This document shows positions 1 through 64,000 of a DNA stretch of 64,000 nt, piece by piece. The stretch's first letter is position 1; every line of letters begins with the position of its first letter. Both the position numbers and the translations under genes were made by a program. The notes beneath the pieces were generated by a model. The model was given only the letters and a program-made list of their open reading frames with translations, made no database searches and was not told the origin of the DNA. Origin of the DNA: Pseudomonas rhizosphaerae (GTDB lineage: Bacteria; Pseudomonadota; Gammaproteobacteria; Pseudomonadales; Pseudomonadaceae); NCBI RefSeq assembly GCF_000761155.1, contig NZ_CP009533.1, positions 4,016,001 through 4,080,000 on the forward strand, given 5' to 3'.

Positions 1-237
1 CTCGTCGTTCACCAGCATGATGGGCTGCAGCACCACCTGCACGGCGATGGGCATGGTGGGATCGTGCAAGTCGCTTTTGTTCAGGCCATTGTGCACCACC
101 AACGCAGGGACTTGCGGGGCGGGCAGGGTGGGCGTTCCGGGATGATAGGGCATGGCGCTGAAGGCGCTGATGCCTGGCGATCGACTTTGGCTGATCTGCA
201 GTTGGAGCAGGCGTAGGGTGCTGTTGAGGGTAGTCAT
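1..237 (-). CDS. Ig-like-module surface protein, N-terminal part (runs off left edge)
   Basis: Only the first 79 codons are present; the gene leaves the window at base 1. The start ATG (complement of 235-237) has the purine run AAGAG about 8 bases upstream. Residues 36-55 read PTLPAPQVPALVVHNGLNKS, nearly the same as a segment of the protein at 9581-12385 (PTLPAPHVPAILVHGGLNKS). Both then continue with SDLHDP and AVQVVLQ, so the two are paralogues. The pseudogene at 8469 is a third member, whose start region (corrected for one lost base) matches this one closely. No signal peptide is visible. The function is unknown; by analogy with the paralogue, the missing part probably carries repeated beta-sandwich modules. 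Confidence 0.8.
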   Translation of the reverse strand, partial: MTTLNSTLRLLQLQISQSRSPGISAFSAMPYHPGTPTLPAPQVPALVVHNGLNKSDLHDPTMPIAVQVVLQPIMLVNDE

Positions 238-325
238 GGCAGGGCTCTTGTGAGGGTCAAGTCGAGAGCGACTGGTATGACGTTAGAAGCAGAATGGATA
301 ATTAACCGGTCGAAAATACAGGCGT
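238..325 (-). promoter_or_regulatory. Conserved upstream element of the Ig-like family (copy A)
   Basis: Read on the minus strand, this stretch matches 8381-8468, upstream of the pseudogene, over its whole length. Shared blocks are TTTTCGACCGGT, CAGTCGCTCTCGAC and CAAGAGCCCTGCC directly before the ATG. A shorter match (TTTTCGACTGGT) lies before the gene at 9581. Conservation outside coding sequence suggests a shared promoter, operator or untranslated leader, or a recent duplication. Which of these applies cannot be told from sequence alone. Confidence 0.55.
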
Positions 326-677
326 TTAATTATTGGATTGATAAGGTATTATTACTGGGGCGCCTGCTTTTGAAAGCTGGCTTTCATACGTTCTAGTCAG
401 GTACGCGTTTATTCATCTACATGCCTTGCTAGTGGCTAATAGCTAATGGTGCTGACGGAGATGTATTCGATGGTAACGTGCTGAGGGGTGTTGGCGCTTG
501 CAATGGCGCGTATTGAAATAGCCGCGTTGATGACGCCCGGAAATGTCCTGATTCCAGGGTTTTATAAGAGGTGGGTAGGTTATTAGGTCTGCAATGAATA
601 GCACCGGACAAGTGTCAACTCAACGCTGAAACTCGCCGATGCCAGGGTTCGTTGGCGAATGCTGCAGGGCAGCGGAA
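326..677. other. Intergenic A+T-rich stretch, no gene seen
   Basis: This lies upstream of the partial gene at 1-237 and downstream of the gene ending at 726. It is A+T-rich around 300-420 (for example ggtattattactgggg). I see no open frame with a credible start and family match. The short open frame around 429-611 on the minus strand has no ribosome binding site and no recognisable sequence. Confidence 0.5.
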
Positions 678-716
678 ATAGCCGGATGATTTCCTGTAAA
701 GAAGTCATCCGGCTAT
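678..716 (-). terminator. Stem-loop after the 726-2798 gene
   Basis: A perfect 12-bp inverted repeat (ATAGCCGGATGA at 678-689, TCATCCGGCTAT at 705-716) with a 15-base loop sits 9 bases beyond the stop codon of the minus-strand gene. The T-tract on the minus strand is weak (TATTTCC), so this is a probable but not canonical intrinsic terminator. Confidence 0.6.
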
Positions 717-725
717 GAGTTACCG

Positions 726-2798
726 TCAGGCAGGTTTCACTGATGCATTGGAGACTTGGCTATTGGTATCAAAACTGCACTCGCTGCCTACCATGGTGAC
801 CTGAGTGATGCTTGGAGGATTGGTCGCACCCGTGCCAGAGGCATTGGTGATCTCATGATGGACCTCCAAATGGTTGTATCTTCCAGGGTACAACGTAGGT
901 ACGAACGCCGAAGCCAGGATACGGAAATCGATATATTTCTGGGCAAACTCTTCAGGGTTCACCGTATCGGTGGCGGTAAACTCAGTGCCTGGCAACGCGG
1001 CTCCGGGGGCGGTTGGCCTTCCGCCAATGCCTTGTCCGTTGAGCACGATCCTGTCGTTCACAGCGGCATTTGCATACGTGAGCGGGATTCGGAAGATCGC
1101 TCCGTTGGTCGTGTTGCATCTGTCCAGGAATCCAGACGCGTTGCGGTTTAAAAACTCACCCACAGGAAGCGGTCCGCCGCCGCCTGGAGTCGAACCAGGT
1201 GAAGTGACTTGCACGATCTGCACAGCGGAGTAGCTGGTGTTGGTTACCGGAGGATACGGCGACGACGCCGGAATGGTTCGCTCTACAACATACTTGAGCT
1301 GAATCGCACCAGCTCCGGCCGAACCAATCTGCGAAGCGAGCAGAGTAAAGGGGTCCAGCGTGCTATTGGAGACTTCGGTGGCCGTGACCGCGCGAGCAGC
1401 GGGTGGTACATCCGTCCCTGCGTACGACACTGTAATCAGGTCGCCCGCCAGGAGATCCCCAGCAGTGGGCCAAGGGATGGTGATGGTCGCATTTTGAGCG
1501 TACTGCGCTGCGGTGATGACGTTCGCAGTGGCACCGCTACCTGTACTCAGCAGGCTAGGCAGCGCAAGGTTTTCGTTCTCGGGCGTGTCTGGGTCTGGAT
1601 CTGGGCCCGCCGGTGTGGCGATATTGACCAGCACATTGAGCAGGAGTGGAGAGGTCGCGACCAAGGCTTGGCTGCGGATGACTTGATAACTCGCCTGCGT
1701 GGTGTAGCGCAAAGCGTTATTGCCATTTGGATCGCCAGCGAGCACAGCAGCGTAGGGCACGCGGATCTTGGCCAACGGGGTATCGCCTACATTAGTGACT
1801 TTCCCAGCACCTACCATTCTATTGCCCCACAACAACACAAACTCATCGTCCACGGCAACGTTTTGGTAAGGAGGAATCTCGACATCCAGGATGCGCCCGT
1901 CTGCTTCGTCGATCACACCGTCGTCGGCAAACAGCGGAATTTCAGGTGGAGCCAGATTGATGGGCGTGTTGTGCAGTACGAACCGCACTGCCGTTTCCTG
2001 CGATATCACCGATTTATTGCCGGCGAGGTCTGTCACACGGTAGCCCAAGGTATGCGTACCATCGCCTGCTGCATCCATATCAGCAAAGGCGAACCTCAAT
2101 ACAACTGGGTTGGGTAGCGTATTGCCGGGTGGTAGCCGGGTCGTCGTGCCCAAGTAATCAGGCGGTCTGCCGTTGGTGGTAATGAAGGGCTCGATAAGGT
2201 CGCCCTGCCATTCTCCACTGTAAGAGGGTACCTCAGTGATCAAGTCCTGCGTGGCGGGGTCCAGATCTTGCAAAGTGATCACGTACTGACCGCCCGGCCC
2301 CGGTGTCAGACCGGGAAAAAGCAACTTACCTAGAGTCGGCCTGCCTGGCGGCGTCGTATCAACATAGGCGGGTTGACTATCGCCGAAGTCGTAAGCATCG
2401 GTATCGCCCCAATCGATGCGATAGCCAAGTCTATGGGCGACCGTGTCCCAGTCGTCGGCTGACGTCAACGGCAACTCCAGTATCAACGGAACCTTGTTGG
2501 TCTGGTCAGCTGCGGTGATTTCATAGCGACTGGAGGTGATCAGCGTACCGTCCCACTCCAATTCGAGCGCATCCGCAGGCTTTCCTAGGCCAGCGTCCGC
2601 AGGATAATAATCATCACTCCACGGTACTGCGACTTCAACCGTCGCGGCAAACGCATCAAACCTGAGGATGTTAGTGGGATACAAAGGTACTTCAGTAATT
2701 TTTTCGACGAAACTGGCTGGGGCGTACACTCTGGGCGCTCGCGGCGCCGACACGCGCGCCAACTTTTGAGTTTTGGAAAGTTGCTTGAGAACGGTCAT
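726..2798 (-). CDS. Large Ig-like-module protein of unknown function
   Basis: This encodes 690 residues from the ATG at 2798, chosen because AGAAGGAGAAGTGGC precedes it with ideal spacing; an in-frame start 18 codons upstream lacks this. No signal peptide or membrane segment is visible. The protein is made of beta-rich modules with recurring patterns such as AVPWSDDYYPADAG, VEIPPYQNVAVDDEFVLLWG and ITIPWPTAGDLLAGDLITVS. These resemble the modules VTIPRYDNLCKGDIVTLYWAG and VIVPAYDFMDIGDEITVHWEG of the protein at 9581-12385. There are proline/aspartate-rich connectors (PAGPDPDPDTPENE) and a glycine-rich one (PGGGGPL). It is transcribed away from the autotransporter genes. I infer a secreted or surface-associated multi-domain protein; no enzymatic motif is seen. 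Confidence 0.7.
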   Translation of the reverse strand: MTVLKQLSKTQKLARVSAPRAPRVYAPASFVEKITEVPLYPTNILRFDAFAATVEVAVPWSDDYYPADAGLGKPADALELEWDGTLITSSRYEITAADQTNKVPLILELPLTSADDWDTVAHRLGYRIDWGDTDAYDFGDSQPAYVDTTPPGRPTLGKLLFPGLTPGPGGQYVITLQDLDPATQDLITEVPSYSGEWQGDLIEPFITTNGRPPDYLGTTTRLPPGNTLPNPVVLRFAFADMDAAGDGTHTLGYRVTDLAGNKSVISQETAVRFVLHNTPINLAPPEIPLFADDGVIDEADGRILDVEIPPYQNVAVDDEFVLLWGNRMVGAGKVTNVGDTPLAKIRVPYAAVLAGDPNGNNALRYTTQASYQVIRSQALVATSPLLLNVLVNIATPAGPDPDPDTPENENLALPSLLSTGSGATANVITAAQYAQNATITIPWPTAGDLLAGDLITVSYAGTDVPPAARAVTATEVSNSTLDPFTLLASQIGSAGAGAIQLKYVVERTIPASSPYPPVTNTSYSAVQIVQVTSPGSTPGGGGPLPVGEFLNRNASGFLDRCNTTNGAIFRIPLTYANAAVNDRIVLNGQGIGGRPTAPGAALPGTEFTATDTVNPEEFAQKYIDFRILASAFVPTLYPGRYNHLEVHHEITNASGTGATNPPSITQVTMVGSECSFDTNSQVSNASVKPA

Positions 2799-3102
2799 GC
2801 CACTTCTCCTTCTAACATGGGATGCAGGTGCGCGACGTAGAGCTGTCGGCACAGGAATACTACATAACGGAATGAGTGTGCGGTGCGGCCAGCTTCAATA
2901 ACAAGCCTGCAATGAGCCCGCACTTTCAAACTAGCAGGCCTATTGGAAACAGCAACTCTCAATCGTAAATCCCGACCAAAGGAAATCAGTGAAAATAACG
3001 TTTCAGATAGGTATTTAATAAATAAAAACTTACAGCAATTCACAACTATGATGATCAGGAAAGTTTTCAGTCACATCATCATTTGTCATAGGGAACTTGA
3101 CC
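2799..3102. promoter_or_regulatory. Divergent intergenic region
   Basis: About 300 bases separate the minus-strand gene (start 2798) from the first autotransporter (start 3103). The part nearest the autotransporter is A+T-rich (ggtatttaataaataaaaac at 3009-3028), which suits a promoter. I cannot assign -35/-10 boxes with confidence. No coding sequence is supported here. Confidence 0.4.
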
Positions 3103-5826
3103 ATGACTTACGTACGCCGGCCTTTAACACCCTTGCCGATGGTCATGCTCGGACTCATGTTGTCCCCGCTGGTCAGCGCCGCGGTAGTGGTAGGTCCCGC
3201 CACTGCTACCGTGAACCCTGGTGACACCGCCGAGCCGTGGCAGATTTCCCAGGGCGGGACGCTGACGGTCAACCCTGCGGGGCAAACGTTGCAGATCTAT
3301 GCAAGCGATTCCATTGTGAATCTAAACGATGCCTCGGTCACTTCGGTGTCAGATCGAGCATTGGAACTCAGTGGTTCGAGCGCGACGGCGACCGTGAGTG
3401 GCAGCACACTGGTGACGGTTGGGGGAACCACCGTGACCGTGGGCCGGGGATCCTTCGCTTCGTTCAGCGATAGCCAGGTGAGCGGAGTGGGCCGCGGGCT
3501 CAACGTTCTGAACGAAGGGCAACTGAGCGTGCGCAATACCCTGGTAAACGTAACGGGGGATGGCAGTACCACGCCTTTGGGCGGGGGAGCTGGGCTGGTG
3601 ATGCTGTCGGGCGAAACCATGCTAAGCGAGGGGAGCATCATCGTCGGTGCCAACAATGGTGCGGCCTTCAGCAACGACTTGCCCAGCCTCGGAGAATCGG
3701 CCTTGCGCTCTACATTGATGGTCGACGCTTCCACTGTACAGGGCGTAGCGGGCAGCGGTCTGGTGGTTTTTCCCCTGCGCAACGCATCGCCCCTGGCCGA
3801 TGTCACTTTGCGCAACGGCTCCCTGCTGACCGGTGGCAATGGTGTGGCTGTGGACCTGTTCGCAGGCTCTGCCGCGTTGCTCAGCGTCGATGCCAGCGAT
3901 ATTCGGGGCGCATTGAACACCGGAATTGACTCGGAGCTGAACATCGACCTGGCCAATGGCAGCACGCTCAACGGTGCCGGTAACGTCAACAATCAAGCCT
4001 TCATGGCGTTGAATGTGGATGCCAGCGTGATGACTGGGGACATCAATGTGCGTGACGGCGGCGATGCTGTGGTCGCCTTTCGCAATGGTGCGCGGCTGAC
4101 TGGGTCCGTTCAGGCGACCACCCCTGTGGGCACCAGCGTGTTGTTGGATAACAGCCAGATGGATGGCAACTTGACTGCCACCGGCATGGACACTGACCTC
4201 ACGCTGCAGAACGCTGCCGTACTGACCGGCTTCGTGCAGGGGGCCAACCAGATGAGCCTTAGCTCGGGCTCGGTGTGGAACATGACCCAGGATTCGCGTG
4301 TCGGGGCGCTGACCGTAGCCTCTAGCCGGGTGAACCTCAATGGTGCCGCTGGTGCATTCCGCACCTTGACCATGGACAGCCTGACAGGCGCCGGGACCTT
4401 CGCCCTGAACACCGACATTGCCAACCTGCAGGGCGATAGACTGGTGGTAACCGGGGCCGCCGCGGGCAACCACACCCTCGAAGTCGCCAGCACCGGCATG
4501 GAGCCAAAAGTCGGCGACTCGGGGCTGACAGTGGTGAACACCGGGGGCGGCTCTGCAGCGTTTGCACTGGCCGGTGGCCAAGTCGATGCGGGCACTTATG
4601 TGTATGACCTGGCCAAACAGAGCAACGACTGGGTGTTGGTGCAGCGTGAACCTGGCACCGTGGACCCTGGTACGCCTGTCGATCCGGGTACGCCAGTTGA
4701 TCCAGGCATACCGATAGATCCTGGCACACCGGTTGATCCAGGCACGCCGGTTGATCCAGGCACACCGGTGGATCCTGGTACGCCGGTTGACCCAGGCACA
4801 CCGGTGGATCCTGGTACGCCGGTTGACCCAGGCACACCGGTGGATCCTGGTACGCCAGTTGACCCAGGCACGCCGGTCGATCCCGGGAATCCTGGTGGCG
4901 GTGGTCCAGAGGTCACGCCCAGTGCCCGCGCGGTACTGGGGTTGTTCAGCGCCGCCCCTACCGTCTGGTACGGAGAAACCACCACCCTGCGCAGCCGCAT
5001 GGGCGAGCTGCGCTTGGGACGCGGTGCTAGCGGCCCTTGGGTACGTGCGTTCGGCGGGCAATACAACCTGTCAGCGGGCGCTGGTGTTGCCTACCGGCAA
5101 CAGCAGTCGGGTATCAGCTTCGGGATCGATGCACCGCTGCCAACTGCCGATGGTCGATGGATGATAGGCGTCATGGGCGGCTACAGCCGCGCTAATCTGG
5201 ACCTGAAAGCGGGCACCGATGGTCATGTCGACAGCTATTACGCTGGTCTTTACAGTACCTGGCTGAATGAGTCGGGCTATTACATCGACGCACTGATCAA
5301 AGCCAACCGCTTTCAGAATCGCTCCGATGTGCTGATGAGCGACGGGCGGCGGGCCGGCGGTGACTATGACAACTACGGCGTGGGCGGATCGGTCGAGGTG
5401 GGCAAACATATCAAGCTGCCGTCAAATTGGTTCGTCGAGCCTTTTGCCCAAGTGTCCGCCCTGTGGGTGCAAGGTGAAAAATACGGGCTCGACAACGGCA
5501 TGCAGGCGCGCAGCAACCATGCCAATTCGCTAATAGGCAAAATCGGCACTCACTTGGGTCGCAGGATCGAATTGCCCGATGGCGGGATATTGCAGCCCTA
5601 TCTGAAAGTGGCTGCAGCTCAGGAGTTTGCCAAGGCGAACAAGGTCAGGATCAATGACACCTACTCGTTCAACAATGATTTGTCGGGCGGAAGGGTCGAA
5701 GTCGGTGCAGGCGTTATCGCGCAACTTTCAGAGGCTATCCAACTGCATGGTGACGTTGACTACGGCAACGGCAGGAATATGGAACAGCCGTGGGGCGTGA
5801 GTCTTGGAGTACGTTATGCGTGGTGA
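3103..5826 (+). CDS. Autotransporter (type Va), pertactin-like passenger with DPGTPV linker
   Basis: This encodes 907 residues from ATG 3103, preceded by AGGGA 8 bases upstream; the in-frame TTG at 3097 is less likely. Residues 1-26 form a signal peptide ending LVSA, cleaved before AVVVGP. The passenger (about 27-515) is beta-helix-like, with many short Asn/Ser/Thr/Gly repeats, and ends in a pertactin-type junction ([19 protein letters not shown] ... [14 protein letters not shown]). Residues 521-597 are a hexapeptide repeat linker. The C-terminal barrel (about 645-907) starts [14 protein letters not shown] and ends LGVRYAW with a terminal aromatic residue, as outer-membrane autotransporters do. 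It is followed 154 bases on by a paralogue with a very similar barrel. The passenger is probably an adhesin or other surface factor; no protease triad was seen. Confidence 0.9.
4663..4893 (+). repeat. 18-bp tandem repeat encoding DPGTPV hexapeptides
   Basis: Twelve complete in-frame 18-bp units (4663-4878) plus a partial thirteenth encode DPGTPV, with one variant unit DPGIPI (4699-4716). From 4771 the units alternate GAT CCT GGT / GAC CCA GGC, giving a 36-bp higher-order period repeated three times. The repeat lies between passenger and barrel of the autotransporter. Its length could change by slippage without breaking the frame. Confidence 0.95.
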
Positions 5827-5874
5827 ATCCTGTGGCATCTCCTGACACCCATTTAAGGACAGCACTCACAGCAC

Positions 5875-5892
5875 TGTAGGACTTATCCTACA
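5875..5892 (+). terminator. Short stem-loop between the two autotransporter genes
   Basis: TGTAGGA (5875-5881) and TCCTACA (5886-5892) form a perfect 7-bp stem with loop CTTA, 48 bases after the first autotransporter stop. There is no T-tract, so it may be a processing or mRNA-stability hairpin, or a weak terminator, rather than a canonical intrinsic terminator. Confidence 0.4.
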
Positions 5893-5980
5893 CATTAACT
5901 GCGTATCCGCTTCTTACAATGCAGGCAAACCCAAAGGGCTTTGAATCCCTGAATTTTCCCGCCTTTTAGAGAAGCTTGAT

Positions 5981-8188
5981 ATGAACCGTAGTTTGTTGCG
6001 TGACAGCAGCCTGTTGCTGCTGTCGGTCGCACTGTTGATGCCCGATGTCGCACCTGCGGCCTGGCAAGAGCTTACTGGTCCGGATGCCATCGCCACCGTT
6101 CGCCCTGGCGATAGCGTCCACTCGTGGAGGCTCACCGCCGGGGCGACCTTGAACGCCGAGCCCGGTGCCACCCTGACGCAAATCGAGAGCTATAAATCCA
6201 CGGTCAACCTGAACGGCGCTTCGTTGGCTGGGCCAGACCACACCGTATATCTGGACAACTCCACTGCCACCATCCGAAACACCACCCTCAAAAGCGCTGA
6301 CTCCGCTCTGAACGTTGTCAAAAACAGCACGGCTTCTGTCCATGACAGTACCCTTGAAGGTGTGGGGCGGGGAGTCAATGTCGCTGCAGGCGCTCAGGCG
6401 CTGCTGGTCAACACTCGGGTTCATGGGGTCAGCGACGATGTCTCGGGTAGCATGGCCGGAGGGTCGGGCCTGGCGCTGGTCAATGGCTACGTTACCGTCA
6501 CGCAGAACAGCCACGTGGTCGGCGACCACCATGGTGCGGTCATCAGTGCCGATCGCTTCAATGGCGATGCCGGCCTGAACAACAGCCTGGTAGTGGACAA
6601 CGCTCATGTTCAAGGCATGACTGGCAGCGCCATCATGGTGTCCACCTTTACCGCCCATCGCCCAACCACAGCCACTATCAGTCTGCGTAACGGCGCTGTA
6701 CTGACGGGCGGCAATGGCATGATCCTCGAAGTCGACAAGGGCGCCACGGTACATTTCTCGGCATCCGACAGTCGCTTGACCGGCGATGTTGTCGTCGCTT
6801 CCGGTTCCAAGACCGACGTCGTACTGCGTGATAACAGCAGCCTGACCGGCGGGGTCAGCGGTGTGCGAGTTATGACCATGGATCATGCCATCTGGAGCAT
6901 GACGCAAAACTCAACCCTCCAGCAGTTGGACATGAACGAAGGGCGAATCAACCTGGGAGGCAGCAATGGCCATTTCAACCAGCTAAGGGTGGACAGTCTG
7001 CGCGGCAACGGTACGTTCGGCTTGGGCACAGACCTGGCCACCGGCCTGAGTGACAAGCTGATCGTCACAGGCACCGCCAGTGGCAAGCACCACTTGGCCA
7101 TACACAACACCGGCAAAGACGTCATTCAAGACCAATCCCCCGTTGCGGTCGTCCAGACCGGAGGCGGCGATGCACAGTTCGGCTTGATCGGCGGCCAAGT
7201 GGACCTGGGCACCTTCGTCTACGACCTGCAGAAACAAGGCAATGACTGGTTTCTGCTGCAACGTCCCGGCGAGGTCGTCACGCCGGGTACTCGATCGGTG
7301 CTCGGTTTGTTCAGCGCTGCACCTACCGTGTGGTATGGCGAATCCTCGACGCTGCGCTCGCGCATGGGCGAACTGCGCATGGGCAACGGCGAAAGTGGCG
7401 TGTGGAGCCGTACTTACGGCAACCGCTACAACCTGTCCGCCGGCGGCGGTGTTGGCTACCAGCAGCGCCAGCAAGGCCTGAGCGTGGGTGCCGATGGTGC
7501 GTTGCCCGTCAGCAACGGCAAGATGCTTTTAGGCGTGATGGGCGGCTATAGCCGTTCCGACCTTGATCTAGCCGGCGGTACCACGGGCAGCGTCGACAGC
7601 TACTACGTCGGCCTGTACGGCACTTGGCTGGCCGATGAGGGTTACTACGTCGATGCCTTGATGAAGCTCAACCGCTTCCAGAGCAAATCCGAGGTGCGCA
7701 TGAGCGACGGCCAGCGTTCCCGTGGCAATTACAACAACCAGGGTGCGGGCGTTTCCGTGGAAGCAGGCAAGCGCGTCGATCTGGACAATGGCGTGTTCGT
7801 GACCCCTTTCGCGCAGTTTTCGATGCTCCAGGTACAGGGTGAGCAGTACGAGCTGGACAACGGCATGCAGGCGCGCAGCAACAAGGCCGATTCACTGCTG
7901 GGCAAGGTCGGCACGCACATAGGTCAGACGCGGAAGATGGCCAACCATGGCCATTTCGACTACTACGGCAAAGTCGCCATCGCCCAGGAATTTGCCAACA
8001 ACAACACGGTGAAGGTCAATGGCAATCGTTTCACCAACGACTTGTCCGGCACCCGTGCAGAATTGGGCGTGGGTGCTGCGGTGCAGGTGTCGGATCGACT
8101 GCAATTGCATGCGGACTTCGACTATGTCAAAGGCCAGAACCTGGAACAGCCCTGGGGTATTAGCCTTGGCGCCCGTTATAGTTTCTAA
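5981..8188 (+). CDS. Autotransporter (type Va), paralogue without the repeat linker
   Basis: This encodes 735 residues from ATG 5981. Residues 1-26 are a signal peptide (cleavage after VAPA, before AWQE). The passenger begins with the same plan as the upstream protein (ATVRPGDSVHSWRLTAGATL against [20 protein letters not shown]) and carries Asn-rich beta-helix repeats. It also ends with the same junction (VQTGGGDAQFGLIGGQVD, YDLQKQGNDWFLLQR). The DPGTPV linker is absent: passenger and barrel are joined by [20 protein letters not shown]. The barrel (about 472-735) contains [20 protein letters not shown], almost identical to the upstream gene, and ends SLGARYSF. Tandem duplication followed by passenger divergence is the simplest explanation. 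It is probably cotranscribed with, or independently transcribed after, 3103-5826. Confidence 0.9.
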   Translation: MNRSLLRDSSLLLLSVALLMPDVAPAAWQELTGPDAIATVRPGDSVHSWRLTAGATLNAEPGATLTQIESYKSTVNLNGASLAGPDHTVYLDNSTATIRNTTLKSADSALNVVKNSTASVHDSTLEGVGRGVNVAAGAQALLVNTRVHGVSDDVSGSMAGGSGLALVNGYVTVTQNSHVVGDHHGAVISADRFNGDAGLNNSLVVDNAHVQGMTGSAIMVSTFTAHRPTTATISLRNGAVLTGGNGMILEVDKGATVHFSASDSRLTGDVVVASGSKTDVVLRDNSSLTGGVSGVRVMTMDHAIWSMTQNSTLQQLDMNEGRINLGGSNGHFNQLRVDSLRGNGTFGLGTDLATGLSDKLIVTGTASGKHHLAIHNTGKDVIQDQSPVAVVQTGGGDAQFGLIGGQVDLGTFVYDLQKQGNDWFLLQRPGEVVTPGTRSVLGLFSAAPTVWYGESSTLRSRMGELRMGNGESGVWSRTYGNRYNLSAGGGVGYQQRQQGLSVGADGALPVSNGKMLLGVMGGYSRSDLDLAGGTTGSVDSYYVGLYGTWLADEGYYVDALMKLNRFQSKSEVRMSDGQRSRGNYNNQGAGVSVEAGKRVDLDNGVFVTPFAQFSMLQVQGEQYELDNGMQARSNKADSLLGKVGTHIGQTRKMANHGHFDYYGKVAIAQEFANNNTVKVNGNRFTNDLSGTRAELGVGAAVQVSDRLQLHADFDYVKGQNLEQPWGISLGARYSF

Positions 8189-8380
8189 GGATGACCTGAA
8201 CAGAGTGTAGAGTCGACCGGGCAGGGGTGAGTGGTCATTGCTACTTACCCCCAAGCCGGAGGCCAGGCAAAAATACAATTGACGCCCGATGTGTATAAGA
8301 ATTGATATAAGGCTTGCACTCAAAAAATATTATTCATTATTTAGCTGTCGTCAATACTACATCTTTGGCTGCTCCAATAA

Positions 8381-8468
8381 GCGCCTGAGTTTTCGACCGG
8401 TCGATTCCCCATTCATCCTTTACGGTCATAACAGTCGCTCTCGACCTGAACCTAACAAGAGCCCTGCC
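8381..8468 (+). promoter_or_regulatory. Conserved upstream element of the Ig-like family (copy B)
   Basis: This matches copy A (238-325, minus strand) across about 88 bases up to the start codon. It includes TTTTCGACCGGT, CAGTCGCTCTCGACCTGA and CAAGAGCCCTGCC. Here it precedes a broken gene, so the element has outlasted the reading frame. Confidence 0.55.
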
Positions 8469-9084
8469 ATGGCCACTCTTACAATACCCTGCGCCTGTTG
8501 CTGCTGCAGATCAGCCAAAGTCAGCCCGCCACGCCCACATCGTTCGGCGCTGCGGCCTACCACCGCCTTGGCCGCCGAGGCCCTGCGCCAGGAGCACCTG
8601 GACAGTGGCGTGCTCACCTTATATCCGGTGCCATCCGTCTTTCCCCAGGAGGGCTGGATCACTCTGCATTATCACCACAGCGTTCCGCTTTCCAGCACGT
8701 TTAACGTTTCCGAAAGCGTCGGCCCCTTTCTGGTCAAGCAAACCGTACCGGGCCATCCCGATCCGGCCCCGTTCACTGCCTACGCCAACGAACGACTGAC
8801 GGCCATCACCGGTATTCCAGACCCCCGTGTCGCCTGGTCAGGCAGTGACGGTGACCCTCCCGCGTTACGTGAACAGTCGCGAACACGACAAGATGATTCT
8901 GTATTGGGCCGATAAGAAAATTGTCTGAATCATCATCGCCGACGAAGCTTCGAATCCCGATATACCACTGGCTGTCATCGTACAGGCCAGCATCATTGAC
9001 AGCACTCCGGGCGTTGGCTTGATCGTACGCTACGACACTTACAATACGGTGATGAACTGGTCGTTGTACAGCGAGGCAAGGAGC
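8469..9084 (+). pseudogene. Broken Ig-like-module gene (paralogue of 9581-12385)
   Basis: The start ATG at 8469 is intact. After CTT (8478-8480) one base is missing compared with the homologous start, so the family reading LRLLLLQISQSQ continues in another frame. An internal deletion near 8560 joins this to a segment homologous to residues after YMNDRAIAAY of the 9581 protein. Matches include GWITLHYHHSVPLSSTF against EVILHYHHLVPPSSAF, and VGPFLVKQTVPG against VGPFPVKQTVPG. Another shift near 8840 leads to LPRYVNSREHDKMILYWAD, then TGA at 8926-8928, then ADEASNPDIPLAV and MNWSLYSE. At about 9081 the similarity stops where transposase-like sequence begins. At least two frameshifts, one deletion, one stop and a 3' truncation make this a clear relic. 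Confidence 0.88.
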
Positions 9085-9320
9085 TATTCGCTGAGATCAA
9101 GCAGCGAGTCAGCGAGTTGCCGAGCTATGGCTAAGGTCGTGTTTAAGGTTTGTTGCGTCGCAAACGCGAAATCCAGTTGCTGCTACTGATCAGCGTTAAA
9201 CGGGTCTATCACGTTATGCGCGATCACAACTTGCTGTTGGAGAAATGAATCAAGCAGCCGAGCATCACAACCAGCAGCACCCACGCCGCGCTTTGAAAAA
9301 TCGGTCGCCGAGAGAGTTTA
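9081..9320 (+). mobile_element. Decayed IS3-family transposase (OrfB) fragment
   Basis: One plus-strand frame reads LFAEIKQRVSELPSYG, stop, GRV, stop, GLLRRKREIQLLLLIS, VKRVYHVMRDHNLLLEK, stop, IKQPSITT. The phrases match the OrfB transposase of IS3-family (IS2-like) elements, in which SYGYRR..LLRR and VKRVYRVMRDHNLLLER are typical. Four in-frame stops and lost ends show it is inactive. It directly abuts the broken Ig-like gene and may have caused its truncation. Confidence 0.75.
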
Positions 9321-9580
9321 GGTGCTTGGCGGCGGCATCAGTCTGATGGCGAGTTGGTGTCTGGTGTGGTAGGGGCAAGCCCACTCAAAACTTAGTTTCC
9401 GTAAAAGAAAAAACACATCAAGTCATTTTGAATAATAATATTCACTTGCTAGCGAGTAGAGAGATTACGCTCTTATAGCTTTAACTAAAAGACCAAATTT
9501 TCGACTGGTTTTTTCTCCGACCCATCCTACGCTGATGGCTACCACCATTTATTGCTCACGCCTGCAAAGAGGCAACTATC
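9321..9580 (+). promoter_or_regulatory. Upstream region of the 9581 gene with element copy C
   Basis: The stretch has no gene. It contains A+T-rich sequence (tttgaataataatattcact at 9427-9446) and, at about 9497-9509, TTTTCGACTGGT, the core shared with copies A and B. AGAGG at 9568-9572 lies just upstream of the ATG at 9581 and is the likely ribosome binding site. Confidence 0.4.
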
Positions 9581-12385
9581 ATGACGGATCTAAAGAATTA
9601 TGTGTGCTCATTGCAACTACAAATTGCGCGGCAGCAGGCGGCACGAGCCTTAGAACTTCCAGATCAGCCTACAAGGCATCCAGGCGCCCCTACGCTGCCC
9701 GCCCCGCATGTGCCGGCCATATTAGTCCACGGCGGGCTTAACAAAAGTGATTTACATGACCCTTTGAACTCCGTCGCGGTACAGGTGGTGCTGCAACTCT
9801 CCATGCTTAAAGATGATAATCTCTACCTCTACATGAATGACCGAGCCATCGCCGCGTACACCTTGCGGGAAGATGATATAACGAATGGGCTGGTCACTTT
9901 TTATGTGCTGCCTGCTGAGTTTCCCTTCGAGGGGGAGGTCATTCTGCACTATCACCACTTAGTGCCGCCTTCTAGTGCCTTCAGCACATCTCGTGATGTA
10001 GGACCTTTTCCCGTCAAGCAGACCGTACCCGGTAACCCGGATACCGATCCTTCGACCCCCTATGTCAATGAGCGGTTGAGATTACCAAGCGGCATACCTA
10101 GCAATCCCACGCCAAACAACGATCTTCTAGTCACTATTCCGCGCTACGACAATCTCTGCAAAGGCGACATCGTGACGCTGTACTGGGCAGGTGTCCCGAT
10201 CAAGATAACCGTCAGCGCTGACCAAGCCAGTAATCCGGACATTCCAATCACCATTGTGGTGCCCGCCTCAATCATTGCCGATAACCCAGGAAGCAAGCTT
10301 ACGGTTCGTTACGACGTACGTGACATCGTTAACAATTGGTCACTGTATAGCCTCGCCGTCCAGGTGACAGTGACGCGGCCTGGCGTTTTTCCACCACCGT
10401 TGGTAGACCAGGCACCGAATTACATTTTGGATGTCGATGTGCTCAACGGGGAGGATGTCCGGATCATGGTGCTGGTACATCCTCACTTCCCAATCGCCAA
10501 CACGCCATTGACCGTAATCTGGCGCGGCAGCCCGGTGATAGGACCGGCTATGGAGGTTCGGCTTGATACCCATACAACTAACCCCTATTCACCCGTTACT
10601 GTGTTGCTACCCCATCGTCAAGCTGCTGCACTGGCGGGTAGTACGGCCCAGGTACTGTATGAGGCGTATGTTGATGACAGCGGTAACCCAGGCATGGAGC
10701 TACGTCAGTCAGACGTGCTGACACTGACGGTGATTGGCACCCCTCCAAGACTGGCTAAGCCACATGTAGTTGGAGTATCCGGGACGGTACTGGACCCGGA
10801 CAAAATCACTGGGGATTATCAGGAAGTGATCGTGCCCGCGTACGACTTCATGGATATAGGTGATGAGATTACAGTGCACTGGGAAGGGGTCACTGCCAGC
10901 GGCAACACGGTATATGAAGCGCAGCAAATTTTCATCAGTCAGCCGTCACAGATAGGCAAGCCACACAGCGTCTCGTTCGAGAAACGCTTAGCTACGCTTC
11001 TGAGGGAAGGCAACTTGGAGGTTTCCTATAGCGTCAAGGTAAATGGGCAGTCCTATCTTTCAGAGCCAGTGCTCCTGCAGGTTGGTCAAACGACGGTATC
11101 CACATTGACCGTCATAGGCTCCCGCTCACAAACAGGCCCTTTCTATCATGCCAATACGTGCCGTCTGCAGGCGGCAAGTCCAGATCCCCAAGCCACCTTC
11201 GAGTGGCATTACCAAGGGTTTGACGAGAGCTCTACAGACGCATTCTTTTTAGATACGTATCCAGAACTGCCGTTGCTGGTGCGGTCGATCAAAACGGGCG
11301 GTGCTATCGAAACCCTTACGCTACGCCCGGTCAATGCAACCGGAAATGCCAGTTTTTCCGCCTATCGAAGCGGATGCATCGTCAAGGATGAAGGCACTCT
11401 TTTCGGCTGGGGTGCGGGCGCCATTGCCCCACCTGCCAACTTGGCAGGTATACGCTGTGTGGTTGCAAACAGCCAGGCTTATGCGGGCCTGCATACTGAT
11501 GGAAGCGTTACGTGCTGGGGCAACTTGCACAATGGTGGCAGCGCACCGGCGGGTCTTCGGGACGTGGCTCAAGTTGCAGCAGCCAGCTCCGCATTTGCCG
11601 CGCTGCATCAGAATGGATCAGTAACGACATGGGGAAATGCCTTGCATGGAGGCACCGTTCCTCCCGTGATTGCGCCGCAGCTATTTGACATTGTGCAAAT
11701 CGTTGGAGCTGATAGCGCCTTTGCCGCGCTGCGCAATGACGGTGAAGTCTTTTGCTGGGGAGGGGATCAATGGCCCTACGGTATGCATGTGATTGCTGCG
11801 CGCGGCAGCGAGCGATTGAGTGCTAGCAACAACGCCTTCGCCGCTGTGACCTCGCAGAGCAGCGTGGTGGCTTGGGGCCTTGAGTCTGACGGTGGGCGTA
11901 TACCAGCCGAACTAGTGAGCCAACTCACTGGAGTGATCAGCCTTGCATCCACCAGTGCGGCTTTTGCCGCGCTGACGGCCACCGGTCGGGTACTTGTGTG
12001 GGGCGACACCCGCTTTGGCGGTCAGTTACCTGCGCCTGTAACCAACATTTTGTACGTGACAGGAAGCACTACAGCGTTCGCCGCCATCACTCTGAACAAC
12101 TCCGTAGTGGCTTGGGGCGAGCCCAACGAAGGTGGCACACCCCCACCAAACCTGCAGGCTGTTTCCCTGACGGCGGGCTACGGCTCCTTCGCCGCCTGCC
12201 GACCGGATGGCTCGGTGGTGTCATGGGGCGTAACAACGGGCCAATACTCCGCTAACGACGCTCGAGCTGTCTACGCCGTTGGCGCAAATTTCCTGGTGCT
12301 AACAGCAGACCGGAAAGTCGTAAGTTGGGGAAGTGACAACCTCGACTTGCAGTCACTGGCAGGCCAGATCACACAAACGATCTAA
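9581..12385 (+). CDS. Large protein: Ig-like modules plus RCC1-like beta-propeller repeats
   Basis: This encodes 934 residues. The N-terminal half has repeated beta-sandwich modules of about 100 residues. Their recurring phrases include VTIPRYDNLCKGDIVTLYWAG and VIVPAYDFMDIGDEITVHWEG. The C-terminal part (from about residue 605) has nine repeats centred on a WG dipeptide followed by a GG..P motif, for example VTTWGNALHGGTVPP, VVAWGLESDGGRIP and VLVWGDTRFGGQLP. Each is followed after about 20 residues by AFAAL. This is the pattern of bacterial RCC1-like propellers. No signal peptide, membrane segment or catalytic motif is visible. The gene at 12443 follows after 57 bases and shares the repeat type, so the two are probably cotranscribed. 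Its role is unknown; propellers usually mediate protein binding. Confidence 0.8.
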   Translation: MTDLKNYVCSLQLQIARQQAARALELPDQPTRHPGAPTLPAPHVPAILVHGGLNKSDLHDPLNSVAVQVVLQLSMLKDDNLYLYMNDRAIAAYTLREDDITNGLVTFYVLPAEFPFEGEVILHYHHLVPPSSAFSTSRDVGPFPVKQTVPGNPDTDPSTPYVNERLRLPSGIPSNPTPNNDLLVTIPRYDNLCKGDIVTLYWAGVPIKITVSADQASNPDIPITIVVPASIIADNPGSKLTVRYDVRDIVNNWSLYSLAVQVTVTRPGVFPPPLVDQAPNYILDVDVLNGEDVRIMVLVHPHFPIANTPLTVIWRGSPVIGPAMEVRLDTHTTNPYSPVTVLLPHRQAAALAGSTAQVLYEAYVDDSGNPGMELRQSDVLTLTVIGTPPRLAKPHVVGVSGTVLDPDKITGDYQEVIVPAYDFMDIGDEITVHWEGVTASGNTVYEAQQIFISQPSQIGKPHSVSFEKRLATLLREGNLEVSYSVKVNGQSYLSEPVLLQVGQTTVSTLTVIGSRSQTGPFYHANTCRLQAASPDPQATFEWHYQGFDESSTDAFFLDTYPELPLLVRSIKTGGAIETLTLRPVNATGNASFSAYRSGCIVKDEGTLFGWGAGAIAPPANLAGIRCVVANSQAYAGLHTDGSVTCWGNLHNGGSAPAGLRDVAQVAAASSAFAALHQNGSVTTWGNALHGGTVPPVIAPQLFDIVQIVGADSAFAALRNDGEVFCWGGDQWPYGMHVIAARGSERLSASNNAFAAVTSQSSVVAWGLESDGGRIPAELVSQLTGVISLASTSAAFAALTATGRVLVWGDTRFGGQLPAPVTNILYVTGSTTAFAAITLNNSVVAWGEPNEGGTPPPNLQAVSLTAGYGSFAACRPDGSVVSWGVTTGQYSANDARAVYAVGANFLVLTADRKVVSWGSDNLDLQSLAGQITQTI

Positions 12386-12442
12386 ACCTCTTTTTCAAGG
12401 GGCCTGTACCGCTATCTAACTGATAAATTTGGAGTGTCCGAG

Positions 12443-14425
12443 ATGAACAATAGTTTGGATGTCAATGCCGCACCCGTCGCCGAAGACGTCATTATTTTGG
12501 GCGAACCCATAGTCGGTGGCACCTTGATCGGCAGCTACAAGTACCGAAACGCTTCCGAAAATCCGGAGGGCAACTCGCATTATCAATGGCTGGTTGACGG
12601 TGCGGTAGCGGCGATTACCCTGGACTTGCTTGTGACCAGTGCTTATCAGGGCAAGTCCATCGTCTTCACCGTGACTCCAGAAGCCGTCTCCGGTGAAATT
12701 GGCGCGACGGTGGCTTCTGCAGCCAAGTTGGTGATTGCCGGTTTCCAGAACATCACCGATGAAGAGAACGAAAACAGCTTCATGAAGCAACACGGTAACT
12801 TCTCCTTCTACAGACCCGAACCGTCGGACAGAATATTCGTCTCCACCGGTGGTGCTTTTTCCTTGATCGATGGTCCGACACAAAGCGTTCATGTTCGCGG
12901 CCAGAATGACTACGGGGCAGTGGTTCCCGAATCCATCAAGAGTTACCTCATCAATAATCCGGCGACGGTCCTGTTTTCTACCGAGCGCGATTTCGCAGCC
13001 CTGGTGCCACTGGGTAGACAGAATCAGCTTCTGGCGTGGGGTATCGATATCCCGGCCAACGCCGATCTCTCCAAGTTGCGTAACATCCGCTCGGTGTCTG
13101 CCAACGGGAATGCCTTTGCCTTCATCTACAACGCGCTCACATCGGAGAACCGATGGCTTGGCGCCATTGGTCATGTGTCCAATGGTGGGGTAGTGCCAGA
13201 TAGCGTTCATCTGCGTTTGGTGACAGACCCGCCCGTGGCAATCTACTCAGCATTCCAGGCCTTCGCAGTACTCACGACGGCTGGAAAAGTCTACGCCTGG
13301 GGCAATGCTGCAGATGGCGGCACTATCAGCGCGAGCGCTCAAGCGCTTCTGGATCGTATGGTGGTGAAAAGAATCATCGCGAACATGAGCGCGTTCTGTG
13401 CCATTGGCGCCGACGGTGAGATCGTTACATGGGGCAATGTCGGCAATGGCGGCGTCATTCCGGCTGACCGCCTGGAGACCATCCTAGATCAGGGCGGTGT
13501 GAAATCCGTCATTGCTGCCAGGGCTGCGTTCTGCGCGATCACCAAGGGGCGGGCGAAAGCCGTGAGTTGGGGCGACGCTGAGCTGGGTGGCAATATGAAC
13601 GCCAGCGCAGCGGGGCTGGCGACTCGTGGAAACATCGTATTGTGCAAAGCCGCCACCTGGGCGTTCACGATGATCAACGCTTCCGGACAAGCCGAAGCCT
13701 GGGGGGTTGCCAACTCCGGTGGAACCATACCCACCAACAAGGCCTCGGACTCTCACGTTGTGGATGTGGCTGCAACGTTTTGTCCCTCTGTCAAGGACAG
13801 CATCGAGTCGTACTTCCAGTCGGCGATCATTAACAGCATTGCAGGCGCTGTTGACGATAACCAGTTGCAGGAAAAAGCCGATGCTTTCTCGGATGAGCTC
13901 AAAACCGTGTCTTCACGCATCGTAATCGGTGATGGTGTGGTGACCGCCTACGGCAATGACTCCAGCTTCTTCATGATGGCCCAGGACGAAGACGGATACA
14001 CCAACGACTTATGGGTCTGGGGGCAGGCCAACGGCGGTGGGGCGATGGGCAACGACATTCGTCAATCGTTGATGGCAAGCCGGATTCGGTCGGTGTACTG
14101 CACCAACGGCGCTTATGGGGTCATCGTTGCGCAGGGCAATGTAGAAGGCGCCGTTCTCGTTTGGGGCGCTACCTTGGCACAACTCGATGCAGGGGAGATC
14201 CCGAAGGTGCCGCCTGAAATCGCGCAGTTCCTTCGCAGCGGTATCATTGAGATGTACTCCATTAAAAGGTCGCCTCCGGTGCGGCCTACTCCGGTCCGAG
14301 TGGATCCGTCATTTGCGGCTCGTCATATCAGCGGGGCCTACGTATTGTGGGGTGGGAACGTCGACAACCATGTCTTTACCCCGCCACCGGTCACGCCTTT
14401 CCAGCCCGTAACGTCTGCTGAATAG
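12443..14425 (+). CDS. RCC1-like repeat protein
   Basis: This encodes 660 residues from ATG 12443, chosen because GGAG lies 8 bases upstream; the in-frame GTG at 12434 overlaps that site. Residues about 1-100 form one bacterial Ig-like module (PIVGGTLIGSYKY ... HYQWLVDG). A conserved connector follows (FQNITDEENENSFMKQHGNF). The rest is about nine WG repeats such as VYAWGNAADGGTIS, IVTWGNVGNGGVIP and AEAWGVANSGGTIP, with AFCAI between them. A helical insert near residues 450-490 (SFQ-SAIINSI-like, acidic) interrupts the repeats. There is no signal peptide. It is closely related to the inverted gene at 14504-16483. I infer a binding or scaffold protein; the biological role is unknown. Confidence 0.8.
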   Translation: MNNSLDVNAAPVAEDVIILGEPIVGGTLIGSYKYRNASENPEGNSHYQWLVDGAVAAITLDLLVTSAYQGKSIVFTVTPEAVSGEIGATVASAAKLVIAGFQNITDEENENSFMKQHGNFSFYRPEPSDRIFVSTGGAFSLIDGPTQSVHVRGQNDYGAVVPESIKSYLINNPATVLFSTERDFAALVPLGRQNQLLAWGIDIPANADLSKLRNIRSVSANGNAFAFIYNALTSENRWLGAIGHVSNGGVVPDSVHLRLVTDPPVAIYSAFQAFAVLTTAGKVYAWGNAADGGTISASAQALLDRMVVKRIIANMSAFCAIGADGEIVTWGNVGNGGVIPADRLETILDQGGVKSVIAARAAFCAITKGRAKAVSWGDAELGGNMNASAAGLATRGNIVLCKAATWAFTMINASGQAEAWGVANSGGTIPTNKASDSHVVDVAATFCPSVKDSIESYFQSAIINSIAGAVDDNQLQEKADAFSDELKTVSSRIVIGDGVVTAYGNDSSFFMMAQDEDGYTNDLWVWGQANGGGAMGNDIRQSLMASRIRSVYCTNGAYGVIVAQGNVEGAVLVWGATLAQLDAGEIPKVPPEIAQFLRSGIIEMYSIKRSPPVRPTPVRVDPSFAARHISGAYVLWGGNVDNHVFTPPPVTPFQPVTSAE

Positions 14426-14467
14426 CGCCACCATGACCATCGGCATCGCTAGGTCCACGACCCATCT

Positions 14468-14499
14468 AAAAAATCCTCCCTTGCGGGGGGATTTTTTTA
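14468..14499. terminator. Bidirectional intrinsic terminator between convergent RCC1-like genes
   Basis: The sequence AAAAAATCCTCCC, loop TTGC, GGGGGGATTTTTTT forms a strong G+C stem with an A-run before and a T-run after. It can therefore terminate transcription from both the plus-strand gene (stop 14425) and the minus-strand gene (stop 14504). Confidence 0.92.
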
Positions 14500-14503
14500 G
14501 ATA

Positions 14504-16483
14504 CTAAGGCAGTAATTTTACGGGTGGCACTGCACCGCCCCAAAACACCATTGCCTCCCCTTTGCATCGGGATGCGAAGCCTGAAACGGTAACAGGCGCC
14601 GCCGACCCAGGAATGCTGTTTATAGGGTAGATTTCGAAGACATCTTTCTCCAGATCCGGCAATACGGCGGCCGGAATACTACCGCCATCGTTCGAAGCAG
14701 ACCCCCATGTGACTACACAGCCTGACGACTCACCCTGAGTCAGCAACGCGGCGAACGCGCCATTGGACGAACACACTTGCTCAATCACACCTGCCATGAG
14801 AATTTGCTTGGTAGGGTTTGGTAGCGTCACGTAGGTCGGGTGCCCCCAGCACAAAATGTTGCGGGTACGACCGTCCGGATACTGACTCAGGATGCAAAAG
14901 CCGCCGTCGTTTGCGTAGATACGGATAGTGCCTGTTGTGGACGTGAAAACCGAAAAGCTTTGTTCGACGCTTGCGATACCCTGGCGGGGGGCATTACCGC
15001 TGTCAAAGAGACGGCTGATCTCTGACTGCACATCATCGGTGACTTCGGCAGCCGTCTCTTCCTCGCTTTGGGCACCATAAATACCAGAGTTTGCGGAAAC
15101 CGGTACGGTTGTACCTCCGTAGCTGGCATTCCCCCAAGCCTCGGCCTGGCCGCTTCGGTCAATAATGCAGAAGGCAAAGCTGGCTGCCTTGCAAAGTACA
15201 ATACCGCCTCTGGCAGCGAGACTCGACGCTGCGGCTGTCATCGTCCCGCCATGCGCAGCAACACCCCAGCTTATGGCTTTCTGTCGGCCTTTGGTGATCG
15301 CACAAAAAGCTTGGTGGCTAGCTACAATGGTCTGGACCCCTCCATCATCAAGAATAGCCTCCAAACTCAAAGCGGGGATGGAGCCGCCAAATGAAGGTTC
15401 TCCCCATGTAACCAATTCTCCTGATTTTCCCACGGCACAAAAAGCTCTCGTATTGGCGAAAATTTTGCTGACCTCGATAGTGGCCAGTAATGCTTGAGCA
15501 TTGGCGTCTATAACGCCTCCATAGCTGGCCAGTCCCCAAGCAAAAACGTGACCTTGCTCCGTGAGCACTGCAAACGCCGCGTCCGTCGCATAGATAGCCT
15601 TTGGCGATTTGCTCGACAAGCTTAAATGCAGCGCATCGGGAATCGTTCCGCCGTTGCCCGGATGACCGGCTGCACCAATTTTAAATCCAGATTCCAGCGG
15701 CATATCATAGATGAATGCAAATGCATACCGATTGGCATAAACCGCACGGATATCAGTCAGTGGATAAGCAATTGAGGCGGGCACATTACTTCCCCATAGC
15801 AATAACCGCGTATGGTCGTGAACAGAGGCCAGCACAGCAAAATCAGTTCCCGTTGTGAACACCTTGGTGGTCCCATTACATCTTAAATAGTTAGCAAAAT
15901 ACGCAGGAGGCGTTCCCCCGTGCGAGGCCTTCCCTCCCACCAACAATCTATTTTTCTGTGCAAGCCAGCAATAGGCGCCCTCCGTCACCGACAAGATTCG
16001 ATCGACTGGCGAGGGGGAGTGGACCGAATACTGACCGAACTGCCTAGCGTAGCTGTTTATGTTCTCTTCTTCTGAAATATTCTGGAAAGCGTTCTCGACC
16101 ATGTACGATTCCGTGGTCACTTCCACACCTGTTGACGCGTCAGTCATTGTGCATCTAACCATTTGTCCGACAGCAGTATCGTGGAGTCTGAAATACTCAC
16201 CGCTGGCCACCCACTGGTCATCAAGGTACCAGTTGAATTCAAACTCATCAGGCATTGCATCGCAGGCCTCGATCTTAAGAACTCCCGGACATCTTGCCTC
16301 ACCGAGGATGTTGATTTTCATTGCAGACGCGGTACGGGTGGATGTCTCACTTTCAGAGGGTGTCAAATCGCCAGGAGATAGGACATCGCCATGCTCTTCA
16401 ACAGCTAGGCGCTCATGACTTTCCTGAGCAGTGGGTTTGTCGATATAGATATTAAAACTCACAGTGGAAATTGGTGTGCTCAT
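14504..16483 (-). CDS. RCC1-like repeat protein, inverted paralogue of 12443-14425
   Basis: This encodes 659 residues from the ATG at 16483, which has CTGGAG 6-7 bases upstream; the open frame extends 100 codons further up but without a good start. The N-terminal 70 residues are Thr/Ser/Glu-rich, followed by an Ig-like module (EFEFNWYLDDQWVASGEYF). The connector FQNISEEENINSYARQFGQY matches FQNITDEENENSFMKQHGNF of the neighbour. About eight WG repeats follow: VFAWGLASYGGVID, LVTWGEPSFGGSIP, AISWGVAAHGGTMT, AEAWGNASYGGTTVP and others. Length, order and spacing match the plus-strand neighbour, so this is an inverted duplication. No signal peptide was seen. The function is unknown. Confidence 0.8.
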   Translation of the reverse strand: MSTPISTVSFNIYIDKPTAQESHERLAVEEHGDVLSPGDLTPSESETSTRTASAMKINILGEARCPGVLKIEACDAMPDEFEFNWYLDDQWVASGEYFRLHDTAVGQMVRCTMTDASTGVEVTTESYMVENAFQNISEEENINSYARQFGQYSVHSPSPVDRILSVTEGAYCWLAQKNRLLVGGKASHGGTPPAYFANYLRCNGTTKVFTTGTDFAVLASVHDHTRLLLWGSNVPASIAYPLTDIRAVYANRYAFAFIYDMPLESGFKIGAAGHPGNGGTIPDALHLSLSSKSPKAIYATDAAFAVLTEQGHVFAWGLASYGGVIDANAQALLATIEVSKIFANTRAFCAVGKSGELVTWGEPSFGGSIPALSLEAILDDGGVQTIVASHQAFCAITKGRQKAISWGVAAHGGTMTAAASSLAARGGIVLCKAASFAFCIIDRSGQAEAWGNASYGGTTVPVSANSGIYGAQSEEETAAEVTDDVQSEISRLFDSGNAPRQGIASVEQSFSVFTSTTGTIRIYANDGGFCILSQYPDGRTRNILCWGHPTYVTLPNPTKQILMAGVIEQVCSSNGAFAALLTQGESSGCVVTWGSASNDGGSIPAAVLPDLEKDVFEIYPINSIPGSAAPVTVSGFASRCKGEAMVFWGGAVPPVKLLP

Positions 16484-16903
16484 ATCAAACTCCAGTGATT
16501 TTATTACGCGACCTGTTGGCAGTACCCAGCGGAAGCCAAGTGCCATGGTGAAGCATAGGCTAATTTTCCGGTAGCGCAGGTGGTCAATTAAGTTTCTAGT
16601 GGGCACTTTGTGACGTCGATCGAAGGTCTGCTGATTTATTTTTTTCATTGGAAAAGCGCGTGAATAGTATTTTACGGTAACATTCACTGTCTTGAGTAAT
16701 GCTCGCCTGATTTTGAGTCTTAAAACTGTGATTCCAGCAAGGTCGCCGGCGACGCTAAATATGAAGTCTACGATGGCGAACAAAATTTTTCGCTGCTCAC
16801 TTCATGGGGATTACAATTTTCGTCCAGGTGTAGAATTTATTTATCCATCTGAAGCTTTTATTACGGAAGTTAGGCTCTGGGCTCTGTGCGAAATCCCAAA
16901 AAC
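16484..16903. other. A+T-rich intergenic region, no gene supported
   Basis: This stretch upstream of the minus-strand RCC1-like gene is A+T-rich (for example gatttatttttttcattgg). It probably contains that gene's promoter. Open frames through it have no plausible start or family similarity. Confidence 0.45.
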
Positions 16904-17040
16904 CTAGTCGGCGCCCTTGAGAGTTGAAGTTTTGTAGAGCTTCCAGCCATCTACGGAAAGCAATCCTGTGATGGTAAGGCGTTTCACGAGCTCTTGGATT
17001 TCGACTGGGCTGTGGTTGCTGAACTTTTCATCGAGCCCAC
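16904..17040 (-). pseudogene. 3' fragment of an unidentified gene
   Basis: The minus strand reads KFSNHSPVEIQELVKRLTI, then TGLLSVDGWKLYKTSTLKGAD and a stop (complement of 16904-16906). It has the look of a real C-terminus, with a balanced helix then a strand pair. Reading upstream it runs into the IS5-like fragment and then a stop. I infer that the 5' part of a gene was removed by the insertion or a later deletion. I do not recognise the family. Confidence 0.3.
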
Positions 17041-17275
17041 GGCCGGGGGCGGTCCCGCCTGAGCGATCACCTAATGCTGATGGCGTGCGCTGGGCGCTCT
17101 TTTCAGCTGCTGCGTAGTGAGATATGCCGGAACGCTTCGGTCAGTGGTACCAAAGGTTGCGCGGCTGGCGAAACCAAGAGCTATTCGATCAGATGCTCAA
17201 ACGCTTGTACCTGAGATTGAATGCGTAAGGCTTGATCGATGTGCAAACCTGGATGACCGTCGTAACGCGAGAAAA
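17040..17275 (+). mobile_element. Decayed IS5-family transposase fragment
   Basis: The plus-strand frame reads DGVRWALFSAAA, stop, stop, DMPERFGQWYQRLRGWRNQ, ELFDQMLKRLYLRLNA, stop, GLIDVQTWM. This matches the N-terminal part of IS5-family transposases, in which AAWRDLPERFG.W and WRNQG.FDQMLKRL are typical. The two adjacent stops (TAG TGA) are what TGG CGA (Trp-Arg) becomes after two G-to-A/C-to-T changes. The catalytic region after WM is missing, so the element is dead. Confidence 0.75.
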
Positions 17276-17320
17276 AGGACCGCTCGTGGTTCCCATTGAT
17301 ATTGAGAAGAAAATCGAGCA

Positions 17321-17572
17321 TTGAGGAAATCATTCGAACACTGCAGTGTGCCCGTAGGGAACTATTTGTCGGATAGACCTGCGCTGTTCAGCGTGAATGC
17401 CGGTATTGCGCTGCAGGATGCACTGGCGCACCTCGGGGTGTTGCTGGAGTGCGCTCAGCTGACGGCGAATGAGTTGTACGATGCGCCGGATCGAAGCTTG
17501 CTGGGTGTGACGTTGCATTGCATCGAGCATGCGCAGGCGGTGGTGGCTTCGTTGCGGGTGCCGCAGGCTTGA
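17321..17572 (+). CDS. DUF3077-like small protein
   Basis: This encodes up to 83 residues. The segment ALFSVNAGIALQDALAHLGV, then LLECAQLTANELYD and GVTLHCIEHAQAVVASL, follows the plan of the Pseudomonas DUF3077 family: an LFSV.AG....AL motif, a Cys-containing helix and a final helix. The start is uncertain. The first in-frame start is TTG at 17321 and a GTG occurs nine codons later; neither has a strong ribosome binding site. The IS5-like remnant ends about 45 bases upstream, so the native start and promoter may have been lost. The function of the family is not known. Confidence 0.55.
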   Translation: MRKSFEHCSVPVGNYLSDRPALFSVNAGIALQDALAHLGVLLECAQLTANELYDAPDRSLLGVTLHCIEHAQAVVASLRVPQA

Positions 17573-17618
17573 TGCAGGTTCCTGTGGGAAGCTTGTCTGG
17601 AATTTATATGGACAGGGT

Positions 17619-17655
17619 CGGCCTCTTCGCGGGCAGAGCCCGCTCCCACATGGGG
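17619..17655. repeat. REP element (Pseudomonas putida type)
   Basis: The stretch from cggcctcttcgcgggcagag through cccgctcccacatgggg is an imperfect palindrome (GCGGGCAGAGCCCGC core) of the kind scattered between genes in P. putida-group genomes. Confidence 0.8.
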
Positions 17656-17809
17656 GAGTAGGCTGGTTCGCTGTGGCTCGACAGTGCCGCAGGCTGCTAC
17701 CTTTGCCCCGGTGTTGGGCAGTGGCCAATTACGCTATAATCCCCGCCTTTCGCCGCCCGCCGCCCCAGAGGCCCGCGGGCGCATCTACCCGTTCAAAGAG
17801 GCTAGACCC

Positions 17810-19567
17810 TTGGCATTGACGATTCTTGGCCTGTCCGGCGCCCTTAGCCATGACCCTTCCGCGGCCCTGTACATCGACGGCAAGCTGATTGCCGCCGCCG
17901 AAGAAGAGCGCTTCGTGCGCGACAAACATGCAAAGAACCGCATGCCCTACGAATCGGCCAAGTTCTGCCTGGAACAGGCCGGCATCAAGCCGTCGGATGT
18001 TGATGTGGTGGCGATTCCCTTCGCGCCCATCAGCCTGTTCGGCAAGGCTCGCTGGCACTACGCCAAACGCTACTGGTACGCCCCGGACCGCGCCCTCGAC
18101 GCGCTGCTGATGGGCAACCGCCGCTACAAGCGCTACCGCAACAAGATCGTCTTCTGCCTGGAACAACTGGGCTTCGACGCGAAGAAAATCAAGATCGAAC
18201 CCGTGGAGCACCACCTGGCCCACGCCTCCAGTGCTTACCACTGCTCGGGCTTCCAGGAGAAAACCGCGATCCTGGGCATCGACGGCAAGGGTGAATACGC
18301 CACCACCTTTTTCGGTTATGGCGAGAACGGCAAGATCCACAAGATCAAGGAGTTCTTCGACCCGGACTCCCTGGGCGGCCTGTACGGCGCGATCACCGAA
18401 TTCCTCGGTTTCGAGATGCTCGACGGCGAGTTCAAGGTCATGGGCATGGCTCCCTACGGCGACGCCAGCAAGTACGATTTCTCGCGCCTGGCCTCGTTCG
18501 AGAACGGTGAGCTGGTGATCAACACCGACTACGCCAACGTCATTGGCCTGCGCCGCTATAAAGAGAAGGGCAAGGGCTTCTACTTCTCGCCCAAGCTGAT
18601 CGAGTGGCTGGGCCCGAAACGCGAAGGCGACATCGCCGACGAGCCGTACATCCATTACGCGGCCAGCATGCAGGCGCTGTTCGAAAAACTTGCCTTGCAG
18701 ATGATCGACCACTACCTGGGCGATGTGCTCAAGCAGACCGGCAAGCTGGCCTTCGCTGGCGGCTGTGCGCTGAACGTCAAGCTGAACCAGAAGATCATCG
18801 CCCGCCCGGATGTTAAGGAGCTGTTCGTGCAGCCTGCTTCCGGCGACGCCGGTACGGCGGTGGGTGCGGCGGCCTATGTGTCCCATGCCCGCGGTGTGCC
18901 CGTGGAGAAAATGGAACATGTGTACCTGGGCCCGTCCTACACCAACGAGGACGTGATCGCCGCCTGCGCGCGCCATCCGAACAAGCCCAAGGGTCGCATG
19001 CTCGGCAACATGCCCAAGCAGATCGCCCAGATCATGGTCGACGGCAACCCGGTGGCCTGGTTCCAGGGACGCATGGAGTTCGGCCCGCGCGCGTTGGGTG
19101 GTCGTTCGATCATCGGCTGCCCGAGCGTGCCGGGGGTGGCCGACCGCATCAACCATCAGATCAAGTTCCGCGAGCGCTGGAGGCCTTTCTGCCCGTCGAT
19201 GCTCGACACCGTCGCGCCGCAGATGATCAAGATCGACCATCCGGCGCCGTTCATGACGTTCACCTTCGAGGTGGCCGAGGAATGGAAAACCCGCGTGCCG
19301 GAAGTGGTCCATGAAGACGGCACGTCGCGCGCCCAGGTGCTCAAGCGCGAATACAACCCGCGCTACTACGACATGATGAAGGCCCTGGAAGAGCTGACCG
19401 GCAACGGCGTGTCGCTGAACACTTCGCTCAACCGCCGTGGCGAACCGATGATCTGCTCGCCGACCGATGCGCTGAACATGTTCTATGGCTCGGATCTGCA
19501 GTACCTGATCATGGAAGATATTCTGGTGGTCAAAGAGGGTGCCAAGGCTTATGACGCGCTCAGCTGA
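17810..19567 (+). CDS. wapO: LPS-core carbamoyltransferase (NodU/CmcH family), WapO-like
   Basis: This encodes 585 residues. The start is a TTG at 17810 with AGAGG 8 bases upstream; the protein then begins with the family's usual opening (ALTILGLSGALSHDPSAALY). The N-terminal ASKHA-fold domain contains HHLAHASSAY (near residue 133), matching the metal/ATP-binding HxxHxxxA motif, and GIDGKGEYATTFF. The second half has GGCALNVKLN, SGDAGTAVGAA and the C-terminal signature MEFGPRALGGRSI. The family transfers carbamoyl from carbamoyl phosphate to sugar hydroxyls. In P. aeruginosa, WapO sits in this same gene order and is linked to carbamoylation of core heptose, so that role is inferred here. It is the first gene of an overlapping operon. 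Confidence 0.88.
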   Translation: MALTILGLSGALSHDPSAALYIDGKLIAAAEEERFVRDKHAKNRMPYESAKFCLEQAGIKPSDVDVVAIPFAPISLFGKARWHYAKRYWYAPDRALDALLMGNRRYKRYRNKIVFCLEQLGFDAKKIKIEPVEHHLAHASSAYHCSGFQEKTAILGIDGKGEYATTFFGYGENGKIHKIKEFFDPDSLGGLYGAITEFLGFEMLDGEFKVMGMAPYGDASKYDFSRLASFENGELVINTDYANVIGLRRYKEKGKGFYFSPKLIEWLGPKREGDIADEPYIHYAASMQALFEKLALQMIDHYLGDVLKQTGKLAFAGGCALNVKLNQKIIARPDVKELFVQPASGDAGTAVGAAAYVSHARGVPVEKMEHVYLGPSYTNEDVIAACARHPNKPKGRMLGNMPKQIAQIMVDGNPVAWFQGRMEFGPRALGGRSIIGCPSVPGVADRINHQIKFRERWRPFCPSMLDTVAPQMIKIDHPAPFMTFTFEVAEEWKTRVPEVVHEDGTSRAQVLKREYNPRYYDMMKALEELTGNGVSLNTSLNRRGEPMICSPTDALNMFYGSDLQYLIMEDILVVKEGAKAYDALS

Positions 19568-20681
19568 GCGTCATGTGCTGCAGTTCTGCCACGGCTATGA
19601 CGGGCCGTTTCTCGACTGCGCCCGTCAGTACGCCAGCCTGTTCATGGGCCGCGGCTACCGGGTGACCACGGTGTTCCTGACCGGCGCGGCCGATCCTGAA
19701 GTGGCGGCCGGCTGCGAGAGCGACGAGGTGCTGTTCATGGAGTTCAGCTCCAAGGCCATCCGTGGCCTGAAGCTGGGAGCCATTCGCGAACTGCGCAAGA
19801 TCACCGCTTCGCGCCAGTTCGCCTTCTGCATCGCGCACCGGTTCAAGCCTATCTACATTGCCTTGCTCGGCACTTCGCTGCCGGTCATTGGTGTGCATCA
19901 TGCGTTCGGCGACTACCAGCGCCGGTCGCGCCGGGTGTTCGCGCAGCTGTACCGCAAGCGCCTGAGCCTGCTGGGTGTGTCCGATGCGGTACGCGACGAC
20001 ATGCGCCGCTGCCTGCCCGGCTGGGCGTTGGAGCGTATCGCCACGTTGCACAACCGCGTGAACACCTTCGCGCTGCAGAAGCAACTGTTGCCGGCGGCCG
20101 AAGCCCGCCAAGCCCTGGGCCTTGCGCCCGATGCCTGGATCATCGGCAATGTCGGCCGCCTGCATCCCGACAAGGATCAGGCCACTTTGCTGCGCGGTTT
20201 CGCGCAGGCATGGGCAAAGCTGCCTCAGGAAGCGCTGCTGGTGATCATCGGCTCCGGGCGCCTTGAGCAGAACCTCAAGGACCTGGCCGTGGAGCTGGGC
20301 ATCGCCGAGCGGGTCCGGTTTCTGGGTCAGGTGGCGCAGGCGCGGCTGTATTTCAAGGCGTTCGATGTGTTCGCCTTGAGCTCCGATCACGAGCCGTTCG
20401 GCATGGTCCTGCTCGAAGCCATGGCCGCCAATGTGCCGCTGCTGGCGACGGCGTGCGGCGGCGCGCCGGAGATCGTCGAGGGTGTCGGTATCCTGTTTCC
20501 GTTGGGCGACGCCGAGCGTCTGGCCCAAGGCCTGGAGCATATGGGTGGAATGGATCGCTACCAGCGCGCGCAATGCGAAGTGCTGATGGCTGAACGTCTG
20601 GAATCGCGCTTCTGCGACCGCGCCGTGCGCAAGGCTTTCTGGCAGCTGCCGATGGTCACTGCCCTGACGACGCCCACATGA
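19551..20681 (+). CDS. wapH: LPS-core glycosyltransferase (GT4), WapH-like
   Basis: This encodes 376 residues from ATG 19551, which overlaps the end of the carbamoyltransferase by 17 bases; a GTG at 19539 is an alternative. The GT-B fold is evident. The acceptor half contains IGVHHAFGDYQRRSRRVFAQ and a linker phrase IATLHNRVN. The donor half contains IIGNVGRLHPDKDQATLLRG and then EPFGMVLLEAMAANVPLLAT, the E(x7)E motif of retaining GT4 enzymes, and CGGAPEIV. Position directly after wapO and before mig-14 matches the P. aeruginosa outer-core cluster, which supports addition of a core hexose in the cytoplasm. The exact sugar cannot be read from sequence. Confidence 0.8.
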   Translation: MTRSAERHVLQFCHGYDGPFLDCARQYASLFMGRGYRVTTVFLTGAADPEVAAGCESDEVLFMEFSSKAIRGLKLGAIRELRKITASRQFAFCIAHRFKPIYIALLGTSLPVIGVHHAFGDYQRRSRRVFAQLYRKRLSLLGVSDAVRDDMRRCLPGWALERIATLHNRVNTFALQKQLLPAAEARQALGLAPDAWIIGNVGRLHPDKDQATLLRGFAQAWAKLPQEALLVIIGSGRLEQNLKDLAVELGIAERVRFLGQVAQARLYFKAFDVFALSSDHEPFGMVLLEAMAANVPLLATACGGAPEIVEGVGILFPLGDAERLAQGLEHMGGMDRYQRAQCEVLMAERLESRFCDRAVRKAFWQLPMVTALTTPT

Positions 20682-21577
20682 TGCTCAACCGATTGCAGAG
20701 CGTACGCGAGCGGGGCTGGCAGACGATCGATGCCGCCACCTACGCCCAGGCCTGGGCACAGTTTGGCGGCAGCTTGGCGACGCACCCTCTGGTGGTCGAA
20801 CGGCTCGCTGCGCTGGCCGGTATTCCGGTGCGCTACCTGGGTTGGGAGCAGGCAGGCGAACTGGTCGCGGCGATACCGACCTGGGGCCGTTACCTGGCGT
20901 TGTCCAAGGACGTGCTCAAGCAGCAGGGTAAAAAAGGCCTGTACGATCTGGGCAATGCCGAACTGATCCTGCCTGCGGCCAGCGACGCCCAGGCGCCGCT
21001 GCGCCATCATGGGCGTTATCTGTCCGAACTGAACCAGGGTCGCTTCAGTGGCTTGAAGGCCCAGGCAGAAAGCTTGGCCATGGCGCGCACACCTGAAGAT
21101 TTGTCGAAGAAATTTCGCTACAACCAGCGCCGCGAACTGCGCCTGCTGGAAGAGGCGGGCGGGGTGGTGAAGCCGGTCGGTGAATTCAGCAGTTCCGAGC
21201 TGGCGGCGATCTACTGTGATCTTTTCCAGCGGCGCTGGGGTTTTGCCGCGACGGGTGCCGAACGCATGGCCGAGGTCATCGATCTGCTGCGTGAGTTGAT
21301 GATCGGGTCGGTGCTGCTGCTCAATGACGCGCCTATCGCCATTCAGTTGGTGTACCGCGTGGAAGCGCCGCAGTGGGTTAGCGTTGAATACATCAATGGC
21401 GGCGTGGACCCGGAAACCCGCGCATTCAGCCCCGGCAGCGTGCTCAGTTTTCTCAACACCCAAAGCGCCTGGGAACAGGCCCGCGCGGTTGATAAACCGC
21501 TGCGCTTCTCGTTCGGCCGGGCCGATCGCGAGTACAAGGACCGCTGGTGCAACCCCGTTCCGGTGTTCCAGGCATGA
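20678..21577 (+). CDS. mig-14: Mig-14 family protein (GNAT-like)
   Basis: This encodes 299 residues and overlaps the previous stop by four bases (ATGA), so translation is probably coupled. The sequence resembles the Mig-14 family of GNAT-fold proteins. Features include an N-terminal cell-envelope-associated segment (LSKDVLKQQGKKGLYDLGNA) and a central KFRYNQRRELRLLEEAGGVV. The C-terminal half contains VSVEYINGGVDPE and RFSFGRADREYKDRWCNPVP. Mig-14 proteins are linked to resistance to cationic antimicrobial peptides in Salmonella and Pseudomonas; the reaction is not established. No transmembrane helix is evident. The genomic setting among LPS-core genes fits an envelope-modifying role. Confidence 0.8.
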   Translation: MMLNRLQSVRERGWQTIDAATYAQAWAQFGGSLATHPLVVERLAALAGIPVRYLGWEQAGELVAAIPTWGRYLALSKDVLKQQGKKGLYDLGNAELILPAASDAQAPLRHHGRYLSELNQGRFSGLKAQAESLAMARTPEDLSKKFRYNQRRELRLLEEAGGVVKPVGEFSSSELAAIYCDLFQRRWGFAATGAERMAEVIDLLRELMIGSVLLLNDAPIAIQLVYRVEAPQWVSVEYINGGVDPETRAFSPGSVLSFLNTQSAWEQARAVDKPLRFSFGRADREYKDRWCNPVPVFQA

Positions 21578-22977
21578 GCCGCAAGCAGGCGTTGCTGGCG
21601 CGGCATCGGCGCAACAAGCGCCGCGTGCTGCTGGCCGGGCTGGTGCTGATGCTGCTGGCCGGGGTGTTGATCGCCTGGTGGTTGCCGCTGCCCCTGCTGT
21701 TGCTGGCCTGGGTGGCCCATGAGGCGTGGTTTGCCGATCACCTGTTCTATTCCCCTGGCGATGATTACGCCTACAGTTTCGACAGCGATGCGGAGCTGGC
21801 CGGTGTCAGCCTGAGCGGCGATCTGTTGCAGGTCACCGAGCGGCTTGAAGCTGCGGACACGCTGATTCTGGCGGTGGACGTGAAAGCGTCCTGGCTGGGG
21901 CGATTGCTCGATCCGTACGTGCAACTGCTTGGTACCGAGCTGGGCGACCGACAGACCTTCGAGCGCGGTGTCGACGGCCTGCGCTATGTGAACCTGAGCG
22001 GCTTTGCCGACGAACTCAACCAAGGGCGGCTGCAGGTGCGTGGGCGGTTTTGCCGCATCGTTGGCGAGCCGCGGTTGTGGCGCTTCCAGCATCCGGATTT
22101 CACCCAGCATACCGTCATGGTCATCGCGCCCCATGCCGACGATGCCGAGCTGGCGGCCTATGGTTTGTACAGCCGTGCGGCGAGCAGTTGGATCGTGACC
22201 GTGACGGCAGGCGAGATCGAAGCCGAGCACTATCAGGCGATGGGTCTGGTGCCGGCCGAAGCCGCCCGGTTGAAAGGTCGTTTGCGAGCGTGGGACAGCC
22301 TCGCCGTACCGCGCTGGGCCGGGGTGCCGGCCAAGCAGTGTGTGCAGCTGGGCTATTTTTGCCTGCAACTGCCGGCCATGCAGGCGGCGCCCGAGCAGCC
22401 GTGTGGCTCGCGCGAAGCGGACATGGCCGATATCCGCCCGTTCCGCCAGCTCAACCCCTTCGCCCTGCCGGCTGACGCCGATGGCGCGCCCACCTGGAAC
22501 AATCTGGTGGCGGACCTGCGCGAGTTGCTGCAACGTGCGCAGCCGGACGTGCTGGTGATGCCGCACGCGAGCATCGACCCGCATCCCGACCATATCTGCG
22601 CCCAGGCAGCGGTGTTGCAGGCGCTGCAAGGGCTGGCGCATCAGCCGCGTTATTTGCTGGGGTACGCCAATCATCTGCACGACAACGACCGCTGGCCGAT
22701 GGGCAGCGCGGGCGAGGGCGTGGCTCTGCCACCGTTTTTCGATGCCCGTGAGCGGCTGGTGCCGTGCAGTCTACCGGTCAGCGCCGACGTGCAGATGGAC
22801 AAGGCCATGGCCCTGGGCATGATGCACGACCTGCAACCACCGGCTCCGTTCAAGCGTCGCGTGCGACGTTGGTTGCAGGTAGTGCTGGCAGGTCGTCGCT
22901 GGCCGGCCACGGGTGAAAACGAATTCTTCCGCAAGGCGGTGCGCCGCCATGAACTGTTCTGGCGCAAAGACTTATAA
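21574..22977 (+). CDS. dnpA: PIG-L family de-N-acetylase, DnpA-like
   Basis: This encodes 467 residues starting at ATG 21574, with a four-base ATGA overlap with mig-14. Two hydrophobic stretches near the N-terminus (about residues 15-50: VLLAGLVLMLLAGVLIAWW and LLLLAWVA) suggest membrane anchoring. The PIG-L/LmbE deacetylase domain starts near residue 185 with APHADDAEL, the zinc-binding (P)HPDD motif in variant form. It later has HASIDPHPDH, which supplies the third zinc ligand. The enzyme family hydrolyses N-acetyl groups from sugars. In P. aeruginosa, DnpA in the same position is reported to affect antibiotic tolerance, so an LPS-core substrate is inferred. Confidence 0.85.
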   Translation: MSRKQALLARHRRNKRRVLLAGLVLMLLAGVLIAWWLPLPLLLLAWVAHEAWFADHLFYSPGDDYAYSFDSDAELAGVSLSGDLLQVTERLEAADTLILAVDVKASWLGRLLDPYVQLLGTELGDRQTFERGVDGLRYVNLSGFADELNQGRLQVRGRFCRIVGEPRLWRFQHPDFTQHTVMVIAPHADDAELAAYGLYSRAASSWIVTVTAGEIEAEHYQAMGLVPAEAARLKGRLRAWDSLAVPRWAGVPAKQCVQLGYFCLQLPAMQAAPEQPCGSREADMADIRPFRQLNPFALPADADGAPTWNNLVADLRELLQRAQPDVLVMPHASIDPHPDHICAQAAVLQALQGLAHQPRYLLGYANHLHDNDRWPMGSAGEGVALPPFFDARERLVPCSLPVSADVQMDKAMALGMMHDLQPPAPFKRRVRRWLQVVLAGRRWPATGENEFFRKAVRRHELFWRKDL

Positions 22978-22992
22978 GGTGCCGTTAGCACA

Positions 22993-23952
22993 ATGATGAA
23001 AGTTCTGTTCCTGGTGCAGAAAGAGCAGCGCGCCATTCTCGATCGTCTGTATGACGGCATCGCCGCGCATTGCCAGTGCGACCTGCGCTGGCTGAACAGC
23101 GCCGAGCAGCGCAATCTGAAGCAGTATTTCAAGCAGCAGGTGGACGTGAGCCAATACGACCGCATTCTGTTCTTCCTGCGCTTCAAGCAGGAAATTCGCC
23201 AGGTGGCATTCATTCGTTCGGTGCCCAACCTGGTGATTCTGGAGCATGACGCCTACCAGAACTACATCCCCTGCAAGTACACCGGCAAGTTCAGTGCGCA
23301 CTACCGGCAGTTGCCTTGGGTGCGGGTGATCAGCTCGGGGTTCATGGTCAGCGAGCGGTTGCGCGCCGAGGGCTTCGATGCGTGCTTCGTGCCCAAGGGT
23401 TACGACCAGGCTTTGTTGACGCCGCAGACCCGCGAGCGTGATATCGAACTGGCGTTCGTGGGCAGTACCAAGAGTGTGGCCTACAGTGGCCGCAAGCAGA
23501 TGCTCGATGCCATTGGCCAGGTGGAGCCTTTGCTGGTGACGCGGACCAACAGCGGCCAGGAGTATGGCGATACGCTGAACCGTATTCGGTTTTTCGTCAG
23601 TGCCGATGTGGGCATGGGCGAATACATGATCAAGAACTTCGAAGCGATGGCCTGTGGCTGCGTGCTGTTCACCTTCGACCAGGGCGAGGCGGAAAACCGC
23701 GCGCTGGGGTTCGCGGACATGCGCACGGTGGTGTTGTACGACAGCGTCGAAACCTTACAGGCCAAGCTGGCCCAGCTGCGCCGCGAGCCGGCACTGGCCG
23801 AGCGCATTGCAGCGGCCGGACAGGCGCTGGTATTAGGGGAATACGGATTCGACCGGATCGGCGAGCGTATCGTGCAGGCGATGCAGCCTGCGCTGCGGCC
23901 GCATCCGCCCCTGACGGTATGGCAACGCCTGCGGTTGGCCCTTTCCATCTAA
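22993..23952 (+). CDS. ssg: Cell-surface glycosyltransferase, Ssg/CgeB-like
   Basis: This encodes 319 residues, 15 bases after dnpA. It is a GT-B fold protein with a short N-terminal half and a C-terminal half resembling the CgeB glycosyltransferase domain. Key phrases are VKVISSGF-type linker (WVRVISSGFMVSERL), ELAFVGSTKSVAYSGRK and VSADVGMGEYMIKNFEAMAC. The last carries the donor-binding glutamate (NFEAMACG), and a Glu/Asp-rich donor pocket follows (FDQGEAENRALG). The length and its place after dnpA match ssg of P. aeruginosa and P. fluorescens, which affects LPS and exopolysaccharide. Regulation is probably by the operon promoter upstream of wapO. Confidence 0.75.
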   Translation: MMKVLFLVQKEQRAILDRLYDGIAAHCQCDLRWLNSAEQRNLKQYFKQQVDVSQYDRILFFLRFKQEIRQVAFIRSVPNLVILEHDAYQNYIPCKYTGKFSAHYRQLPWVRVISSGFMVSERLRAEGFDACFVPKGYDQALLTPQTRERDIELAFVGSTKSVAYSGRKQMLDAIGQVEPLLVTRTNSGQEYGDTLNRIRFFVSADVGMGEYMIKNFEAMACGCVLFTFDQGEAENRALGFADMRTVVLYDSVETLQAKLAQLRREPALAERIAAAGQALVLGEYGFDRIGERIVQAMQPALRPHPPLTVWQRLRLALSI

Positions 23953-23999
23953 AAAAGCCATTTGCATCGCGTTCCTACAGGCCCATCACCTGTACCGCC

Positions 24000-24164
24000 G
24001 ACGCGGCTCGCGCCGCTGCTACAGATACCTTGCCGCCCGCCATGCCGCGTTGTGCCAGACCGTGTGATCCCCGCCATCGCGCGTTGTGCCAGGCGCTGTG
24101 ATCCCCCGTCATTTCGCCTTGTGCCAGGCGCCGGGATCCCTGTAGCAGCGGCGCAAGCCGCGTC
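24000..24164. repeat. Inverted REP-like pair with short internal repeats
   Basis: GACGCGGCTCGCGCCGCTGC (start of the 24000-24024 arm) is mirrored by the arm at 24140-24164, which begins CTGTAGCAGCGGCGCAAGCC. Between the arms, a motif with gcgttgtgccag followed by gtgatccc recurs about three times with 35-40 bp spacing. The pair lies between convergent genes (stop at 23952 and stop at 24220) and could fold into a long hairpin that ends transcription from both sides. Confidence 0.75.
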
Positions 24165-24219
24165 CGGCCGCACTGCGCAGGATCGGACACACCGCGGCGG
24201 CAATAACGAGGAGGTTATG

Positions 24220-24822
24220 CTACTTGAGCAATGCCCTGTTCAATTCCGCCAGGGGGAAGCAGGCTGTCAGTTGCTCACGCTCCAGGTAGCGGGAAAAATG
24301 TTCCAGATTGCGCTTGATCAAGCGCTTGGACAAAGGCCCACGGGTGAAACTCATGTCGGCCATGTCGATCAGGCCCAATTCACCTTCGGGCGTGACGATC
24401 ACGTTGCCCAGATGCAGCGAGCGGAAATACACCCCCGAGCGGTGCAACCGGCGAATCATCGCGATCAGCGGTTCCAGGCTCTGTTGCCAGGTGAAGTCGG
24501 CGGTGTCCATCAACTGGCGCAGGTTCCTGCCGGGCAAGGGTTCGTACAGCACGGCGGTCATGCCGGGCTTGTCCAGGCGGTAGTGCTGCCGCACTTTCAA
24601 GGTTGGCACGCCCAACTGCTGGAGGCGCTGGGCATTGGCGATGAAACGCGCCGAATACGGGCGCAACAGCGCCGAGGAAAACAGGCGTTTGCGGCGAAAA
24701 AGCTTGAGGATGTTGCCGTCTGCAAGCAGGTACACTTTCGCGCCATGGCTGTCGGCTTCCAACACCTTGGCGCCAGCGATCAGCGTGTCAAAAGCGGCCT
24801 GAGGGAGCCGGGTGCATTGCAT
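24220..24822 (-). CDS. Small protein-kinase-fold (WaaP/lipopolysaccharide kinase-like) protein
   Basis: This encodes 200 residues from the ATG at 24822 (MQCTRLPQ); two other ATGs lie up to 19 codons upstream, so the start is provisional. The kinase-like fold is visible: VYLLADGNILKLFRRKR contains the beta3 lysine. RRLHRSGVYFRSLHLGNVIV resembles the catalytic loop (H-x-D-L-x-x-x-N in kinases, here FRSLHLGNV with the Asp missing). LGLIDMADMSF supplies the DFG-like Asp. Pseudomonads carry this gene next to msbA, often named toluene tolerance protein. Phosphorylation of LPS core is a possible role, but the changed catalytic loop makes activity uncertain. Confidence 0.65.
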   Translation of the reverse strand: MQCTRLPQAAFDTLIAGAKVLEADSHGAKVYLLADGNILKLFRRKRLFSSALLRPYSARFIANAQRLQQLGVPTLKVRQHYRLDKPGMTAVLYEPLPGRNLRQLMDTADFTWQQSLEPLIAMIRRLHRSGVYFRSLHLGNVIVTPEGELGLIDMADMSFTRGPLSKRLIKRNLEHFSRYLEREQLTACFPLAELNRALLK

Positions 24823-24904
24823 CGTGATATGGCCTTGATTGAAGAGGGCGGGTGGCATGATGCCCAAAAGCGCCGGCATGTTCTACCGCCAGGCCAACCG
24901 CAGC

Positions 24905-25105
24905 GCCTGGTTCGCGGCCACGGACCGCTCCTACGGGGCAGTGTTTCTGTAGGAGCGGTCATTGGCCGCGAACCAGGCACTGCGGTGTGTCAGGCAAACC
25001 ACGGCGCGCCTTTCGCGGCCGCTGGCCGCTCCCACAGTGGGATTGCAGGAGTCAGGCAGGCCGCGGGCCTGCCCTTCGCGGCCACGGACCGCTCCTACGG
25101 GCCCC
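24905..25105. repeat. REP cluster upstream of msbA
   Basis: At least three inverted REP-type arms are present: gcggccacggaccgctccta at 24914, its mirror gtaggagcggtcattggccg at 24950, and further gcggccgctggccgctccca and gcggccacggaccgctccta copies up to 25097. The core differs from the gcgggcagagcccgc type seen at 17619, so two REP classes coexist. Confidence 0.8.
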
Positions 25106-25146
25106 TGTGATAAAATTCCCGTTCTACGCCAACAGTGAGTTAGACG

Positions 25147-26955
25147 ATGAGTGATTCACCGCGCCCAGCGGAACAGGATTCAAGCCTGAAAATCTATTTG
25201 CGACTGCTCAGCTACGTTCGCCCCTACGTGGGCATGTTCCTGATCAGTATCATAGGTTTCGTGATCTTCGCCTCTACCCAGCCCATGCTGGCCGGGATCC
25301 TGAAGTACTTCGTCGACGGCCTGAGCAATCCCGAAGCGGTGTTGTTCCCCAACGTGCCCTACCTGCGCGACCTGCAACTGCTGCAGGCGGTGCCGATCCT
25401 GATCGTGCTGATCGCCGCCTGGCAGGGCCTGGGTTCCTACCTGGGCAACTACTTCCTGGCCAAGGTATCGCTGGGCCTGGTCCACGACTTGCGCGTGGAG
25501 CTGTTCAACAAGTTGCTGGTGCTGCCCAACCGCTACTTCGACACGCACAACTCCGGCCACCTGATCTCGCGCATCACCTTCAACGTGACCATGGTCACCG
25601 GCGCTGCGACCGATGCCATCAAGGTGGTGATCCGCGAAGGCCTGACGGTGGTGTTCCTGTTCATCTACCTGATCTGGATGAACTGGCAACTGACCTTGGT
25701 GATGCTCGCCATCCTGCCGCTGATTGCGGTCATGGTCGGCAGCACCAGCAAGAAATTTCGCAAGCAGAGCAAGAAGATTCAGGTCGCCATGGGCGACGTG
25801 ACCCACGTGGCGTCCGAGACCATCCAGGGCTACCGCGTGGTCCGCAGCTTCGGCGGCGAAGGCTACGAGCAGACTCGTTTCGCCAAAGCCAGCCAGGGCA
25901 ACACCGATAAGCAACTGCGCATGACCAAGACCGGCGCCATCTACACGCCGATGTTGCAGCTGGTGATCTACACCGCCATGGCCGTGCTGATGTTTCTGGT
26001 GCTGTACATGCGTGGCGACGCCACCGCCGGTGACCTGGTGGCCTACATCACCGCGGCCGGTCTGCTGCCCAAGCCGATCCGTCAGCTCTCGGAAGTCAGC
26101 TCCACGGTGCAGAAAGGCGTTGCCGGCGCGGAAAGCATCTTCGAGCAGTTGGACGTGGCCCCCGAGCTGGACACCGGCACGGTGGAGCGCGAGCGGGTCA
26201 GTGGCCTGCTGGAAGTGCGCAACCTGAACTTCACCTACCCCGGTACCGATCGCCAGGTGCTCAGCGACATCAACTTCACCGCCAAGCCTGGGCAGATGAT
26301 TGCTCTGGTAGGTCGCTCAGGCAGCGGCAAGTCGACCCTGGCCGGGCTTATTCCACGCTTCTATCACCACAACGAAGGCGAAGTGCTGCTCGATGGCGTG
26401 GAAATCGCCGACTACCAACTGCGTAATCTGCGTCGGCACATCGCGCTGGTCACCCAGAGCGTGACGTTGTTCAACGACAGCGTGGCCAATAACATTGCCT
26501 ACGGTGATCTGGCCGGCGCGCCGCGCGAGGACGTAGTGGCGGCCGCCACCGACGCCTATGCCAAGGAATTCGTCGATCGTCTGCCCGAGGGGTTCGACAC
26601 GCAGGTGGGTGAGAACGGCGTGCTGTTGTCCGGTGGCCAACGTCAGCGCTTGGCGATCGCCCGGGCCTTGCTCAAGAATGCGCCTGTGCTGATTCTCGAC
26701 GAAGCGACTTCGGCGCTCGACACCGAGTCGGAACGGCATATCCAGGCGGCGCTGGACCATGTCATGAAGGGGCGCACCACGGTGGTGATTGCGCACCGAC
26801 TGTCGACCATTGAAAAGGCCGACCAGATTCTGGTGATGGACCAGGGCCGCATCGTCGAGCGCGGCACCCACGCGCAGCTGCTGGCGCAGAACGGCTATTA
26901 CGCCAGACTGCACGCCATGGGCCTGGACGAGCCGGCAAAGACCGACATCACCTGA
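25147..26955 (+). CDS. msbA: Lipid A/LPS-core flippase MsbA (ABC transporter)
   Basis: This encodes 602 residues, the usual MsbA length. The N-terminal transmembrane domain (about residues 20-320) has six hydrophobic helices, the second and third including LQLLQAVPILIVLIAAWQGL and NYFLAKVSLGLVHDLRVELF. The ATP-binding domain has Walker A GRSGSGKST near residue 389, signature LSGGQRQR near 494, Walker B LILDEATSALD near 515-521 and the H-loop VVIAHRLST. A homodimer flips core-lipid A across the inner membrane. It lies in the standard Pseudomonas msbA-hldE pair. REP elements stand on both sides, and the REP cluster at 26981-27235 separates it from hldE. Confidence 0.96.
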   Translation: MSDSPRPAEQDSSLKIYLRLLSYVRPYVGMFLISIIGFVIFASTQPMLAGILKYFVDGLSNPEAVLFPNVPYLRDLQLLQAVPILIVLIAAWQGLGSYLGNYFLAKVSLGLVHDLRVELFNKLLVLPNRYFDTHNSGHLISRITFNVTMVTGAATDAIKVVIREGLTVVFLFIYLIWMNWQLTLVMLAILPLIAVMVGSTSKKFRKQSKKIQVAMGDVTHVASETIQGYRVVRSFGGEGYEQTRFAKASQGNTDKQLRMTKTGAIYTPMLQLVIYTAMAVLMFLVLYMRGDATAGDLVAYITAAGLLPKPIRQLSEVSSTVQKGVAGAESIFEQLDVAPELDTGTVERERVSGLLEVRNLNFTYPGTDRQVLSDINFTAKPGQMIALVGRSGSGKSTLAGLIPRFYHHNEGEVLLDGVEIADYQLRNLRRHIALVTQSVTLFNDSVANNIAYGDLAGAPREDVVAAATDAYAKEFVDRLPEGFDTQVGENGVLLSGGQRQRLAIARALLKNAPVLILDEATSALDTESERHIQAALDHVMKGRTTVVIAHRLSTIEKADQILVMDQGRIVERGTHAQLLAQNGYYARLHAMGLDEPAKTDIT

Positions 26956-26980
26956 CCCCCTGTTTGTGCTGCGGTGCAGG

Positions 26981-27235
26981 GCACGGCATCTGGTGTGTGG
27001 GAGCAGGCTGTGGGAGCAGGTCTCTGCCCGCGAAGGCCTCACTGCGATCTGCCTGCCATACCGCGCCGCCTTCTTCGCGGGCAGAGCCCGCTCCCACAGG
27101 GGGGGCGTGGCACGGCATCTGGTGTGTGGGAGCGGGTCTCTGCCCGCGAAGGCCTCACCGCGATCTGCCTGCCATACCGCGCCGTCTTCTTCGCGGGCAG
27201 AGCCCCGCTCCCACAGGGGGGCGGGCCTAGCGGGT
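26981..27235. repeat. Tandemly duplicated REP pair (about 129 bp period)
   Basis: The unit begins gcacggcatctggtgtgtgg and contains the inverted arms gtctctgcccgcgaaggcct and ttcttcgcgggcagagcccg, separated by about 45 bp. It occurs at 26981 and again at 27110. A short direct duplication (gtgggagcag twice) sits at the start of the first copy. It lies between msbA and hldE. Confidence 0.85.
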
Positions 27236-27284
27236 GCTTGCGTGTTAATATCGCCGCCCTGTTCATTTTGTATGTGGGTTGCCC

Positions 27285-28706
27285 ATGAAGTTATCCATGC
27301 CGCGATTCGAATCGGCCCCTGTATTGGTGGTCGGCGATGTCATGCTCGACCGTTACTGGCATGGCGGTACTTCGCGCATTTCCCCCGAAGCACCGGTGCC
27401 GGTGGTCAAGGTCGAACAGATCGAGGACCGTCCCGGTGGTGCTGCCAACGTTGCGCTGAACATCGCTGCACTGGGTGCGCCGGCCTCTCTGGTCGGCGTG
27501 ACCGGGACCGATGAAGCCGCCGAGAGCCTGGGCAACAGCCTCAAGGCCGCCGGCGTCACTGCGGTGTTTCAGCGCATTGCCCACCAGCCGACCATCGTCA
27601 AGCTGCGGGTCATGAGCCGCCATCAACAACTGTTGCGCATCGACTTCGAAGAAGCGTTCGCCACCGACCCGGTTGCGCTGGCCGGTGATGTCGACGCACT
27701 GCTCAAAGGCGTCAAGGTGCTGGTGCTGTCGGACTACGGCAAAGGCGCTTTGAAGAACCACCAGGCGCTGATCCAGGCGGCGCGGGCGCGCAATATTCCT
27801 GTGCTGGCGGACCCCAAAGGCAAGGATTTCTCGATCTATCGCGGCGCCAGCCTGATCACGCCCAACCTCAGCGAATTCGAAACCATCGTCGGCGGGTGCG
27901 CCGATGAAGCGGAGCTGGTGGCCAAGGGTGCTGCGCTGATGAGCGACCTCGAGCTGGGCGCACTGCTGGTGACCCGTGGCGAACACGGCATGACCCTGCT
28001 GCGCCCCGAGCATCCAGCCTTGCACTTGCCTGCACGGGCGCGTGAAGTGTTCGATGTGACCGGTGCCGGCGATACGGTGATCTCCACGCTGGCGGCAGCC
28101 ATCGCGGCGGGCGAAGAACTGCCCCATGCCGTGGCTCTGGCCAACCTGGCGGCGGGCATTGTGGTCGGCAAGCTGGGTACCGCGGCGATCAGCGCGCCTG
28201 AACTGCGCCGGGCCATCCAGCGTGAAGAGGGCTCGGAGCGCGGGGTGTTGAGCCTTGAGCAGTTGCTGCTGGCAATCGACGATGCACGGGCGCACAACGA
28301 GCGCATCGTGTTCACCAATGGGTGTTTCGATATTCTGCACGCGGGACATGTGACGTACCTGGAACAGGCCCGCGCTCAGGGTGACCGTCTGATCGTGGCG
28401 GTCAACGACGATGCTTCGGTGAGCCGCCTGAAAGGGCCAGGGCGGCCGATCAACAGCGTTGACCGGCGCATGGCGGTGTTGGCCGGGCTGGGAGCGGTGG
28501 ATTGGGTGATCAGCTTTGCCGAAGGCACGCCGGAAAACCTGCTGACCCATGTGCGCCCGGATGTATTGGTCAAGGGCGGCGATTATTCGGTGGAACAGGT
28601 AGTGGGCGCCGATATCGTCAGCGCCTATGGCGGCACGGTGAAGGTCTTGGGCCTGGTGGAAAACAGCTCGACCACCGCCATCGTCGAGAAAATCCGCAGC
28701 CGCTGA
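27285..28706 (+). CDS. hldE: Bifunctional heptose-7-phosphate kinase / heptose-1-phosphate adenylyltransferase
   Basis: This encodes 473 residues from ATG 27285; a TTG six bases upstream is unlikely. Residues 1-about 315 form a PfkB/ribokinase-type sugar kinase: GGAANVALN near the start and [11 protein letters not shown] near residue 257, which holds the catalytic Asp and anion hole. Residues about 343-473 form a nucleotidyltransferase starting [20 protein letters not shown], with the HxGH motif, and later [12 protein letters not shown]. The product ADP-heptose precursor feeds the inner core of LPS. The two-domain fusion and length are typical of gammaproteobacterial HldE (formerly RfaE). Confidence 0.96.
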
Positions 28707-29190
28707 TCGCGAAATCCTGTGGGAGCGGTCATCGGCCGCGAATGGGGCGCTGCGGTGTGTCGATTGAACCGCAGTGCGGCTTTCGCGGCCACGGACCGCT
28801 CCCACGGGTGCAAATGCGCTGATCGCGAAGCCCTGTGGGAGCGGTCATCGGCCGCGAATGGGCGCTGCGGTGTGTCGATTGAACCGCAGTGCGGCTTTCG
28901 CGGCCACGGACCGCTCCCACAGAGGCGGATGCGCTGATCGCGAAACCCTGTGGGAGCGGTCATCGGCCGCGAATGGGCGCTGCGGTGTGTCGATTGAACC
29001 GCAGTGTGGCTTTCGCGGCCACGGACCGCTCCCACGGGTGCAAATGCGCTGATCGCGAAGCCCTGTGGGAGCGGTCATCGGCCGCGAATGGGCGCTGCGG
29101 TGTGTCGATTGAACCGCAGTGCGGCTTTCGCGGCCACGGACCGCTCCCACAGGTGCAAATGCGCTGATCGCGAAGCCCTGTGGGATCCGT
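28705..29190. repeat. Tandem array of a 115-bp BIME-like unit (four copies plus a partial fifth)
   Basis: Units start with gatcgcgaa at 28705, 28821, 28936, 29051 and 29166 (spacing 116, 115, 115, 115). Each unit contains gtgggagcggtcatcggccg and its mirror gcggccacggaccgctccca about 45 bp later. The centre of the unit is itself palindromic (ctgcggtgtgtcgattgaaccgcag). Copies differ at only a few bases. The fifth copy stops after ctgtgggatc, at the end of the neighbouring gene. Similarity between copies implies recent expansion. Confidence 0.95.
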
Positions 29191-29204
29191 TCTACAGAAT
29201 AGGC

Positions 29205-30170
29205 TTACTTGTGCAGGCCACTGCGCACCTTGCGCACCAGCACCCGGGCCTTGACCTTGAATTTCTGCAAGCTGGTGCGCGGTTTCTTCGGTACGACCAG
29301 GCCTTTCTCCGTCACCCAATCGCGCCAGCGCACGCGTTCGTCGCGGACCAGCCAACCCTCTTGTGCGGCGAAACTCTCGGCCAGGTAAACGCCCCGTGTG
29401 CTGGCGGCGTGCAGCTTGTCCTTCTTCAAGGTGTACAGCTCGGCAACCGGCTGCCCGTCTTTCAAGGGAATCAGATACAGGTCAGGCTTGCTGCGGCTTA
29501 GGCGGGTGATCAATTCCCCTTTTTCCAGCCGTTCCTCGACGTGGAACAGGCTCAGCGCCTTGGCCTGTGGCGGTACCTCCAGGCGCAGGTCGTACACCAG
29601 TTGCAACGACGCCGTTGGCACATGCACATACGCCCGAGGCCGCTCGATCAGGTTCAAGCTGCCGCATTTCACGGGCCGCGCTGCGCCCGAGCGGGTGCTC
29701 AAGCGAAAGGGCAGGGCTTCTGTATAGCGCAAGGCCTGGTCATACGGCGTCGGCAGCCAGGTGTCATTGAAACGCCCGCCCAGCCAGCCTTCCGAGGTTT
29801 CCAGCAAACACTCTTCGGCAATCTCCTGAATGGCCGTGTGCAGCGGCAGGTTCACCTCATGGGCCGGCACGTAGCCGGAAATCAGCTTGAGCACCACGTC
29901 GCCGCGGTCTTCGCGGCGCTGGCGCACCAGCACCCAATAATCGCGACCGCGCCAGTTCAAGGTCAGCCGGACCGAGACGCCGAGGTTGGCCAGTTCCACG
30001 CGGAAGCGTTCGCTGTCACTCACCTCGACCGGTTTGCGTCGTTCCAGGGTCTGGGCGAAATTCAACGGCATGCCCACGGCTTCATAGGTCAGGGCTTCGG
30101 GTGTGGCGTCGACGGCAAGGGGCAGGGTCTTGAAATTGCCTGGGTTCTTTCGTGTCAGGGTACGCGGCAT
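29205..30170 (-). CDS. Conserved pseudomonad protein of unknown function
   Basis: This encodes 321 residues from the ATG at 30170, which has GAAGGAGCC upstream; an upstream in-frame start 15 codons earlier is weaker. Homologues have at times been labelled metal ABC transporter ATPase, but no Walker A (GxxxxGK), signature or Walker B motif is present, so that name should not be used. There is no signal peptide. Features include a tryptophan/arginine-rich central part (RLTLNWRGRDYWVLVRQRRE) and a Nudix-like acidic helix (HTAIQEIAEECLLETSEGW; compare the Nudix REx2EExGU pattern). A basic tail (KKPRTSLQKFKVKARVLVRK) ends the protein. A degenerate Nudix fold is conceivable but not shown. Confidence 0.7.
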   Translation of the reverse strand: MPRTLTRKNPGNFKTLPLAVDATPEALTYEAVGMPLNFAQTLERRKPVEVSDSERFRVELANLGVSVRLTLNWRGRDYWVLVRQRREDRGDVVLKLISGYVPAHEVNLPLHTAIQEIAEECLLETSEGWLGGRFNDTWLPTPYDQALRYTEALPFRLSTRSGAARPVKCGSLNLIERPRAYVHVPTASLQLVYDLRLEVPPQAKALSLFHVEERLEKGELITRLSRSKPDLYLIPLKDGQPVAELYTLKKDKLHAASTRGVYLAESFAAQEGWLVRDERVRWRDWVTEKGLVVPKKPRTSLQKFKVKARVLVRKVRSGLHK

Positions 30171-30211
30171 TACGGCTCCTTCTTGCGTCGGGGTCGGCCG
30201 CGTCGGCGGCG

Positions 30212-31024
30212 TCAATTCCTGAGTAGCACGGCAGCGGCTGTCGCTACGTTGTGGGACAGGTGCAGCGGATTTATCGTTCCGACAATAGCACTGGCCACCC
30301 CTGGGTGGGCGAACAGCAACTCGAAGCTGGCACGCACGGGGTCGACCCCAGGTGCCAGGCAGGCATGGCCGCTGGCCAGCGCCTTCTTCACCAGAATGGC
30401 CTTGCCGTGGGCGGCCGCGTAGTCGAGCACCGGGCGCTCGGACTGCTCGCTCAGGTTGTAGGTGACCATGGCGCAGTCCCCGGTTTCCAAGGCTTTGAGC
30501 CCGCCCTGCACGGTTTTTCCAGAGAAGCCGAAGCCGCGAATCTTGCCTTCTGCCTTCAGCGCCGCCAACGTCTGGTACACCTCACAGCCTTGCAGAATAT
30601 CCAGGTCGTTGCCGTCCGAATGCACCAGCAGCAGATCGATGAAGTCTGTTTCCAGGCGTTTCAAACTGCGCTCCACCGAGAACCGCGTGTGCTCGGCGCT
30701 GAAGTCGAAGCGTGATTGGCCCGCTTCGAACTCTTCACCGACCTTGCTGACGATCACCCAATCCTGACGCTGGCCGCGCAGCAGCGGCCCCAAACGTTCT
30801 TCGCTGATGCCATAGGCCGGCGCGGTGTCGATCAGGTTGATGCCCAACTGGCGCGCCTGGCCCAGCAACAGGCGTGCGGCGTCGTCGTCGGGAATGGTGA
30901 AACCGTTGGGGTATTTCACCCCCTGGTCGCGGCCCAGCTTTACCGTGCCCAGGCCCAGGGGGGAGACCCACAGGCCGGTGTCGCCCAGCGGGCGGTGCAG
31001 GTCGTGCAGGGTCGGCAGGCTCAT
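30212..31024 (-). CDS. Aldo/keto reductase
   Basis: This encodes 270 residues. The start at 31024 overlaps the stop of the upstream gene by four bases (ATGA), so the two are cotranscribed. The AKR barrel shows LGLGTVKLGRD near the N-terminus. NLIDTAPAYG holds the catalytic Asp and Tyr, WVIVSKVGEE the catalytic Lys and DLLLVHSDG the active-site His. The C-terminal phrase ASAIVGTINPLHLSHNV is the NADPH-binding edge. It would reduce a carbonyl using NADPH; substrate unknown. Pairing with an FAD oxidoreductase suggests a shared small-molecule pathway, but none is apparent. Confidence 0.88.
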   Translation of the reverse strand: MSLPTLHDLHRPLGDTGLWVSPLGLGTVKLGRDQGVKYPNGFTIPDDDAARLLLGQARQLGINLIDTAPAYGISEERLGPLLRGQRQDWVIVSKVGEEFEAGQSRFDFSAEHTRFSVERSLKRLETDFIDLLLVHSDGNDLDILQGCEVYQTLAALKAEGKIRGFGFSGKTVQGGLKALETGDCAMVTYNLSEQSERPVLDYAAAHGKAILVKKALASGHACLAPGVDPVRASFELLFAHPGVASAIVGTINPLHLSHNVATAAAVLLRN

Positions 31025-32202
31025 GGCAGCAGTTCATCCCAGACAGGTGTGGCCAGGGCTGGTTTGGGCAGCTCGGGCAAGGGCGCATGGCTGTGCGGTG
31101 CGATGCCATCGCGTTGCAGGGCGCCGATGACGCGGTCGGCGAAATCCGGCGCCAGGGCCAGCTTGGTCGGCCAGCCCACCAGCAAGCCAGGTTGGTCGGC
31201 CAGAAAGGCGTTGTCCGGACGCACCAGCCCGGACTGGGCCGGCTCGGCGCGATTGACGCGCAAGGTGGCCCAGCGCAGCTGGCTTTGATCGACCCATGGC
31301 AGCAGGTGAGCGATTTCCTTCTGGGCAGCCGCGATCTGCTGCGCAGGATCGCGGGCCACACCATCGGCTTCGGCGATCTCGCCCCCCAAGTACCAGACCC
31401 ATTGGCCGTCGGCTCCCGGATGGGTGGTGACGGTGATGCGCGGCTTCGGCCCGCCGCCCAGGCAATGAGCGTACAGCGGTTTCAGGTTGGCGCCCTTGGC
31501 CAGCACCATGTGCAGGGGCCGCCGCTGCATCGTGGGTTGTTCGACGCCCAGTTCCGCCAGCAGGGCCTGGATGCCTTCGCCGGCGCTGAGCACTACGCGC
31601 TGGGCGCGAATCACCCGGCCGTCGACGATCAGCCCGGCCAGCCGGTTCTGGTCATGCTCATACAGTGGCTCGACACGCTCGCCTGCCAGCAGCCCATCGC
31701 CGGCCAACTCGGCCAGCCGAGCGACCAGGCTGGGCACATCGACCACCAGCTCGGCCAAGCGGTAGACCTTGCCCTTGAAGGCGCGGTCCTGCAGGGCAGG
31801 TGGCAGTTGCTCGCCCTTGACCTGATCGACCCGGCCGCGCACGGCCTTGCTGGCGAAGAAACTGGTGAGGTTGCCGGCCAGGGTGCCCGGCGACCACAGG
31901 TAATGCGCCTCGGACAGCAGGCGCACGCCCGAAAGGTCCAGTTCGCCCTGGCCAGCCAGTGCTTCGCGCCAGCGGCGGGGCATGTCGGCAATCGCCTCGG
32001 AAGCGCCCGTCAGCGCACCGTGCAGGGCGTATTTGGCACCGCCGTGAATGATCCCCTGGGCCTTGAACGTCTGCCCGCCGCCCAGGCGTGCGTTCTCCAC
32101 CAGCACCGTCGAATAGCCCAGGGCGCGCAACCGCGCATTGAGCCAGAGCCCGGCAACCCCGGCGCCGACGATGACGATATCAGTGGACAGTTCAGACGGC
32201 AT
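31021..32202 (-). CDS. FAD-dependent oxidoreductase (DAO family)
   Basis: This encodes 393 residues. The N-terminal dinucleotide-binding motif is IVIVGAGVAGLWLNARLRAL, with an acidic end to strand 2 (VLVENARLGGGQTF). It then has GIIHGGAKYALHG, typical of DAO-family flavoproteins, and RVVLSAGEGIQALLAELG for the second nucleotide-binding strand. A mid-section VTTHPGADGQWVWYLGGEIA lines the substrate site in this family. The protein is probably cytoplasmic. It is followed by an overlapping aldo/keto reductase gene and preceded by an SMR transporter on the same strand. The substrate is unknown. Confidence 0.85.
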   Translation of the reverse strand: MPSELSTDIVIVGAGVAGLWLNARLRALGYSTVLVENARLGGGQTFKAQGIIHGGAKYALHGALTGASEAIADMPRRWREALAGQGELDLSGVRLLSEAHYLWSPGTLAGNLTSFFASKAVRGRVDQVKGEQLPPALQDRAFKGKVYRLAELVVDVPSLVARLAELAGDGLLAGERVEPLYEHDQNRLAGLIVDGRVIRAQRVVLSAGEGIQALLAELGVEQPTMQRRPLHMVLAKGANLKPLYAHCLGGGPKPRITVTTHPGADGQWVWYLGGEIAEADGVARDPAQQIAAAQKEIAHLLPWVDQSQLRWATLRVNRAEPAQSGLVRPDNAFLADQPGLLVGWPTKLALAPDFADRVIGALQRDGIAPHSHAPLPELPKPALATPVWDELLP

Positions 32203-32244
32203 TGCAGACCTCGCAGGCTTGGACAGGCGGGGCAGTATACAGCC

Positions 32245-32577
32245 TCAGTGCCCGGTGGTTTTCGAGAACAGCTGGATCACCACCACGCCCAGCACGATCA
32301 GCGCCATACCGAGCATGGCCGGCAGGTCGAGCTTCTGCCCGTAGATGAACAGGGCGGCGATGCTGACCATGACGATGCCCATGCCTGCCCAGATGGCGTA
32401 GGCGATGCCCACCGGCACGGTGCGCACCACCAGGGTCAGCATCCAGAAGGCGATGCCATAGCCGACCACCACCAGGATCAACGGCAGCGGTGTGCTCAGG
32501 CCCTTGACGGCCTTCATGGACACGGTGGCGATCACTTCGGCGCAGATGGCGATGGCAAGAAAAACGTAGGCGTTCAT
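32245..32577 (-). CDS. Small multidrug resistance (SMR) family transporter
   Basis: This encodes 110 residues with four transmembrane helices. Helix 1 contains AICAEVIATVSMK with the essential Glu14, the proton/substrate site of EmrE-type SMR proteins. Helix 3-4 hold VGIAYAIWAGMGIVMVSI (the G-x-A-Y-A-x-W motif) and GMALIVLGVVVIQLF. The family exports lipophilic cations or guanidinium derivatives as antiparallel dimers. The intact YAIWAG motif looks more like the EmrE/QacE branch than SugE, but the exact substrate is undecided. No riboswitch-like structure was recognised in the 144-base leader. Confidence 0.92.
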   Translation of the reverse strand: MNAYVFLAIAICAEVIATVSMKAVKGLSTPLPLILVVVGYGIAFWMLTLVVRTVPVGIAYAIWAGMGIVMVSIAALFIYGQKLDLPAMLGMALIVLGVVVIQLFSKTTGH

Positions 32578-32721
32578 GTAGGGCTCCTGTTCGATGCAGG
32601 CATTCTAGGCGATGCGTGGCCGGCGCGGGTTCGTCCATTTCAAGCGACCACCGGGCAATCGGTTCGCAGGGTTGCGGCGGGCACTTGGTCAAGCATCATG
32701 ACCTGAGTACACTTCGCCGCC

Positions 32722-33993
32722 ATGAACAGAACTCTCTACACCTTGCTGTTTCACCTGGGGCTGCCGTTGCTGGCCGTGCGTCTATGGTTGCGCGCGCGCA
32801 AGGCGCCAGCCTATGGGCAGCGCCTGGGCGAGCGTTTCGCCTACCGCCTGCCGGCGATGCAGCCGGGGGGTATCTGGGTGCATGCCGTGTCGGTGGGCGA
32901 AAGCATTGCCGCCGCACCCATGATCCGCCAGTTGCTGCTGCGCCATCCCGAGCTGCCCATCACCGTGACCTGCATGACCCCGACCGGGTCGGAGCGCATC
33001 CAGGCGCTGTTCGCCGGCGAGCCGCGTATCCAGCATTGCTACCTGCCGTACGACCTGCCGTGGGCATCCGGCCGCTTTCTCGACCATGTGCGGCCGCGCC
33101 TGGCCGTGATCATCGAAACCGAACTGTGGCCCAACCATATTCACCAGTGCGCCCGGCGCGGCATCCCGGTGGCGCTGGCCAACGGCCGCCTCTCCGAGCG
33201 CTCGGCCAGGGGCTATGCGCGCTTCTCCCGGCTGACCGCGCCAATGCTGGCGGAAATGAGCTTGCTGGCGGTACAGACCGAAACCGAAGCGCAGCGTTTC
33301 CTGGCCTTGGGAGCACGTGCCGAGTGCGTGCAGGTGACGGGCTCGATCAAGTTCGATCTCAACGTAGACCCAACGGTGCCGGCCCGCGCCGCCCAGTTGC
33401 GCGAGCAATGGCAGGCCTGCGAGCGTCCGGTCTGGATCGCCGCGAGTACCCACGAGGGTGAAGATGAAGTGATATTGGCCGCCCATCGGCAGCTGCTGGC
33501 CAGCCATGGCGATGCGCTGTTGATTCTGGTCCCGCGGCACCAGGAGCGTTTCGCTTCGATGCATGCGTTGTGCAAGGCCCAGGGTTTCACCACGGTGCAG
33601 CGCTCGCTCGATCAGCCGGTCACGGCAGCAACCCAGGTGCTACTGGGCGATACCATGGGCGAGTTGCTGTTTCTCTATGCCCTGGCGGACATCGCGTTCG
33701 TCGGCGGCAGCCTGGTGGCCAACGGCGGGCACAACCCGCTGGAGCCTGCGGCACTGGCCAAGCCGGTGCTGAGTGGACCGCACATGTTCAATTTTCTCGA
33801 AATCGCAGCCATGATGCGCAAGGCCGGAGCCTTGATCGAAGTCGACGACGCCCAGGGCCTGGCGACGGCGGTGCGACAGTGGATAGAGCTGCCGCGTGAT
33901 GCCGTGCACAGCGGGCAGGCCGGACTCGCGGTCATGCGTGCCAACCAAGGCGCCTTGAAGCGTCTGCTCGACGCGCTCGACGCCCGGCTCTAG
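32722..33993 (+). CDS. waaA: 3-deoxy-D-manno-octulosonic acid (Kdo) transferase
   Basis: This encodes 423 residues, the normal WaaA length. An N-terminal hydrophobic anchor (TLLFHLGLPLLAVRLWLRAR) precedes the GT30 domain. Recognisable segments are GIWVHAVSVGESIAAAPMI, TVTCMTPTGSERI, LAVIIETELWPN, VALANGRLSERSARGYARF and VAASTHEGEDE-like WIAASTHEGEDEVIL. The C-terminal part has GDTMGELLFLYALADIAFVG and NGGHNPLEPAAL. The enzyme adds Kdo from CMP-Kdo to lipid IVA at the inner membrane. It is transcribed divergently from the SMR gene. It is a single gene, with the Pmp3-like gene starting 79 bases after its stop. Confidence 0.96.
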   Translation: MNRTLYTLLFHLGLPLLAVRLWLRARKAPAYGQRLGERFAYRLPAMQPGGIWVHAVSVGESIAAAPMIRQLLLRHPELPITVTCMTPTGSERIQALFAGEPRIQHCYLPYDLPWASGRFLDHVRPRLAVIIETELWPNHIHQCARRGIPVALANGRLSERSARGYARFSRLTAPMLAEMSLLAVQTETEAQRFLALGARAECVQVTGSIKFDLNVDPTVPARAAQLREQWQACERPVWIAASTHEGEDEVILAAHRQLLASHGDALLILVPRHQERFASMHALCKAQGFTTVQRSLDQPVTAATQVLLGDTMGELLFLYALADIAFVGGSLVANGGHNPLEPAALAKPVLSGPHMFNFLEIAAMMRKAGALIEVDDAQGLATAVRQWIELPRDAVHSGQAGLAVMRANQGALKRLLDALDARL

Positions 33994-34072
33994 CACCACG
34001 CTGACACACATGGCCGTGGAACGCCGGACTTTACCCGAGGTCTGTTATGCATCGACCTCAAGGAGCTGCACC

Positions 34073-34234
34073 ATGGACCTGATTCGCTATATTTTCGCCA
34101 TCCTCCTGCCACCCGTTGGCGTGTTCATGCAAGTGGGCTTCGGTGGGGCTTTCTGGCTCAACATCATACTGACGCTGCTGGGCTACATTCCTGGCATCAT
34201 TCATGCCGTGTACATCATCGCCAGCAGAAAGTAA
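34073..34234 (+). CDS. Pmp3/YqaE-family small membrane protein
   Basis: This encodes 53 residues from ATG 34073, preceded by AAGGAG at ideal distance. Two hydrophobic helices (YIFAILLPPVGVFMQVGFG and NIILTLLGYIPGIIHAVYII) flank a short loop. LLPPVGVF and LGYIPGIIHAVYII are the family signatures. Pmp3/YqaE proteins are stress-induced and thought to influence membrane potential or lipid packing. The strong stem-loop at 34243-34281 follows at once. Confidence 0.92.
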   Translation: MDLIRYIFAILLPPVGVFMQVGFGGAFWLNIILTLLGYIPGIIHAVYIIASRK

Positions 34235-34242
34235 CAAGGCCT

Positions 34243-34281
34243 GCCCAGGTGCGCTCGTCTGCCTGACGAGCGCACCTGGGC
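34243..34281. terminator. Bidirectional terminator stem-loop
   Basis: GCCCAGGTGCGCTCGTC (34243-34259) and its exact complement (34265-34281) form a 17-bp stem with loop TGCCT between convergent genes. GTTT follows on the plus strand. The long stem suits termination from both sides although the T-tract is short. Confidence 0.85.
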
Positions 34282-34285
34282 GCGT

Positions 34286-36115
34286 TTACAGCAGGTCGAC
34301 CAGTCCGCGATCTTCTTGCTGCATGACCTGCAGGTAGAACTGCCATTCCTTTTCCAGGGCATGGGCAAGGTTCGCGGCGTTGCGAAAGCCATGCCGCTCT
34401 TCGGCATAGTAATGCGCCTCGACGGGCACCCCATTGGCCTGCAACGCGGCGACCATGTCGCGGGTCTGCTGCGGGACGACCACCACGTCCAATTCCCCTT
34501 GAAAGAAGATCACCGGTGCAGTGATTCGGTCCGCATGCAGCAGCGGTGTGCGGTCCGCGTAGCGTTGGTGGTCGATGCCCGGGTCGCCGATCAGCCAGTC
34601 CAGGTAGTCGTTTTCGAACTTGTGCGTGACCCGCCCCAGGGCAGCCGGATCGCTGACGCCGTACTGGCTGGCGCCAGCGCGGAATACTTTGGCGAACGCC
34701 AGTGCACACAACACCGTATAGCCACCCGCACTACCGCCGCGCACGAATGCGCGCTGCGCATCGATGCGGCCTTGCGCAGCCAGATACTCGACTACGGCAC
34801 AGGCATCCTGCACGTCGCTTTCGCCCCAGCGCAGATGCAGGGCATGGCGATAGGCGCGGCCATGGTTGCTGCTGCCGCGATAGTTGAGATCGGCGACGGC
34901 GAAACCGCGCTGCGTCCAGTACTGGATACGTGGATCGAAGACCGGATAGCACGCCGACGTCGGTCCGCCGTGGATGAACACCACCAGCGGCGGATGGCGC
35001 TCGTCGCTGTGTGCGGCGTAGAAGAAACCGTGGGCCTGTTCGCCGCCGCTGGGGTAGCTGAGCGGGTGCGGCAGGCTGACCTGCTCGGCCGGCAAAGGCG
35101 AGTAGCCACCGGCCAGGGTACGTACGCTGTGGTCGTGGCGGTCGATGGCGATCACCGCCGATGGCTGCAGGGGCGAGCCGGCGATGGCGTAGAGGTGGTC
35201 GGCGTCCATGGCCAGTGCACGAAAGCGCGTGTACTCGCCGGTGTAGTCCACGCACTGGCCCTGCCCATCGCACAGGCCCAGACGGCCGAAGCCTGCTTCG
35301 AACCAACTGCTCAGGTAGCCTTGGTCGCTCGTCGGCAACCAGGTGCAGGCACCCAATTGCCAGGGGGCTGCAGCGTGATCGGCCTGGGCGGCGGGCAGTG
35401 GCGCCCAGTCGTCGCCGACCTCGGCCCAGGGTTGCCAGAAGCCCTGCGCGTCGGACAGGCCGTACAGCCGCCCCTGTTCGTCGAAGCGCGGCTGCTGCAG
35501 GCTGAAACCACTGGCTACACACTCGGGCACCGCCGCCAGTTCGCTGCACATCAGGCGCGTTTGCGTCCAGGGTTGATGGGGCCGATCCCATTCGATCCAG
35601 GCCAGGCGAGTACCGTCCGGGCTCAGTGCCGGTGATGCGTAGAAGTCGGCGCCTTCGGCCAGCACGCGATGGCGCTCGCTGGCCAGGTCGATGGCCACCA
35701 GACGATGGGTGTCGCCGTCTTCCTCCACCGCCAATACCTGGCCTGCGGCATATTCCAGCCCCCCGTAGCGCATCTGGCCGAAGCTCAAAGGCTGCGGCAG
35801 GCCACCGGCCACCGGCTGACGGTATAGCTGCTGGTCGGCCTCGTTGACGAACACCAGTTCATCGTTCGCCAGGCAGAACGAGCCACCCCCGTATTCATAG
35901 ACCCGGCTGCGCACGCTGTAACCGTCGGGCGTCAGGCACGTCGCTACGCCGTTTTGCTCGGTCCACACACGGCAGGCGCCATCTTGGGGGCGGAACTCGT
36001 TCCAGAACACGCCGGCGGGGCCAACGCGAAGTTCGGCGAAATCGGTCCCGGCGGCGACGGCTTGCGAAGCCGTGAAGCGGTCATGCTTTGGCGATGAGGC
36101 GTGAATTTCGGTCAT
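34286..36115 (-). CDS. S9 family (prolyl oligopeptidase-type) peptidase of the PQQ locus
   Basis: This encodes 609 residues from the ATG at 36115. The N-terminal two thirds look like the beta-propeller of S9 peptidases ([55 protein letters not shown]). The C-terminal hydrolase has [20 protein letters not shown], the nucleophile motif [11 protein letters not shown] (Ser near residue 460), [13 protein letters not shown] with the catalytic Asp and EERHGF with the catalytic His. Thus the triad is complete. It lies directly after and overlaps pqqE (35 bases). Pseudomonads often keep such a gene at the end of pqq operons. Its substrate is unknown; a role in processing the PqqA peptide has been proposed for peptidases at pqq loci, but the sequence does not show this. 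Confidence 0.9.
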
Positions 36116-37241
36116 TGCGGAAGGCCAGTTGTTCGATCGTCTGGGTGGCATGTTCCGCTTCTTCACGAGCCCGCAGAATCACGCCATGGTGGGGCGACTT
36201 GCTGCACACCGGATCGGCGTTGGCAGCGTCGCCGGTCAGCATGAAAGCCTGGCAGCGGCAGCCACCGAAATCCTTCTCTTTCTCGTCGCACGAGCGGCAC
36301 GGCTCGGGCATCCAAGCATAGCCGCGGAAACGGTTGAAACCAAAAGAGTCGTACCAGATGTGTTGCAGGCTGTGATCGCGAACGTTGGGAAACTCGACGG
36401 GCAGCTGCCGCGCGCCGTGGCAGGGCAGCGCGGTGCCGTCGGGGGTCACGGTGAGGAAAATGCTGCCCCAACCGTTCATGCAGCCCTTGGGGCGCTCTTC
36501 GTAGTAGTCGGGTGTGACGAAGATCAGCTTGCAGGCACTGCCGGCCGCTTCCAGCTTGGCGCGGTACTCGTTGGTGATGCGCTCGGCGCGTACCAATTGC
36601 TCACGGGTGGGCAGCAGGCCCGCACGGTTCAGCTCGGCCCAGCCGTAGAACTGGCAAGTGGCGAGTTCGACGAAGTCGGCTTCCAAGGCCACGCACAGCT
36701 CGATGATGCGGTCGATCTTGTCGATGTTGTGCCGATGGGTGACGAAGTTCAGCACCATCGGGTAGCCGTGGGCCTTCACCGCACGGGCCATTTCCAGCTT
36801 CTGCGCGAAAGCTTTCTTCGAGCCGGCCAGCAAATTGTTGACCTGCTCGTCGCTGGCCTGAAAGCTGATCTGGATGTGATCCAGGCCGGCGGTCTTGAAG
36901 TCGGCGATCTTCTGTTCGGTCAGGCCGATGCCCGAGGTGATCAGGTTGGTGTAGAACCCCAGGCGCCGGGCTTCGCCGATCAGTTGCGCGAGGTCCTGGC
37001 GCACCAGCGGCTCACCGCCGGAGAAACCGATCTGGGCCGCACCCATCTCGCGCGCCTCGGCCATGACCTTGAACCACTGCTCGGTGCTCAGTTCCTTGCC
37101 TTGGGCGGCGAAGTCCAGGGGGTTGGAGCAATACGGGCATTGCAGCGGGCACCGGTAGGTCAGCTCCGCCAGCAGCCACAGCGGCAGGCCGATTTCAGGC
37201 GTGGGTGGCAGGCTGGGCAAGTTCGATCCAGTGCTGTGCAC
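36081..37241 (-). CDS. pqqE: PqqA radical SAM peptide cyclase
   Basis: This encodes 386 residues from a GTG at 37241, chosen because GGAGG lies six bases upstream; it overlaps pqqD by 47 bases. Radical SAM cysteines are C31, C35 and C38 ([14 protein letters not shown]). [10 protein letters not shown] is the SAM-binding glycine motif. The C-terminal SPASM domain has the Cys-rich CMNGWGS and [19 protein letters not shown] segments for auxiliary Fe-S clusters. The enzyme joins Glu and Tyr of PqqA (here E15 and Y19) by a C-C bond, working with PqqD as chaperone. Confidence 0.97.
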
Positions 37242-37488
37242 GGGCGACCTCCATGAATTGCTCGATATCGATGGCCAACTCGGGCACACCGGGGAACTGC
37301 GCATCAAGCTCGGCAATGATGTCGGCCACGCTGCGTTGGCCGTCGATCAGGCCACCGATGGCACTGGCGCTTTCGTTGAGCTTGATCATGCCCTCGGGGT
37401 AGAGCAGCACGTGGCCTTTCTGGGCCGGCTCGTACTGGAACCGGTAACCCTGGCGCCAGCGCGGAGTTTGTTGACGATCGAAGCTCAT
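37195..37488 (-). CDS. pqqD: PQQ biosynthesis peptide chaperone
   Basis: This encodes 97 residues. The winged-helix RiPP recognition element is recognisable: [40 protein letters not shown] and [14 protein letters not shown]. PqqD binds PqqA and delivers it to PqqE. The start overlaps the pqqC stop by four bases and the 3' end overlaps pqqE, so the three genes are translationally coupled. Confidence 0.95.
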
Positions 37489-38237
37489 AGGGCGATCCCC
37501 TTATGCCAGACGCGCTGGTCGGTGACGCTGTGATAGGGCGGGCGGTTCAGCTCGTAGGCCATGCTCATGGCGTCGAGCATGCTCCACAGGATGTCGAGCT
37601 TGAACTGCAGAATTTCCAGCATACGCTGCTGGCCTTCGACCGTCGTGTAGTGCTGCAGGGTGATGCTCAGGCCGTGCTCCACGTCGCGCCGGGCCTGGCC
37701 CAGGCGAGTACGGAAGTATTCGTAGCCGGCCGGATCGATCCACGGGTAGTGGGCGGGCCAGCTGTCGAGGCGCGACTGATGGATCTGCGGCGCGAACAAT
37801 TCGGTCAGCGAACTGCTCGCCGCTTCCTGCCAGTTGGCCCGCCGCGCGAAGTTGACGTAGGCGTCCACGGCGAAACGCACACCGGGCAGGACCAACTCCT
37901 GGGAGCGCAACTGGTCGGGATCCAGGCCCACGGCCTGGCCCAGGCGCAGCCAGGCTTCGATGCCGCCGTCTTCGCCGGGGGCGCCGTCGTGGTCGAGCAG
38001 GCGCTGGATCCACTCGCGACGGATTTCCCGGTCCGGGCAGTTGGCCAGAATCGCGGCATCCTTGAGGGGGATGTTGACCTGATAGTAGAAACGGTTGGCG
38101 ACCCAGCCCTGGATCTGCTCGCGGGTCGCGCGGCCTTCGTACATCGCCACGTGATAGGGGTGGTAGATGTGGTAATACGCACCCTTGGCACGCAAGGCCT
38201 GCTCGAACTCGGTGGGGGTCATGGGGGTGTCGGACAT
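37485..38237 (-). CDS. pqqC: Pyrroloquinoline-quinone synthase
   Basis: This encodes 250 residues, the normal length. It is a heme-oxygenase-like all-helical fold. Conserved stretches include [40 protein letters not shown] and ERNxxLY-type helices near [19 protein letters not shown]. The enzyme catalyses ring closure and the final eight-electron oxidation of the PQQ precursor using O2. The ATG at 38237 is separated from pqqB by 129 bases that hold a REP pair. Confidence 0.97.
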
Positions 38238-38267
38238 TGCGGTTCTCCCGGGGAATGTGTTGTCAGT

Positions 38268-38351
38268 GCCGGCCTCTTCGCGGGCAGAGACCCGCTCCCA
38301 CAGGGTTTGGTGTAATTCCTGTGGGAGCGGGTCTCTGCCCGCGAAAGCGCC
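38268..38351. repeat. Inverted REP pair between pqqB and pqqC
   Basis: Arms cggcctcttcgcgggcagag at 38268-38288 and gtgggagcgggtctctgccc at 38331-38340 belong to a palindrome with the centre gtttggtgtaattc. The whole could fold into a hairpin of about 30 bp inside the pqq transcript. Confidence 0.85.
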
Positions 38352-38366
38352 CTCACCGACACGCCG

Positions 38367-39278
38367 CTACAACTCGATGCTCATCCCATCGAACGCCACT
38401 TCGACGTTACGCCTGGCCAGTTCGGCCCGCTGTGGCGAGTCTTCGTCCAGGATCGGGTTGGTGTTGTTGATGTGGATCAGCACCTTGCGCTGACGCGGCA
38501 GGCCTTCCAGCACTTCCAGCATGCCACCGGGGCCGTTCTGCGCCAGGTGGCCCATTTCCCGGCCGGTGCGGGTACCGACGCCGCGTCGCTGCATTTCATC
38601 GTCGTCCCAGAGCGTGCCGTCTACCAACAGACAATCCGCGCCGGCCATGCGTTCGAGCAGGGCATCGTCCACCTGGCCCAGGCCGGGCGCATAGAACAGC
38701 GTGCCACCGGTACGGGTGTCTTCCACGATCAAGCCCAGGTTGTCACCCGGATGCGGGTCGAAGCGGTGCGGCGAGTAGGGCGGCGCAGCGCTGCGCAGCG
38801 GCAGCGGGGTGAAACGCAGGTGCGGGCAGGCCGGAATCACGAAACTGCCCTCAAGCTCGATGCGTTGCCAGTCCAGCCCGCCATTCCAGTGGCTGAGCAT
38901 GTTGAACAACGGAAAGCCGGTGCTCAGGTCCTGATGCACCATGTCGGTACACCACACTTGGTGCGGGCAGCCTTCACGCAGGCTGAGCAGGCCGGTGGTG
39001 TGGTCGATCTGGCTGTCGAGCAGGACGATGGCCTGGATCCCGGTGTCGCGCAGGGCCCGGCCCGGCTGCATCGGCGCAAAGTTCTGCAATTGCGCGCGAA
39101 TGTCCGGCGAGGCGTTGCACAGCACCCAGTTCACCCCGTCGTCGGACAGGGCGATGGACGACTGCGTACGCGCGTGGGCCCGCAGGCTGCCGTCACGAAA
39201 ACCACTGCAATTGGCGCAGTTGCAGTTCCACTGGGGAAAGCCGCCGCCGGCGGCGGAGCCGAGAATCTGGATATACAT
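38367..39278 (-). CDS. pqqB: PQQ biosynthesis protein B
   Basis: This encodes 303 residues from the ATG at 39278 ([19 protein letters not shown]); an in-frame TTG six bases upstream is dismissed. The fold is metallo-beta-lactamase-like, with [18 protein letters not shown] and [14 protein letters not shown] strands. The Cys pair CNCANCSGF near the N-terminus is characteristic of PqqB. PqqB is now regarded as the hydroxylase of the Glu-Tyr intermediate. It follows pqqA after the stem-loop at 39306-39340. Confidence 0.96.
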
Positions 39279-39305
39279 GGACAACTCGCAGCATCAAGCC
39301 TGGAA

Positions 39306-39340
39306 ATGAAAACGCCCCGGTCATTGTCTGGCCGAGGCGT
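39306..39340 (-). terminator. Attenuator-type stem-loop between pqqA and pqqB
   Basis: On the minus strand CGCCTCGGCCA, loop GACAA and TGACCGGGGCG form a G+C-rich stem followed by TTTTC, starting about 18 bases after the pqqA stop. It would lower pqqB-E transcription relative to pqqA, which fits the need for much more precursor peptide than enzyme. Confidence 0.75.
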
Positions 39341-39357
39341 TGCGTTGCAACTGAAGC

Positions 39358-39429
39358 TTAGCGGCTTGCGAAGTACATGGTGACTTCAAAGCCGATGCGC
39401 AGATCAGTGTAAGCAGGTTTGGTCCACAT
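39358..39429 (-). CDS. pqqA: PQQ precursor peptide
   Basis: This encodes 23 residues: [20 protein letters not shown] plus a short ASR tail. The ExxxY motif (E15-V-T-M-Y19) gives the two residues that become PQQ. The start ATG follows AGAAGGAG at good spacing on the minus strand. The gene is too short for most gene finders. It lies 130 bases after pqqF and upstream of pqqB, as in other P. putida-group genomes. Confidence 0.97.
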
Positions 39430-39463
39430 AAGAGATCTCCTTCTAGGTTGATGGGCTTGTAGC

Positions 39464-39493
39464 ATTAGTCCGCCCCGACCGTAGGACGTTCAA
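39464..39493 (-). promoter_or_regulatory. Possible pqqA promoter
   Basis: TTGAAC (complement of 39488-39493) and ACTAAT (complement of 39464-39469) are 18 bases apart. They would start transcription about 28 bases before the pqqA ATG. The match to sigma-70 boxes is only partial. Confidence 0.35.
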
Positions 39494-39559
39494 TGCTCCT
39501 TGGGTCGCTATGTTACTAAATAAGAAAGCCGTCCACGGTTAATTATTCGAGAAACTCCC

Positions 39560-42013
39560 TTACCTGCCCGGTAACGATCGCTGCGCCGGCACCCACGAAG
39601 GCTCTAACGCAGGGCCTGTGGCCAGGCACAGCCAGCCACCGGTGCCACTGGCCAGGTGCTGGGCCGCCTGCTGCAGGTCATTCGAACGCAATTCGCGCAC
39701 CGCCCGCTGCAGGTTGCTCAGGTAGTCGGCGCCATGGCCGGCCTGGCAGGCCTGCCAGAGCAGCTCGGCCAAGGGCAGCAGGTCCATCTGCGAACGTTCG
39801 TGACGGCTGGCCAGTTCTTCGCGCTGGGTTTCCAGGGCGGCAGGTTTCAAGGCTTCGATCAGGTTCGGCAGGGTTTCGATGAACGCCTGCACATGGCCCA
39901 GGATATCGGCCAGTGGCGCTTGAGGGGACTGTACACCGAACACCAGACCCGTGCGCCCGGCCATCTGGCGCAGGCCGCTGAACACGGCGTAGCCCAGTTG
40001 CAACTCGACGCGCAGGCGCTGGTAGAAGGGCGTCTGGCACAGCTGCGCCAGCAGGCGCCAGGCCGCTTCGTCGGCGATGCTCTGGCTCGGTGCCGGGCAG
40101 AATAACAGCAAGGCCTGTTCACTGGACTGGCAGGGCACGTGGCTCCAGCTGCGCCCCGAATGGGCCGGGTGCGATTGCGCCAGGTGCGGGCTGGCGGTGC
40201 CGGGCATCTTGCGCAGTGCATTGTTCAATGCGCTGCGTTCACCGTCGTCCATACCCACCGCCAGGCCGTCCCAGCGCGCGGCGCCCCACAGCTTCTGCAG
40301 CGCCAGGGGGCGCAGGTCTTCGTCGGACGTACGGCTATGGAAGTAGCCCAGGCTGTGGTCGGGCAGCCGCTTGAGCAGCTCCTTGATAGGCGTCAGCGTT
40401 GCGCTCGAAGGTTCCTGCCCGGCTTGATGCCACACCTCGGGGGCCGGTATGGCCAGCAGCTCCAGGGCTTGTTCCAGCAGCGCCGGGATCGGCGCCTGCA
40501 CGCCGCTGAGCTTGAGCTGCCAGTCGTCGCCCAGGCTGCTGAAGACCATCTGCACGCCGGCCTGGCGGGCTTCTTCGGTGAGTTTGCGCAGGCTGTCCTG
40601 CAGGGTGCGGAACAGCCCTTGGTGGCGCGAGGCATAAACGCGCCAGCGCAAGTACAGGGCGGCTTCGTGGCTGTGCGCCGAAGCGCCGTCCCAGTAGGCC
40701 AGGCCTTGTGGGTCGGCCACGGGGTGATCCGGACGTCGGCTGGGGCGCAGGAAGCGGTTGCGCGGCGGCAAGCGCCAGCGGCCGGCCAGGTCGCGTTCCG
40801 GACCAGGCGCCACGGGGTGAAGCAAGTGCTCGGGCCGCAGCTGTTCGAGAATCTCGCGCAGCGCCTGCAAGGCCTGTCGGCTCAACTCGCAAGGGGTGTC
40901 GTCGCTGTGGTGACGGGCCAGTTCCAATGCGCTGGCAACCTGCAAGCGGCGCTCGTTGAGCAGGCGGAATTCCTCGCGCAGGCCTTGCCAGTCGTCGTGG
41001 GCCTGGAAAAATTCCAGCCAGTCGAAGCACAGTTGGCTGATCAGCGCCGTGGCCGCTTCGCCTGCCGGGGTGAGCTTGAATTCGATGTTGATCAGCGCCT
41101 GGTCGGCGAAGGTATAGAAGGTGCTCAGTTCCAGGGTCTGCACCAGTTGCCGACGGCGCAGCTCGGCCAGCAAGCCGCCGTGCTGGCTGGCGCCCAGCCA
41201 GGTAGCGAGGAACTCCAGCGCCTGGTCGGCACTGCGAGGCAGGTTCTCGCAGGCGAACAGCAGGTTGAAACGGCTGTTGTCCGGACGCTCGACCGCTTCC
41301 CCCGGCGTGCCCACCAAGGGCGGCGGGGCGATCTGTTCAGCCGTGTCGCCGGGGCGCAGTGCGCCAGCCGCTTTCTGCGCCATGGCGCGCAGTTGCTCCA
41401 GCGGTTGCGGGCCCACCAGGCAAAGGGTCATCTGCCCGGTCTGGTAGAAGCGCCGGTAGAAGCTGCGCAGGTCCTGCTGGAACGAATCACGCGGCACCGG
41501 CAGGCTGTAGCGGTTGCCGGCGTGGAAGGCGAGCAACGGATGTTCGGCGTCCAGCGCACTGGTCAGCCATTGCTGGTGACGGGCCTCGGGGTCGCGCGAC
41601 CAGGCGACGAACTCGGCGTGCAGCACTTCGCGCTCGCGCAGTTGCTCGGCCTGGGTCATGCGTGGATGGCCGAGCATGTCGCACAGGCGTTCCAGCGCGC
41701 CGGCGAAAGCACTTACCGGTACCTCGAAGAAATAGTCGGTGCAGCGCTCGCGGGTACTGGCGTTGATCTGTCCGCCGTGGTTCTGCACGAAGGCCATCAG
41801 CCCATGGTCGCCACTGTGGCGTTCGGTGCCGAGGAAGAACAGGTGTTCGAGGAAGTGGGCCAGGCCTGGCCAGGCTGCAGGTACGTCATGGCTGCCTGCG
41901 GCAACGCGCATGAAGGCGGCGGCACGTTTGAGGCGCGGCTCATGATGCAGGCGCACGTGCAGGCCGTTGTCCAGCACCACATGTTCGGCGGCCGGCAGTG
42001 AAGGTTGAGGCAT
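39560..42013 (-). CDS. pqqF: PQQ-locus M16 peptidase
   Basis: This encodes 817 residues from the ATG at 42013, which follows AAGGGAATTGAC; the open frame extends 30 codons further but without support. The N-terminal M16 domain contains the inverted zinc motif HFLEH (H53, E56, H57) in GLAHFLEHLFFLGT. The downstream Glu helix is REREVLHAEFVAW. The second, inactive M16 half follows (residues about 400-817). PqqF with PqqG-like partners cleaves the linked Glu-Tyr from PqqA; here one long protein serves. It precedes pqqA by 130 bases. Confidence 0.93.
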   Translation of the reverse strand: MPQPSLPAAEHVVLDNGLHVRLHHEPRLKRAAAFMRVAAGSHDVPAAWPGLAHFLEHLFFLGTERHSGDHGLMAFVQNHGGQINASTRERCTDYFFEVPVSAFAGALERLCDMLGHPRMTQAEQLREREVLHAEFVAWSRDPEARHQQWLTSALDAEHPLLAFHAGNRYSLPVPRDSFQQDLRSFYRRFYQTGQMTLCLVGPQPLEQLRAMAQKAAGALRPGDTAEQIAPPPLVGTPGEAVERPDNSRFNLLFACENLPRSADQALEFLATWLGASQHGGLLAELRRRQLVQTLELSTFYTFADQALINIEFKLTPAGEAATALISQLCFDWLEFFQAHDDWQGLREEFRLLNERRLQVASALELARHHSDDTPCELSRQALQALREILEQLRPEHLLHPVAPGPERDLAGRWRLPPRNRFLRPSRRPDHPVADPQGLAYWDGASAHSHEAALYLRWRVYASRHQGLFRTLQDSLRKLTEEARQAGVQMVFSSLGDDWQLKLSGVQAPIPALLEQALELLAIPAPEVWHQAGQEPSSATLTPIKELLKRLPDHSLGYFHSRTSDEDLRPLALQKLWGAARWDGLAVGMDDGERSALNNALRKMPGTASPHLAQSHPAHSGRSWSHVPCQSSEQALLLFCPAPSQSIADEAAWRLLAQLCQTPFYQRLRVELQLGYAVFSGLRQMAGRTGLVFGVQSPQAPLADILGHVQAFIETLPNLIEALKPAALETQREELASRHERSQMDLLPLAELLWQACQAGHGADYLSNLQRAVRELRSNDLQQAAQHLASGTGGWLCLATGPALEPSWVPAQRSLPGR

Positions 42014-42221
42014 GTCAATTCCCTTTGAGCGGTCAGGCTGTAGGGCGTAATCGTAGCGGATTTGCAGGTAGGCGGGGGAGCCGTTCGCACAGGGATTGAA
42101 CATGCGAAACAGGCTTTTTCACGGATTGCGGAGAAATGCACATCTTCAGACGCACTGTGGCGGCCACTGACGCAGGTCAGCGCCGCCAGGCAGTGGTGAT
42201 CAGCTCAGGTCGACGCTTGGC

Positions 42222-42386
42222 TCAAGCCTTGTCATCCTGCTCGCCCTGCTGCTCATCGTCGTGCTTGAGCGCCGGCTTCATGCCTGGCTGTGGCGCGTGC
42301 TCGGCGTTGGGTGCGATCTCTTCGCCGTTGTTCTTCTTTTCCTGCTGGACTTTCTTGTCGTGGGCGACGTTGCGTGGGTCAGTCAT
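42222..42386 (-). CDS. Small highly charged hypothetical protein
   Basis: This encodes 54 residues from the ATG at 42386, with CAGGA upstream; longer frames reach back to 42458. The sequence is almost entirely polar (DKKVQQEKKNNGEEIAPNAE and KHDDEQQGEQDDKA). It has no membrane segment and is probably disordered. Similar short acidic proteins are common in pseudomonads; no function is known. It lies beyond the exopolysaccharide operon terminator, so it is likely a separate unit upstream of pqqF. Confidence 0.6.
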   Translation of the reverse strand: MTDPRNVAHDKKVQQEKKNNGEEIAPNAEHAPQPGMKPALKHDDEQQGEQDDKA

Positions 42387-42452
42387 GGGAATTCCTGGTT
42401 TGGGCAGATGATTCGAATACCCGTCGACGCGAAACGCTGGCAATGAGCGCCC

Positions 42453-42481
42453 GGGCAAGACTTGGAGTGGAAGTCTTGCCC
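42453..42481 (-). terminator. Stem-loop at the end of the exopolysaccharide operon
   Basis: GGGCAAGACTT (42453-42463) pairs exactly with AAGTCTTGCCC (42471-42481) around a 7-base loop, 27 bases after the wza stop. Flanking bases (GAGCGCCC / AAGCGTTC) lengthen the stem imperfectly. No T-tract follows. Confidence 0.65.
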
Positions 42482-42508
42482 AAGCGTTCAGTGCCGCTTC
42501 AGGTCAGA

Positions 42509-43591
42509 TCACTGACCCAGTGCATTGCCGGTCGCCACGACAGTGGCCGACGGCAGCAGCTGGCTGATGAAGCGGTTCCAGCGGGTGATGTCCGAAGGCC
42601 CGACGAACACCACGTCCGAAGCCTGCAGGTCGAACTGGCGGGCGAGCAGGAAAGCGGTCGGCTTCTTGGCATTGAGGTAGAACACGGTGGCGGGTTGCTT
42701 GGAGCGATCCTGAGCGCCGCGAATCACGTAGATGGCTTCGGCGTTGGCGGTTTCCTGGGCCAGGCCGCCGGCATTGCCCAGTGCTTCGAGCAGGGTGAAG
42801 GTGCTGGTGCCATAGGTCATCACCTGGGGCGAATTGACTTCGCCGAGTACGTAGACCTTGTTCGCCCGGTTGTTGCCCAGGTGCAGTTGGTCGCCGTTCT
42901 TCAGGTAGATGCCGTTGAGCTTGGAATCCTTGCGGTTCAGGGTGTCGATGTCGAGCAGGTACTCATGGCCGTCGCGCTTGAGGATCAGGCCGGCCAGGTT
43001 GCCGCTGCCATCATCGCCACCAGCGCGGCTGACCGCTTCGATCAGCGACAGCGGCACGTTGTTCAGCACCTGGGGACCGGCGTTCTTGAACGAGCCGGAA
43101 AACACCACGCGCTGGCTGGCGTAGTTCTGCACGTTGACGTCCACCTGGGTGTCGGTCAGGTAGCGCGACAAGGCGCGCTGCAGGTCGTTGCGCAGCTCGC
43201 TGACGGTCTTGCCTTCGGCCTGGATGGAGTTGATGAACGGGTAGTACACGGTGCCGTCGTTGCGCACGATCTGCGTGCCCTGGGCACGCGGTTCCTGGTT
43301 GGTCGGCGAGTTCAGTTCGACGTGGTCCCAGACCGTGATCTGCAGCCCATCGCCGGCGCCGATGCGGTAGTCGCCCGGCTTGTAGCCATACAGTGCTGCA
43401 GGCACGGGTTCGGGCCGGTACAGGCTCTGATGCTGGGCGACGGTCTGCGCGTTGATCGGCAGGACCGTGACCGGTCCGGTTTCGCCGATCTCGTCGGCGG
43501 CATCCTCGGGCGTCATGTGTTGCCCGGGGGAAAACACACATCCTTGCAGCAGCACGGCGAACAACGCGACTACGAATACAGTTCGTTTCAT
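42509..43591 (-). CDS. wza: Outer-membrane polysaccharide export lipoprotein (Wza-like)
   Basis: This encodes 360 residues. The lipoprotein signal has LLQGC with C18 as the lipidated residue. The PES domain is evident: YKPGDYRIGAGDGLQITVWD, then IVRNDGTVYYPFINSIQAEG. SLBB-type repeats follow (VVFSGSFKNAGPQVLNNVPL; VYVLGEVNSPQVMTY with LLEALGNAGGL). It forms the octameric outer-membrane channel that passes polymer made by Wzy. It is the last gene of the operon, an unusual place since wza is often first. Confidence 0.93.
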   Translation of the reverse strand: MKRTVFVVALFAVLLQGCVFSPGQHMTPEDAADEIGETGPVTVLPINAQTVAQHQSLYRPEPVPAALYGYKPGDYRIGAGDGLQITVWDHVELNSPTNQEPRAQGTQIVRNDGTVYYPFINSIQAEGKTVSELRNDLQRALSRYLTDTQVDVNVQNYASQRVVFSGSFKNAGPQVLNNVPLSLIEAVSRAGGDDGSGNLAGLILKRDGHEYLLDIDTLNRKDSKLNGIYLKNGDQLHLGNNRANKVYVLGEVNSPQVMTYGTSTFTLLEALGNAGGLAQETANAEAIYVIRGAQDRSKQPATVFYLNAKKPTAFLLARQFDLQASDVVFVGPSDITRWNRFISQLLPSATVVATGNALGQ

Positions 43592-43680
43592 TGCAATCTT
43601 CCTTGGAGAATCAGACTTCTCGCACGGTATTTGGGAGGTTCAGGACAGCGGTATGGCGGTGAAATCTTTTCGGGCGCGGC

Positions 43681-44880
43681 CTAGATCTTCTGGGCCGTGG
43701 CAAGCATCAGGCCAGCATCGGCCAGGCCCAATACAGGGGTGCAATCGAAGGCGTCGCCCAGGCGCGCCTCGTTCCAGCGGTTCTCGACGAACTGGCGCAT
43801 TTCGCGTTCGAAACGCTTTTCGGCGAACTGCAAGGCATTCTCCCGGCAGGCACGGGGGCTGAAGCGCGACGCCTGGCTTTCGAACGTTTCGATGGCGGCC
43901 GTCAGGGCCTCCACGGTTTGCTGGTAATAGAACACACCGGTGGGGTTGTCGTCGTTGAGCCCGCGCACGGTTTCCAGGGTGCCGCCGCGGCCGAAGGCGA
44001 TCACCGGCGTGCCGCATGCCTGCGCTTCCACCGGGCTGATGCCGAAATCCTCTTCGGCGGCGAAGACGAAGCCACGGGCGTTCTGCATGTGCTCGCGCAA
44101 CACCTCGAACGACTGGTAGCCCATCAGCGTGACGTTAGGGCCGCACACCGCGCGGCACTTGTCCATTTCCGGGCCATCGCCAATCACGATCAGGCGCTTG
44201 TCGGGCATGGCGCTGAACGCTTCGACCATCATCGGCACCTTCTTGTACGGCACCATGCGCTGGGCGGTCAGGTAGAAGTCTTGCTTCTCGGTCTGCAGGT
44301 TGAAGCCGGTGGTGTCGACCGGCGGGTAGATCACGGTCGAAGGGCGGCGGTAGGCCTTGTCGATGCGCCGGCCGATGAACTGCGAGTTGCTGATGAACTC
44401 GTCGACGCCGGCGGCGGTGCGCTGGTCCCACATGCGCATGTAGTGCAGGATCATCCGTGCCACTTTGCTCTTGATACCGGCCAGCAGATTGGCTTCGCGC
44501 AGGTACTGGTGTTGCAGGTCCCAGGCATAGCGGATGGGCGAATGCACGTAGCTGATGTGCAACTGGTTGGGGCCGGTGAGCACGCCCTTGGCCACGGCGT
44601 GGCTGCTCGACAGGATCAGGTCGTAGCCGGACAGGTCCAGTTGCTCGATCGCCATGGGCATCAACGGCAGGTATTTCTGGTAGCGCGTGCGAGCCTTGGG
44701 CAGGCGCTGGATGAAGGTCGTGGTGGCGCGCTTGCCGCCCAGGTGCTTGCGATCTTCGTCGCTGAGAAAATCGATGACCGAGAACAGATCGGCGTCGGGC
44801 CAGATCTTGAGCATCGAAGCCAGGACCTTTTCGGCACCAGCGTAGGTGACAAGCCAATCATGGACGATTGCTATTTTCAT
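43681..44880 (-). CDS. GT4 glycosyltransferase
   Basis: This encodes 399 residues from the ATG at 44880 (MKIAIVHDWLVTYAGAEKVL), overlapping the acyltransferase gene by 23 bases. The GT-B fold is clear: HISYVHSPIRYAWDLQHQYL and FISNSQFIGRRIDKAYRR in the acceptor half. The donor half has FYLTAQRMVPYKKVPMMVEA, RLIVIGDGPEM and DFGISPVEAQACGTPVIA (E(x7)E-type motif). The mannosyltransferase-like subfamily (WcaI/WbaZ-like) is plausible. It acts in the cytoplasm on the lipid-linked repeat unit. Confidence 0.88.
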   Translation of the reverse strand: MKIAIVHDWLVTYAGAEKVLASMLKIWPDADLFSVIDFLSDEDRKHLGGKRATTTFIQRLPKARTRYQKYLPLMPMAIEQLDLSGYDLILSSSHAVAKGVLTGPNQLHISYVHSPIRYAWDLQHQYLREANLLAGIKSKVARMILHYMRMWDQRTAAGVDEFISNSQFIGRRIDKAYRRPSTVIYPPVDTTGFNLQTEKQDFYLTAQRMVPYKKVPMMVEAFSAMPDKRLIVIGDGPEMDKCRAVCGPNVTLMGYQSFEVLREHMQNARGFVFAAEEDFGISPVEAQACGTPVIAFGRGGTLETVRGLNDDNPTGVFYYQQTVEALTAAIETFESQASRFSPRACRENALQFAEKRFEREMRQFVENRWNEARLGDAFDCTPVLGLADAGLMLATAQKI

Positions 44881-45931
44881 AGGGCACCTGCAGTTCGGGA
44901 ATGAGGGGCGCGCTCGGACGAGCACGGGCGTTGAGTCGTTTGCTCAACTGGATAAAAGGCAGTTCGACGAGGCGATAGCTCACGTGCGCGGCCAGCAGCG
45001 ACAGCGCGGTGGCAAGCAAGGTGACCGACAACGAACGACCGGGAACGCCCAGCAGGTAACGGCACAACAGCTCCATGCTCGGGTGCAGCAGGTACAGCGA
45101 ATAACTGATGGTGCCCAGCCACAGCAACAAGGGTTGATGCAGGCGGATGCGCTGGGTCAGCAACATGAAGCTGCTGATGGCCAACAGATAGGTGAAGCAG
45201 TAGCGGAACCAGTACTCGCCGTTGCCGGCATCGAAGCCGTAGGCGGCGTAGAACGTCGGCGGCAAGGCCACGGCATAGGCCAGCAGCAGGCCCTTCACGC
45301 AGCGTCGCACCTGGGCATCGGCCTGACCGAGCAGGCAGTCGCGCCAGATCGAACCGAACAGCATCAACGACAGGCCCAGGGGCAAGGCCACCGGCAGCTT
45401 GCGTTCGAGCAGCATGCGCATCATGCCCATGCCCACTGCTGCGGCCAGCAGGGCCAGGGCACAGGCGGCGCGGAAGCCGGTGCTGCGCAGTCGGCCGATC
45501 AGCATCAGGCCCAGGCACAGTGCGTAGAACAGCCACTCGATGAACAGCGTCCAGTACAGCCCCATGACGTCCTCGACGCCCATGGCCGCTTGCAGCATGG
45601 TGATGTTGGCCACCACACGCTGCCAGGTCGGCAGGGTTTCACCGGTCAGCGCCAGCATGCTGATGTACAGCGCCAGCGACAGCCAGTAGGCCGGGTACAG
45701 GCGCAGCACCCGCGAAACGATGAAGCGACGTGCGCCGCCCGGCCCTGGATGCAGGCTGAAAGGGATCACCACACCGCTGAGCAGGAAAAACCAGATGACG
45801 CCCAGCTTGCCGATGTCCAGCCAGAAATACGGCAGCGCGCCGGGGCCCAGCAACGGCTGCCACAGGTGACAGACCACCACCAGCAGGGCGGCGATGCCGC
45901 GCAAGGCATCCAGATACCCCAGGCGAGTCAT
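44858..45931 (-). CDS. Acyltransferase 3 family membrane protein
   Basis: This encodes 357 residues with about ten membrane helices. The family start LGYLDALRGIAALLVVVCHL holds the catalytic-type His in R-x(10)-H. KLGVIWFFLLSGVVIPFSLH is the second signature, and YWTLFIEWLFYALCLGLMLI the third. Members transfer acetyl or succinyl groups to sugars at the membrane. Within an exopolysaccharide operon it probably decorates the repeat unit. It overlaps the upstream glycosyltransferase stop by four bases. Confidence 0.9.
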   Translation of the reverse strand: MTRLGYLDALRGIAALLVVVCHLWQPLLGPGALPYFWLDIGKLGVIWFFLLSGVVIPFSLHPGPGGARRFIVSRVLRLYPAYWLSLALYISMLALTGETLPTWQRVVANITMLQAAMGVEDVMGLYWTLFIEWLFYALCLGLMLIGRLRSTGFRAACALALLAAAVGMGMMRMLLERKLPVALPLGLSLMLFGSIWRDCLLGQADAQVRRCVKGLLLAYAVALPPTFYAAYGFDAGNGEYWFRYCFTYLLAISSFMLLTQRIRLHQPLLLWLGTISYSLYLLHPSMELLCRYLLGVPGRSLSVTLLATALSLLAAHVSYRLVELPFIQLSKRLNARARPSAPLIPELQVPYENSNRP

Positions 45932-47037
45932 GAGTGCTCCTTGCCGCGCGACGGCTGAGTCAGCGTGGCACCGCGCGGGCGACGGACCATGACCGTATCT
46001 ATGCGATCGCTGATCAGCCGTGCCGACGCGTCCCAGCTGAACCGTGCCACGTTCTGCAGGCCCAGGGTCCGCAGGTGCTGGCGGATGGTCAGGCTGTTCA
46101 AGGCCAGGGCCATGGCCCGGCTGATGTGCTCGATATCCAGCGGATCGAAGTACAGCGCACTGGACTGCAGCACCTCGGGGATCGAGGCGGCATTGGCGGC
46201 CAGTACCGGGCAGCCACAGGCCTGCGCTTCGAGCGGCGGAATGCCGAAACCTTCATACAGCGAAGGAAACACGAAGGCCGCCGCGCCCTGGTATTGCTCG
46301 ATCAACTGAGCGTCGGTCAGGCGTCCGAGAAAGCGCACCCGTGGATCGCTGTTGGCCAGGGCTTCCAGGTTCGGATCGGAGAACACCGCGCCACCGCCGC
46401 CGACGATGCGCAACTCCACCTGCTCGAAACCCTTGAGCTGCAGGAACGCCTGGATCATGCGGCTGAAGTTCTTGTGCGCGCTGGGCGAGGACACTGCCAA
46501 CAGATAGCGTGGACCGGCCTGCAGCGGTTCACCGGGCTGAAACTCTTCACCCACGGCGTTGGGCACCACCAGGATCTTCTGCGCCGGAAAGTCGTAGAAC
46601 TCGCCGATCTCGCGTTTGGAAAACTGGCTGACGGTGATCAGCGTCTTCAAACGCTTGAGCAGCAGTGGCGTCATCAGGCGATAGGCCGTGCGGAACTGCC
46701 AGGTGTAGCTCTGCGGATGACGCACGTAGGTGATGTCGTGGTGCGTGGCGATCTGGTTGCCATAGAACAGCGGCGCGGTGGCGCACAGCGACAACAGCAA
46801 GGGGTTGCCTTGGCTGCGCAGGTAGCGCGGCAGGTCCAGTTGTTCCCACAGGTGGCCAGTCCGAGTGCCCACGACCTGAGCATCCAGCAGCCGAGCAGTT
46901 TCGTGCATGCGCACACCCGGCGAGGTGACGAACACCAGGTCGTCACGCTGACGCTTCAGGGCCAGGCAGGTCTGCTCGGCGAACCGTTGCACCCCGCGTA
47001 GCTCCTGGGTCAGAAAACGTGCATTGATGACAATCAT
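45928..47037 (-). CDS. GT4 glycosyltransferase
   Basis: This encodes 369 residues. The start IVINARFLTQELRGVQRFAE is typical of the mannosyltransferase-like group. The linker THHDITYVRHPQSYTWQFR and ITVSQFSKREIGEFY occur before the donor half. The donor half has YLLAVSSPSAHKNFSRMIQA, LRIVGGGGAVF and YEGFGIPPLEAQACGCPV with the E(x7)E donor site. Its gene follows the hydrolase after a 117-base gap, the largest within the operon, which holds a small 6-bp hairpin at 47129-47144. It is assigned to repeat-unit assembly. Confidence 0.88.
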   Translation of the reverse strand: MIVINARFLTQELRGVQRFAEQTCLALKRQRDDLVFVTSPGVRMHETARLLDAQVVGTRTGHLWEQLDLPRYLRSQGNPLLLSLCATAPLFYGNQIATHHDITYVRHPQSYTWQFRTAYRLMTPLLLKRLKTLITVSQFSKREIGEFYDFPAQKILVVPNAVGEEFQPGEPLQAGPRYLLAVSSPSAHKNFSRMIQAFLQLKGFEQVELRIVGGGGAVFSDPNLEALANSDPRVRFLGRLTDAQLIEQYQGAAAFVFPSLYEGFGIPPLEAQACGCPVLAANAASIPEVLQSSALYFDPLDIEHISRAMALALNSLTIRQHLRTLGLQNVARFSWDASARLISDRIDTVMVRRPRGATLTQPSRGKEHS

Positions 47038-47154
47038 CGAAACATCCTTGGCTCACGCGCTTGCTAGAGAGGTAGTGCCGCGTCCAACAGGCGCGGTCGA
47101 TAGCGGCGCGAGGTGCGCCGCGGTTGAGGCCCGCTCCTGCGGGCATCGCGTTTG

Positions 47155-48468
47155 CTACTGGGTGAACAACCAATTGGCCTTGCCCAGGCTGATGATCTTG
47201 GGGAACTCGGAGGCGGTGACCACCGTGGTGCAGTAGTGCTCGCCGCAATCCCAGGGGTTTTCGCTTTCGCGCATGCCCACGCCGGCCTGGCGCGTGTCGA
47301 TCAGACGCGCGCCGCCCTTGAGCAGCGCGCTGGATTCGATCCTGACCTGCCGCGACTGACCCACGGCCCAGATCACCAGCACCTGCTCGTCGCCCTTGGC
47401 GAAACGCAGTTGGTACAAGGTGTCGCTGATCACGCTGTGCTTGGCGTCATAGCGGTACTGCGACAGGTACGGCGCAATCGCCTTGAGCGTGGTGTACGCC
47501 GGCTTGGGGTTCAGATCGTTGTCGAGCAGGCCGAAGTTGTGCTCGCGCTCCTTGGGGTCGCGACCGTCGTTGAGCAGGTCGTACCACCACATGCCCTGGA
47601 TGGCTGGATGAATACGGGCCAGGAAAAACCCTCGCGCCAGGTACGCCGCCTGCGTGGTCTCGCTGACCCCACAAGGCTCATCGGCGCTGGGCCAGCTCAT
47701 TTCGGTCAGGTACAACGGCACCGGGCGCTCGGCCAGGGCGTCGAGCCGGGTGGAAATATCGTTCAGCCACTTGATCCAGTTCTCCGGGGTGTTGCCTGCA
47801 TGGTCCTTGCGGCAATGCACATAGGGGTGCAGCGACAAGCCATCCAGATCGTCCATCACACCGGCCTCTACCAGTCGGTCGGCGAAGCCTTCCTGCAAGC
47901 CCTGGGTGGTCACCGAACCGGCCACCAGGCGCACGTTCGGGTCGTTGCGGCGTAGCAGTTCACTGGTCTCCTTGATCAGCGTGGCGTAGTCCTGGCTGAA
48001 GGCGTCGCTGGTCGGGTCCTCCAGGTCCCATTCGTTCCAGATCTCGTAGAAGTCCACCTGGCCGCGCAGGCGCCGGCTGATGAAGTTCACATAGTTGGCG
48101 AAGGCATCGCGCACGAACGGGCTGCGCGGCTTGGCATCTTTGTCATACCACTGGTTGCCGTAGCCCAGGATGAGCATGTTGCCGATCTGCCGTTCGCGCA
48201 GGGCTTGCAGATAACGCTGCCAAGCCACCGGGAAGTTCAGGCGCTTGGGCTCCAGCTCCACCGTGGACCAGAACAGGTCATCGCGTGCCGAGGTGATACC
48301 GGCTTCTTTCATGAGCAGGGTCGGCCGCGCCACCGGCGCGCTCGAATGGAGCAAATGGGTACCGACCCCGACGATGAAATTGTCGGCGGCCTTGGCGTGG
48401 CCGTGGGTGAACAGCCCCAGCAGTAGCCAAACCAAACGTTGCAGCAATCTGGGCATAAAAAGGTTCAC
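47155..48468 (-). CDS. Secreted clan GH-A glycoside hydrolase (PslG-like role)
   Basis: This encodes 437 residues starting at a GTG (48468) that overlaps the polymerase stop as GTGA. A signal peptide (LLQRLVWLLLGLFTHGHAKA, cleavage after A27) sends it to the periplasm. The TIM barrel carries the acid/base Glu146 in YEIWNEWD and the nucleophile Glu256 in YLTEMSWPS, both in clan GH-A context. A beta-rich C-terminal part follows (GDEQVLVIWAVGQSRQVRIE). Length and setting recall PslG of the P. aeruginosa Psl cluster, an endo-hydrolase that trims the polymer. I infer a role in chain-length control or release. Substrate unknown. Confidence 0.85.
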   Translation of the reverse strand: MNLFMPRLLQRLVWLLLGLFTHGHAKAADNFIVGVGTHLLHSSAPVARPTLLMKEAGITSARDDLFWSTVELEPKRLNFPVAWQRYLQALRERQIGNMLILGYGNQWYDKDAKPRSPFVRDAFANYVNFISRRLRGQVDFYEIWNEWDLEDPTSDAFSQDYATLIKETSELLRRNDPNVRLVAGSVTTQGLQEGFADRLVEAGVMDDLDGLSLHPYVHCRKDHAGNTPENWIKWLNDISTRLDALAERPVPLYLTEMSWPSADEPCGVSETTQAAYLARGFFLARIHPAIQGMWWYDLLNDGRDPKEREHNFGLLDNDLNPKPAYTTLKAIAPYLSQYRYDAKHSVISDTLYQLRFAKGDEQVLVIWAVGQSRQVRIESSALLKGGARLIDTRQAGVGMRESENPWDCGEHYCTTVVTASEFPKIISLGKANWLFTQ

Positions 48469-49805
48469 GTCAGTTGAAGGCCATCGGGGTAATCATCACG
48501 GTTGCTGCGGCGTCGCTCGGTAATCAGCCAGTGCACGGGCATGGCCTTGCGGCGCAGGGCATGGGCGATGGCCATGCCCAGGAAAATCCCGCAGACCGGC
48601 ACTTCCAGCACGTCGGTCGTCCAGCCCACCACCACCACGCACAGGGCCGTGCTCAACAGCCCGCGACTCATCCAGCTGTTCTTGCTGCGCAGGGTCATCA
48701 GCAGCGGCAGCAGCAGCGCATACAGCGCCGGTCCCATGACGCCGAAACTGGCCCACAGGTACATGAACAGGCTGTCGGCGACAGCGGGGTACTTGACGTT
48801 GTCCACCGGGAACATGTTCACCGCACTGCCGACCATGCCAAGGCCGCCGCCGGTCCAGCTCCAGCCACGGCGTGACACTTCGTCGGCCAGGCGCGGCCAG
48901 GTGTTGATCATGCGGTCGTACAGCGACACCAGGCTGCCTTCGGCACCGCTGGCGGCCAGGCTCGGGTCCAGCGGTGTCCACAGACCCACCAGCGGCAGCA
49001 GGGCACCCATGCCCACCAGTACGACGAAAGCGACCCGGCACAGCAGGCGCTGGTTGTAGAAAGGCATCACCAGCAACACGGCGACGAGCGCCACGGCGGT
49101 GGACTTGTTGGTGGTCAGCAGGATGGTCGCGAACGCCACCCCCAACAGGGCCAGCAGCAGCACCTTGGAGCGGGTGAAGGCGCACAGGTACAGGGTGAAG
49201 ATCGCCGTCAGGGTGGCGGCCGTGGTCGACATCCGCGCAAAGCCTGCAGGGCGGTCGATGCCGTCGGCGGCCCAGGTCATGTTACCGGTCAGCTCCTGGT
49301 CGCCCAGGTTGTAGCTGTAGCCTTTCCACGGCACTGAAAACAGGCTGTCGGCGTACACGCCCACGATGGTCGCCAGCAGGCACAGGCCAACCGCCCAGCC
49401 CAGCAACTTGCGGCGCTGCTCCAAGTGTTCGCCGCACACCAGGCCGAACAGCAGCGGGATGTAGCCGAACAGGGCGAACAGCGGGTTGGCCAGGGCCGCA
49501 CCGTGCAGCGCGCCCAACCCGGCCGACAGGACCATGCCCAGCAGCAGGATCCAGAACAGGCGATGGGTCTTGAGCGTGGTCAATTCCAACGCGAACAGCA
49601 CCACGCACAGCACCTTGGGCAGGTACAGCAGGGCCGAAATGCCGGCCTGGTCGAAGTAATAGCGCAACGCGCCGGAGAACGTCTCGACCAGCAGCAGGGC
49701 GATCGCGGTCCAGACCACCAGCGTCGACTTGTTCACTGCAAGTCGCGCCACGGGTGCCGGTGCCTCAAAGCGACTGAGTGACAGGGCTGATTTCATGATG
49801 GACAT
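48465..49805 (-). CDS. wzy: O-antigen ligase/polymerase (Wzy-type)
   Basis: This encodes about 446 residues from the ATG at 49805; ATG at 49796 is an equal alternative. Ten to twelve hydrophobic helices are visible, such as ALLYLPKVLCVVLFALEL and LLLALLGVAFATILLTTNKS. A large periplasmic loop lies near residues 300-360 (SLYDRMINTWPRLADEVSRR, GWSWTGGGLGMVG), as in Wzy_C proteins. It would polymerise lipid-linked repeat units in the periplasm. The start overlaps the preceding glycosyltransferase by about 41 bases. Confidence 0.82.
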   Translation of the reverse strand: MSIMKSALSLSRFEAPAPVARLAVNKSTLVVWTAIALLLVETFSGALRYYFDQAGISALLYLPKVLCVVLFALELTTLKTHRLFWILLLGMVLSAGLGALHGAALANPLFALFGYIPLLFGLVCGEHLEQRRKLLGWAVGLCLLATIVGVYADSLFSVPWKGYSYNLGDQELTGNMTWAADGIDRPAGFARMSTTAATLTAIFTLYLCAFTRSKVLLLALLGVAFATILLTTNKSTAVALVAVLLVMPFYNQRLLCRVAFVVLVGMGALLPLVGLWTPLDPSLAASGAEGSLVSLYDRMINTWPRLADEVSRRGWSWTGGGLGMVGSAVNMFPVDNVKYPAVADSLFMYLWASFGVMGPALYALLLPLLMTLRSKNSWMSRGLLSTALCVVVVGWTTDVLEVPVCGIFLGMAIAHALRRKAMPVHWLITERRRSNRDDYPDGLQLT

Positions 49806-51003
49806 TTCTTCTTTGCAAAACATCGAGGAACAGCTGTTGGTAACTGTCGAGCATCCGTTCCTGGTCGAGCAGGTGCTCGACGCTGTCACGCGCCTGGGCC
49901 GCCAGGCGTTCGCGCAGTTCGGGGTCGCGGTACAGCTGCAGCATCGCCAGGCCCAGCGAGCGCGGCTCGTCGGGGTTGCACAGCAGCCCGTTGATGCCGT
50001 CCTGGATGATCTCCGGCAGGCCGCCACGGGCACTGGCGATCACCGGCACCGAGTGGGCGCAGGCTTCCACTGCCACCAGGCCGAACGGCTCGTTCCAGAT
50101 CGACGGCACGATGGCCACGTCGATCTGCCGATAGAAGCTTTCAGGCGACTGGTAGCCGACGAAGTGGATGTTTTCGCCGCTGGCCTCAAGCTTCAGCACC
50201 TGCTCGTAGTCCAGCTGCCCGCGCCCGGCGATCTGCAAGGTGGCGTTGAACGGCAATTTCTTGAACTGATCGATCAGCCAGCGCAAGCCCTTGGGCTCGG
50301 ACAAGGTGCCCAGGTAACCGAAGCGCAACGGTTCGCCTTGGGCCATGCGGGTGAAACGCGACGGTGCATGGTCGATCTTCGGGCTGGCGTTGTAGATCAC
50401 CTGCTGCGAAGCGTTGCGGAAGAAGCGGGCGTCGGTGAGCTTGCCCAGCAGGTGCTGGCTGACCCCCACCACCGCGTCGACCTGGGCCGAGCGTTCGGCA
50501 TGGCCCTGGCGGAAGTGCTTGCACAGGGTGCAGGGCGTCTTGCAGGCCGTGTTCTTCTTGAACATGTTGCTGCTCGGGCACATCAGGTACATGTCGTGCA
50601 GCACCTGCACCAGTGGCAGGCCGGATGCGGAGATCTCGTCCCACGCCGACACCGACCAGCCACTGAGGTTGTGGCACACCACCAGGTCGACCTTCTCGGC
50701 CGCCAGCACTTCGCGCAGGTAGGTGCGCATGCCCATGTTGTACTTGTCGCGCAGATGCCAGCCCAGCCGGGCCAACGCGCCGGGGCGCTGTTCGCTGAAG
50801 TGCCAGTAGGTGTTGAGCAGCCCGGCGCGGTAGACCTTCACGCCTTTCACGAATTCGTGCTTGAGGCCCGCATCGGGGCCGGTGCTCAGCACGCAGACTT
50901 CGTGGCCACGCTGATGCATGCCCTCGACCGTGCGTTGCAGAACGATTTCAGCACCGCCGCCGACATGCGGCGAGTACAGGCTGCTTAGGAACAGTATCTT
51001 CAT
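49765..51003 (-). CDS. GT4 glycosyltransferase
   Basis: This encodes 412 residues. The GT-B N-terminus is MKILFLSSLYSPHVGGGAEI with the GGAE acceptor motif. A cysteine-rich insertion (CPSSNMFKKNTACKTPCTLC) with four Cys could bind a metal; such inserts occur in some GT4 enzymes. The donor half has RFGYLGTLSEPKGLRWLIDQ and EPFGLVAVEACAHSVPVIAS, with Glu residues seven apart. It overlaps the GT2 gene by four bases. Cytoplasmic assembly of the repeat unit is inferred. Confidence 0.87.
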   Translation of the reverse strand: MKILFLSSLYSPHVGGGAEIVLQRTVEGMHQRGHEVCVLSTGPDAGLKHEFVKGVKVYRAGLLNTYWHFSEQRPGALARLGWHLRDKYNMGMRTYLREVLAAEKVDLVVCHNLSGWSVSAWDEISASGLPLVQVLHDMYLMCPSSNMFKKNTACKTPCTLCKHFRQGHAERSAQVDAVVGVSQHLLGKLTDARFFRNASQQVIYNASPKIDHAPSRFTRMAQGEPLRFGYLGTLSEPKGLRWLIDQFKKLPFNATLQIAGRGQLDYEQVLKLEASGENIHFVGYQSPESFYRQIDVAIVPSIWNEPFGLVAVEACAHSVPVIASARGGLPEIIQDGINGLLCNPDEPRSLGLAMLQLYRDPELRERLAAQARDSVEHLLDQERMLDSYQQLFLDVLQRRNVHHEISPVTQSL

Positions 51004-52004
51004 AGTGGGTACGATTCATGAATGCCCAGACGACCCGATTCCCCGTCACGCATGGCTTGTTCGAGCAAGCCCAGGCGTCGGTCCGAACCGCTCCTTTTTG
51101 CGAAATAGCGCAGCAACAGCAGAAACACCGAGCGGTTGAGCCGATACAGCAGTGTCGAGCCGGCCCACACGTGCTTGTCGAACCAGGCCTGGTTGCGCGC
51201 GGTGTAGTAGGCGCGCAGGTCCGAGTTGCCGAGCAGGAAGCTCTCGAAAATATTGTTGGTGCGCGCCTTGGCGTTCCACGACTCTTCCAGGTCGTCGAGC
51301 AACGCCTCGGTGACCAGGAAGATCTGCCCGCCGCTGGCGGTGATGCGCCGGGTGTACTCGGTGTCGTCGGCATACAGCAGCAGGTCTTCGAGCGGCAGGC
51401 CGATGCGCTGGAACACGCTGCGGTGCGCGAGCAGGCCGCCGTAGGTGGTGAACGGCAGCTGCAACAGGGACTTGCCGGCGGGCTTGCGCCCAGCAGGTCT
51501 GCCCCAGGGCGTGCGCCGCCAGACCTTGTAGGGCAACTGGGCAATGTGGAAGCCGAAGCAGCTGGATCGCAGCTGGATCGCGTAGCGATGCGGCACGCCG
51601 GCGGCGATGTCGGCCTGGTGGTTGGGGCGAAAACCCATCACCGCCGCCTTGTCCACGCCCACTAGGCGCGCGCACTCGTCCAGCCGCTGATGCAAAGTCT
51701 CGACCGCGCCCTGGGTAGGGGCGTTGTCGTCGTCCATCAGCCAGAGGTATTCCGCGCCCTGTTGCAGTGCCGCTTCGATACCGACCTTGTAGCCATTGGC
51801 CGAACCGGTGTTGCTGGGCAGCTCGATCACGGTGATCTGGGTTGGCCATTGCGTGCGCAGCGAGTTCAGATCGGCGCGCGACGCGTTGCTCACCACGACC
51901 ACTCGTTCGATGTGCGCAGAGGCCAGCGAACGCTCGATCAGCGCTTCCAGGTAACACAAGCGATCGCCGTACGTCAGTGTCACCAGCGTGGTCTTGGCAT
52001 TCAT
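51000..52004 (-). CDS. GT2 glycosyltransferase (GlfT/rhamnosyltransferase-like)
   Basis: This encodes 334 residues. The GT-A fold has TLVTLTYGDRLCYLEALIER at the start, VVSNASRADLNSL and NTGSANGYKVGIEAALQQGA. The metal-binding motif is LWLMDDDNAP (DDD). The acceptor part has FTTYGGLLAHRSVFQRIGLP and LYADDTEYTRRI. It resembles galactofuranosyl/rhamnosyl-type GT2 enzymes, but the sugar cannot be fixed. It is transcribed after the RfaH-like gene. Confidence 0.87.
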   Translation of the reverse strand: MNAKTTLVTLTYGDRLCYLEALIERSLASAHIERVVVVSNASRADLNSLRTQWPTQITVIELPSNTGSANGYKVGIEAALQQGAEYLWLMDDDNAPTQGAVETLHQRLDECARLVGVDKAAVMGFRPNHQADIAAGVPHRYAIQLRSSCFGFHIAQLPYKVWRRTPWGRPAGRKPAGKSLLQLPFTTYGGLLAHRSVFQRIGLPLEDLLLYADDTEYTRRITASGGQIFLVTEALLDDLEESWNAKARTNNIFESFLLGNSDLRAYYTARNQAWFDKHVWAGSTLLYRLNRSVFLLLLRYFAKRSGSDRRLGLLEQAMRDGESGRLGIHESYPL

Positions 52005-52043
52005 CGAACAGCTCTCCTAAAGCATCGTATGTCTGTGCGCCGC

Positions 52044-52556
52044 TCAGCAGGCGTGCGCGGTAAGCCGCTGCAGGCTGCTGCGCGGCAGGCTGATTCGCTG
52101 TTCGCGTTGCAGCATGTTGAGCAGGATCACGGCACGTTCGTCGCCGTCTTCGCAGAGGAAAATGGCCTGCACTTCACTGTCGCCGGTGCGCACGCGCACG
52201 GCCTCGCCTTCGCTGAAGCGCACCGCGTTCGCGGCGCTTGCCTGGGTGCGCTGGCGAATGCTGGCGATCAGGCTGTCCGGCACCGGGCAAGGCATGCCGC
52301 CGAAGGCGACGATGCGGCACACGCCACGGGTCGAGCGGATCGGGTACCAGTTGTCGTTGCAGTCCAGGCGGATGAACAGGTAGCCGGGGAACAGGTCCTC
52401 GTCGGCTGCGCGGCGGCTGCGGGTCAGGGCAGGGGCTGCGCGCAACGGGCGAAAGCACTCGTATTGCTGACGCAGCAGATGTTCTTCGGCACGGGCTTCC
52501 TGCCGCGGTTTGGTCTGGATCAGGTACCAGTTGGCATTGCTGTCGAAGTCGTTCAT
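52044..52556 (-). CDS. rfaH: RfaH-like transcription antiterminator (NusG paralogue)
   Basis: This encodes 170 residues (E. coli RfaH has 162) from the ATG at 52556, overlapping the WbqC-like gene by four bases. The NGN domain is visible: NWYLIQTKPRQEARAEEHLL, DLFPGYLFIRLD and STRGVCRIVAFGG. The RfaH-type C-terminal region follows: SEGEAVRVRTGDSEVQAIF and EDGDERAVILLNMLQRE. RfaH binds ops DNA in a paused complex and suppresses termination in long surface-polysaccharide operons. An ops-like sequence lies in this operon's leader (60527-60537). The gene is therefore within the operon it would control. Confidence 0.9.
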   Translation of the reverse strand: MNDFDSNANWYLIQTKPRQEARAEEHLLRQQYECFRPLRAAPALTRSRRAADEDLFPGYLFIRLDCNDNWYPIRSTRGVCRIVAFGGMPCPVPDSLIASIRQRTQASAANAVRFSEGEAVRVRTGDSEVQAIFLCEDGDERAVILLNMLQREQRISLPRSSLQRLTAHAC

Positions 52557-53338
52557 GAGCGCATCTCGATGGCGTGGGCGGAAGGACTGGTGGCCACCCT
52601 GCGGGTGTCCTGTGCAGCGCTCGGCTTGAGCGTGCTGTAGCACGGCAGCCACTGGCGGATCCGTGATACCGGGTTGAACATCAGCACGTCGATGATCGAC
52701 AGGTTGGGTACGAACGGGTCCTTGAACTGCGTGTAGCAAAGCTCGTCCATGCGGTGGAAACGCAGCTCCAGGTCATGGCGGGCGAAGTACTCTTCGTCGT
52801 ACAGCGCCGTGCCGCCGATGGGGTTGAGGTAGCGCTGCGCATCGAAGTGGCGCGCCAGCTTCACCACGCGGTCCTGCTTGTCCTGCACCTGGCGCTCGTC
52901 CACCGGCAGGGTGGAGGCGACGTGGATTGGCGTGTCGATCTGCAGGTACTCGCAGACCTTGCGCAGCGAGTACTCCAGGTACAGCGCCAGGTTGCGCTCC
53001 GGGTAGCTGAGCAGCGGCTTGAGCAGCGCCAGCACGTCGTCGCGGTAAGGCGCGCGGGAATAGCTCATGGCGATGGTCCTGAGCAGCTTGTCCAGCACCT
53101 GCGGGGCGCTGTCGCTGAGCTCGCGTCGGTTGATCGCCAGGTCCGAACGGTCCTTCTTCATCGGCAGGGTGAACAATGCCGGAGCGCCGGAGCTGAGCAG
53201 CCTGTTGCGGTTGACCCAACCGGGGTGTACGTACTGCAGGTTGTCGCCGAGCACAAAGGCATCGGCGCCGGCGATCAGCTGGAAATAGCCGAAATAGGGA
53301 AACCAGTAAGGCTGCATCATGGCTACGGTTCTGGACAT
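52553..53338 (-). CDS. WbqC-like family protein
   Basis: This encodes 261 residues. The family signature is QPYWFPYFGYFQLI near residue 9, followed by AFVLGDNLQYVHPGWVNRNR. LFTLPMKKDRSDLAINRREL and YLNPIGGTALYDEEYF are also conserved-looking. WbqC proteins occur in O-antigen and exopolysaccharide clusters beside aminotransferase genes, possibly acylating or modifying sugar nucleotides. The biochemical role is not established. It ends where rfaH begins (four-base overlap). Confidence 0.85.
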   Translation of the reverse strand: MSRTVAMMQPYWFPYFGYFQLIAGADAFVLGDNLQYVHPGWVNRNRLLSSGAPALFTLPMKKDRSDLAINRRELSDSAPQVLDKLLRTIAMSYSRAPYRDDVLALLKPLLSYPERNLALYLEYSLRKVCEYLQIDTPIHVASTLPVDERQVQDKQDRVVKLARHFDAQRYLNPIGGTALYDEEYFARHDLELRFHRMDELCYTQFKDPFVPNLSIIDVLMFNPVSRIRQWLPCYSTLKPSAAQDTRRVATSPSAHAIEMRS

Positions 53339-53365
53339 CGGGAGACTCCTGCCTGGGTCAGGCGA

Positions 53366-55582
53366 TTACTTTTTGCTCGGCGAATAGTCGTAGCCGTAGG
53401 CAGCGCAGTCGTACTCGGCGGTGGACGCCTTGCGGATCACGCCGTTGAATATCGCGCCTTTCACCAGCACGCCGTTCTGCGCAAGACGACGCTTGCTGAC
53501 CTCGATTTCCTTGACCGAACTCTGGCCAAAACGGGCAACCAGCAGGGTGGTCCCGGCCTGGCGGCCAATCAGGCTGGCGTCGGTCACGGCGATCACCGGT
53601 GGGGTGTCGATGATCACCAGGTCGTAGTGCGGCGACAGCTCGCGCAGCAGCTTGCTGAAGTTGTCGTGCATCAACAGTTCGGAAGGGTTGGGCGCGGCAA
53701 AGCCACAGGCGATCAGGTGCAGGTTGTCCACTTCGGTGGCGTTGATCACTTCGGTGTTGCCCAGGCGCGCGGCCAGGGCATCGGACAGGCCATGCTTGGG
53801 CTGCAGGCCGAACGATCGGTGCAGGTAGCCCTTGCGCATGTCGCCGTCGATCAACAGCACGCGCTTGCCGGCCTGGGCAATGATCACCGCCAGGTTGGCG
53901 CTGACGAACGACTTGCCCACGCCCGGCATGGGGCTGGTGATCATCAGCACGTTGTTGCGCGCTTCCATCATCGCGAAGTGCAGGCTGGTGCGCAGGCTGC
54001 GCAGCGACTCGATGGCCAGCTCGCTCGGCGCAGCCACGCTGAGCAGGCGCGATTCGCGGTTGGTCACGCCCTTGCCACGTTTTTTCTGCAGGCGTTCCTG
54101 CTGGCGCGACAGCGGCAGCGAGGCGTACACCGGCATGCCCAGGTTCTCGATCACTTCCGGGTTTTCCACGCCGCGGTAGAACGCCTGGCGGATGAAGATG
54201 ATCGCCACGGCGACCAGCGTGCCCAGCAGCATCGCCACCAGGACGATGACGGCACGCATCGGCTTGACCGGCTCTTCGACGTTGCTGTCGGCCTTGTCGA
54301 TGATGCGCACGTTGCCGATGTTGCCGGCGCGGATGATGTCCTGCTCCTGGCTTTTGTTCAGTACCAGGGTGTAGGTCTGGGTGGTCACCTGCATGTCGCG
54401 GGTCAGGCGCAGCAGTTCCTGCTGGGTCTCGGGCAGGCCCTTGATCTGCGCTTGCAGGGAAGCCTTCTGCGTTTCGATCTGGCTGATCTGCTGGCTCAGC
54501 GCGGCCGAAGCGGGATGCTGGCGGGTGTACAAGCGATCCAGATCAGTGCGCTTGAGGCGCAGCTCGGAAAGCTGGGCGTCGTAGGCGACCATCTGGTCGA
54601 GCAGTGCCTTGGTCTCAAGGGTGATGTCCACCGACTTGGTGCGCATCTGGAAGGCGTGGAGCGCTTCTTCGGATTTCTCCAGTTCCTTGCGTACCACCGG
54701 CAGTTGCGAGCGCAGGAAGTCCAGGCGCTGGGCCGCTTCGGCCGAACTGCGCTCCACGTTCTGGCGCACGTACAGGCGGCTTACTTCATCCAGCACGCGG
54801 TTGGCCTGCACCGGGTCGGTGTCGTTGATGCTCAGGTAGACGATGCCCGAATCCTTGCCCGACTCGGCCACGCGCAGACGCTGCTGATAGTCCAGCGAGG
54901 TGTTCAGCAGGCGGTTCTTCACCAGGCGAAATTCGGTGCCGGGGCGAGCGGTCAGTTCGGCCAACTGCAGGGTGATGCCGTTGCCCTGGCTGACTTCGCC
55001 GACACGACCGCTGAGCAGTGGCGCGCCGTCGGCGTCGACCAGGCGATAGGTACCGTTCGGCCCGGCGATCAGGGTCAGACGCTCGCCCTGCAGGTTGGCC
55101 GGCACGTCCAGGTTGAACACCTCGATCTTCTCGCCGCCCCAGGCGAACGCATCCAGACCGAACAGTGGCGCGGCCAGTTTCTCGCTGCCGGTAGGGGTGA
55201 ACTCGCGGGCCATGTAGCGGCCGATCGCCGGGAAGTAGCGCGGCGTGGCCACTACATCCAGCTTGAGGTCGCTGACCACTTTGCCGAGCACGGTGCGCGA
55301 CTTGATCAGTTCGATCTCGGTCACCGCTTCCGATACCGAGGCTGGCTTGGTGTTGAGCTGCGGCGTGGCATCCAGGCCGACCTTCTTCGGCTCGATCTGG
55401 ATCATCGCGTTGGCCTGGTACACCGGCGTGGCGACCACGGCGTAGAAAGCCCCCAGCAGGGTGAACAGCACCACTACCACGGTAATCAGTTTCTTGTGGT
55501 CGAACAAGGTCCGTAGAATCGTCGCGAGATCGATCTGGGTGTCCTTGTAATACTCCAGGTTTGAACGGTTCATCGCGGTCAT
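53366..55582 (-). CDS. wzc: Polysaccharide co-polymerase / tyrosine autokinase (Wzc)
   Basis: This encodes 738 residues from the ATG at 55582, overlapping the phosphatase stop. The N-terminal Wzz domain starts DTQIDLATILRTLFDHKKL with a first membrane helix (VVVVLFTLLGAFYAVVAT). A long periplasmic coiled-coil part follows (residues about 60-440). The second helix is AVIVLVAMLLGTLVAVAIIF. The cytoplasmic BY-kinase has Walker A SPMPGVGKS near residue 548, Walker A' LLIDGDMRKG and Walker B LVIIDTPP. The C-terminus ends with a tyrosine cluster (EYDCAAYGYDYSPSKK) for autophosphorylation. It sets chain length and drives export with Wza. Confidence 0.94.
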   Translation of the reverse strand: MTAMNRSNLEYYKDTQIDLATILRTLFDHKKLITVVVVLFTLLGAFYAVVATPVYQANAMIQIEPKKVGLDATPQLNTKPASVSEAVTEIELIKSRTVLGKVVSDLKLDVVATPRYFPAIGRYMAREFTPTGSEKLAAPLFGLDAFAWGGEKIEVFNLDVPANLQGERLTLIAGPNGTYRLVDADGAPLLSGRVGEVSQGNGITLQLAELTARPGTEFRLVKNRLLNTSLDYQQRLRVAESGKDSGIVYLSINDTDPVQANRVLDEVSRLYVRQNVERSSAEAAQRLDFLRSQLPVVRKELEKSEEALHAFQMRTKSVDITLETKALLDQMVAYDAQLSELRLKRTDLDRLYTRQHPASAALSQQISQIETQKASLQAQIKGLPETQQELLRLTRDMQVTTQTYTLVLNKSQEQDIIRAGNIGNVRIIDKADSNVEEPVKPMRAVIVLVAMLLGTLVAVAIIFIRQAFYRGVENPEVIENLGMPVYASLPLSRQQERLQKKRGKGVTNRESRLLSVAAPSELAIESLRSLRTSLHFAMMEARNNVLMITSPMPGVGKSFVSANLAVIIAQAGKRVLLIDGDMRKGYLHRSFGLQPKHGLSDALAARLGNTEVINATEVDNLHLIACGFAAPNPSELLMHDNFSKLLRELSPHYDLVIIDTPPVIAVTDASLIGRQAGTTLLVARFGQSSVKEIEVSKRRLAQNGVLVKGAIFNGVIRKASTAEYDCAAYGYDYSPSKK

Positions 55583-56028
55583 CTTTGTCGATCCTCGGAA
55601 CTCAGGTAGGGCAACCAGCCTTCGATACACAGAGTCAATTCGGTGTAGGTACGTTGGAAGGCTGAAAGGGGGCGGCGATAGGGATCGTCGATTTCGAAGT
55701 CGTCGCGCCACTTGCCGATCAGAAACGTTTTGCCTCGCGTGTGCGGGGCCTTGTCGGTGATGCTGCGCAGCTGGCGCTGGTCCATGACCAGAATCAGATC
55801 TGCCCAGCGCACCCTCTCGTCGGTCAGCTGGCAGGCAGCGTGTGCCGGCCGTGCTATCTGGTTGTCGCTCAACACCTGCGCTGTGAGGGCATGCATGTCT
55901 TCGCCGACGCAGGCCTTCAGGCCCGCCGATTCGACCTGCAGGTGCGGCGCGTGGTGGCGCAACAGCGCCACTGCCATGGGGCTGCGGCAGATGTTGCCGA
56001 TGCAGATCACCAGAACCTTGTTGATCAT
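55579..56028 (-). CDS. wzb: Low-molecular-weight protein-tyrosine phosphatase (Wzb)
   Basis: This encodes 149 residues. The phosphatase loop is VICIGNICRSP, with the catalytic C9 and R15 (C-x5-R-S). The general acid Asp lies in DFEIDDPYRR. It dephosphorylates the Wzc tyrosine tail so that cycles of polymerisation and export can proceed. The stop codon overlaps the Wzc start, so the kinase and phosphatase are translated together. Confidence 0.94.
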   Translation of the reverse strand: MINKVLVICIGNICRSPMAVALLRHHAPHLQVESAGLKACVGEDMHALTAQVLSDNQIARPAHAACQLTDERVRWADLILVMDQRQLRSITDKAPHTRGKTFLIGKWRDDFEIDDPYRRPLSAFQRTYTELTLCIEGWLPYLSSEDRQR

Positions 56029-56035
56029 GTCGTCT

Positions 56036-56962
56036 TCAGCCCCTTGCCGCGGCAGGCGTCAGGCGCCGCAGCAGGTTGCGGCTGACGTTGCCCGACACAT
56101 GCAGCAAGGCCTTGAACTTCTGCACCGGCCTGATCGCTGCCACGCACATGCCGGACACCTGCACCAGGAAGTGCTCGTAGAGCACGCGGTCGCCCTGGCG
56201 GAAGTAGTAGTTGGCCAGGCACGCGTAGGTGTGCAGGGTCATCTGCAATTTGTTCTGGCCCGGGCGCTGGGAAAAGATGCCGCCCGGGTGCAGGCGGTAG
56301 CGCGCCGGAGCGATGTCGGCCAGGTACTTGCCCTTGCCGTGCGCACCGAGCATCGACCACCAGCACAGGTCCAGCACCGGCGCATGTTCCAGCTCGCGGG
56401 GCAGCTCGTGCAGCACGTTGCGAAAGCAGGTGGTGAGGGTCGAGATCGGCCGGGCCTTGAGCAGGTCCATGGCGGTGGCGTCGGCCTGGTACTTGCCGGT
56501 CAGCTGAATGCCCCGATCACCCTCGCTGTCGAAGGCCATGGCGTCGTGGTAGGTCAGCACGTAGTCGCTGTTGGCCTCCAGGAACTGCACCTGCTTCTGC
56601 AGCTTGAGCGGGTCGATCCAGTAATCGTCGCCTTCGCAATAGGCGATGTACTTGCCGCGTGCTCGGTTGAACAGCGCCGGGAAGCACCAGCGGCCCAGTT
56701 GGTACTGGTTGTGCTGGTGGAACACCGGTTTGATGATGTTCGGGTACTGCGCAGCGTACTGCTCGATCACTGCCATGGTGCCGTCGCTGGAGGCGTCGTC
56801 GTTGATCAGGATCTCGAAGGCGAACGTGGTGCGTTGCGCCAGGAAGCTGTTCAACGTCTGCTCGATGTAGTCGACCTGGTTGTAGGCCGGGCAGGTGATC
56901 GACAGCAACGGTTCCTGCCCCTGGGGCCAGGCTTGCATGATCTGTTGTTCGGTCCGCTTCAT
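56036..56962 (-). CDS. GT2 glycosyltransferase
   Basis: This encodes 308 residues from the ATG at 56962, overlapping Wzx by four bases. The GT-A fold has LLSITCPAYNQVDYIEQTLN, FEILINDDASSDGTMAVIEQ and the metal motif YCEGDDYWIDPLK. The C-terminal half is helical (LHTYACLANYYFRQGDRVLY). It is similar to many exopolysaccharide and capsule GT2 enzymes. The donor sugar is not predictable from sequence. Confidence 0.87.
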   Translation of the reverse strand: MKRTEQQIMQAWPQGQEPLLSITCPAYNQVDYIEQTLNSFLAQRTTFAFEILINDDASSDGTMAVIEQYAAQYPNIIKPVFHQHNQYQLGRWCFPALFNRARGKYIAYCEGDDYWIDPLKLQKQVQFLEANSDYVLTYHDAMAFDSEGDRGIQLTGKYQADATAMDLLKARPISTLTTCFRNVLHELPRELEHAPVLDLCWWSMLGAHGKGKYLADIAPARYRLHPGGIFSQRPGQNKLQMTLHTYACLANYYFRQGDRVLYEHFLVQVSGMCVAAIRPVQKFKALLHVSGNVSRNLLRRLTPAAARG

Positions 56963-58491
56963 CGTTCGGCGCTCGCTCTGCTCAACTTCAGGAAAACCCG
57001 CTGGGCCAGTGGTTTGTAGGTGGCCGCCACCAGGGCCAGCGTCAGCACGCCGCACAGGGCCAGGGCCGCGAAGATCACCAGGCGGTCGCTGGACCCGCCG
57101 GCAATGGCCTTGAACAGCGGATGGGTCAGCAGCACGCCGAGCACGGTGCTCAGGCTGATGCGCAGAATGTCGCGCAGCCAGGGCCGGTGCAGGCCAGGCG
57201 CCAGGCGCCGATGCACCACTTGCGGCCACAGCGCGAAAGACACCAGGCGCAGCGTGAACCAGGTCACGGCCGCGCCCAGGGCGCCCCAGCCGTACACCGC
57301 AATGATCATCGCCGGCACGCTGATTGCCGCCGAAATCACGCTGTACCAGATGTGCAGGCGCATTTCGCCGTAGGCGTATTGCAGGTGGTACTGGAACGCG
57401 CTGACGGCCAGGATGGCGCTGCCCAAGGCGTACCAGAACAGAATCGGTGCACCCCACTGGGCGGCCTGGGCGTCGCCGCTCCAGGCGAACAGCAAGGGCT
57501 CGGCGTAGAACGCGATGATCGCCGCCAGGGGGAACAGGAAGGTGCTGACGAAGCGGCTGGCACCCAGGTACAGGGCATGCATGTCGCCTTCCCGGCCTTC
57601 GGCGACCTGCACCGTCATGCGCGGCAGCAGCGTCTGCACCAGCGGGTTGATCATCATCATGATCCCAGTGGTCAGCAGTGCGACCAGCGAAAAGTAACCG
57701 TATTCGGCCAGCGGCAGTACCTTGGACAACAGCACCTTGTCCAGCTGGGTCAGGACGATCCACACCACGGCGGTCAGCGACACGCTGGCGGCGAACGGCA
57801 GGATCGGCTTGACCAGCGCCCAGTTGAACCCGCTCAGAGGGGTCGGTGCGGGCAGGTGACGGTAGGCCTTGGCGGCAAAGATCAAGGTCTCCACCAGCGC
57901 CACGAACAGTTGGAATTCGAAGAACACCTGAGCGTCCTGCGACACCCAGGTCACCAGCACCAGGCCGCCGAAGTAGCGCAGGGTGGCGATCACCACGTTG
58001 GCGTTGTTCAACCAGGCGTGCATCTCCAGGCCTTGCAGGCCGCTCTTGTACAAGGTGGCGAACAGGCGCAGGCCGATCATCACACCCATCAGGATCACGC
58101 AGTTGACGATGGTCTGCGGGTCCAGTGCCTGGGCTTGCAGCCAGTGCGTGGCCATCCAGTCGCTGGCCAGGTACACGGCCAGGGCGCACACCACTGCCAT
58201 GGGCAGGAACACCAGCTCGAAGGAGCGCATCAGCCAACCGCCGATGCGCTTGGCCGCCGCGCTGTCGCTGCTGCCCTGGTGATGGGCGATCTGGCGTACC
58301 AGCGACGGCGAGACACCGGCGTCGAGCAGCAGCAGCCACGCCTGCATCACGGCGTAGAAGCCGATCAAGCCATAGGCCTCGGCGCCCAGGTGGCTGAGGT
58401 AGAACGGCATGATCAAGATGCCGATCACCAGCGCATAGGCCTGGCCGAGGTAACTGAGGGCAGTGTTGTGGATGACCGAACGCTTGTTCAT
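56959..58491 (-). CDS. wzx: Polysaccharide flippase (Wzx)
   Basis: This encodes about 510 residues from ATG 58491; a GTG seven codons upstream (58512) is an alternative. It has about 12-14 hydrophobic helices, for example LSYLGQAYALVIGILIMPFY and LPLAEYGYFSLVALLTTGIM. Its start VIHNTALSYLGQ is the pattern of MOP-superfamily flippases. It moves undecaprenyl-linked repeat units across the inner membrane for Wzy. It stands right after the aminotransferase gene. Confidence 0.88.
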   Translation of the reverse strand: MNKRSVIHNTALSYLGQAYALVIGILIMPFYLSHLGAEAYGLIGFYAVMQAWLLLLDAGVSPSLVRQIAHHQGSSDSAAAKRIGGWLMRSFELVFLPMAVVCALAVYLASDWMATHWLQAQALDPQTIVNCVILMGVMIGLRLFATLYKSGLQGLEMHAWLNNANVVIATLRYFGGLVLVTWVSQDAQVFFEFQLFVALVETLIFAAKAYRHLPAPTPLSGFNWALVKPILPFAASVSLTAVVWIVLTQLDKVLLSKVLPLAEYGYFSLVALLTTGIMMMINPLVQTLLPRMTVQVAEGREGDMHALYLGASRFVSTFLFPLAAIIAFYAEPLLFAWSGDAQAAQWGAPILFWYALGSAILAVSAFQYHLQYAYGEMRLHIWYSVISAAISVPAMIIAVYGWGALGAAVTWFTLRLVSFALWPQVVHRRLAPGLHRPWLRDILRISLSTVLGVLLTHPLFKAIAGGSSDRLVIFAALALCGVLTLALVAATYKPLAQRVFLKLSRASAER

Positions 58492-58516
58492 CGACGGTTG
58501 CCCTGGTTGCACGCTT

Positions 58517-59632
58517 TCATACTGCAGTGGCCCATGAAACGGGTTGGGGATAACGCAGCTCGTGACCGCGCAAAAGAGTGTCGACGACTTGATCCTGAAC
58601 GGCGCGTGCCAGCCCTGGGTAGATGGGCAGGCAGAGCACGCGATCGCTCAGGCGTCGCGACTGGTACTGCACCGCTTGTGGCTGCAGGTACTCCAGGGTA
58701 TCGAGCGAGGGGTAAAAATAGCGTCGTGGCGTGATGCCCGCCGCCTGCAACGCCGTGCGCGTCTGCAGCACCTGGGTTTCGTTCTGCAAGGCCACCGGGA
58801 AGTAGCTGTAGTTGATCTGGCTGCCCTCGGCCTGGCGTTGCAGGTCGAAGTAGTTGCCCAGCCGCTGGGTGTAGTAGTGGCCCATCTCGGCACGGCGCTC
58901 GAGGATGTTGTCGATGTCGTCGAGTACGCTCAACCCCATGGCGGCACAGAATTCGTTGAGCTTGGCGTTGGTGCCCAGGCCTTCGATCTTGTCCACGTCG
59001 GTGATGCCGAAGTTGCACAGCTTGCGCACCCGGGCTGCCACCTCGTCGTCGTTGGTGACGATCGCGCCACCCTCGATGGTGTGGAACAGCTTGGTCGCAT
59101 GAAAGCTCAGGGTGCTGGCATCGCCCCAGTTGTACACGGACTGGCCGGCGTGCTTCACGGCAAAGGCGTGGGCGCCGTCGTACACCACCTTGAGGCGGTA
59201 CTGGCGGGCAATCGCTTCGATGCGTTCCACGGCGCAGGGGTTGCCGAACACGTGGGTAGCGACGATGGCGCTGGTGTCGGCCTGCAGGCTGCCCGGGATC
59301 TGCTCGGGGTCGAGGTTCCAGGTGTGCGGATCGATGTCGGCGAACACCGGGCGAATGCCTTCCCAGTGCAGCGAACTGCTGGTGGCGACGAAGCTGAACG
59401 GCGTGGTCACGGCGCTGCCGGAGAGACCCAGTGCGCGGTAGGCCACTTGCAGTGCCAGGGTGCCGTTATTGGTCAGGATCAGGTGGCGCACGCCCAGGTA
59501 ATCCTTGAGGCGTTCCTCCAGTTCGCAGCACAGCGGACCGTGGTTGGTCAGCCAGTGGGAGGCGTAGATACGGTCCACATAGGCCTTGAACTTGTCGATG
59601 TCGCCCAGATAGGCCTTGGTTACGTTGATCAT
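58517..59632 (-). CDS. Sugar aminotransferase (DegT/DnrJ/EryC1/StrS family)
   Basis: This encodes 371 residues. The PLP lysine lies in LSFHATKLFHTIEGGAIV, near residue 181, with the usual SFHxTK context. Other family motifs are LTNNGTLALQVAYRALGL, VVYDGAHAFAVKHAGQ and KLNEFCAAMGLSVL. The enzyme transfers an amino group from glutamate to a keto-sugar nucleotide, giving an amino-deoxy sugar for the polymer. The neighbouring WbqC-like and acyltransferase genes would fit a downstream N-acyl modification. The upstream dehydratase is not in this window. Confidence 0.9.
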   Translation of the reverse strand: MINVTKAYLGDIDKFKAYVDRIYASHWLTNHGPLCCELEERLKDYLGVRHLILTNNGTLALQVAYRALGLSGSAVTTPFSFVATSSSLHWEGIRPVFADIDPHTWNLDPEQIPGSLQADTSAIVATHVFGNPCAVERIEAIARQYRLKVVYDGAHAFAVKHAGQSVYNWGDASTLSFHATKLFHTIEGGAIVTNDDEVAARVRKLCNFGITDVDKIEGLGTNAKLNEFCAAMGLSVLDDIDNILERRAEMGHYYTQRLGNYFDLQRQAEGSQINYSYFPVALQNETQVLQTRTALQAAGITPRRYFYPSLDTLEYLQPQAVQYQSRRLSDRVLCLPIYPGLARAVQDQVVDTLLRGHELRYPQPVSWATAV

Positions 59633-59688
59633 TCGCTGCTCCCTGGCTGCTCGCCATTCCCCATGGTGTCCAACAAGTGGTGGTCCGC

Positions 59689-60459
59689 TCAGGACGCCTG
59701 ACGTTTGCTGCGTGCCACTGCGCGGCGGGCGCGGTGCTGGTTAAGCCGCAAGATCATCCGCGTCGTCAGGCTGCCAGCATGGGGGTCACCGTAGTGGAAC
59801 AGCGCAGTGGCGCGACGGTGGGCCGGATCGCACGGTTGGTTGGCATGCAGGGAGCGATAGCCCCAGAAGAAATACACATTGCCCGGCTTCATGCGCAGCA
59901 GCAGTGGCTTGAGCCAGCCGCGCTCGATGCACCAGCCCATCAGGCGACGGCACAACGGGTTCTGGTACACGACTTTCTCCACGGCGTTGAACAGCACGCT
60001 GCCACGCACGCGGCGCAGGTTGGGAAACAGCACCAGATCACCGCGATCCTTGCCCTGTTCGGGAATGAAGATCGGCACCAGCATGGTCAGCAGGGTCGCG
60101 TCGAAGTGAAACGCGTTGGATTCCTTCAAACCACTGTGGCCCTGCACGCAACGCAACACCGGGAACACCTGGTCGCTGGGAGCGGCATGGCCCTGGCCCT
60201 GCTCGTGCAGGCGCGCCAGGTGCTGGCGAAACTCGCTCGATACCGCGGTGGCCGCCAAGCGGCTGCCCACCAGCGGCGCATTGCCGTGATAGGCGAAGTA
60301 CTGATTGTTATGGCGCGCAGCCTGGTCATCCACATAAGCACGAAGTTCTTCAAGCACGTAGGGCGCCAAAGCGTTTTCCAATACGGCATAGCCCTGTTCA
60401 TTCATATCGGCCGCCAGGCGGCTCGATGTGTTTTCATCCAGGTTGAACAAATGTGGCAT
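59689..60459 (-). CDS. Phytanoyl-CoA dioxygenase (PhyH)-like protein
   Basis: This encodes 256 residues from the ATG at 60459, preceded by AAGGAGGG; the open frame runs further upstream without support. The Fe(II)/2-oxoglutarate pattern is suggested by SNAFHFDATLLTMLVPIF (H-x-D) and YFFWGYRSLHANQPCDP (distal His). The N-terminus has LNEQGYAVLENALAPYVLEE-like sequence, typical of PhyH folds. It is the first gene of the exopolysaccharide operon. A hydroxylation of a sugar or lipid precursor is possible; no substrate can be named. Confidence 0.72.
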   Translation of the reverse strand: MPHLFNLDENTSSRLAADMNEQGYAVLENALAPYVLEELRAYVDDQAARHNNQYFAYHGNAPLVGSRLAATAVSSEFRQHLARLHEQGQGHAAPSDQVFPVLRCVQGHSGLKESNAFHFDATLLTMLVPIFIPEQGKDRGDLVLFPNLRRVRGSVLFNAVEKVVYQNPLCRRLMGWCIERGWLKPLLLRMKPGNVYFFWGYRSLHANQPCDPAHRRATALFHYGDPHAGSLTTRMILRLNQHRARRAVARSKRQAS

Positions 60460-60526
60460 GAGGAAGAACCCTCCTTGGACACGCGATTGATTGAACGCCA
60501 TAACTAACGTTCTGTGTGTTTGGGCA

Positions 60527-60537
60527 AAGCTACCGCC
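60527..60537 (-). promoter_or_regulatory. ops-like element (RfaH recruitment site) in the operon leader
   Basis: The minus strand reads GGCGGTAGCTT, matching the ops core GGCGGTAG with the usual variable end. It is flanked by GGGC and GCCC (60522-60538), which can form the small hairpin that RfaH contacts in the non-template strand. It lies about 70 bases before the first start codon and about 190 bases after the putative promoter. An RfaH homologue is encoded eight genes downstream. Confidence 0.82.
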
Positions 60538-60992
60538 CGGTTCGTACTCGACGATCCCTTGAACTTGCAACTTCACTGGACAGAACAGACCACACACACC
60601 AGAGCACACAGCGCCGACCGGTAATCGAGGTCAGCGCTGGAGAGGCATACAGGGTAGTGAGTCGAGTTTGCGCGTCGCTCTTCGGCGGCGCTGCAACTGC
60701 TGTGTTGGCGGCAGATGGGTGATATATCGGCTTTGGCGGGTGGACTGTCAATTGCTTTCGTCAAAATTACTGCGGTCGTTCAAAATCACCTGTCGTAATT
60801 TCATAACTATATGATTTATATGGTGATTTATTTTTGGCGCTGGCATATTGCTGTCAGATTCGGGCTTTTATAGGTTTTCTTGACGTTGCCCCCTCGAACA
60901 GGCCGCAAACCCGCAGAATCACTGAGTTCAAGCAGTGTGCAAGTCGTCCGGATCACGAAAATTCGCACAGCCGCTGACTATTTTATGTCGTC
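60538..60992. other. Exopolysaccharide operon leader and upstream region, no gene
   Basis: The region between the ops-like element and the davA terminator contains the leader, the promoter (60721-60751) and an A+T-rich block at about 60795-60835 (catatagt- and atataaatc-type sequence). Such blocks are frequent targets of MvaT/H-NS-like proteins in pseudomonads. No open frame with a start and ribosome binding site was found. Confidence 0.5.
60721..60751 (-). promoter_or_regulatory. Putative sigma-70 promoter of the exopolysaccharide operon
   Basis: The minus strand carries a perfect -35 box TTGACA-type (TTGACA, complement of 60746-60751) and, after 17 bases, a weaker -10 box (GATATA, complement of 60723-60728; TATATC lies two bases further). 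Transcription would begin near 60715, giving a leader of about 255 bases before the first start codon. Confidence 0.55.
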
Positions 60993-61036
60993 AAAAAAAA
61001 ACCATCATGGGGCATAAGACGTCCCTATGATGGTTT
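60993..61036 (-). terminator. Intrinsic terminator after davA
   Basis: The minus strand shows AAACCATCATAGGG, a loop, CCCCATGATGGTTT and then seven T residues. This is a canonical rho-independent terminator about 60 bases after the amidase stop. It separates davBA transcription from the exopolysaccharide leader. Confidence 0.92.
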
Positions 61037-61094
61037 ATTGACATCACTCAGCAACGGCCAAAAGCGCGGGCACTTCTGCCGCTGATCGGCTGTT

Positions 61095-61877
61095 TCAGTA
61101 AAGATCGGGTCTTCGATCGTTCAGATACGTGAAAGCACTGCGTGCCGACGCCAGGGTTGCCTTGTCCAGCGTGCCGACGATCAACGCTTCATCGCGCCCC
61201 GCCTTGGCAATCTGCTGTCCATCGGCGCCGGCAATGCTGCTGAGCCCGCAGTATTCGAAGTCCATCTCCTTGCCGCAATAGTTGGCGTACGCCACGTAGC
61301 ACTGGTTTTCGAAAGCGCGGCTGCGCACGGTCACCTCGGCAATGAACCCGTAGGGCACCATATTGGCAGTAGGCACCAGAATCAGCTCGGCCCCCGCAGC
61401 GGCCAGCCGGCGGGCGTTTTCCGGGAACTCCAGGTCGTAGCAGATCAGCAGGCCCAGCTTCCAGCCATTGAATTCGAACACGGCGGGTGCCTGTTCGCCC
61501 GCGCTGAACATGGCACGGTCGGCGTCCCCGAACAGATGCGTCTTGCGGTAGTTGCCCAGGCGCGTCCCCGTGCGGTCGATCAACTGCACGGAGTTGTACA
61601 CGTTGCCCTGCTCATCCAGTTCCGGGTAGCCATACAGGATGGCCAGGCCCGACTGCTGGGCGATCTGCGCAACCTGCTCGGCGTTGGCACCCTCACTGGC
61701 CTGCGCCAGGTTGCGTGCCACCCCTGCGCCGATGTTGTAGCCGCTCAGGAACATCTCCGGCAGTACCAGCAGTTCGACGTCCCACTGCGCCGCCTCGCGG
61801 GCGCGTGCCTGCAGGCGGGCAAGGTTGCCCTCGACGTCGAGCGGTTGGGACTGGCATTGGTACAAGGCTATGCGCAT
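61095..61877 (-). CDS. davA: 5-aminopentanamidase (delta-aminovaleramidase), nitrilase family
   Basis: This encodes 260 residues from the ATG at 61877, preceded by CAGGAG; an upstream start 11 codons earlier overlaps davB and lacks this site. The nitrilase triad is complete: E41 in LLVLPEMFLSGYN, the lysine in NYRKTHLFG and the cysteine in GLLICYDLEFPE. The enzyme hydrolyses 5-aminopentanamide to 5-aminovalerate and ammonia, the second step of L-lysine breakdown. The partner davB lies directly upstream on the same strand (about 30 bases apart), and a strong terminator follows. Confidence 0.9.
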   Translation of the reverse strand: MRIALYQCQSQPLDVEGNLARLQARAREAAQWDVELLVLPEMFLSGYNIGAGVARNLAQASEGANAEQVAQIAQQSGLAILYGYPELDEQGNVYNSVQLIDRTGTRLGNYRKTHLFGDADRAMFSAGEQAPAVFEFNGWKLGLLICYDLEFPENARRLAAAGAELILVPTANMVPYGFIAEVTVRSRAFENQCYVAYANYCGKEMDFEYCGLSSIAGADGQQIAKAGRDEALIVGTLDKATLASARSAFTYLNDRRPDLY

Positions 61878-61906
61878 GCGGGCTCCTGTTGCGATCAAGG
61901 AAGCGG

Positions 61907-63589
61907 TCAATCCGACAGGGCAATAGGCCCCAGTTCATCGAAAACATCGCCCGGTCCGGGGTTCTCCGGGTGAGTGTAGCCATCGAAGTGGGCCATGATG
62001 CCCCACACCGCATTCAGCGACGTCTGTACCGCGCCTTCGACCCAGGCAGGCGTCCAGGACACATCGTCACCGGCGATGAAGATACCGCGTTGTGCATCAG
62101 GCAGCGCGCTTTGCATAAAGTGCGCATACATGCGTTGGTTGTATCGGTAGTGGCCGGGCAGGGCGCCCTTGAACGCACCGAGGAAGTACGGATCGGCTTC
62201 CCACGATACGGTGATCGGGTCGCCGATGATGCGCGCGGCGATGTCGACCTTGGGGTAGATCTTCTTCAAGGCATCCAGGGCCAGCTTGACGCGCTTCTCC
62301 ACAGGGTGGGGAAGCATCTTCAAGGCGTCGCTCATCCAGGCGTACGACAGGCAGATCACCCCCGGTTTGTCGTCGCCGTGGTCGAACAGGTAGGTTCCCC
62401 GAGTCAGGCGGTCGGTGAGGGTCATGCTCATCAGGTCGCGGCCTGTTTCAGGGTCCTTGTCCTTCCAGAACGGGCGGTCGACCATGACGAAGGTCTTCGA
62501 GGACTGCATGTAGCGGGTGCGGTCCAGGGCCATCCACATCTTCTGCGAAAACAACGTTTCCTCGCACTCGATCTGGGTGGTCAGCAACCAGCTCTGGCAC
62601 GTAGTCAGCACGGCCGCGTAATGGCGTGTGTCATCCCAGTTGTCGGTCACCGCAAAGCGGCCATCGGCAGCCCGGGCGATCTTCTTCACGCCGCCGCGCG
62701 GCGCGCCTCGGTGCAATGAAGCCAGACTGGTGCCGGCAGGCCAATGGGCGCAGCGTTCGGGCACGTGCTTCCACAAGCCCAGTGGCACCTGCTCGACGCC
62801 GCCGACCACCAGATGCTGGTGATCGTCGCAGTTGGTCATCACCACGCGGAAGATTTCCAGCATCGAGTTGGGAAAGTCCGAATCCCAGCCGCCGGTACCG
62901 AAGCCGACCTGGCCGAACACTTCACGGTGATGGAAGGACAACTGCGCAAAGGCCTTGGAGGTGGCCACGAAATCATAGAAGGTGCGGTCGTCCCACAAGG
63001 GCACCAGGGTGTTCCACAATTCCTTGAGGCGCGGCACGTCCCGGTCACGTATCGCCTGCTGAATGTCACCGAAGCGCGCGCCTTCCTCAAGCGCATCGGC
63101 CCAGGCGTCTGCGACTTCCTGAAACAGCGCCGGCAGGTCGGCCAGGGTCTGGCCATAGTAGGTCTCGCCCTCCAGGTCGATCACGGTGCTGCCCGAAGCC
63201 GGGGTCAGCGGGTTGGGGAAGGGCTTGGTCTGCAGGCCGAGCTTGTCGACGTAGTGGTAGAACGCCGTCGAAGACACCGGAAAACGCATGCCGCCCAGTT
63301 CAGCGACGATGTCCTCGGTGCCCTCGAACTTCTGCGAGCGCAGGCGCCCCCCCATTTTCGAGGCTTCGTACACCACAGGGCGCAGGCCCAGCTTCATCAG
63401 CTCGTAGGCCGCCACCAGCCCGGCGATCCCGGCACCGACGATGGCCACTTCGGCCCCATGGTGGTGTTCGGGAATTACGCCCAGCCCAGCCGGATGCTCG
63501 ATCCAGTCATCGAAAGCGTAGGGAAAATCCGGACCGAACACGGTAACGGGCTTTTTGCCGTCGGCGGGGTGACGCGAAGTTGGGCTCAT
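61907..63589 (-). CDS. davB: L-lysine 2-monooxygenase (amine oxidase family)
   Basis: This encodes 560 residues from the ATG at 63589 (MSPTSRHPADGKKP), the length known for the P. putida enzyme. The FAD motif is EVAIVGAGIAGLVAAYEL, with YEASKMGGRLRSQ following, and AELGGMRFP as the next family signature. The C-terminal FAD segment is GIFIAGDDVSWTPAWVEGAV. It oxidatively decarboxylates L-lysine to 5-aminopentanamide, CO2 and water using O2. Tryptophan 2-monooxygenase is the closest other family; pairing with the amidase and the regulator favours lysine. Annotation as iaaM-like should be avoided. Confidence 0.9.
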   Translation of the reverse strand: MSPTSRHPADGKKPVTVFGPDFPYAFDDWIEHPAGLGVIPEHHHGAEVAIVGAGIAGLVAAYELMKLGLRPVVYEASKMGGRLRSQKFEGTEDIVAELGGMRFPVSSTAFYHYVDKLGLQTKPFPNPLTPASGSTVIDLEGETYYGQTLADLPALFQEVADAWADALEEGARFGDIQQAIRDRDVPRLKELWNTLVPLWDDRTFYDFVATSKAFAQLSFHHREVFGQVGFGTGGWDSDFPNSMLEIFRVVMTNCDDHQHLVVGGVEQVPLGLWKHVPERCAHWPAGTSLASLHRGAPRGGVKKIARAADGRFAVTDNWDDTRHYAAVLTTCQSWLLTTQIECEETLFSQKMWMALDRTRYMQSSKTFVMVDRPFWKDKDPETGRDLMSMTLTDRLTRGTYLFDHGDDKPGVICLSYAWMSDALKMLPHPVEKRVKLALDALKKIYPKVDIAARIIGDPITVSWEADPYFLGAFKGALPGHYRYNQRMYAHFMQSALPDAQRGIFIAGDDVSWTPAWVEGAVQTSLNAVWGIMAHFDGYTHPENPGPGDVFDELGPIALSD

Positions 63590-63729
63590 GGCGGGACCTT
63601 GGCTGAACGAGGAAAACGCCAGGGTCATTCTAGGCAAGGATGATGAGGTTAATAAGACACAAAGTGTCGTCGATGTGACGTTTTATCGGTCGAAAAGACG
63701 TGTCGCCGCTGCATTGTGCAGGCTTTCGG
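63590..63729. promoter_or_regulatory. davB promoter region with palindrome
   Basis: GACACAAAGTGTC (63656-63668) is a perfect 5+5 palindrome around AAA, about 70 bases upstream of the davB start. A less perfect relative (CGAAAAGACGTGTCG) follows at about 63691. The Lrp-type regulator gene lies directly upstream, so these are candidate operators. Confidence 0.45.
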
Positions 63730-64000
63730 TCAATCTCTACGGTCGACCTTGTTGCTGAGGATGATCGACGTCGTGGTCTTCTCCACCCCATCGACGCTGC
63801 CGATCTGGTCCAGCAATTGGTCCAGTTGCTCCGGCGAGTCGGTGCGCAGCCAGGCCACGTAATCGAACTCGCCACTCACGGCGCACAGTTGCTGCACCTG
63901 CGCCATGCCACTCAGGCGCCGTACCACTTCCTTGCCCGAACGTGGCTGCACGGTGATGCCGACATAGGCCTGCAGGCCGCCATCCAGTGCATGCTGGCCC
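63730..64000 (-). CDS. Lrp/AsnC-family regulator, C-terminal part (runs off right edge)
   Basis: Only the effector-binding half (about 90 residues) is in the window; the DNA-binding helix-turn-helix lies beyond base 64000. The RAM/AsnC_trans_reg pattern is clear: LQAYVGITVQPRSGKEVVRR, VQQLCAVSGEFDYVAWLRTD and LDQIGSVDGVEKTTTSIIL. Such proteins sense amino acids and often control adjacent catabolic genes, which makes lysine-responsive control of davBA plausible. The gene is on the same strand as davB, so it does not share a divergent promoter with it. Confidence 0.88.
   Translation of the reverse strand, partial: GQHALDGGLQAYVGITVQPRSGKEVVRRLSGMAQVQQLCAVSGEFDYVAWLRTDSPEQLDQLLDQIGSVDGVEKTTTSIILSNKVDRRD

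Follow-up and report, generated by a model that had tools for sequence, protein, structure and literature searches.

A leader ops element and an embedded rfaH gene in a Pseudomonas exopolysaccharide operon: a conserved pair that very likely underlies positive autoregulation

Does an antiterminator encoded inside a long exopolysaccharide operon act at the leader of that same operon, and what kind of circuit would result? The question is raised by a 64,000-nt stretch of Pseudomonas rhizosphaerae DNA (NZ_CP009533.1, positions 4,016,001 to 4,080,000; hereafter the window), in which a leader at 60751-60460 on the minus strand heads a series of 15 genes on that strand, 18 kb in length, extending in the ORF map from 60501 or 60459 down to 42509. 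Gene 1 (59689..60501), for which profile searches found no family, starts either at 60501 or at an ATG at 60459, probably the latter, which lies behind AAGGAGGG (60476-60469). It is followed by genes for a DegT/DnrJ aminotransferase (gene 2, 58517..59632; PF01041), a protein with a GT2 glycosyltransferase domain (gene 3, 56036..58339; PF00535), a Wzb-like tyrosine phosphatase (gene 4, 55579..56028; PF01451), a Wzc-like tyrosine autokinase (gene 5, 53366..55711; PF02706 and PF13807) and a WbqC-like protein (gene 6, 52553..53338; PF08889). Gene 7 (52044..52556), whose start shares 4 bp with the stop of gene 6, encodes an RfaH of 170 aa, recognized by TIGR01955 and by its key residues. Beyond it lie genes for a GT2 glycosyltransferase that has a genomic paralogue elsewhere, also with an ops leader (gene 8, 51000..52004; PF00535), a GT4 glycosyltransferase (gene 9, 49765..51003; PF00534), a product without a family in profile searches (gene 10, 48465..50033), a glycosyl hydrolase family 39-like protein (gene 11, 47155..48468; PF01229, 26.5 bits, cut-off 26), a GT4 glycosyltransferase (gene 12, 45928..47037; PF00534), an acyltransferase (gene 13, 44858..45931; PF01757), a further GT4 glycosyltransferase (gene 14, 43681..44925; PF00534) and a Wza-like export protein (gene 15, 42509..43591; PF02563 and PF22461). 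The original prediction had counted the rfaH gene as the eighth of 16; its identity as RfaH holds, and its rank is seventh of 15. We consider it probable that the leader ops loads this embedded RfaH, that an autoregulatory loop results, and that the same protein acts in trans on manC and on the gene 8 paralogue.

The ops element GGCGGTAGCTT, a putative RfaH recruitment site, is found as an exact match at 60537-60527 on the minus strand, precisely where it had been predicted. It is the sole exact copy within the window and is kept in the leaders of relatives that carry rfaH inside a similar operon (class A, below). At these positions the sense strand of the leader also matches the pattern GGCGGTAGNNT; the G that ends the E. 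coli 12-mer (position 12) is replaced by a T here (60526), which counts against the account we favor. Among class A relatives, the consensus at the second of two ops sites reads CGTG. If gene 1 starts at 60459, 67 nt lie between ops and this start. The GGGC/GCCC hairpin predicted around ops is present as well, with 60538-60535 pairing with 60525-60522 (stem at 60522..60538). As a 22-nt RNA it folds at -8.7 kcal/mol (z -2.14, 6/200 shuffles equally good), whereas the 11-mer alone folds weakly as DNA (-0.7 kcal/mol, 20/200 shuffles equally good). A 3-bp GGC/GCC stem closing round ops recurs at 11/12 single, 25/29 first and 28/29 second class A sites, at 33/42 sites of class B and 14/19 of class C, and in about a quarter of random downstream DNA.

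Conservation of this pairing was followed in 398 Pseudomonas genomes searched for rfaH; 140 loci were fetched among the matches listed, with about nine listed rfaH-like places left out. Class A comprises 44 loci with rfaH inside an operon like that of the window, namely L043-L085 by identity rank plus L131, which joined the class after its ops had been seen. In all 44, two or more operon genes lie upstream of rfaH on the same strand, a layout seen in none of the 96 other loci. An exact leader ops is present in 41 of the 44 (two sites in 29, one in 12) and missing from three: L051, L079 and L056, the contig of which ends too early to judge. Embedded rfaH genes with no exact leader ops, as in L051 and L079, count against our reading. 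Paired sites are spaced by 56-120 bp, most often near 98. The two nearest relatives of the window have a single ops, as the window does, and L048 and L049 carry a decayed second ops (two mismatches) where L046 and L047 have a second site. The 20-55 bp behind the ops sites are almost random among 25 A2 relatives (0.30-0.33 identity). The co-occurrence of an ops-like leader site with a cis-encoded RfaH, which the original prediction had proposed to look for, is thus found in 41/44 embedded loci among the 140 fetched Pseudomonas loci. In a tree of 114 thinned proteins, class A forms one clade (100/99), so that these counts reflect conservation and not 44 independent origins. A genome-wide search with the extended pattern GGCGGTAGCNTNGCC proved uninformative, as it occurred in 166/398 genomes with the reversed control mostly commoner. 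In L045 the CN-hydrolase and pqqF neighbors are the same and the polysaccharide gene set is much shorter, with promoter element, ops (-2464) and rfaH all kept; in this locus the regulator and the leader stay while the cargo changes.

A minus-strand promoter near 60750 would drive the operon. The candidate is a promoter-like element conserved in class A (60721..60751), consisting of TTGACA (60751-60746), 17 nt and GATATA (60728-60723; or TATATC, 60726-60721). A TTGACA-N17-GATATA-like element is present in 42/44 class A loci, and in 38/41 class A leaders it is the best-scoring promoter, 172-266 bp 5' of the first ops; in the window, a scan with a stricter consensus passed over the conserved 60721-60751 element and returned only a weaker site at 60857-60830. 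In A2 leaders, an apparent promoter directly 5' of the first ops, the top scorer only in L071, was dropped in favor of the conserved element, which lies some 180 bp upstream. The block TTGACAG-N-GATATAT is deeply conserved in the window (60721-60751) and the class A loci. In class A2 a conserved AT-rich stretch (TTATCAAAAA..TTAACAG) stands 5' of it and looks like an activator site.

Having left such a promoter, polymerase would pause at ops (60537-60527), perhaps aided by an RNA hairpin ending directly upstream. The window hairpin, GGAUCGU-CGAGU-ACGAACC (60539..60557), has one A-A mismatch and its foot 2 nt before ops; it is part of the MFE structure when 43 nt are folded, is absent when 102 nt are folded, and by itself, with one mismatch, is no better than shuffles (p 0.15). 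The foot falls roughly 10-13 nt 5' of the expected pause base, a distance that would fit pause-hairpin geometry. When one mismatch is allowed at -3 kcal/mol or better, a hairpin ending at most 4 bases from the ops start is found at 11/13 single (window included), 27/29 first and 18/29 second class A sites and at 6/6 manC sites, with control positions at about 0.2. The corresponding counts are 5/42 in class B, 1/19 in class C and 0/3 at glycosyltransferase ops sites, the last of which counts against our account. With perfect stems at -2 kcal/mol, the hairpin is found at 9/13 single, 27/29 first, 18/29 second and 5/6 manC sites, and no ops-adjacent hairpin is found in the window leader. In the first A2 hairpin, largely invariant bases leave little covariation, and a consensus fold of class A1 leaders yields almost nothing (-2.0, 9 sequences). 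In the 15 A2 sequences compared, a CGGYGC...GCGCCG-type stem stands between promoter and first ops, and inspection by eye shows some changes of its base pairs. A stem-loop conserved among JUMPstart elements has already been described (PMC2864571). The JUMPstart RNA model (RF01707) gives the window leader 14.1 bits against a gathering threshold of 35 (E-value 9), with little beyond ops aligned, and membership was rejected on this score; none of six relatives reaches the threshold either.

At the paused complex, the resident RfaH would read the ops bases in the non-template strand, displace NusG, and take polymerase and ribosome through the 18-kb transcript. With rfaH as gene 7, read-through would yield more RfaH, closing a positive autoregulatory loop in which polarity is relieved. 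Given the conserved pair of leader ops and embedded rfaH and the kept key residues, cis-encoded positive autoregulation is the best reading, and it is very likely that the embedded RfaH is recruited at the ops of its own leader. Alternatively, RfaH may work at ops while its gene resides there by linkage, through joint inheritance or transfer, is expressed mainly from an internal promoter and exerts no meaningful feedback. The spacing of the genes bears on both views: in 17/44 class A loci rfaH follows the preceding ORF at a distance of 29-80 nt, which counts against autoregulation and in favor of mere linkage, whereas the window rfaH overlaps gene 6 and an overlap or a gap within 10 nt is seen in 26/44. 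Linked layouts that are not embedded also speak for linkage. In class B (42 loci) GGCGGTAGCGT lies 3' of rfaH, and in class C (19 loci) it belongs to a divergent operon, 2.5-5.2 kb upstream on the other strand. On balance, we judge linkage with no meaningful feedback unlikely.

The class B and C loci (L086-L182) share the ops consensus AATCCTGGGGCGGTAGCGTG. In seven of them, the first genes after ops encode a phosphomannomutase, a sugar transferase, a nucleotidyltransferase, a UDP-sugar dehydrogenase, a UDP-GlcNAc 2-epimerase, a protein without a family followed by a putative porin, and a DUF6369 protein (Wzy_C just under the cut-off). Seven class B loci (L087, L092, L102, L108, L111, L117 and L120) have wzb and wzc directly 5' of rfaH and ops behind it, and this group is the sister of class A in the tree (100/98). 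Given this position, ops may first have stood behind rfaH and later reached the operon head, or the reverse, and the wzb-wzc-rfaH-ops order is a possible step in how the operon-head ops arose. The remaining 35 loci (class D, such as L139 and L175) lack GGCGGTAGCGT in the fetched stretch, only one having any GGCGGTAGNNT, and their proteins have N in place of E. coli H20 in 33/34 cases; these RfaHs may recognize a different site or work solely in trans.

The ORF at 52556-52044 on the minus strand (P0001) scores 169.4 bits with TIGR01955 (cut-off 144.5), and its best relatives of solved structure are E. coli RfaH. Scores with the narrower RfaH model NF006534 (118, cut-off 124), the UpxY model NF033644 (53.2 bits, cut-off 100) and the LoaP model NF033641 (33.7 bits, cut-off 125) stay under their cut-offs. 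In the whole genome, PF02357 matches only NusG and the gene 7 RfaH, which is therefore the sole NusG paralogue. RfaHs 95% identical to it occur in P. baltica and Pseudomonas sp. 286, and RfaHs named in P. syringae and P. viridiflava (P0057, P0091, P0113) are 61-65% identical to it, as are the A2 proteins. Six ops-reading residues of E. coli RfaH (K10, H20, R23, Q24, T72 and R73) are kept as K16, H26, R29, Q30, T76 and R77, and the other ops-loop contacts T68, N70 and A71 are not. The autoinhibition residues E48, I93 and F130 are kept as E53, I97 and F133, with the E48 position varying in 5/13 class A1 proteins. In the AF2 model, such models showing one of two states, the C-terminal domain is a beta barrel (mean pLDDT 77.6) as opposed to the helical autoinhibited form, which counts against our reading. 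It speaks instead for an RfaH that is monomorphic, constitutively active and loaded co-translationally in cis, independently of ops, a mode that has been proposed for cis-encoded RfaHs; beta-type RfaHs are tied to neighboring operons in PMC13015549. However, the leader ops is kept in 41/44 loci while its flanks drift, which would be purposeless if ops were not read; moreover, the ops-reading residues are kept and an ops also precedes the unlinked manC. An ops-independent, monomorphic protein thus appears quite improbable.

Sites outside the window indicate how far the ops-reading RfaH may reach. Among the 36 exact genomic ops sites, 31 were scored for codon bias, with ORF maps read for 15 and the other 16 taken as coding. 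Five of the 15 mapped sites have a sense gene start within 300 nt, belonging to the window operon, manC, the glycosyltransferase paralogue of gene 8, an acyltransferase and a LysR-type gene (the last two named by eye). The acyltransferase (G000:C1:583091) was dropped as a target, since the match in two near relatives covers the coding sequence and not the site. The unlinked manC is secure (TIGR01479, 531 bits, cut-off 373). Its leader was sampled in 9/13 class A1 and 11/31 class A2 genomes, in 15 genomes with no RfaH-level match and in three manC paralogue leaders, no close manC being found in the A1 genomes G161 and G343. Exact ops sites are present in 5/9 other class A1 genomes (G249, G043, G023, G336 and G397), with differing NN bases, against an expectation of about 0.002 per leader (calculated by hand from the genome's own frequency); none occurs in the 11 class A2 genomes, the 15 RfaH-less genomes or the three paralogue leaders. 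Three of the remaining A1 leaders have a one-mismatch ops and G287 has none, and the 4/9 without an exact site count against action in trans. So does the sequence behind manC, which makes this gene appear monocistronic and hence an odd target for an antiterminator. The glycosyltransferase with an ops leader shares 59% identity with the gene that follows rfaH in the near relatives; both of these relatives retain its ops, with the NN bases altered. In the genome of L051, the operon leader has no exact ops, yet that of the unlinked manC (L232) has one. Two probable trans targets of the resident RfaH are manC, and with it the supply of GDP-mannose, and the glycosyltransferase paralogue. Because ops sites precede these two genes and are kept in relatives, the loop is not self-contained, as the original prediction had held it to be; the part that stands, by virtue of the conserved pairing and the kept residues, is a regulator and its target on one transcript with likely positive feedback.

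The prediction had further proposed a bistable on/off switch of polymer synthesis. Positive feedback is indeed in the anatomy, and a minimal model with a cooperative response (h=2) is bistable in 106/1560 parameter sets. However, with one or two serial ops sites the model has a single steady state and a concave response, bistable in 0/1560 sets each, and no source of the cooperativity that a switch would need was seen. We therefore regard bistability as very improbable: the loop by itself would not be a bistable switch. When RfaH is scarce (b 0.01, A/K 1), the model gain is 62.5-fold with two sites versus 10-fold with one, which suggests that tandem ops sites would serve loading when RfaH is rare.

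In the 4.685-Mb genome, GGCGGTAGNNT occurs 36 times in exact form versus 44 times for the reversed pattern, which is chance level, so the 11-mer sequence by itself proves nothing. Position and conservation, in contrast, lie far beyond chance: 42 class A leaders were picked by the promoter-like element, without regard to ops, and of these 41 have an exact sense-strand ops and none has one on the antisense strand, whereas 998 permuted patterns are found in 0.08 of the 42 leaders on average, in 7 at most, and never twice in the same leader. A chance match has next to no probability despite the genome-wide count, since position, strand and doubling are conserved across diverged leaders and the permuted-pattern test rules out a chance origin of the leader ops.

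The present system shares with E. coli RfaH and its ops/JUMPstart leaders the protein family, the ops bases, the autoinhibition residues, most of the residues that read ops, and polysaccharide targets. It differs in that rfaH is gene 7 of its own target, that relatives often have two ops sites, and that the leader scores under the JUMPstart gathering threshold. UpxY (Bacteroides) and TaA (Myxococcus) are likewise specialized NusG proteins encoded inside the long operon they serve; the window protein falls under the UpxY cut-off, and here a recruitment site is visible. NusG paralogues inside target operons (TaA, UpxY and Shewanella RfaHs), as well as rfaH loss and duplication in Pseudomonadaceae, are described in PMC7593976, which calls the recruitment of embedded paralogues unknown. 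In Shewanella cluster CL7 an RfaH likewise lies inside a putative exopolysaccharide operon, and the description in the available part of PMC7593976, the sole basis of this comparison, makes no mention of ops. A 2026 preprint (PMC13015549) sets trans-acting, ops-dependent RfaHs against cis-acting, ops-independent ones and reports that 17 of 212 metamorphic RfaHs also adjoin an operon. The monomorphic cis-acting RfaHs of Idiomarina and Pseudidiomarina resemble ours in having rfaH beside or inside the operon and a beta C-terminal domain in AF2 models. They are reported there as ops-independent, whereas here ops and its reading residues are conserved and there are ops sites in trans, too. The open-access literature, as far as it could be seen, holds no account of ops in Pseudomonas leaders or of tandem ops. 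The embedded layout is thus already known; what is new is that an embedded RfaH comes with an ops in its leader, frequently as a pair, and with probable trans targets.

It is tempting to view Pseudomonas as a surviving intermediate between cis- and trans-acting RfaHs, in which hairpin and ops form the clade's composite loading signal, loading at one or two ops pauses of the embedded RfaH's own leader is hairpin-assisted, and the capture of unlinked genes from the same pathway (manC and the gene 8 paralogue) has begun through their gain of ops sites, a proposal we offer tentatively and at somewhat less than even chance. In any case, the class A family, being cis-encoded and ops-bearing with likely trans targets, fits neither side of the cis/trans contrast well. 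Its natural single-, double- and missing-ops leaders constitute a ready variant series, and the evolution of RfaH regulons becomes testable with simple reporters.
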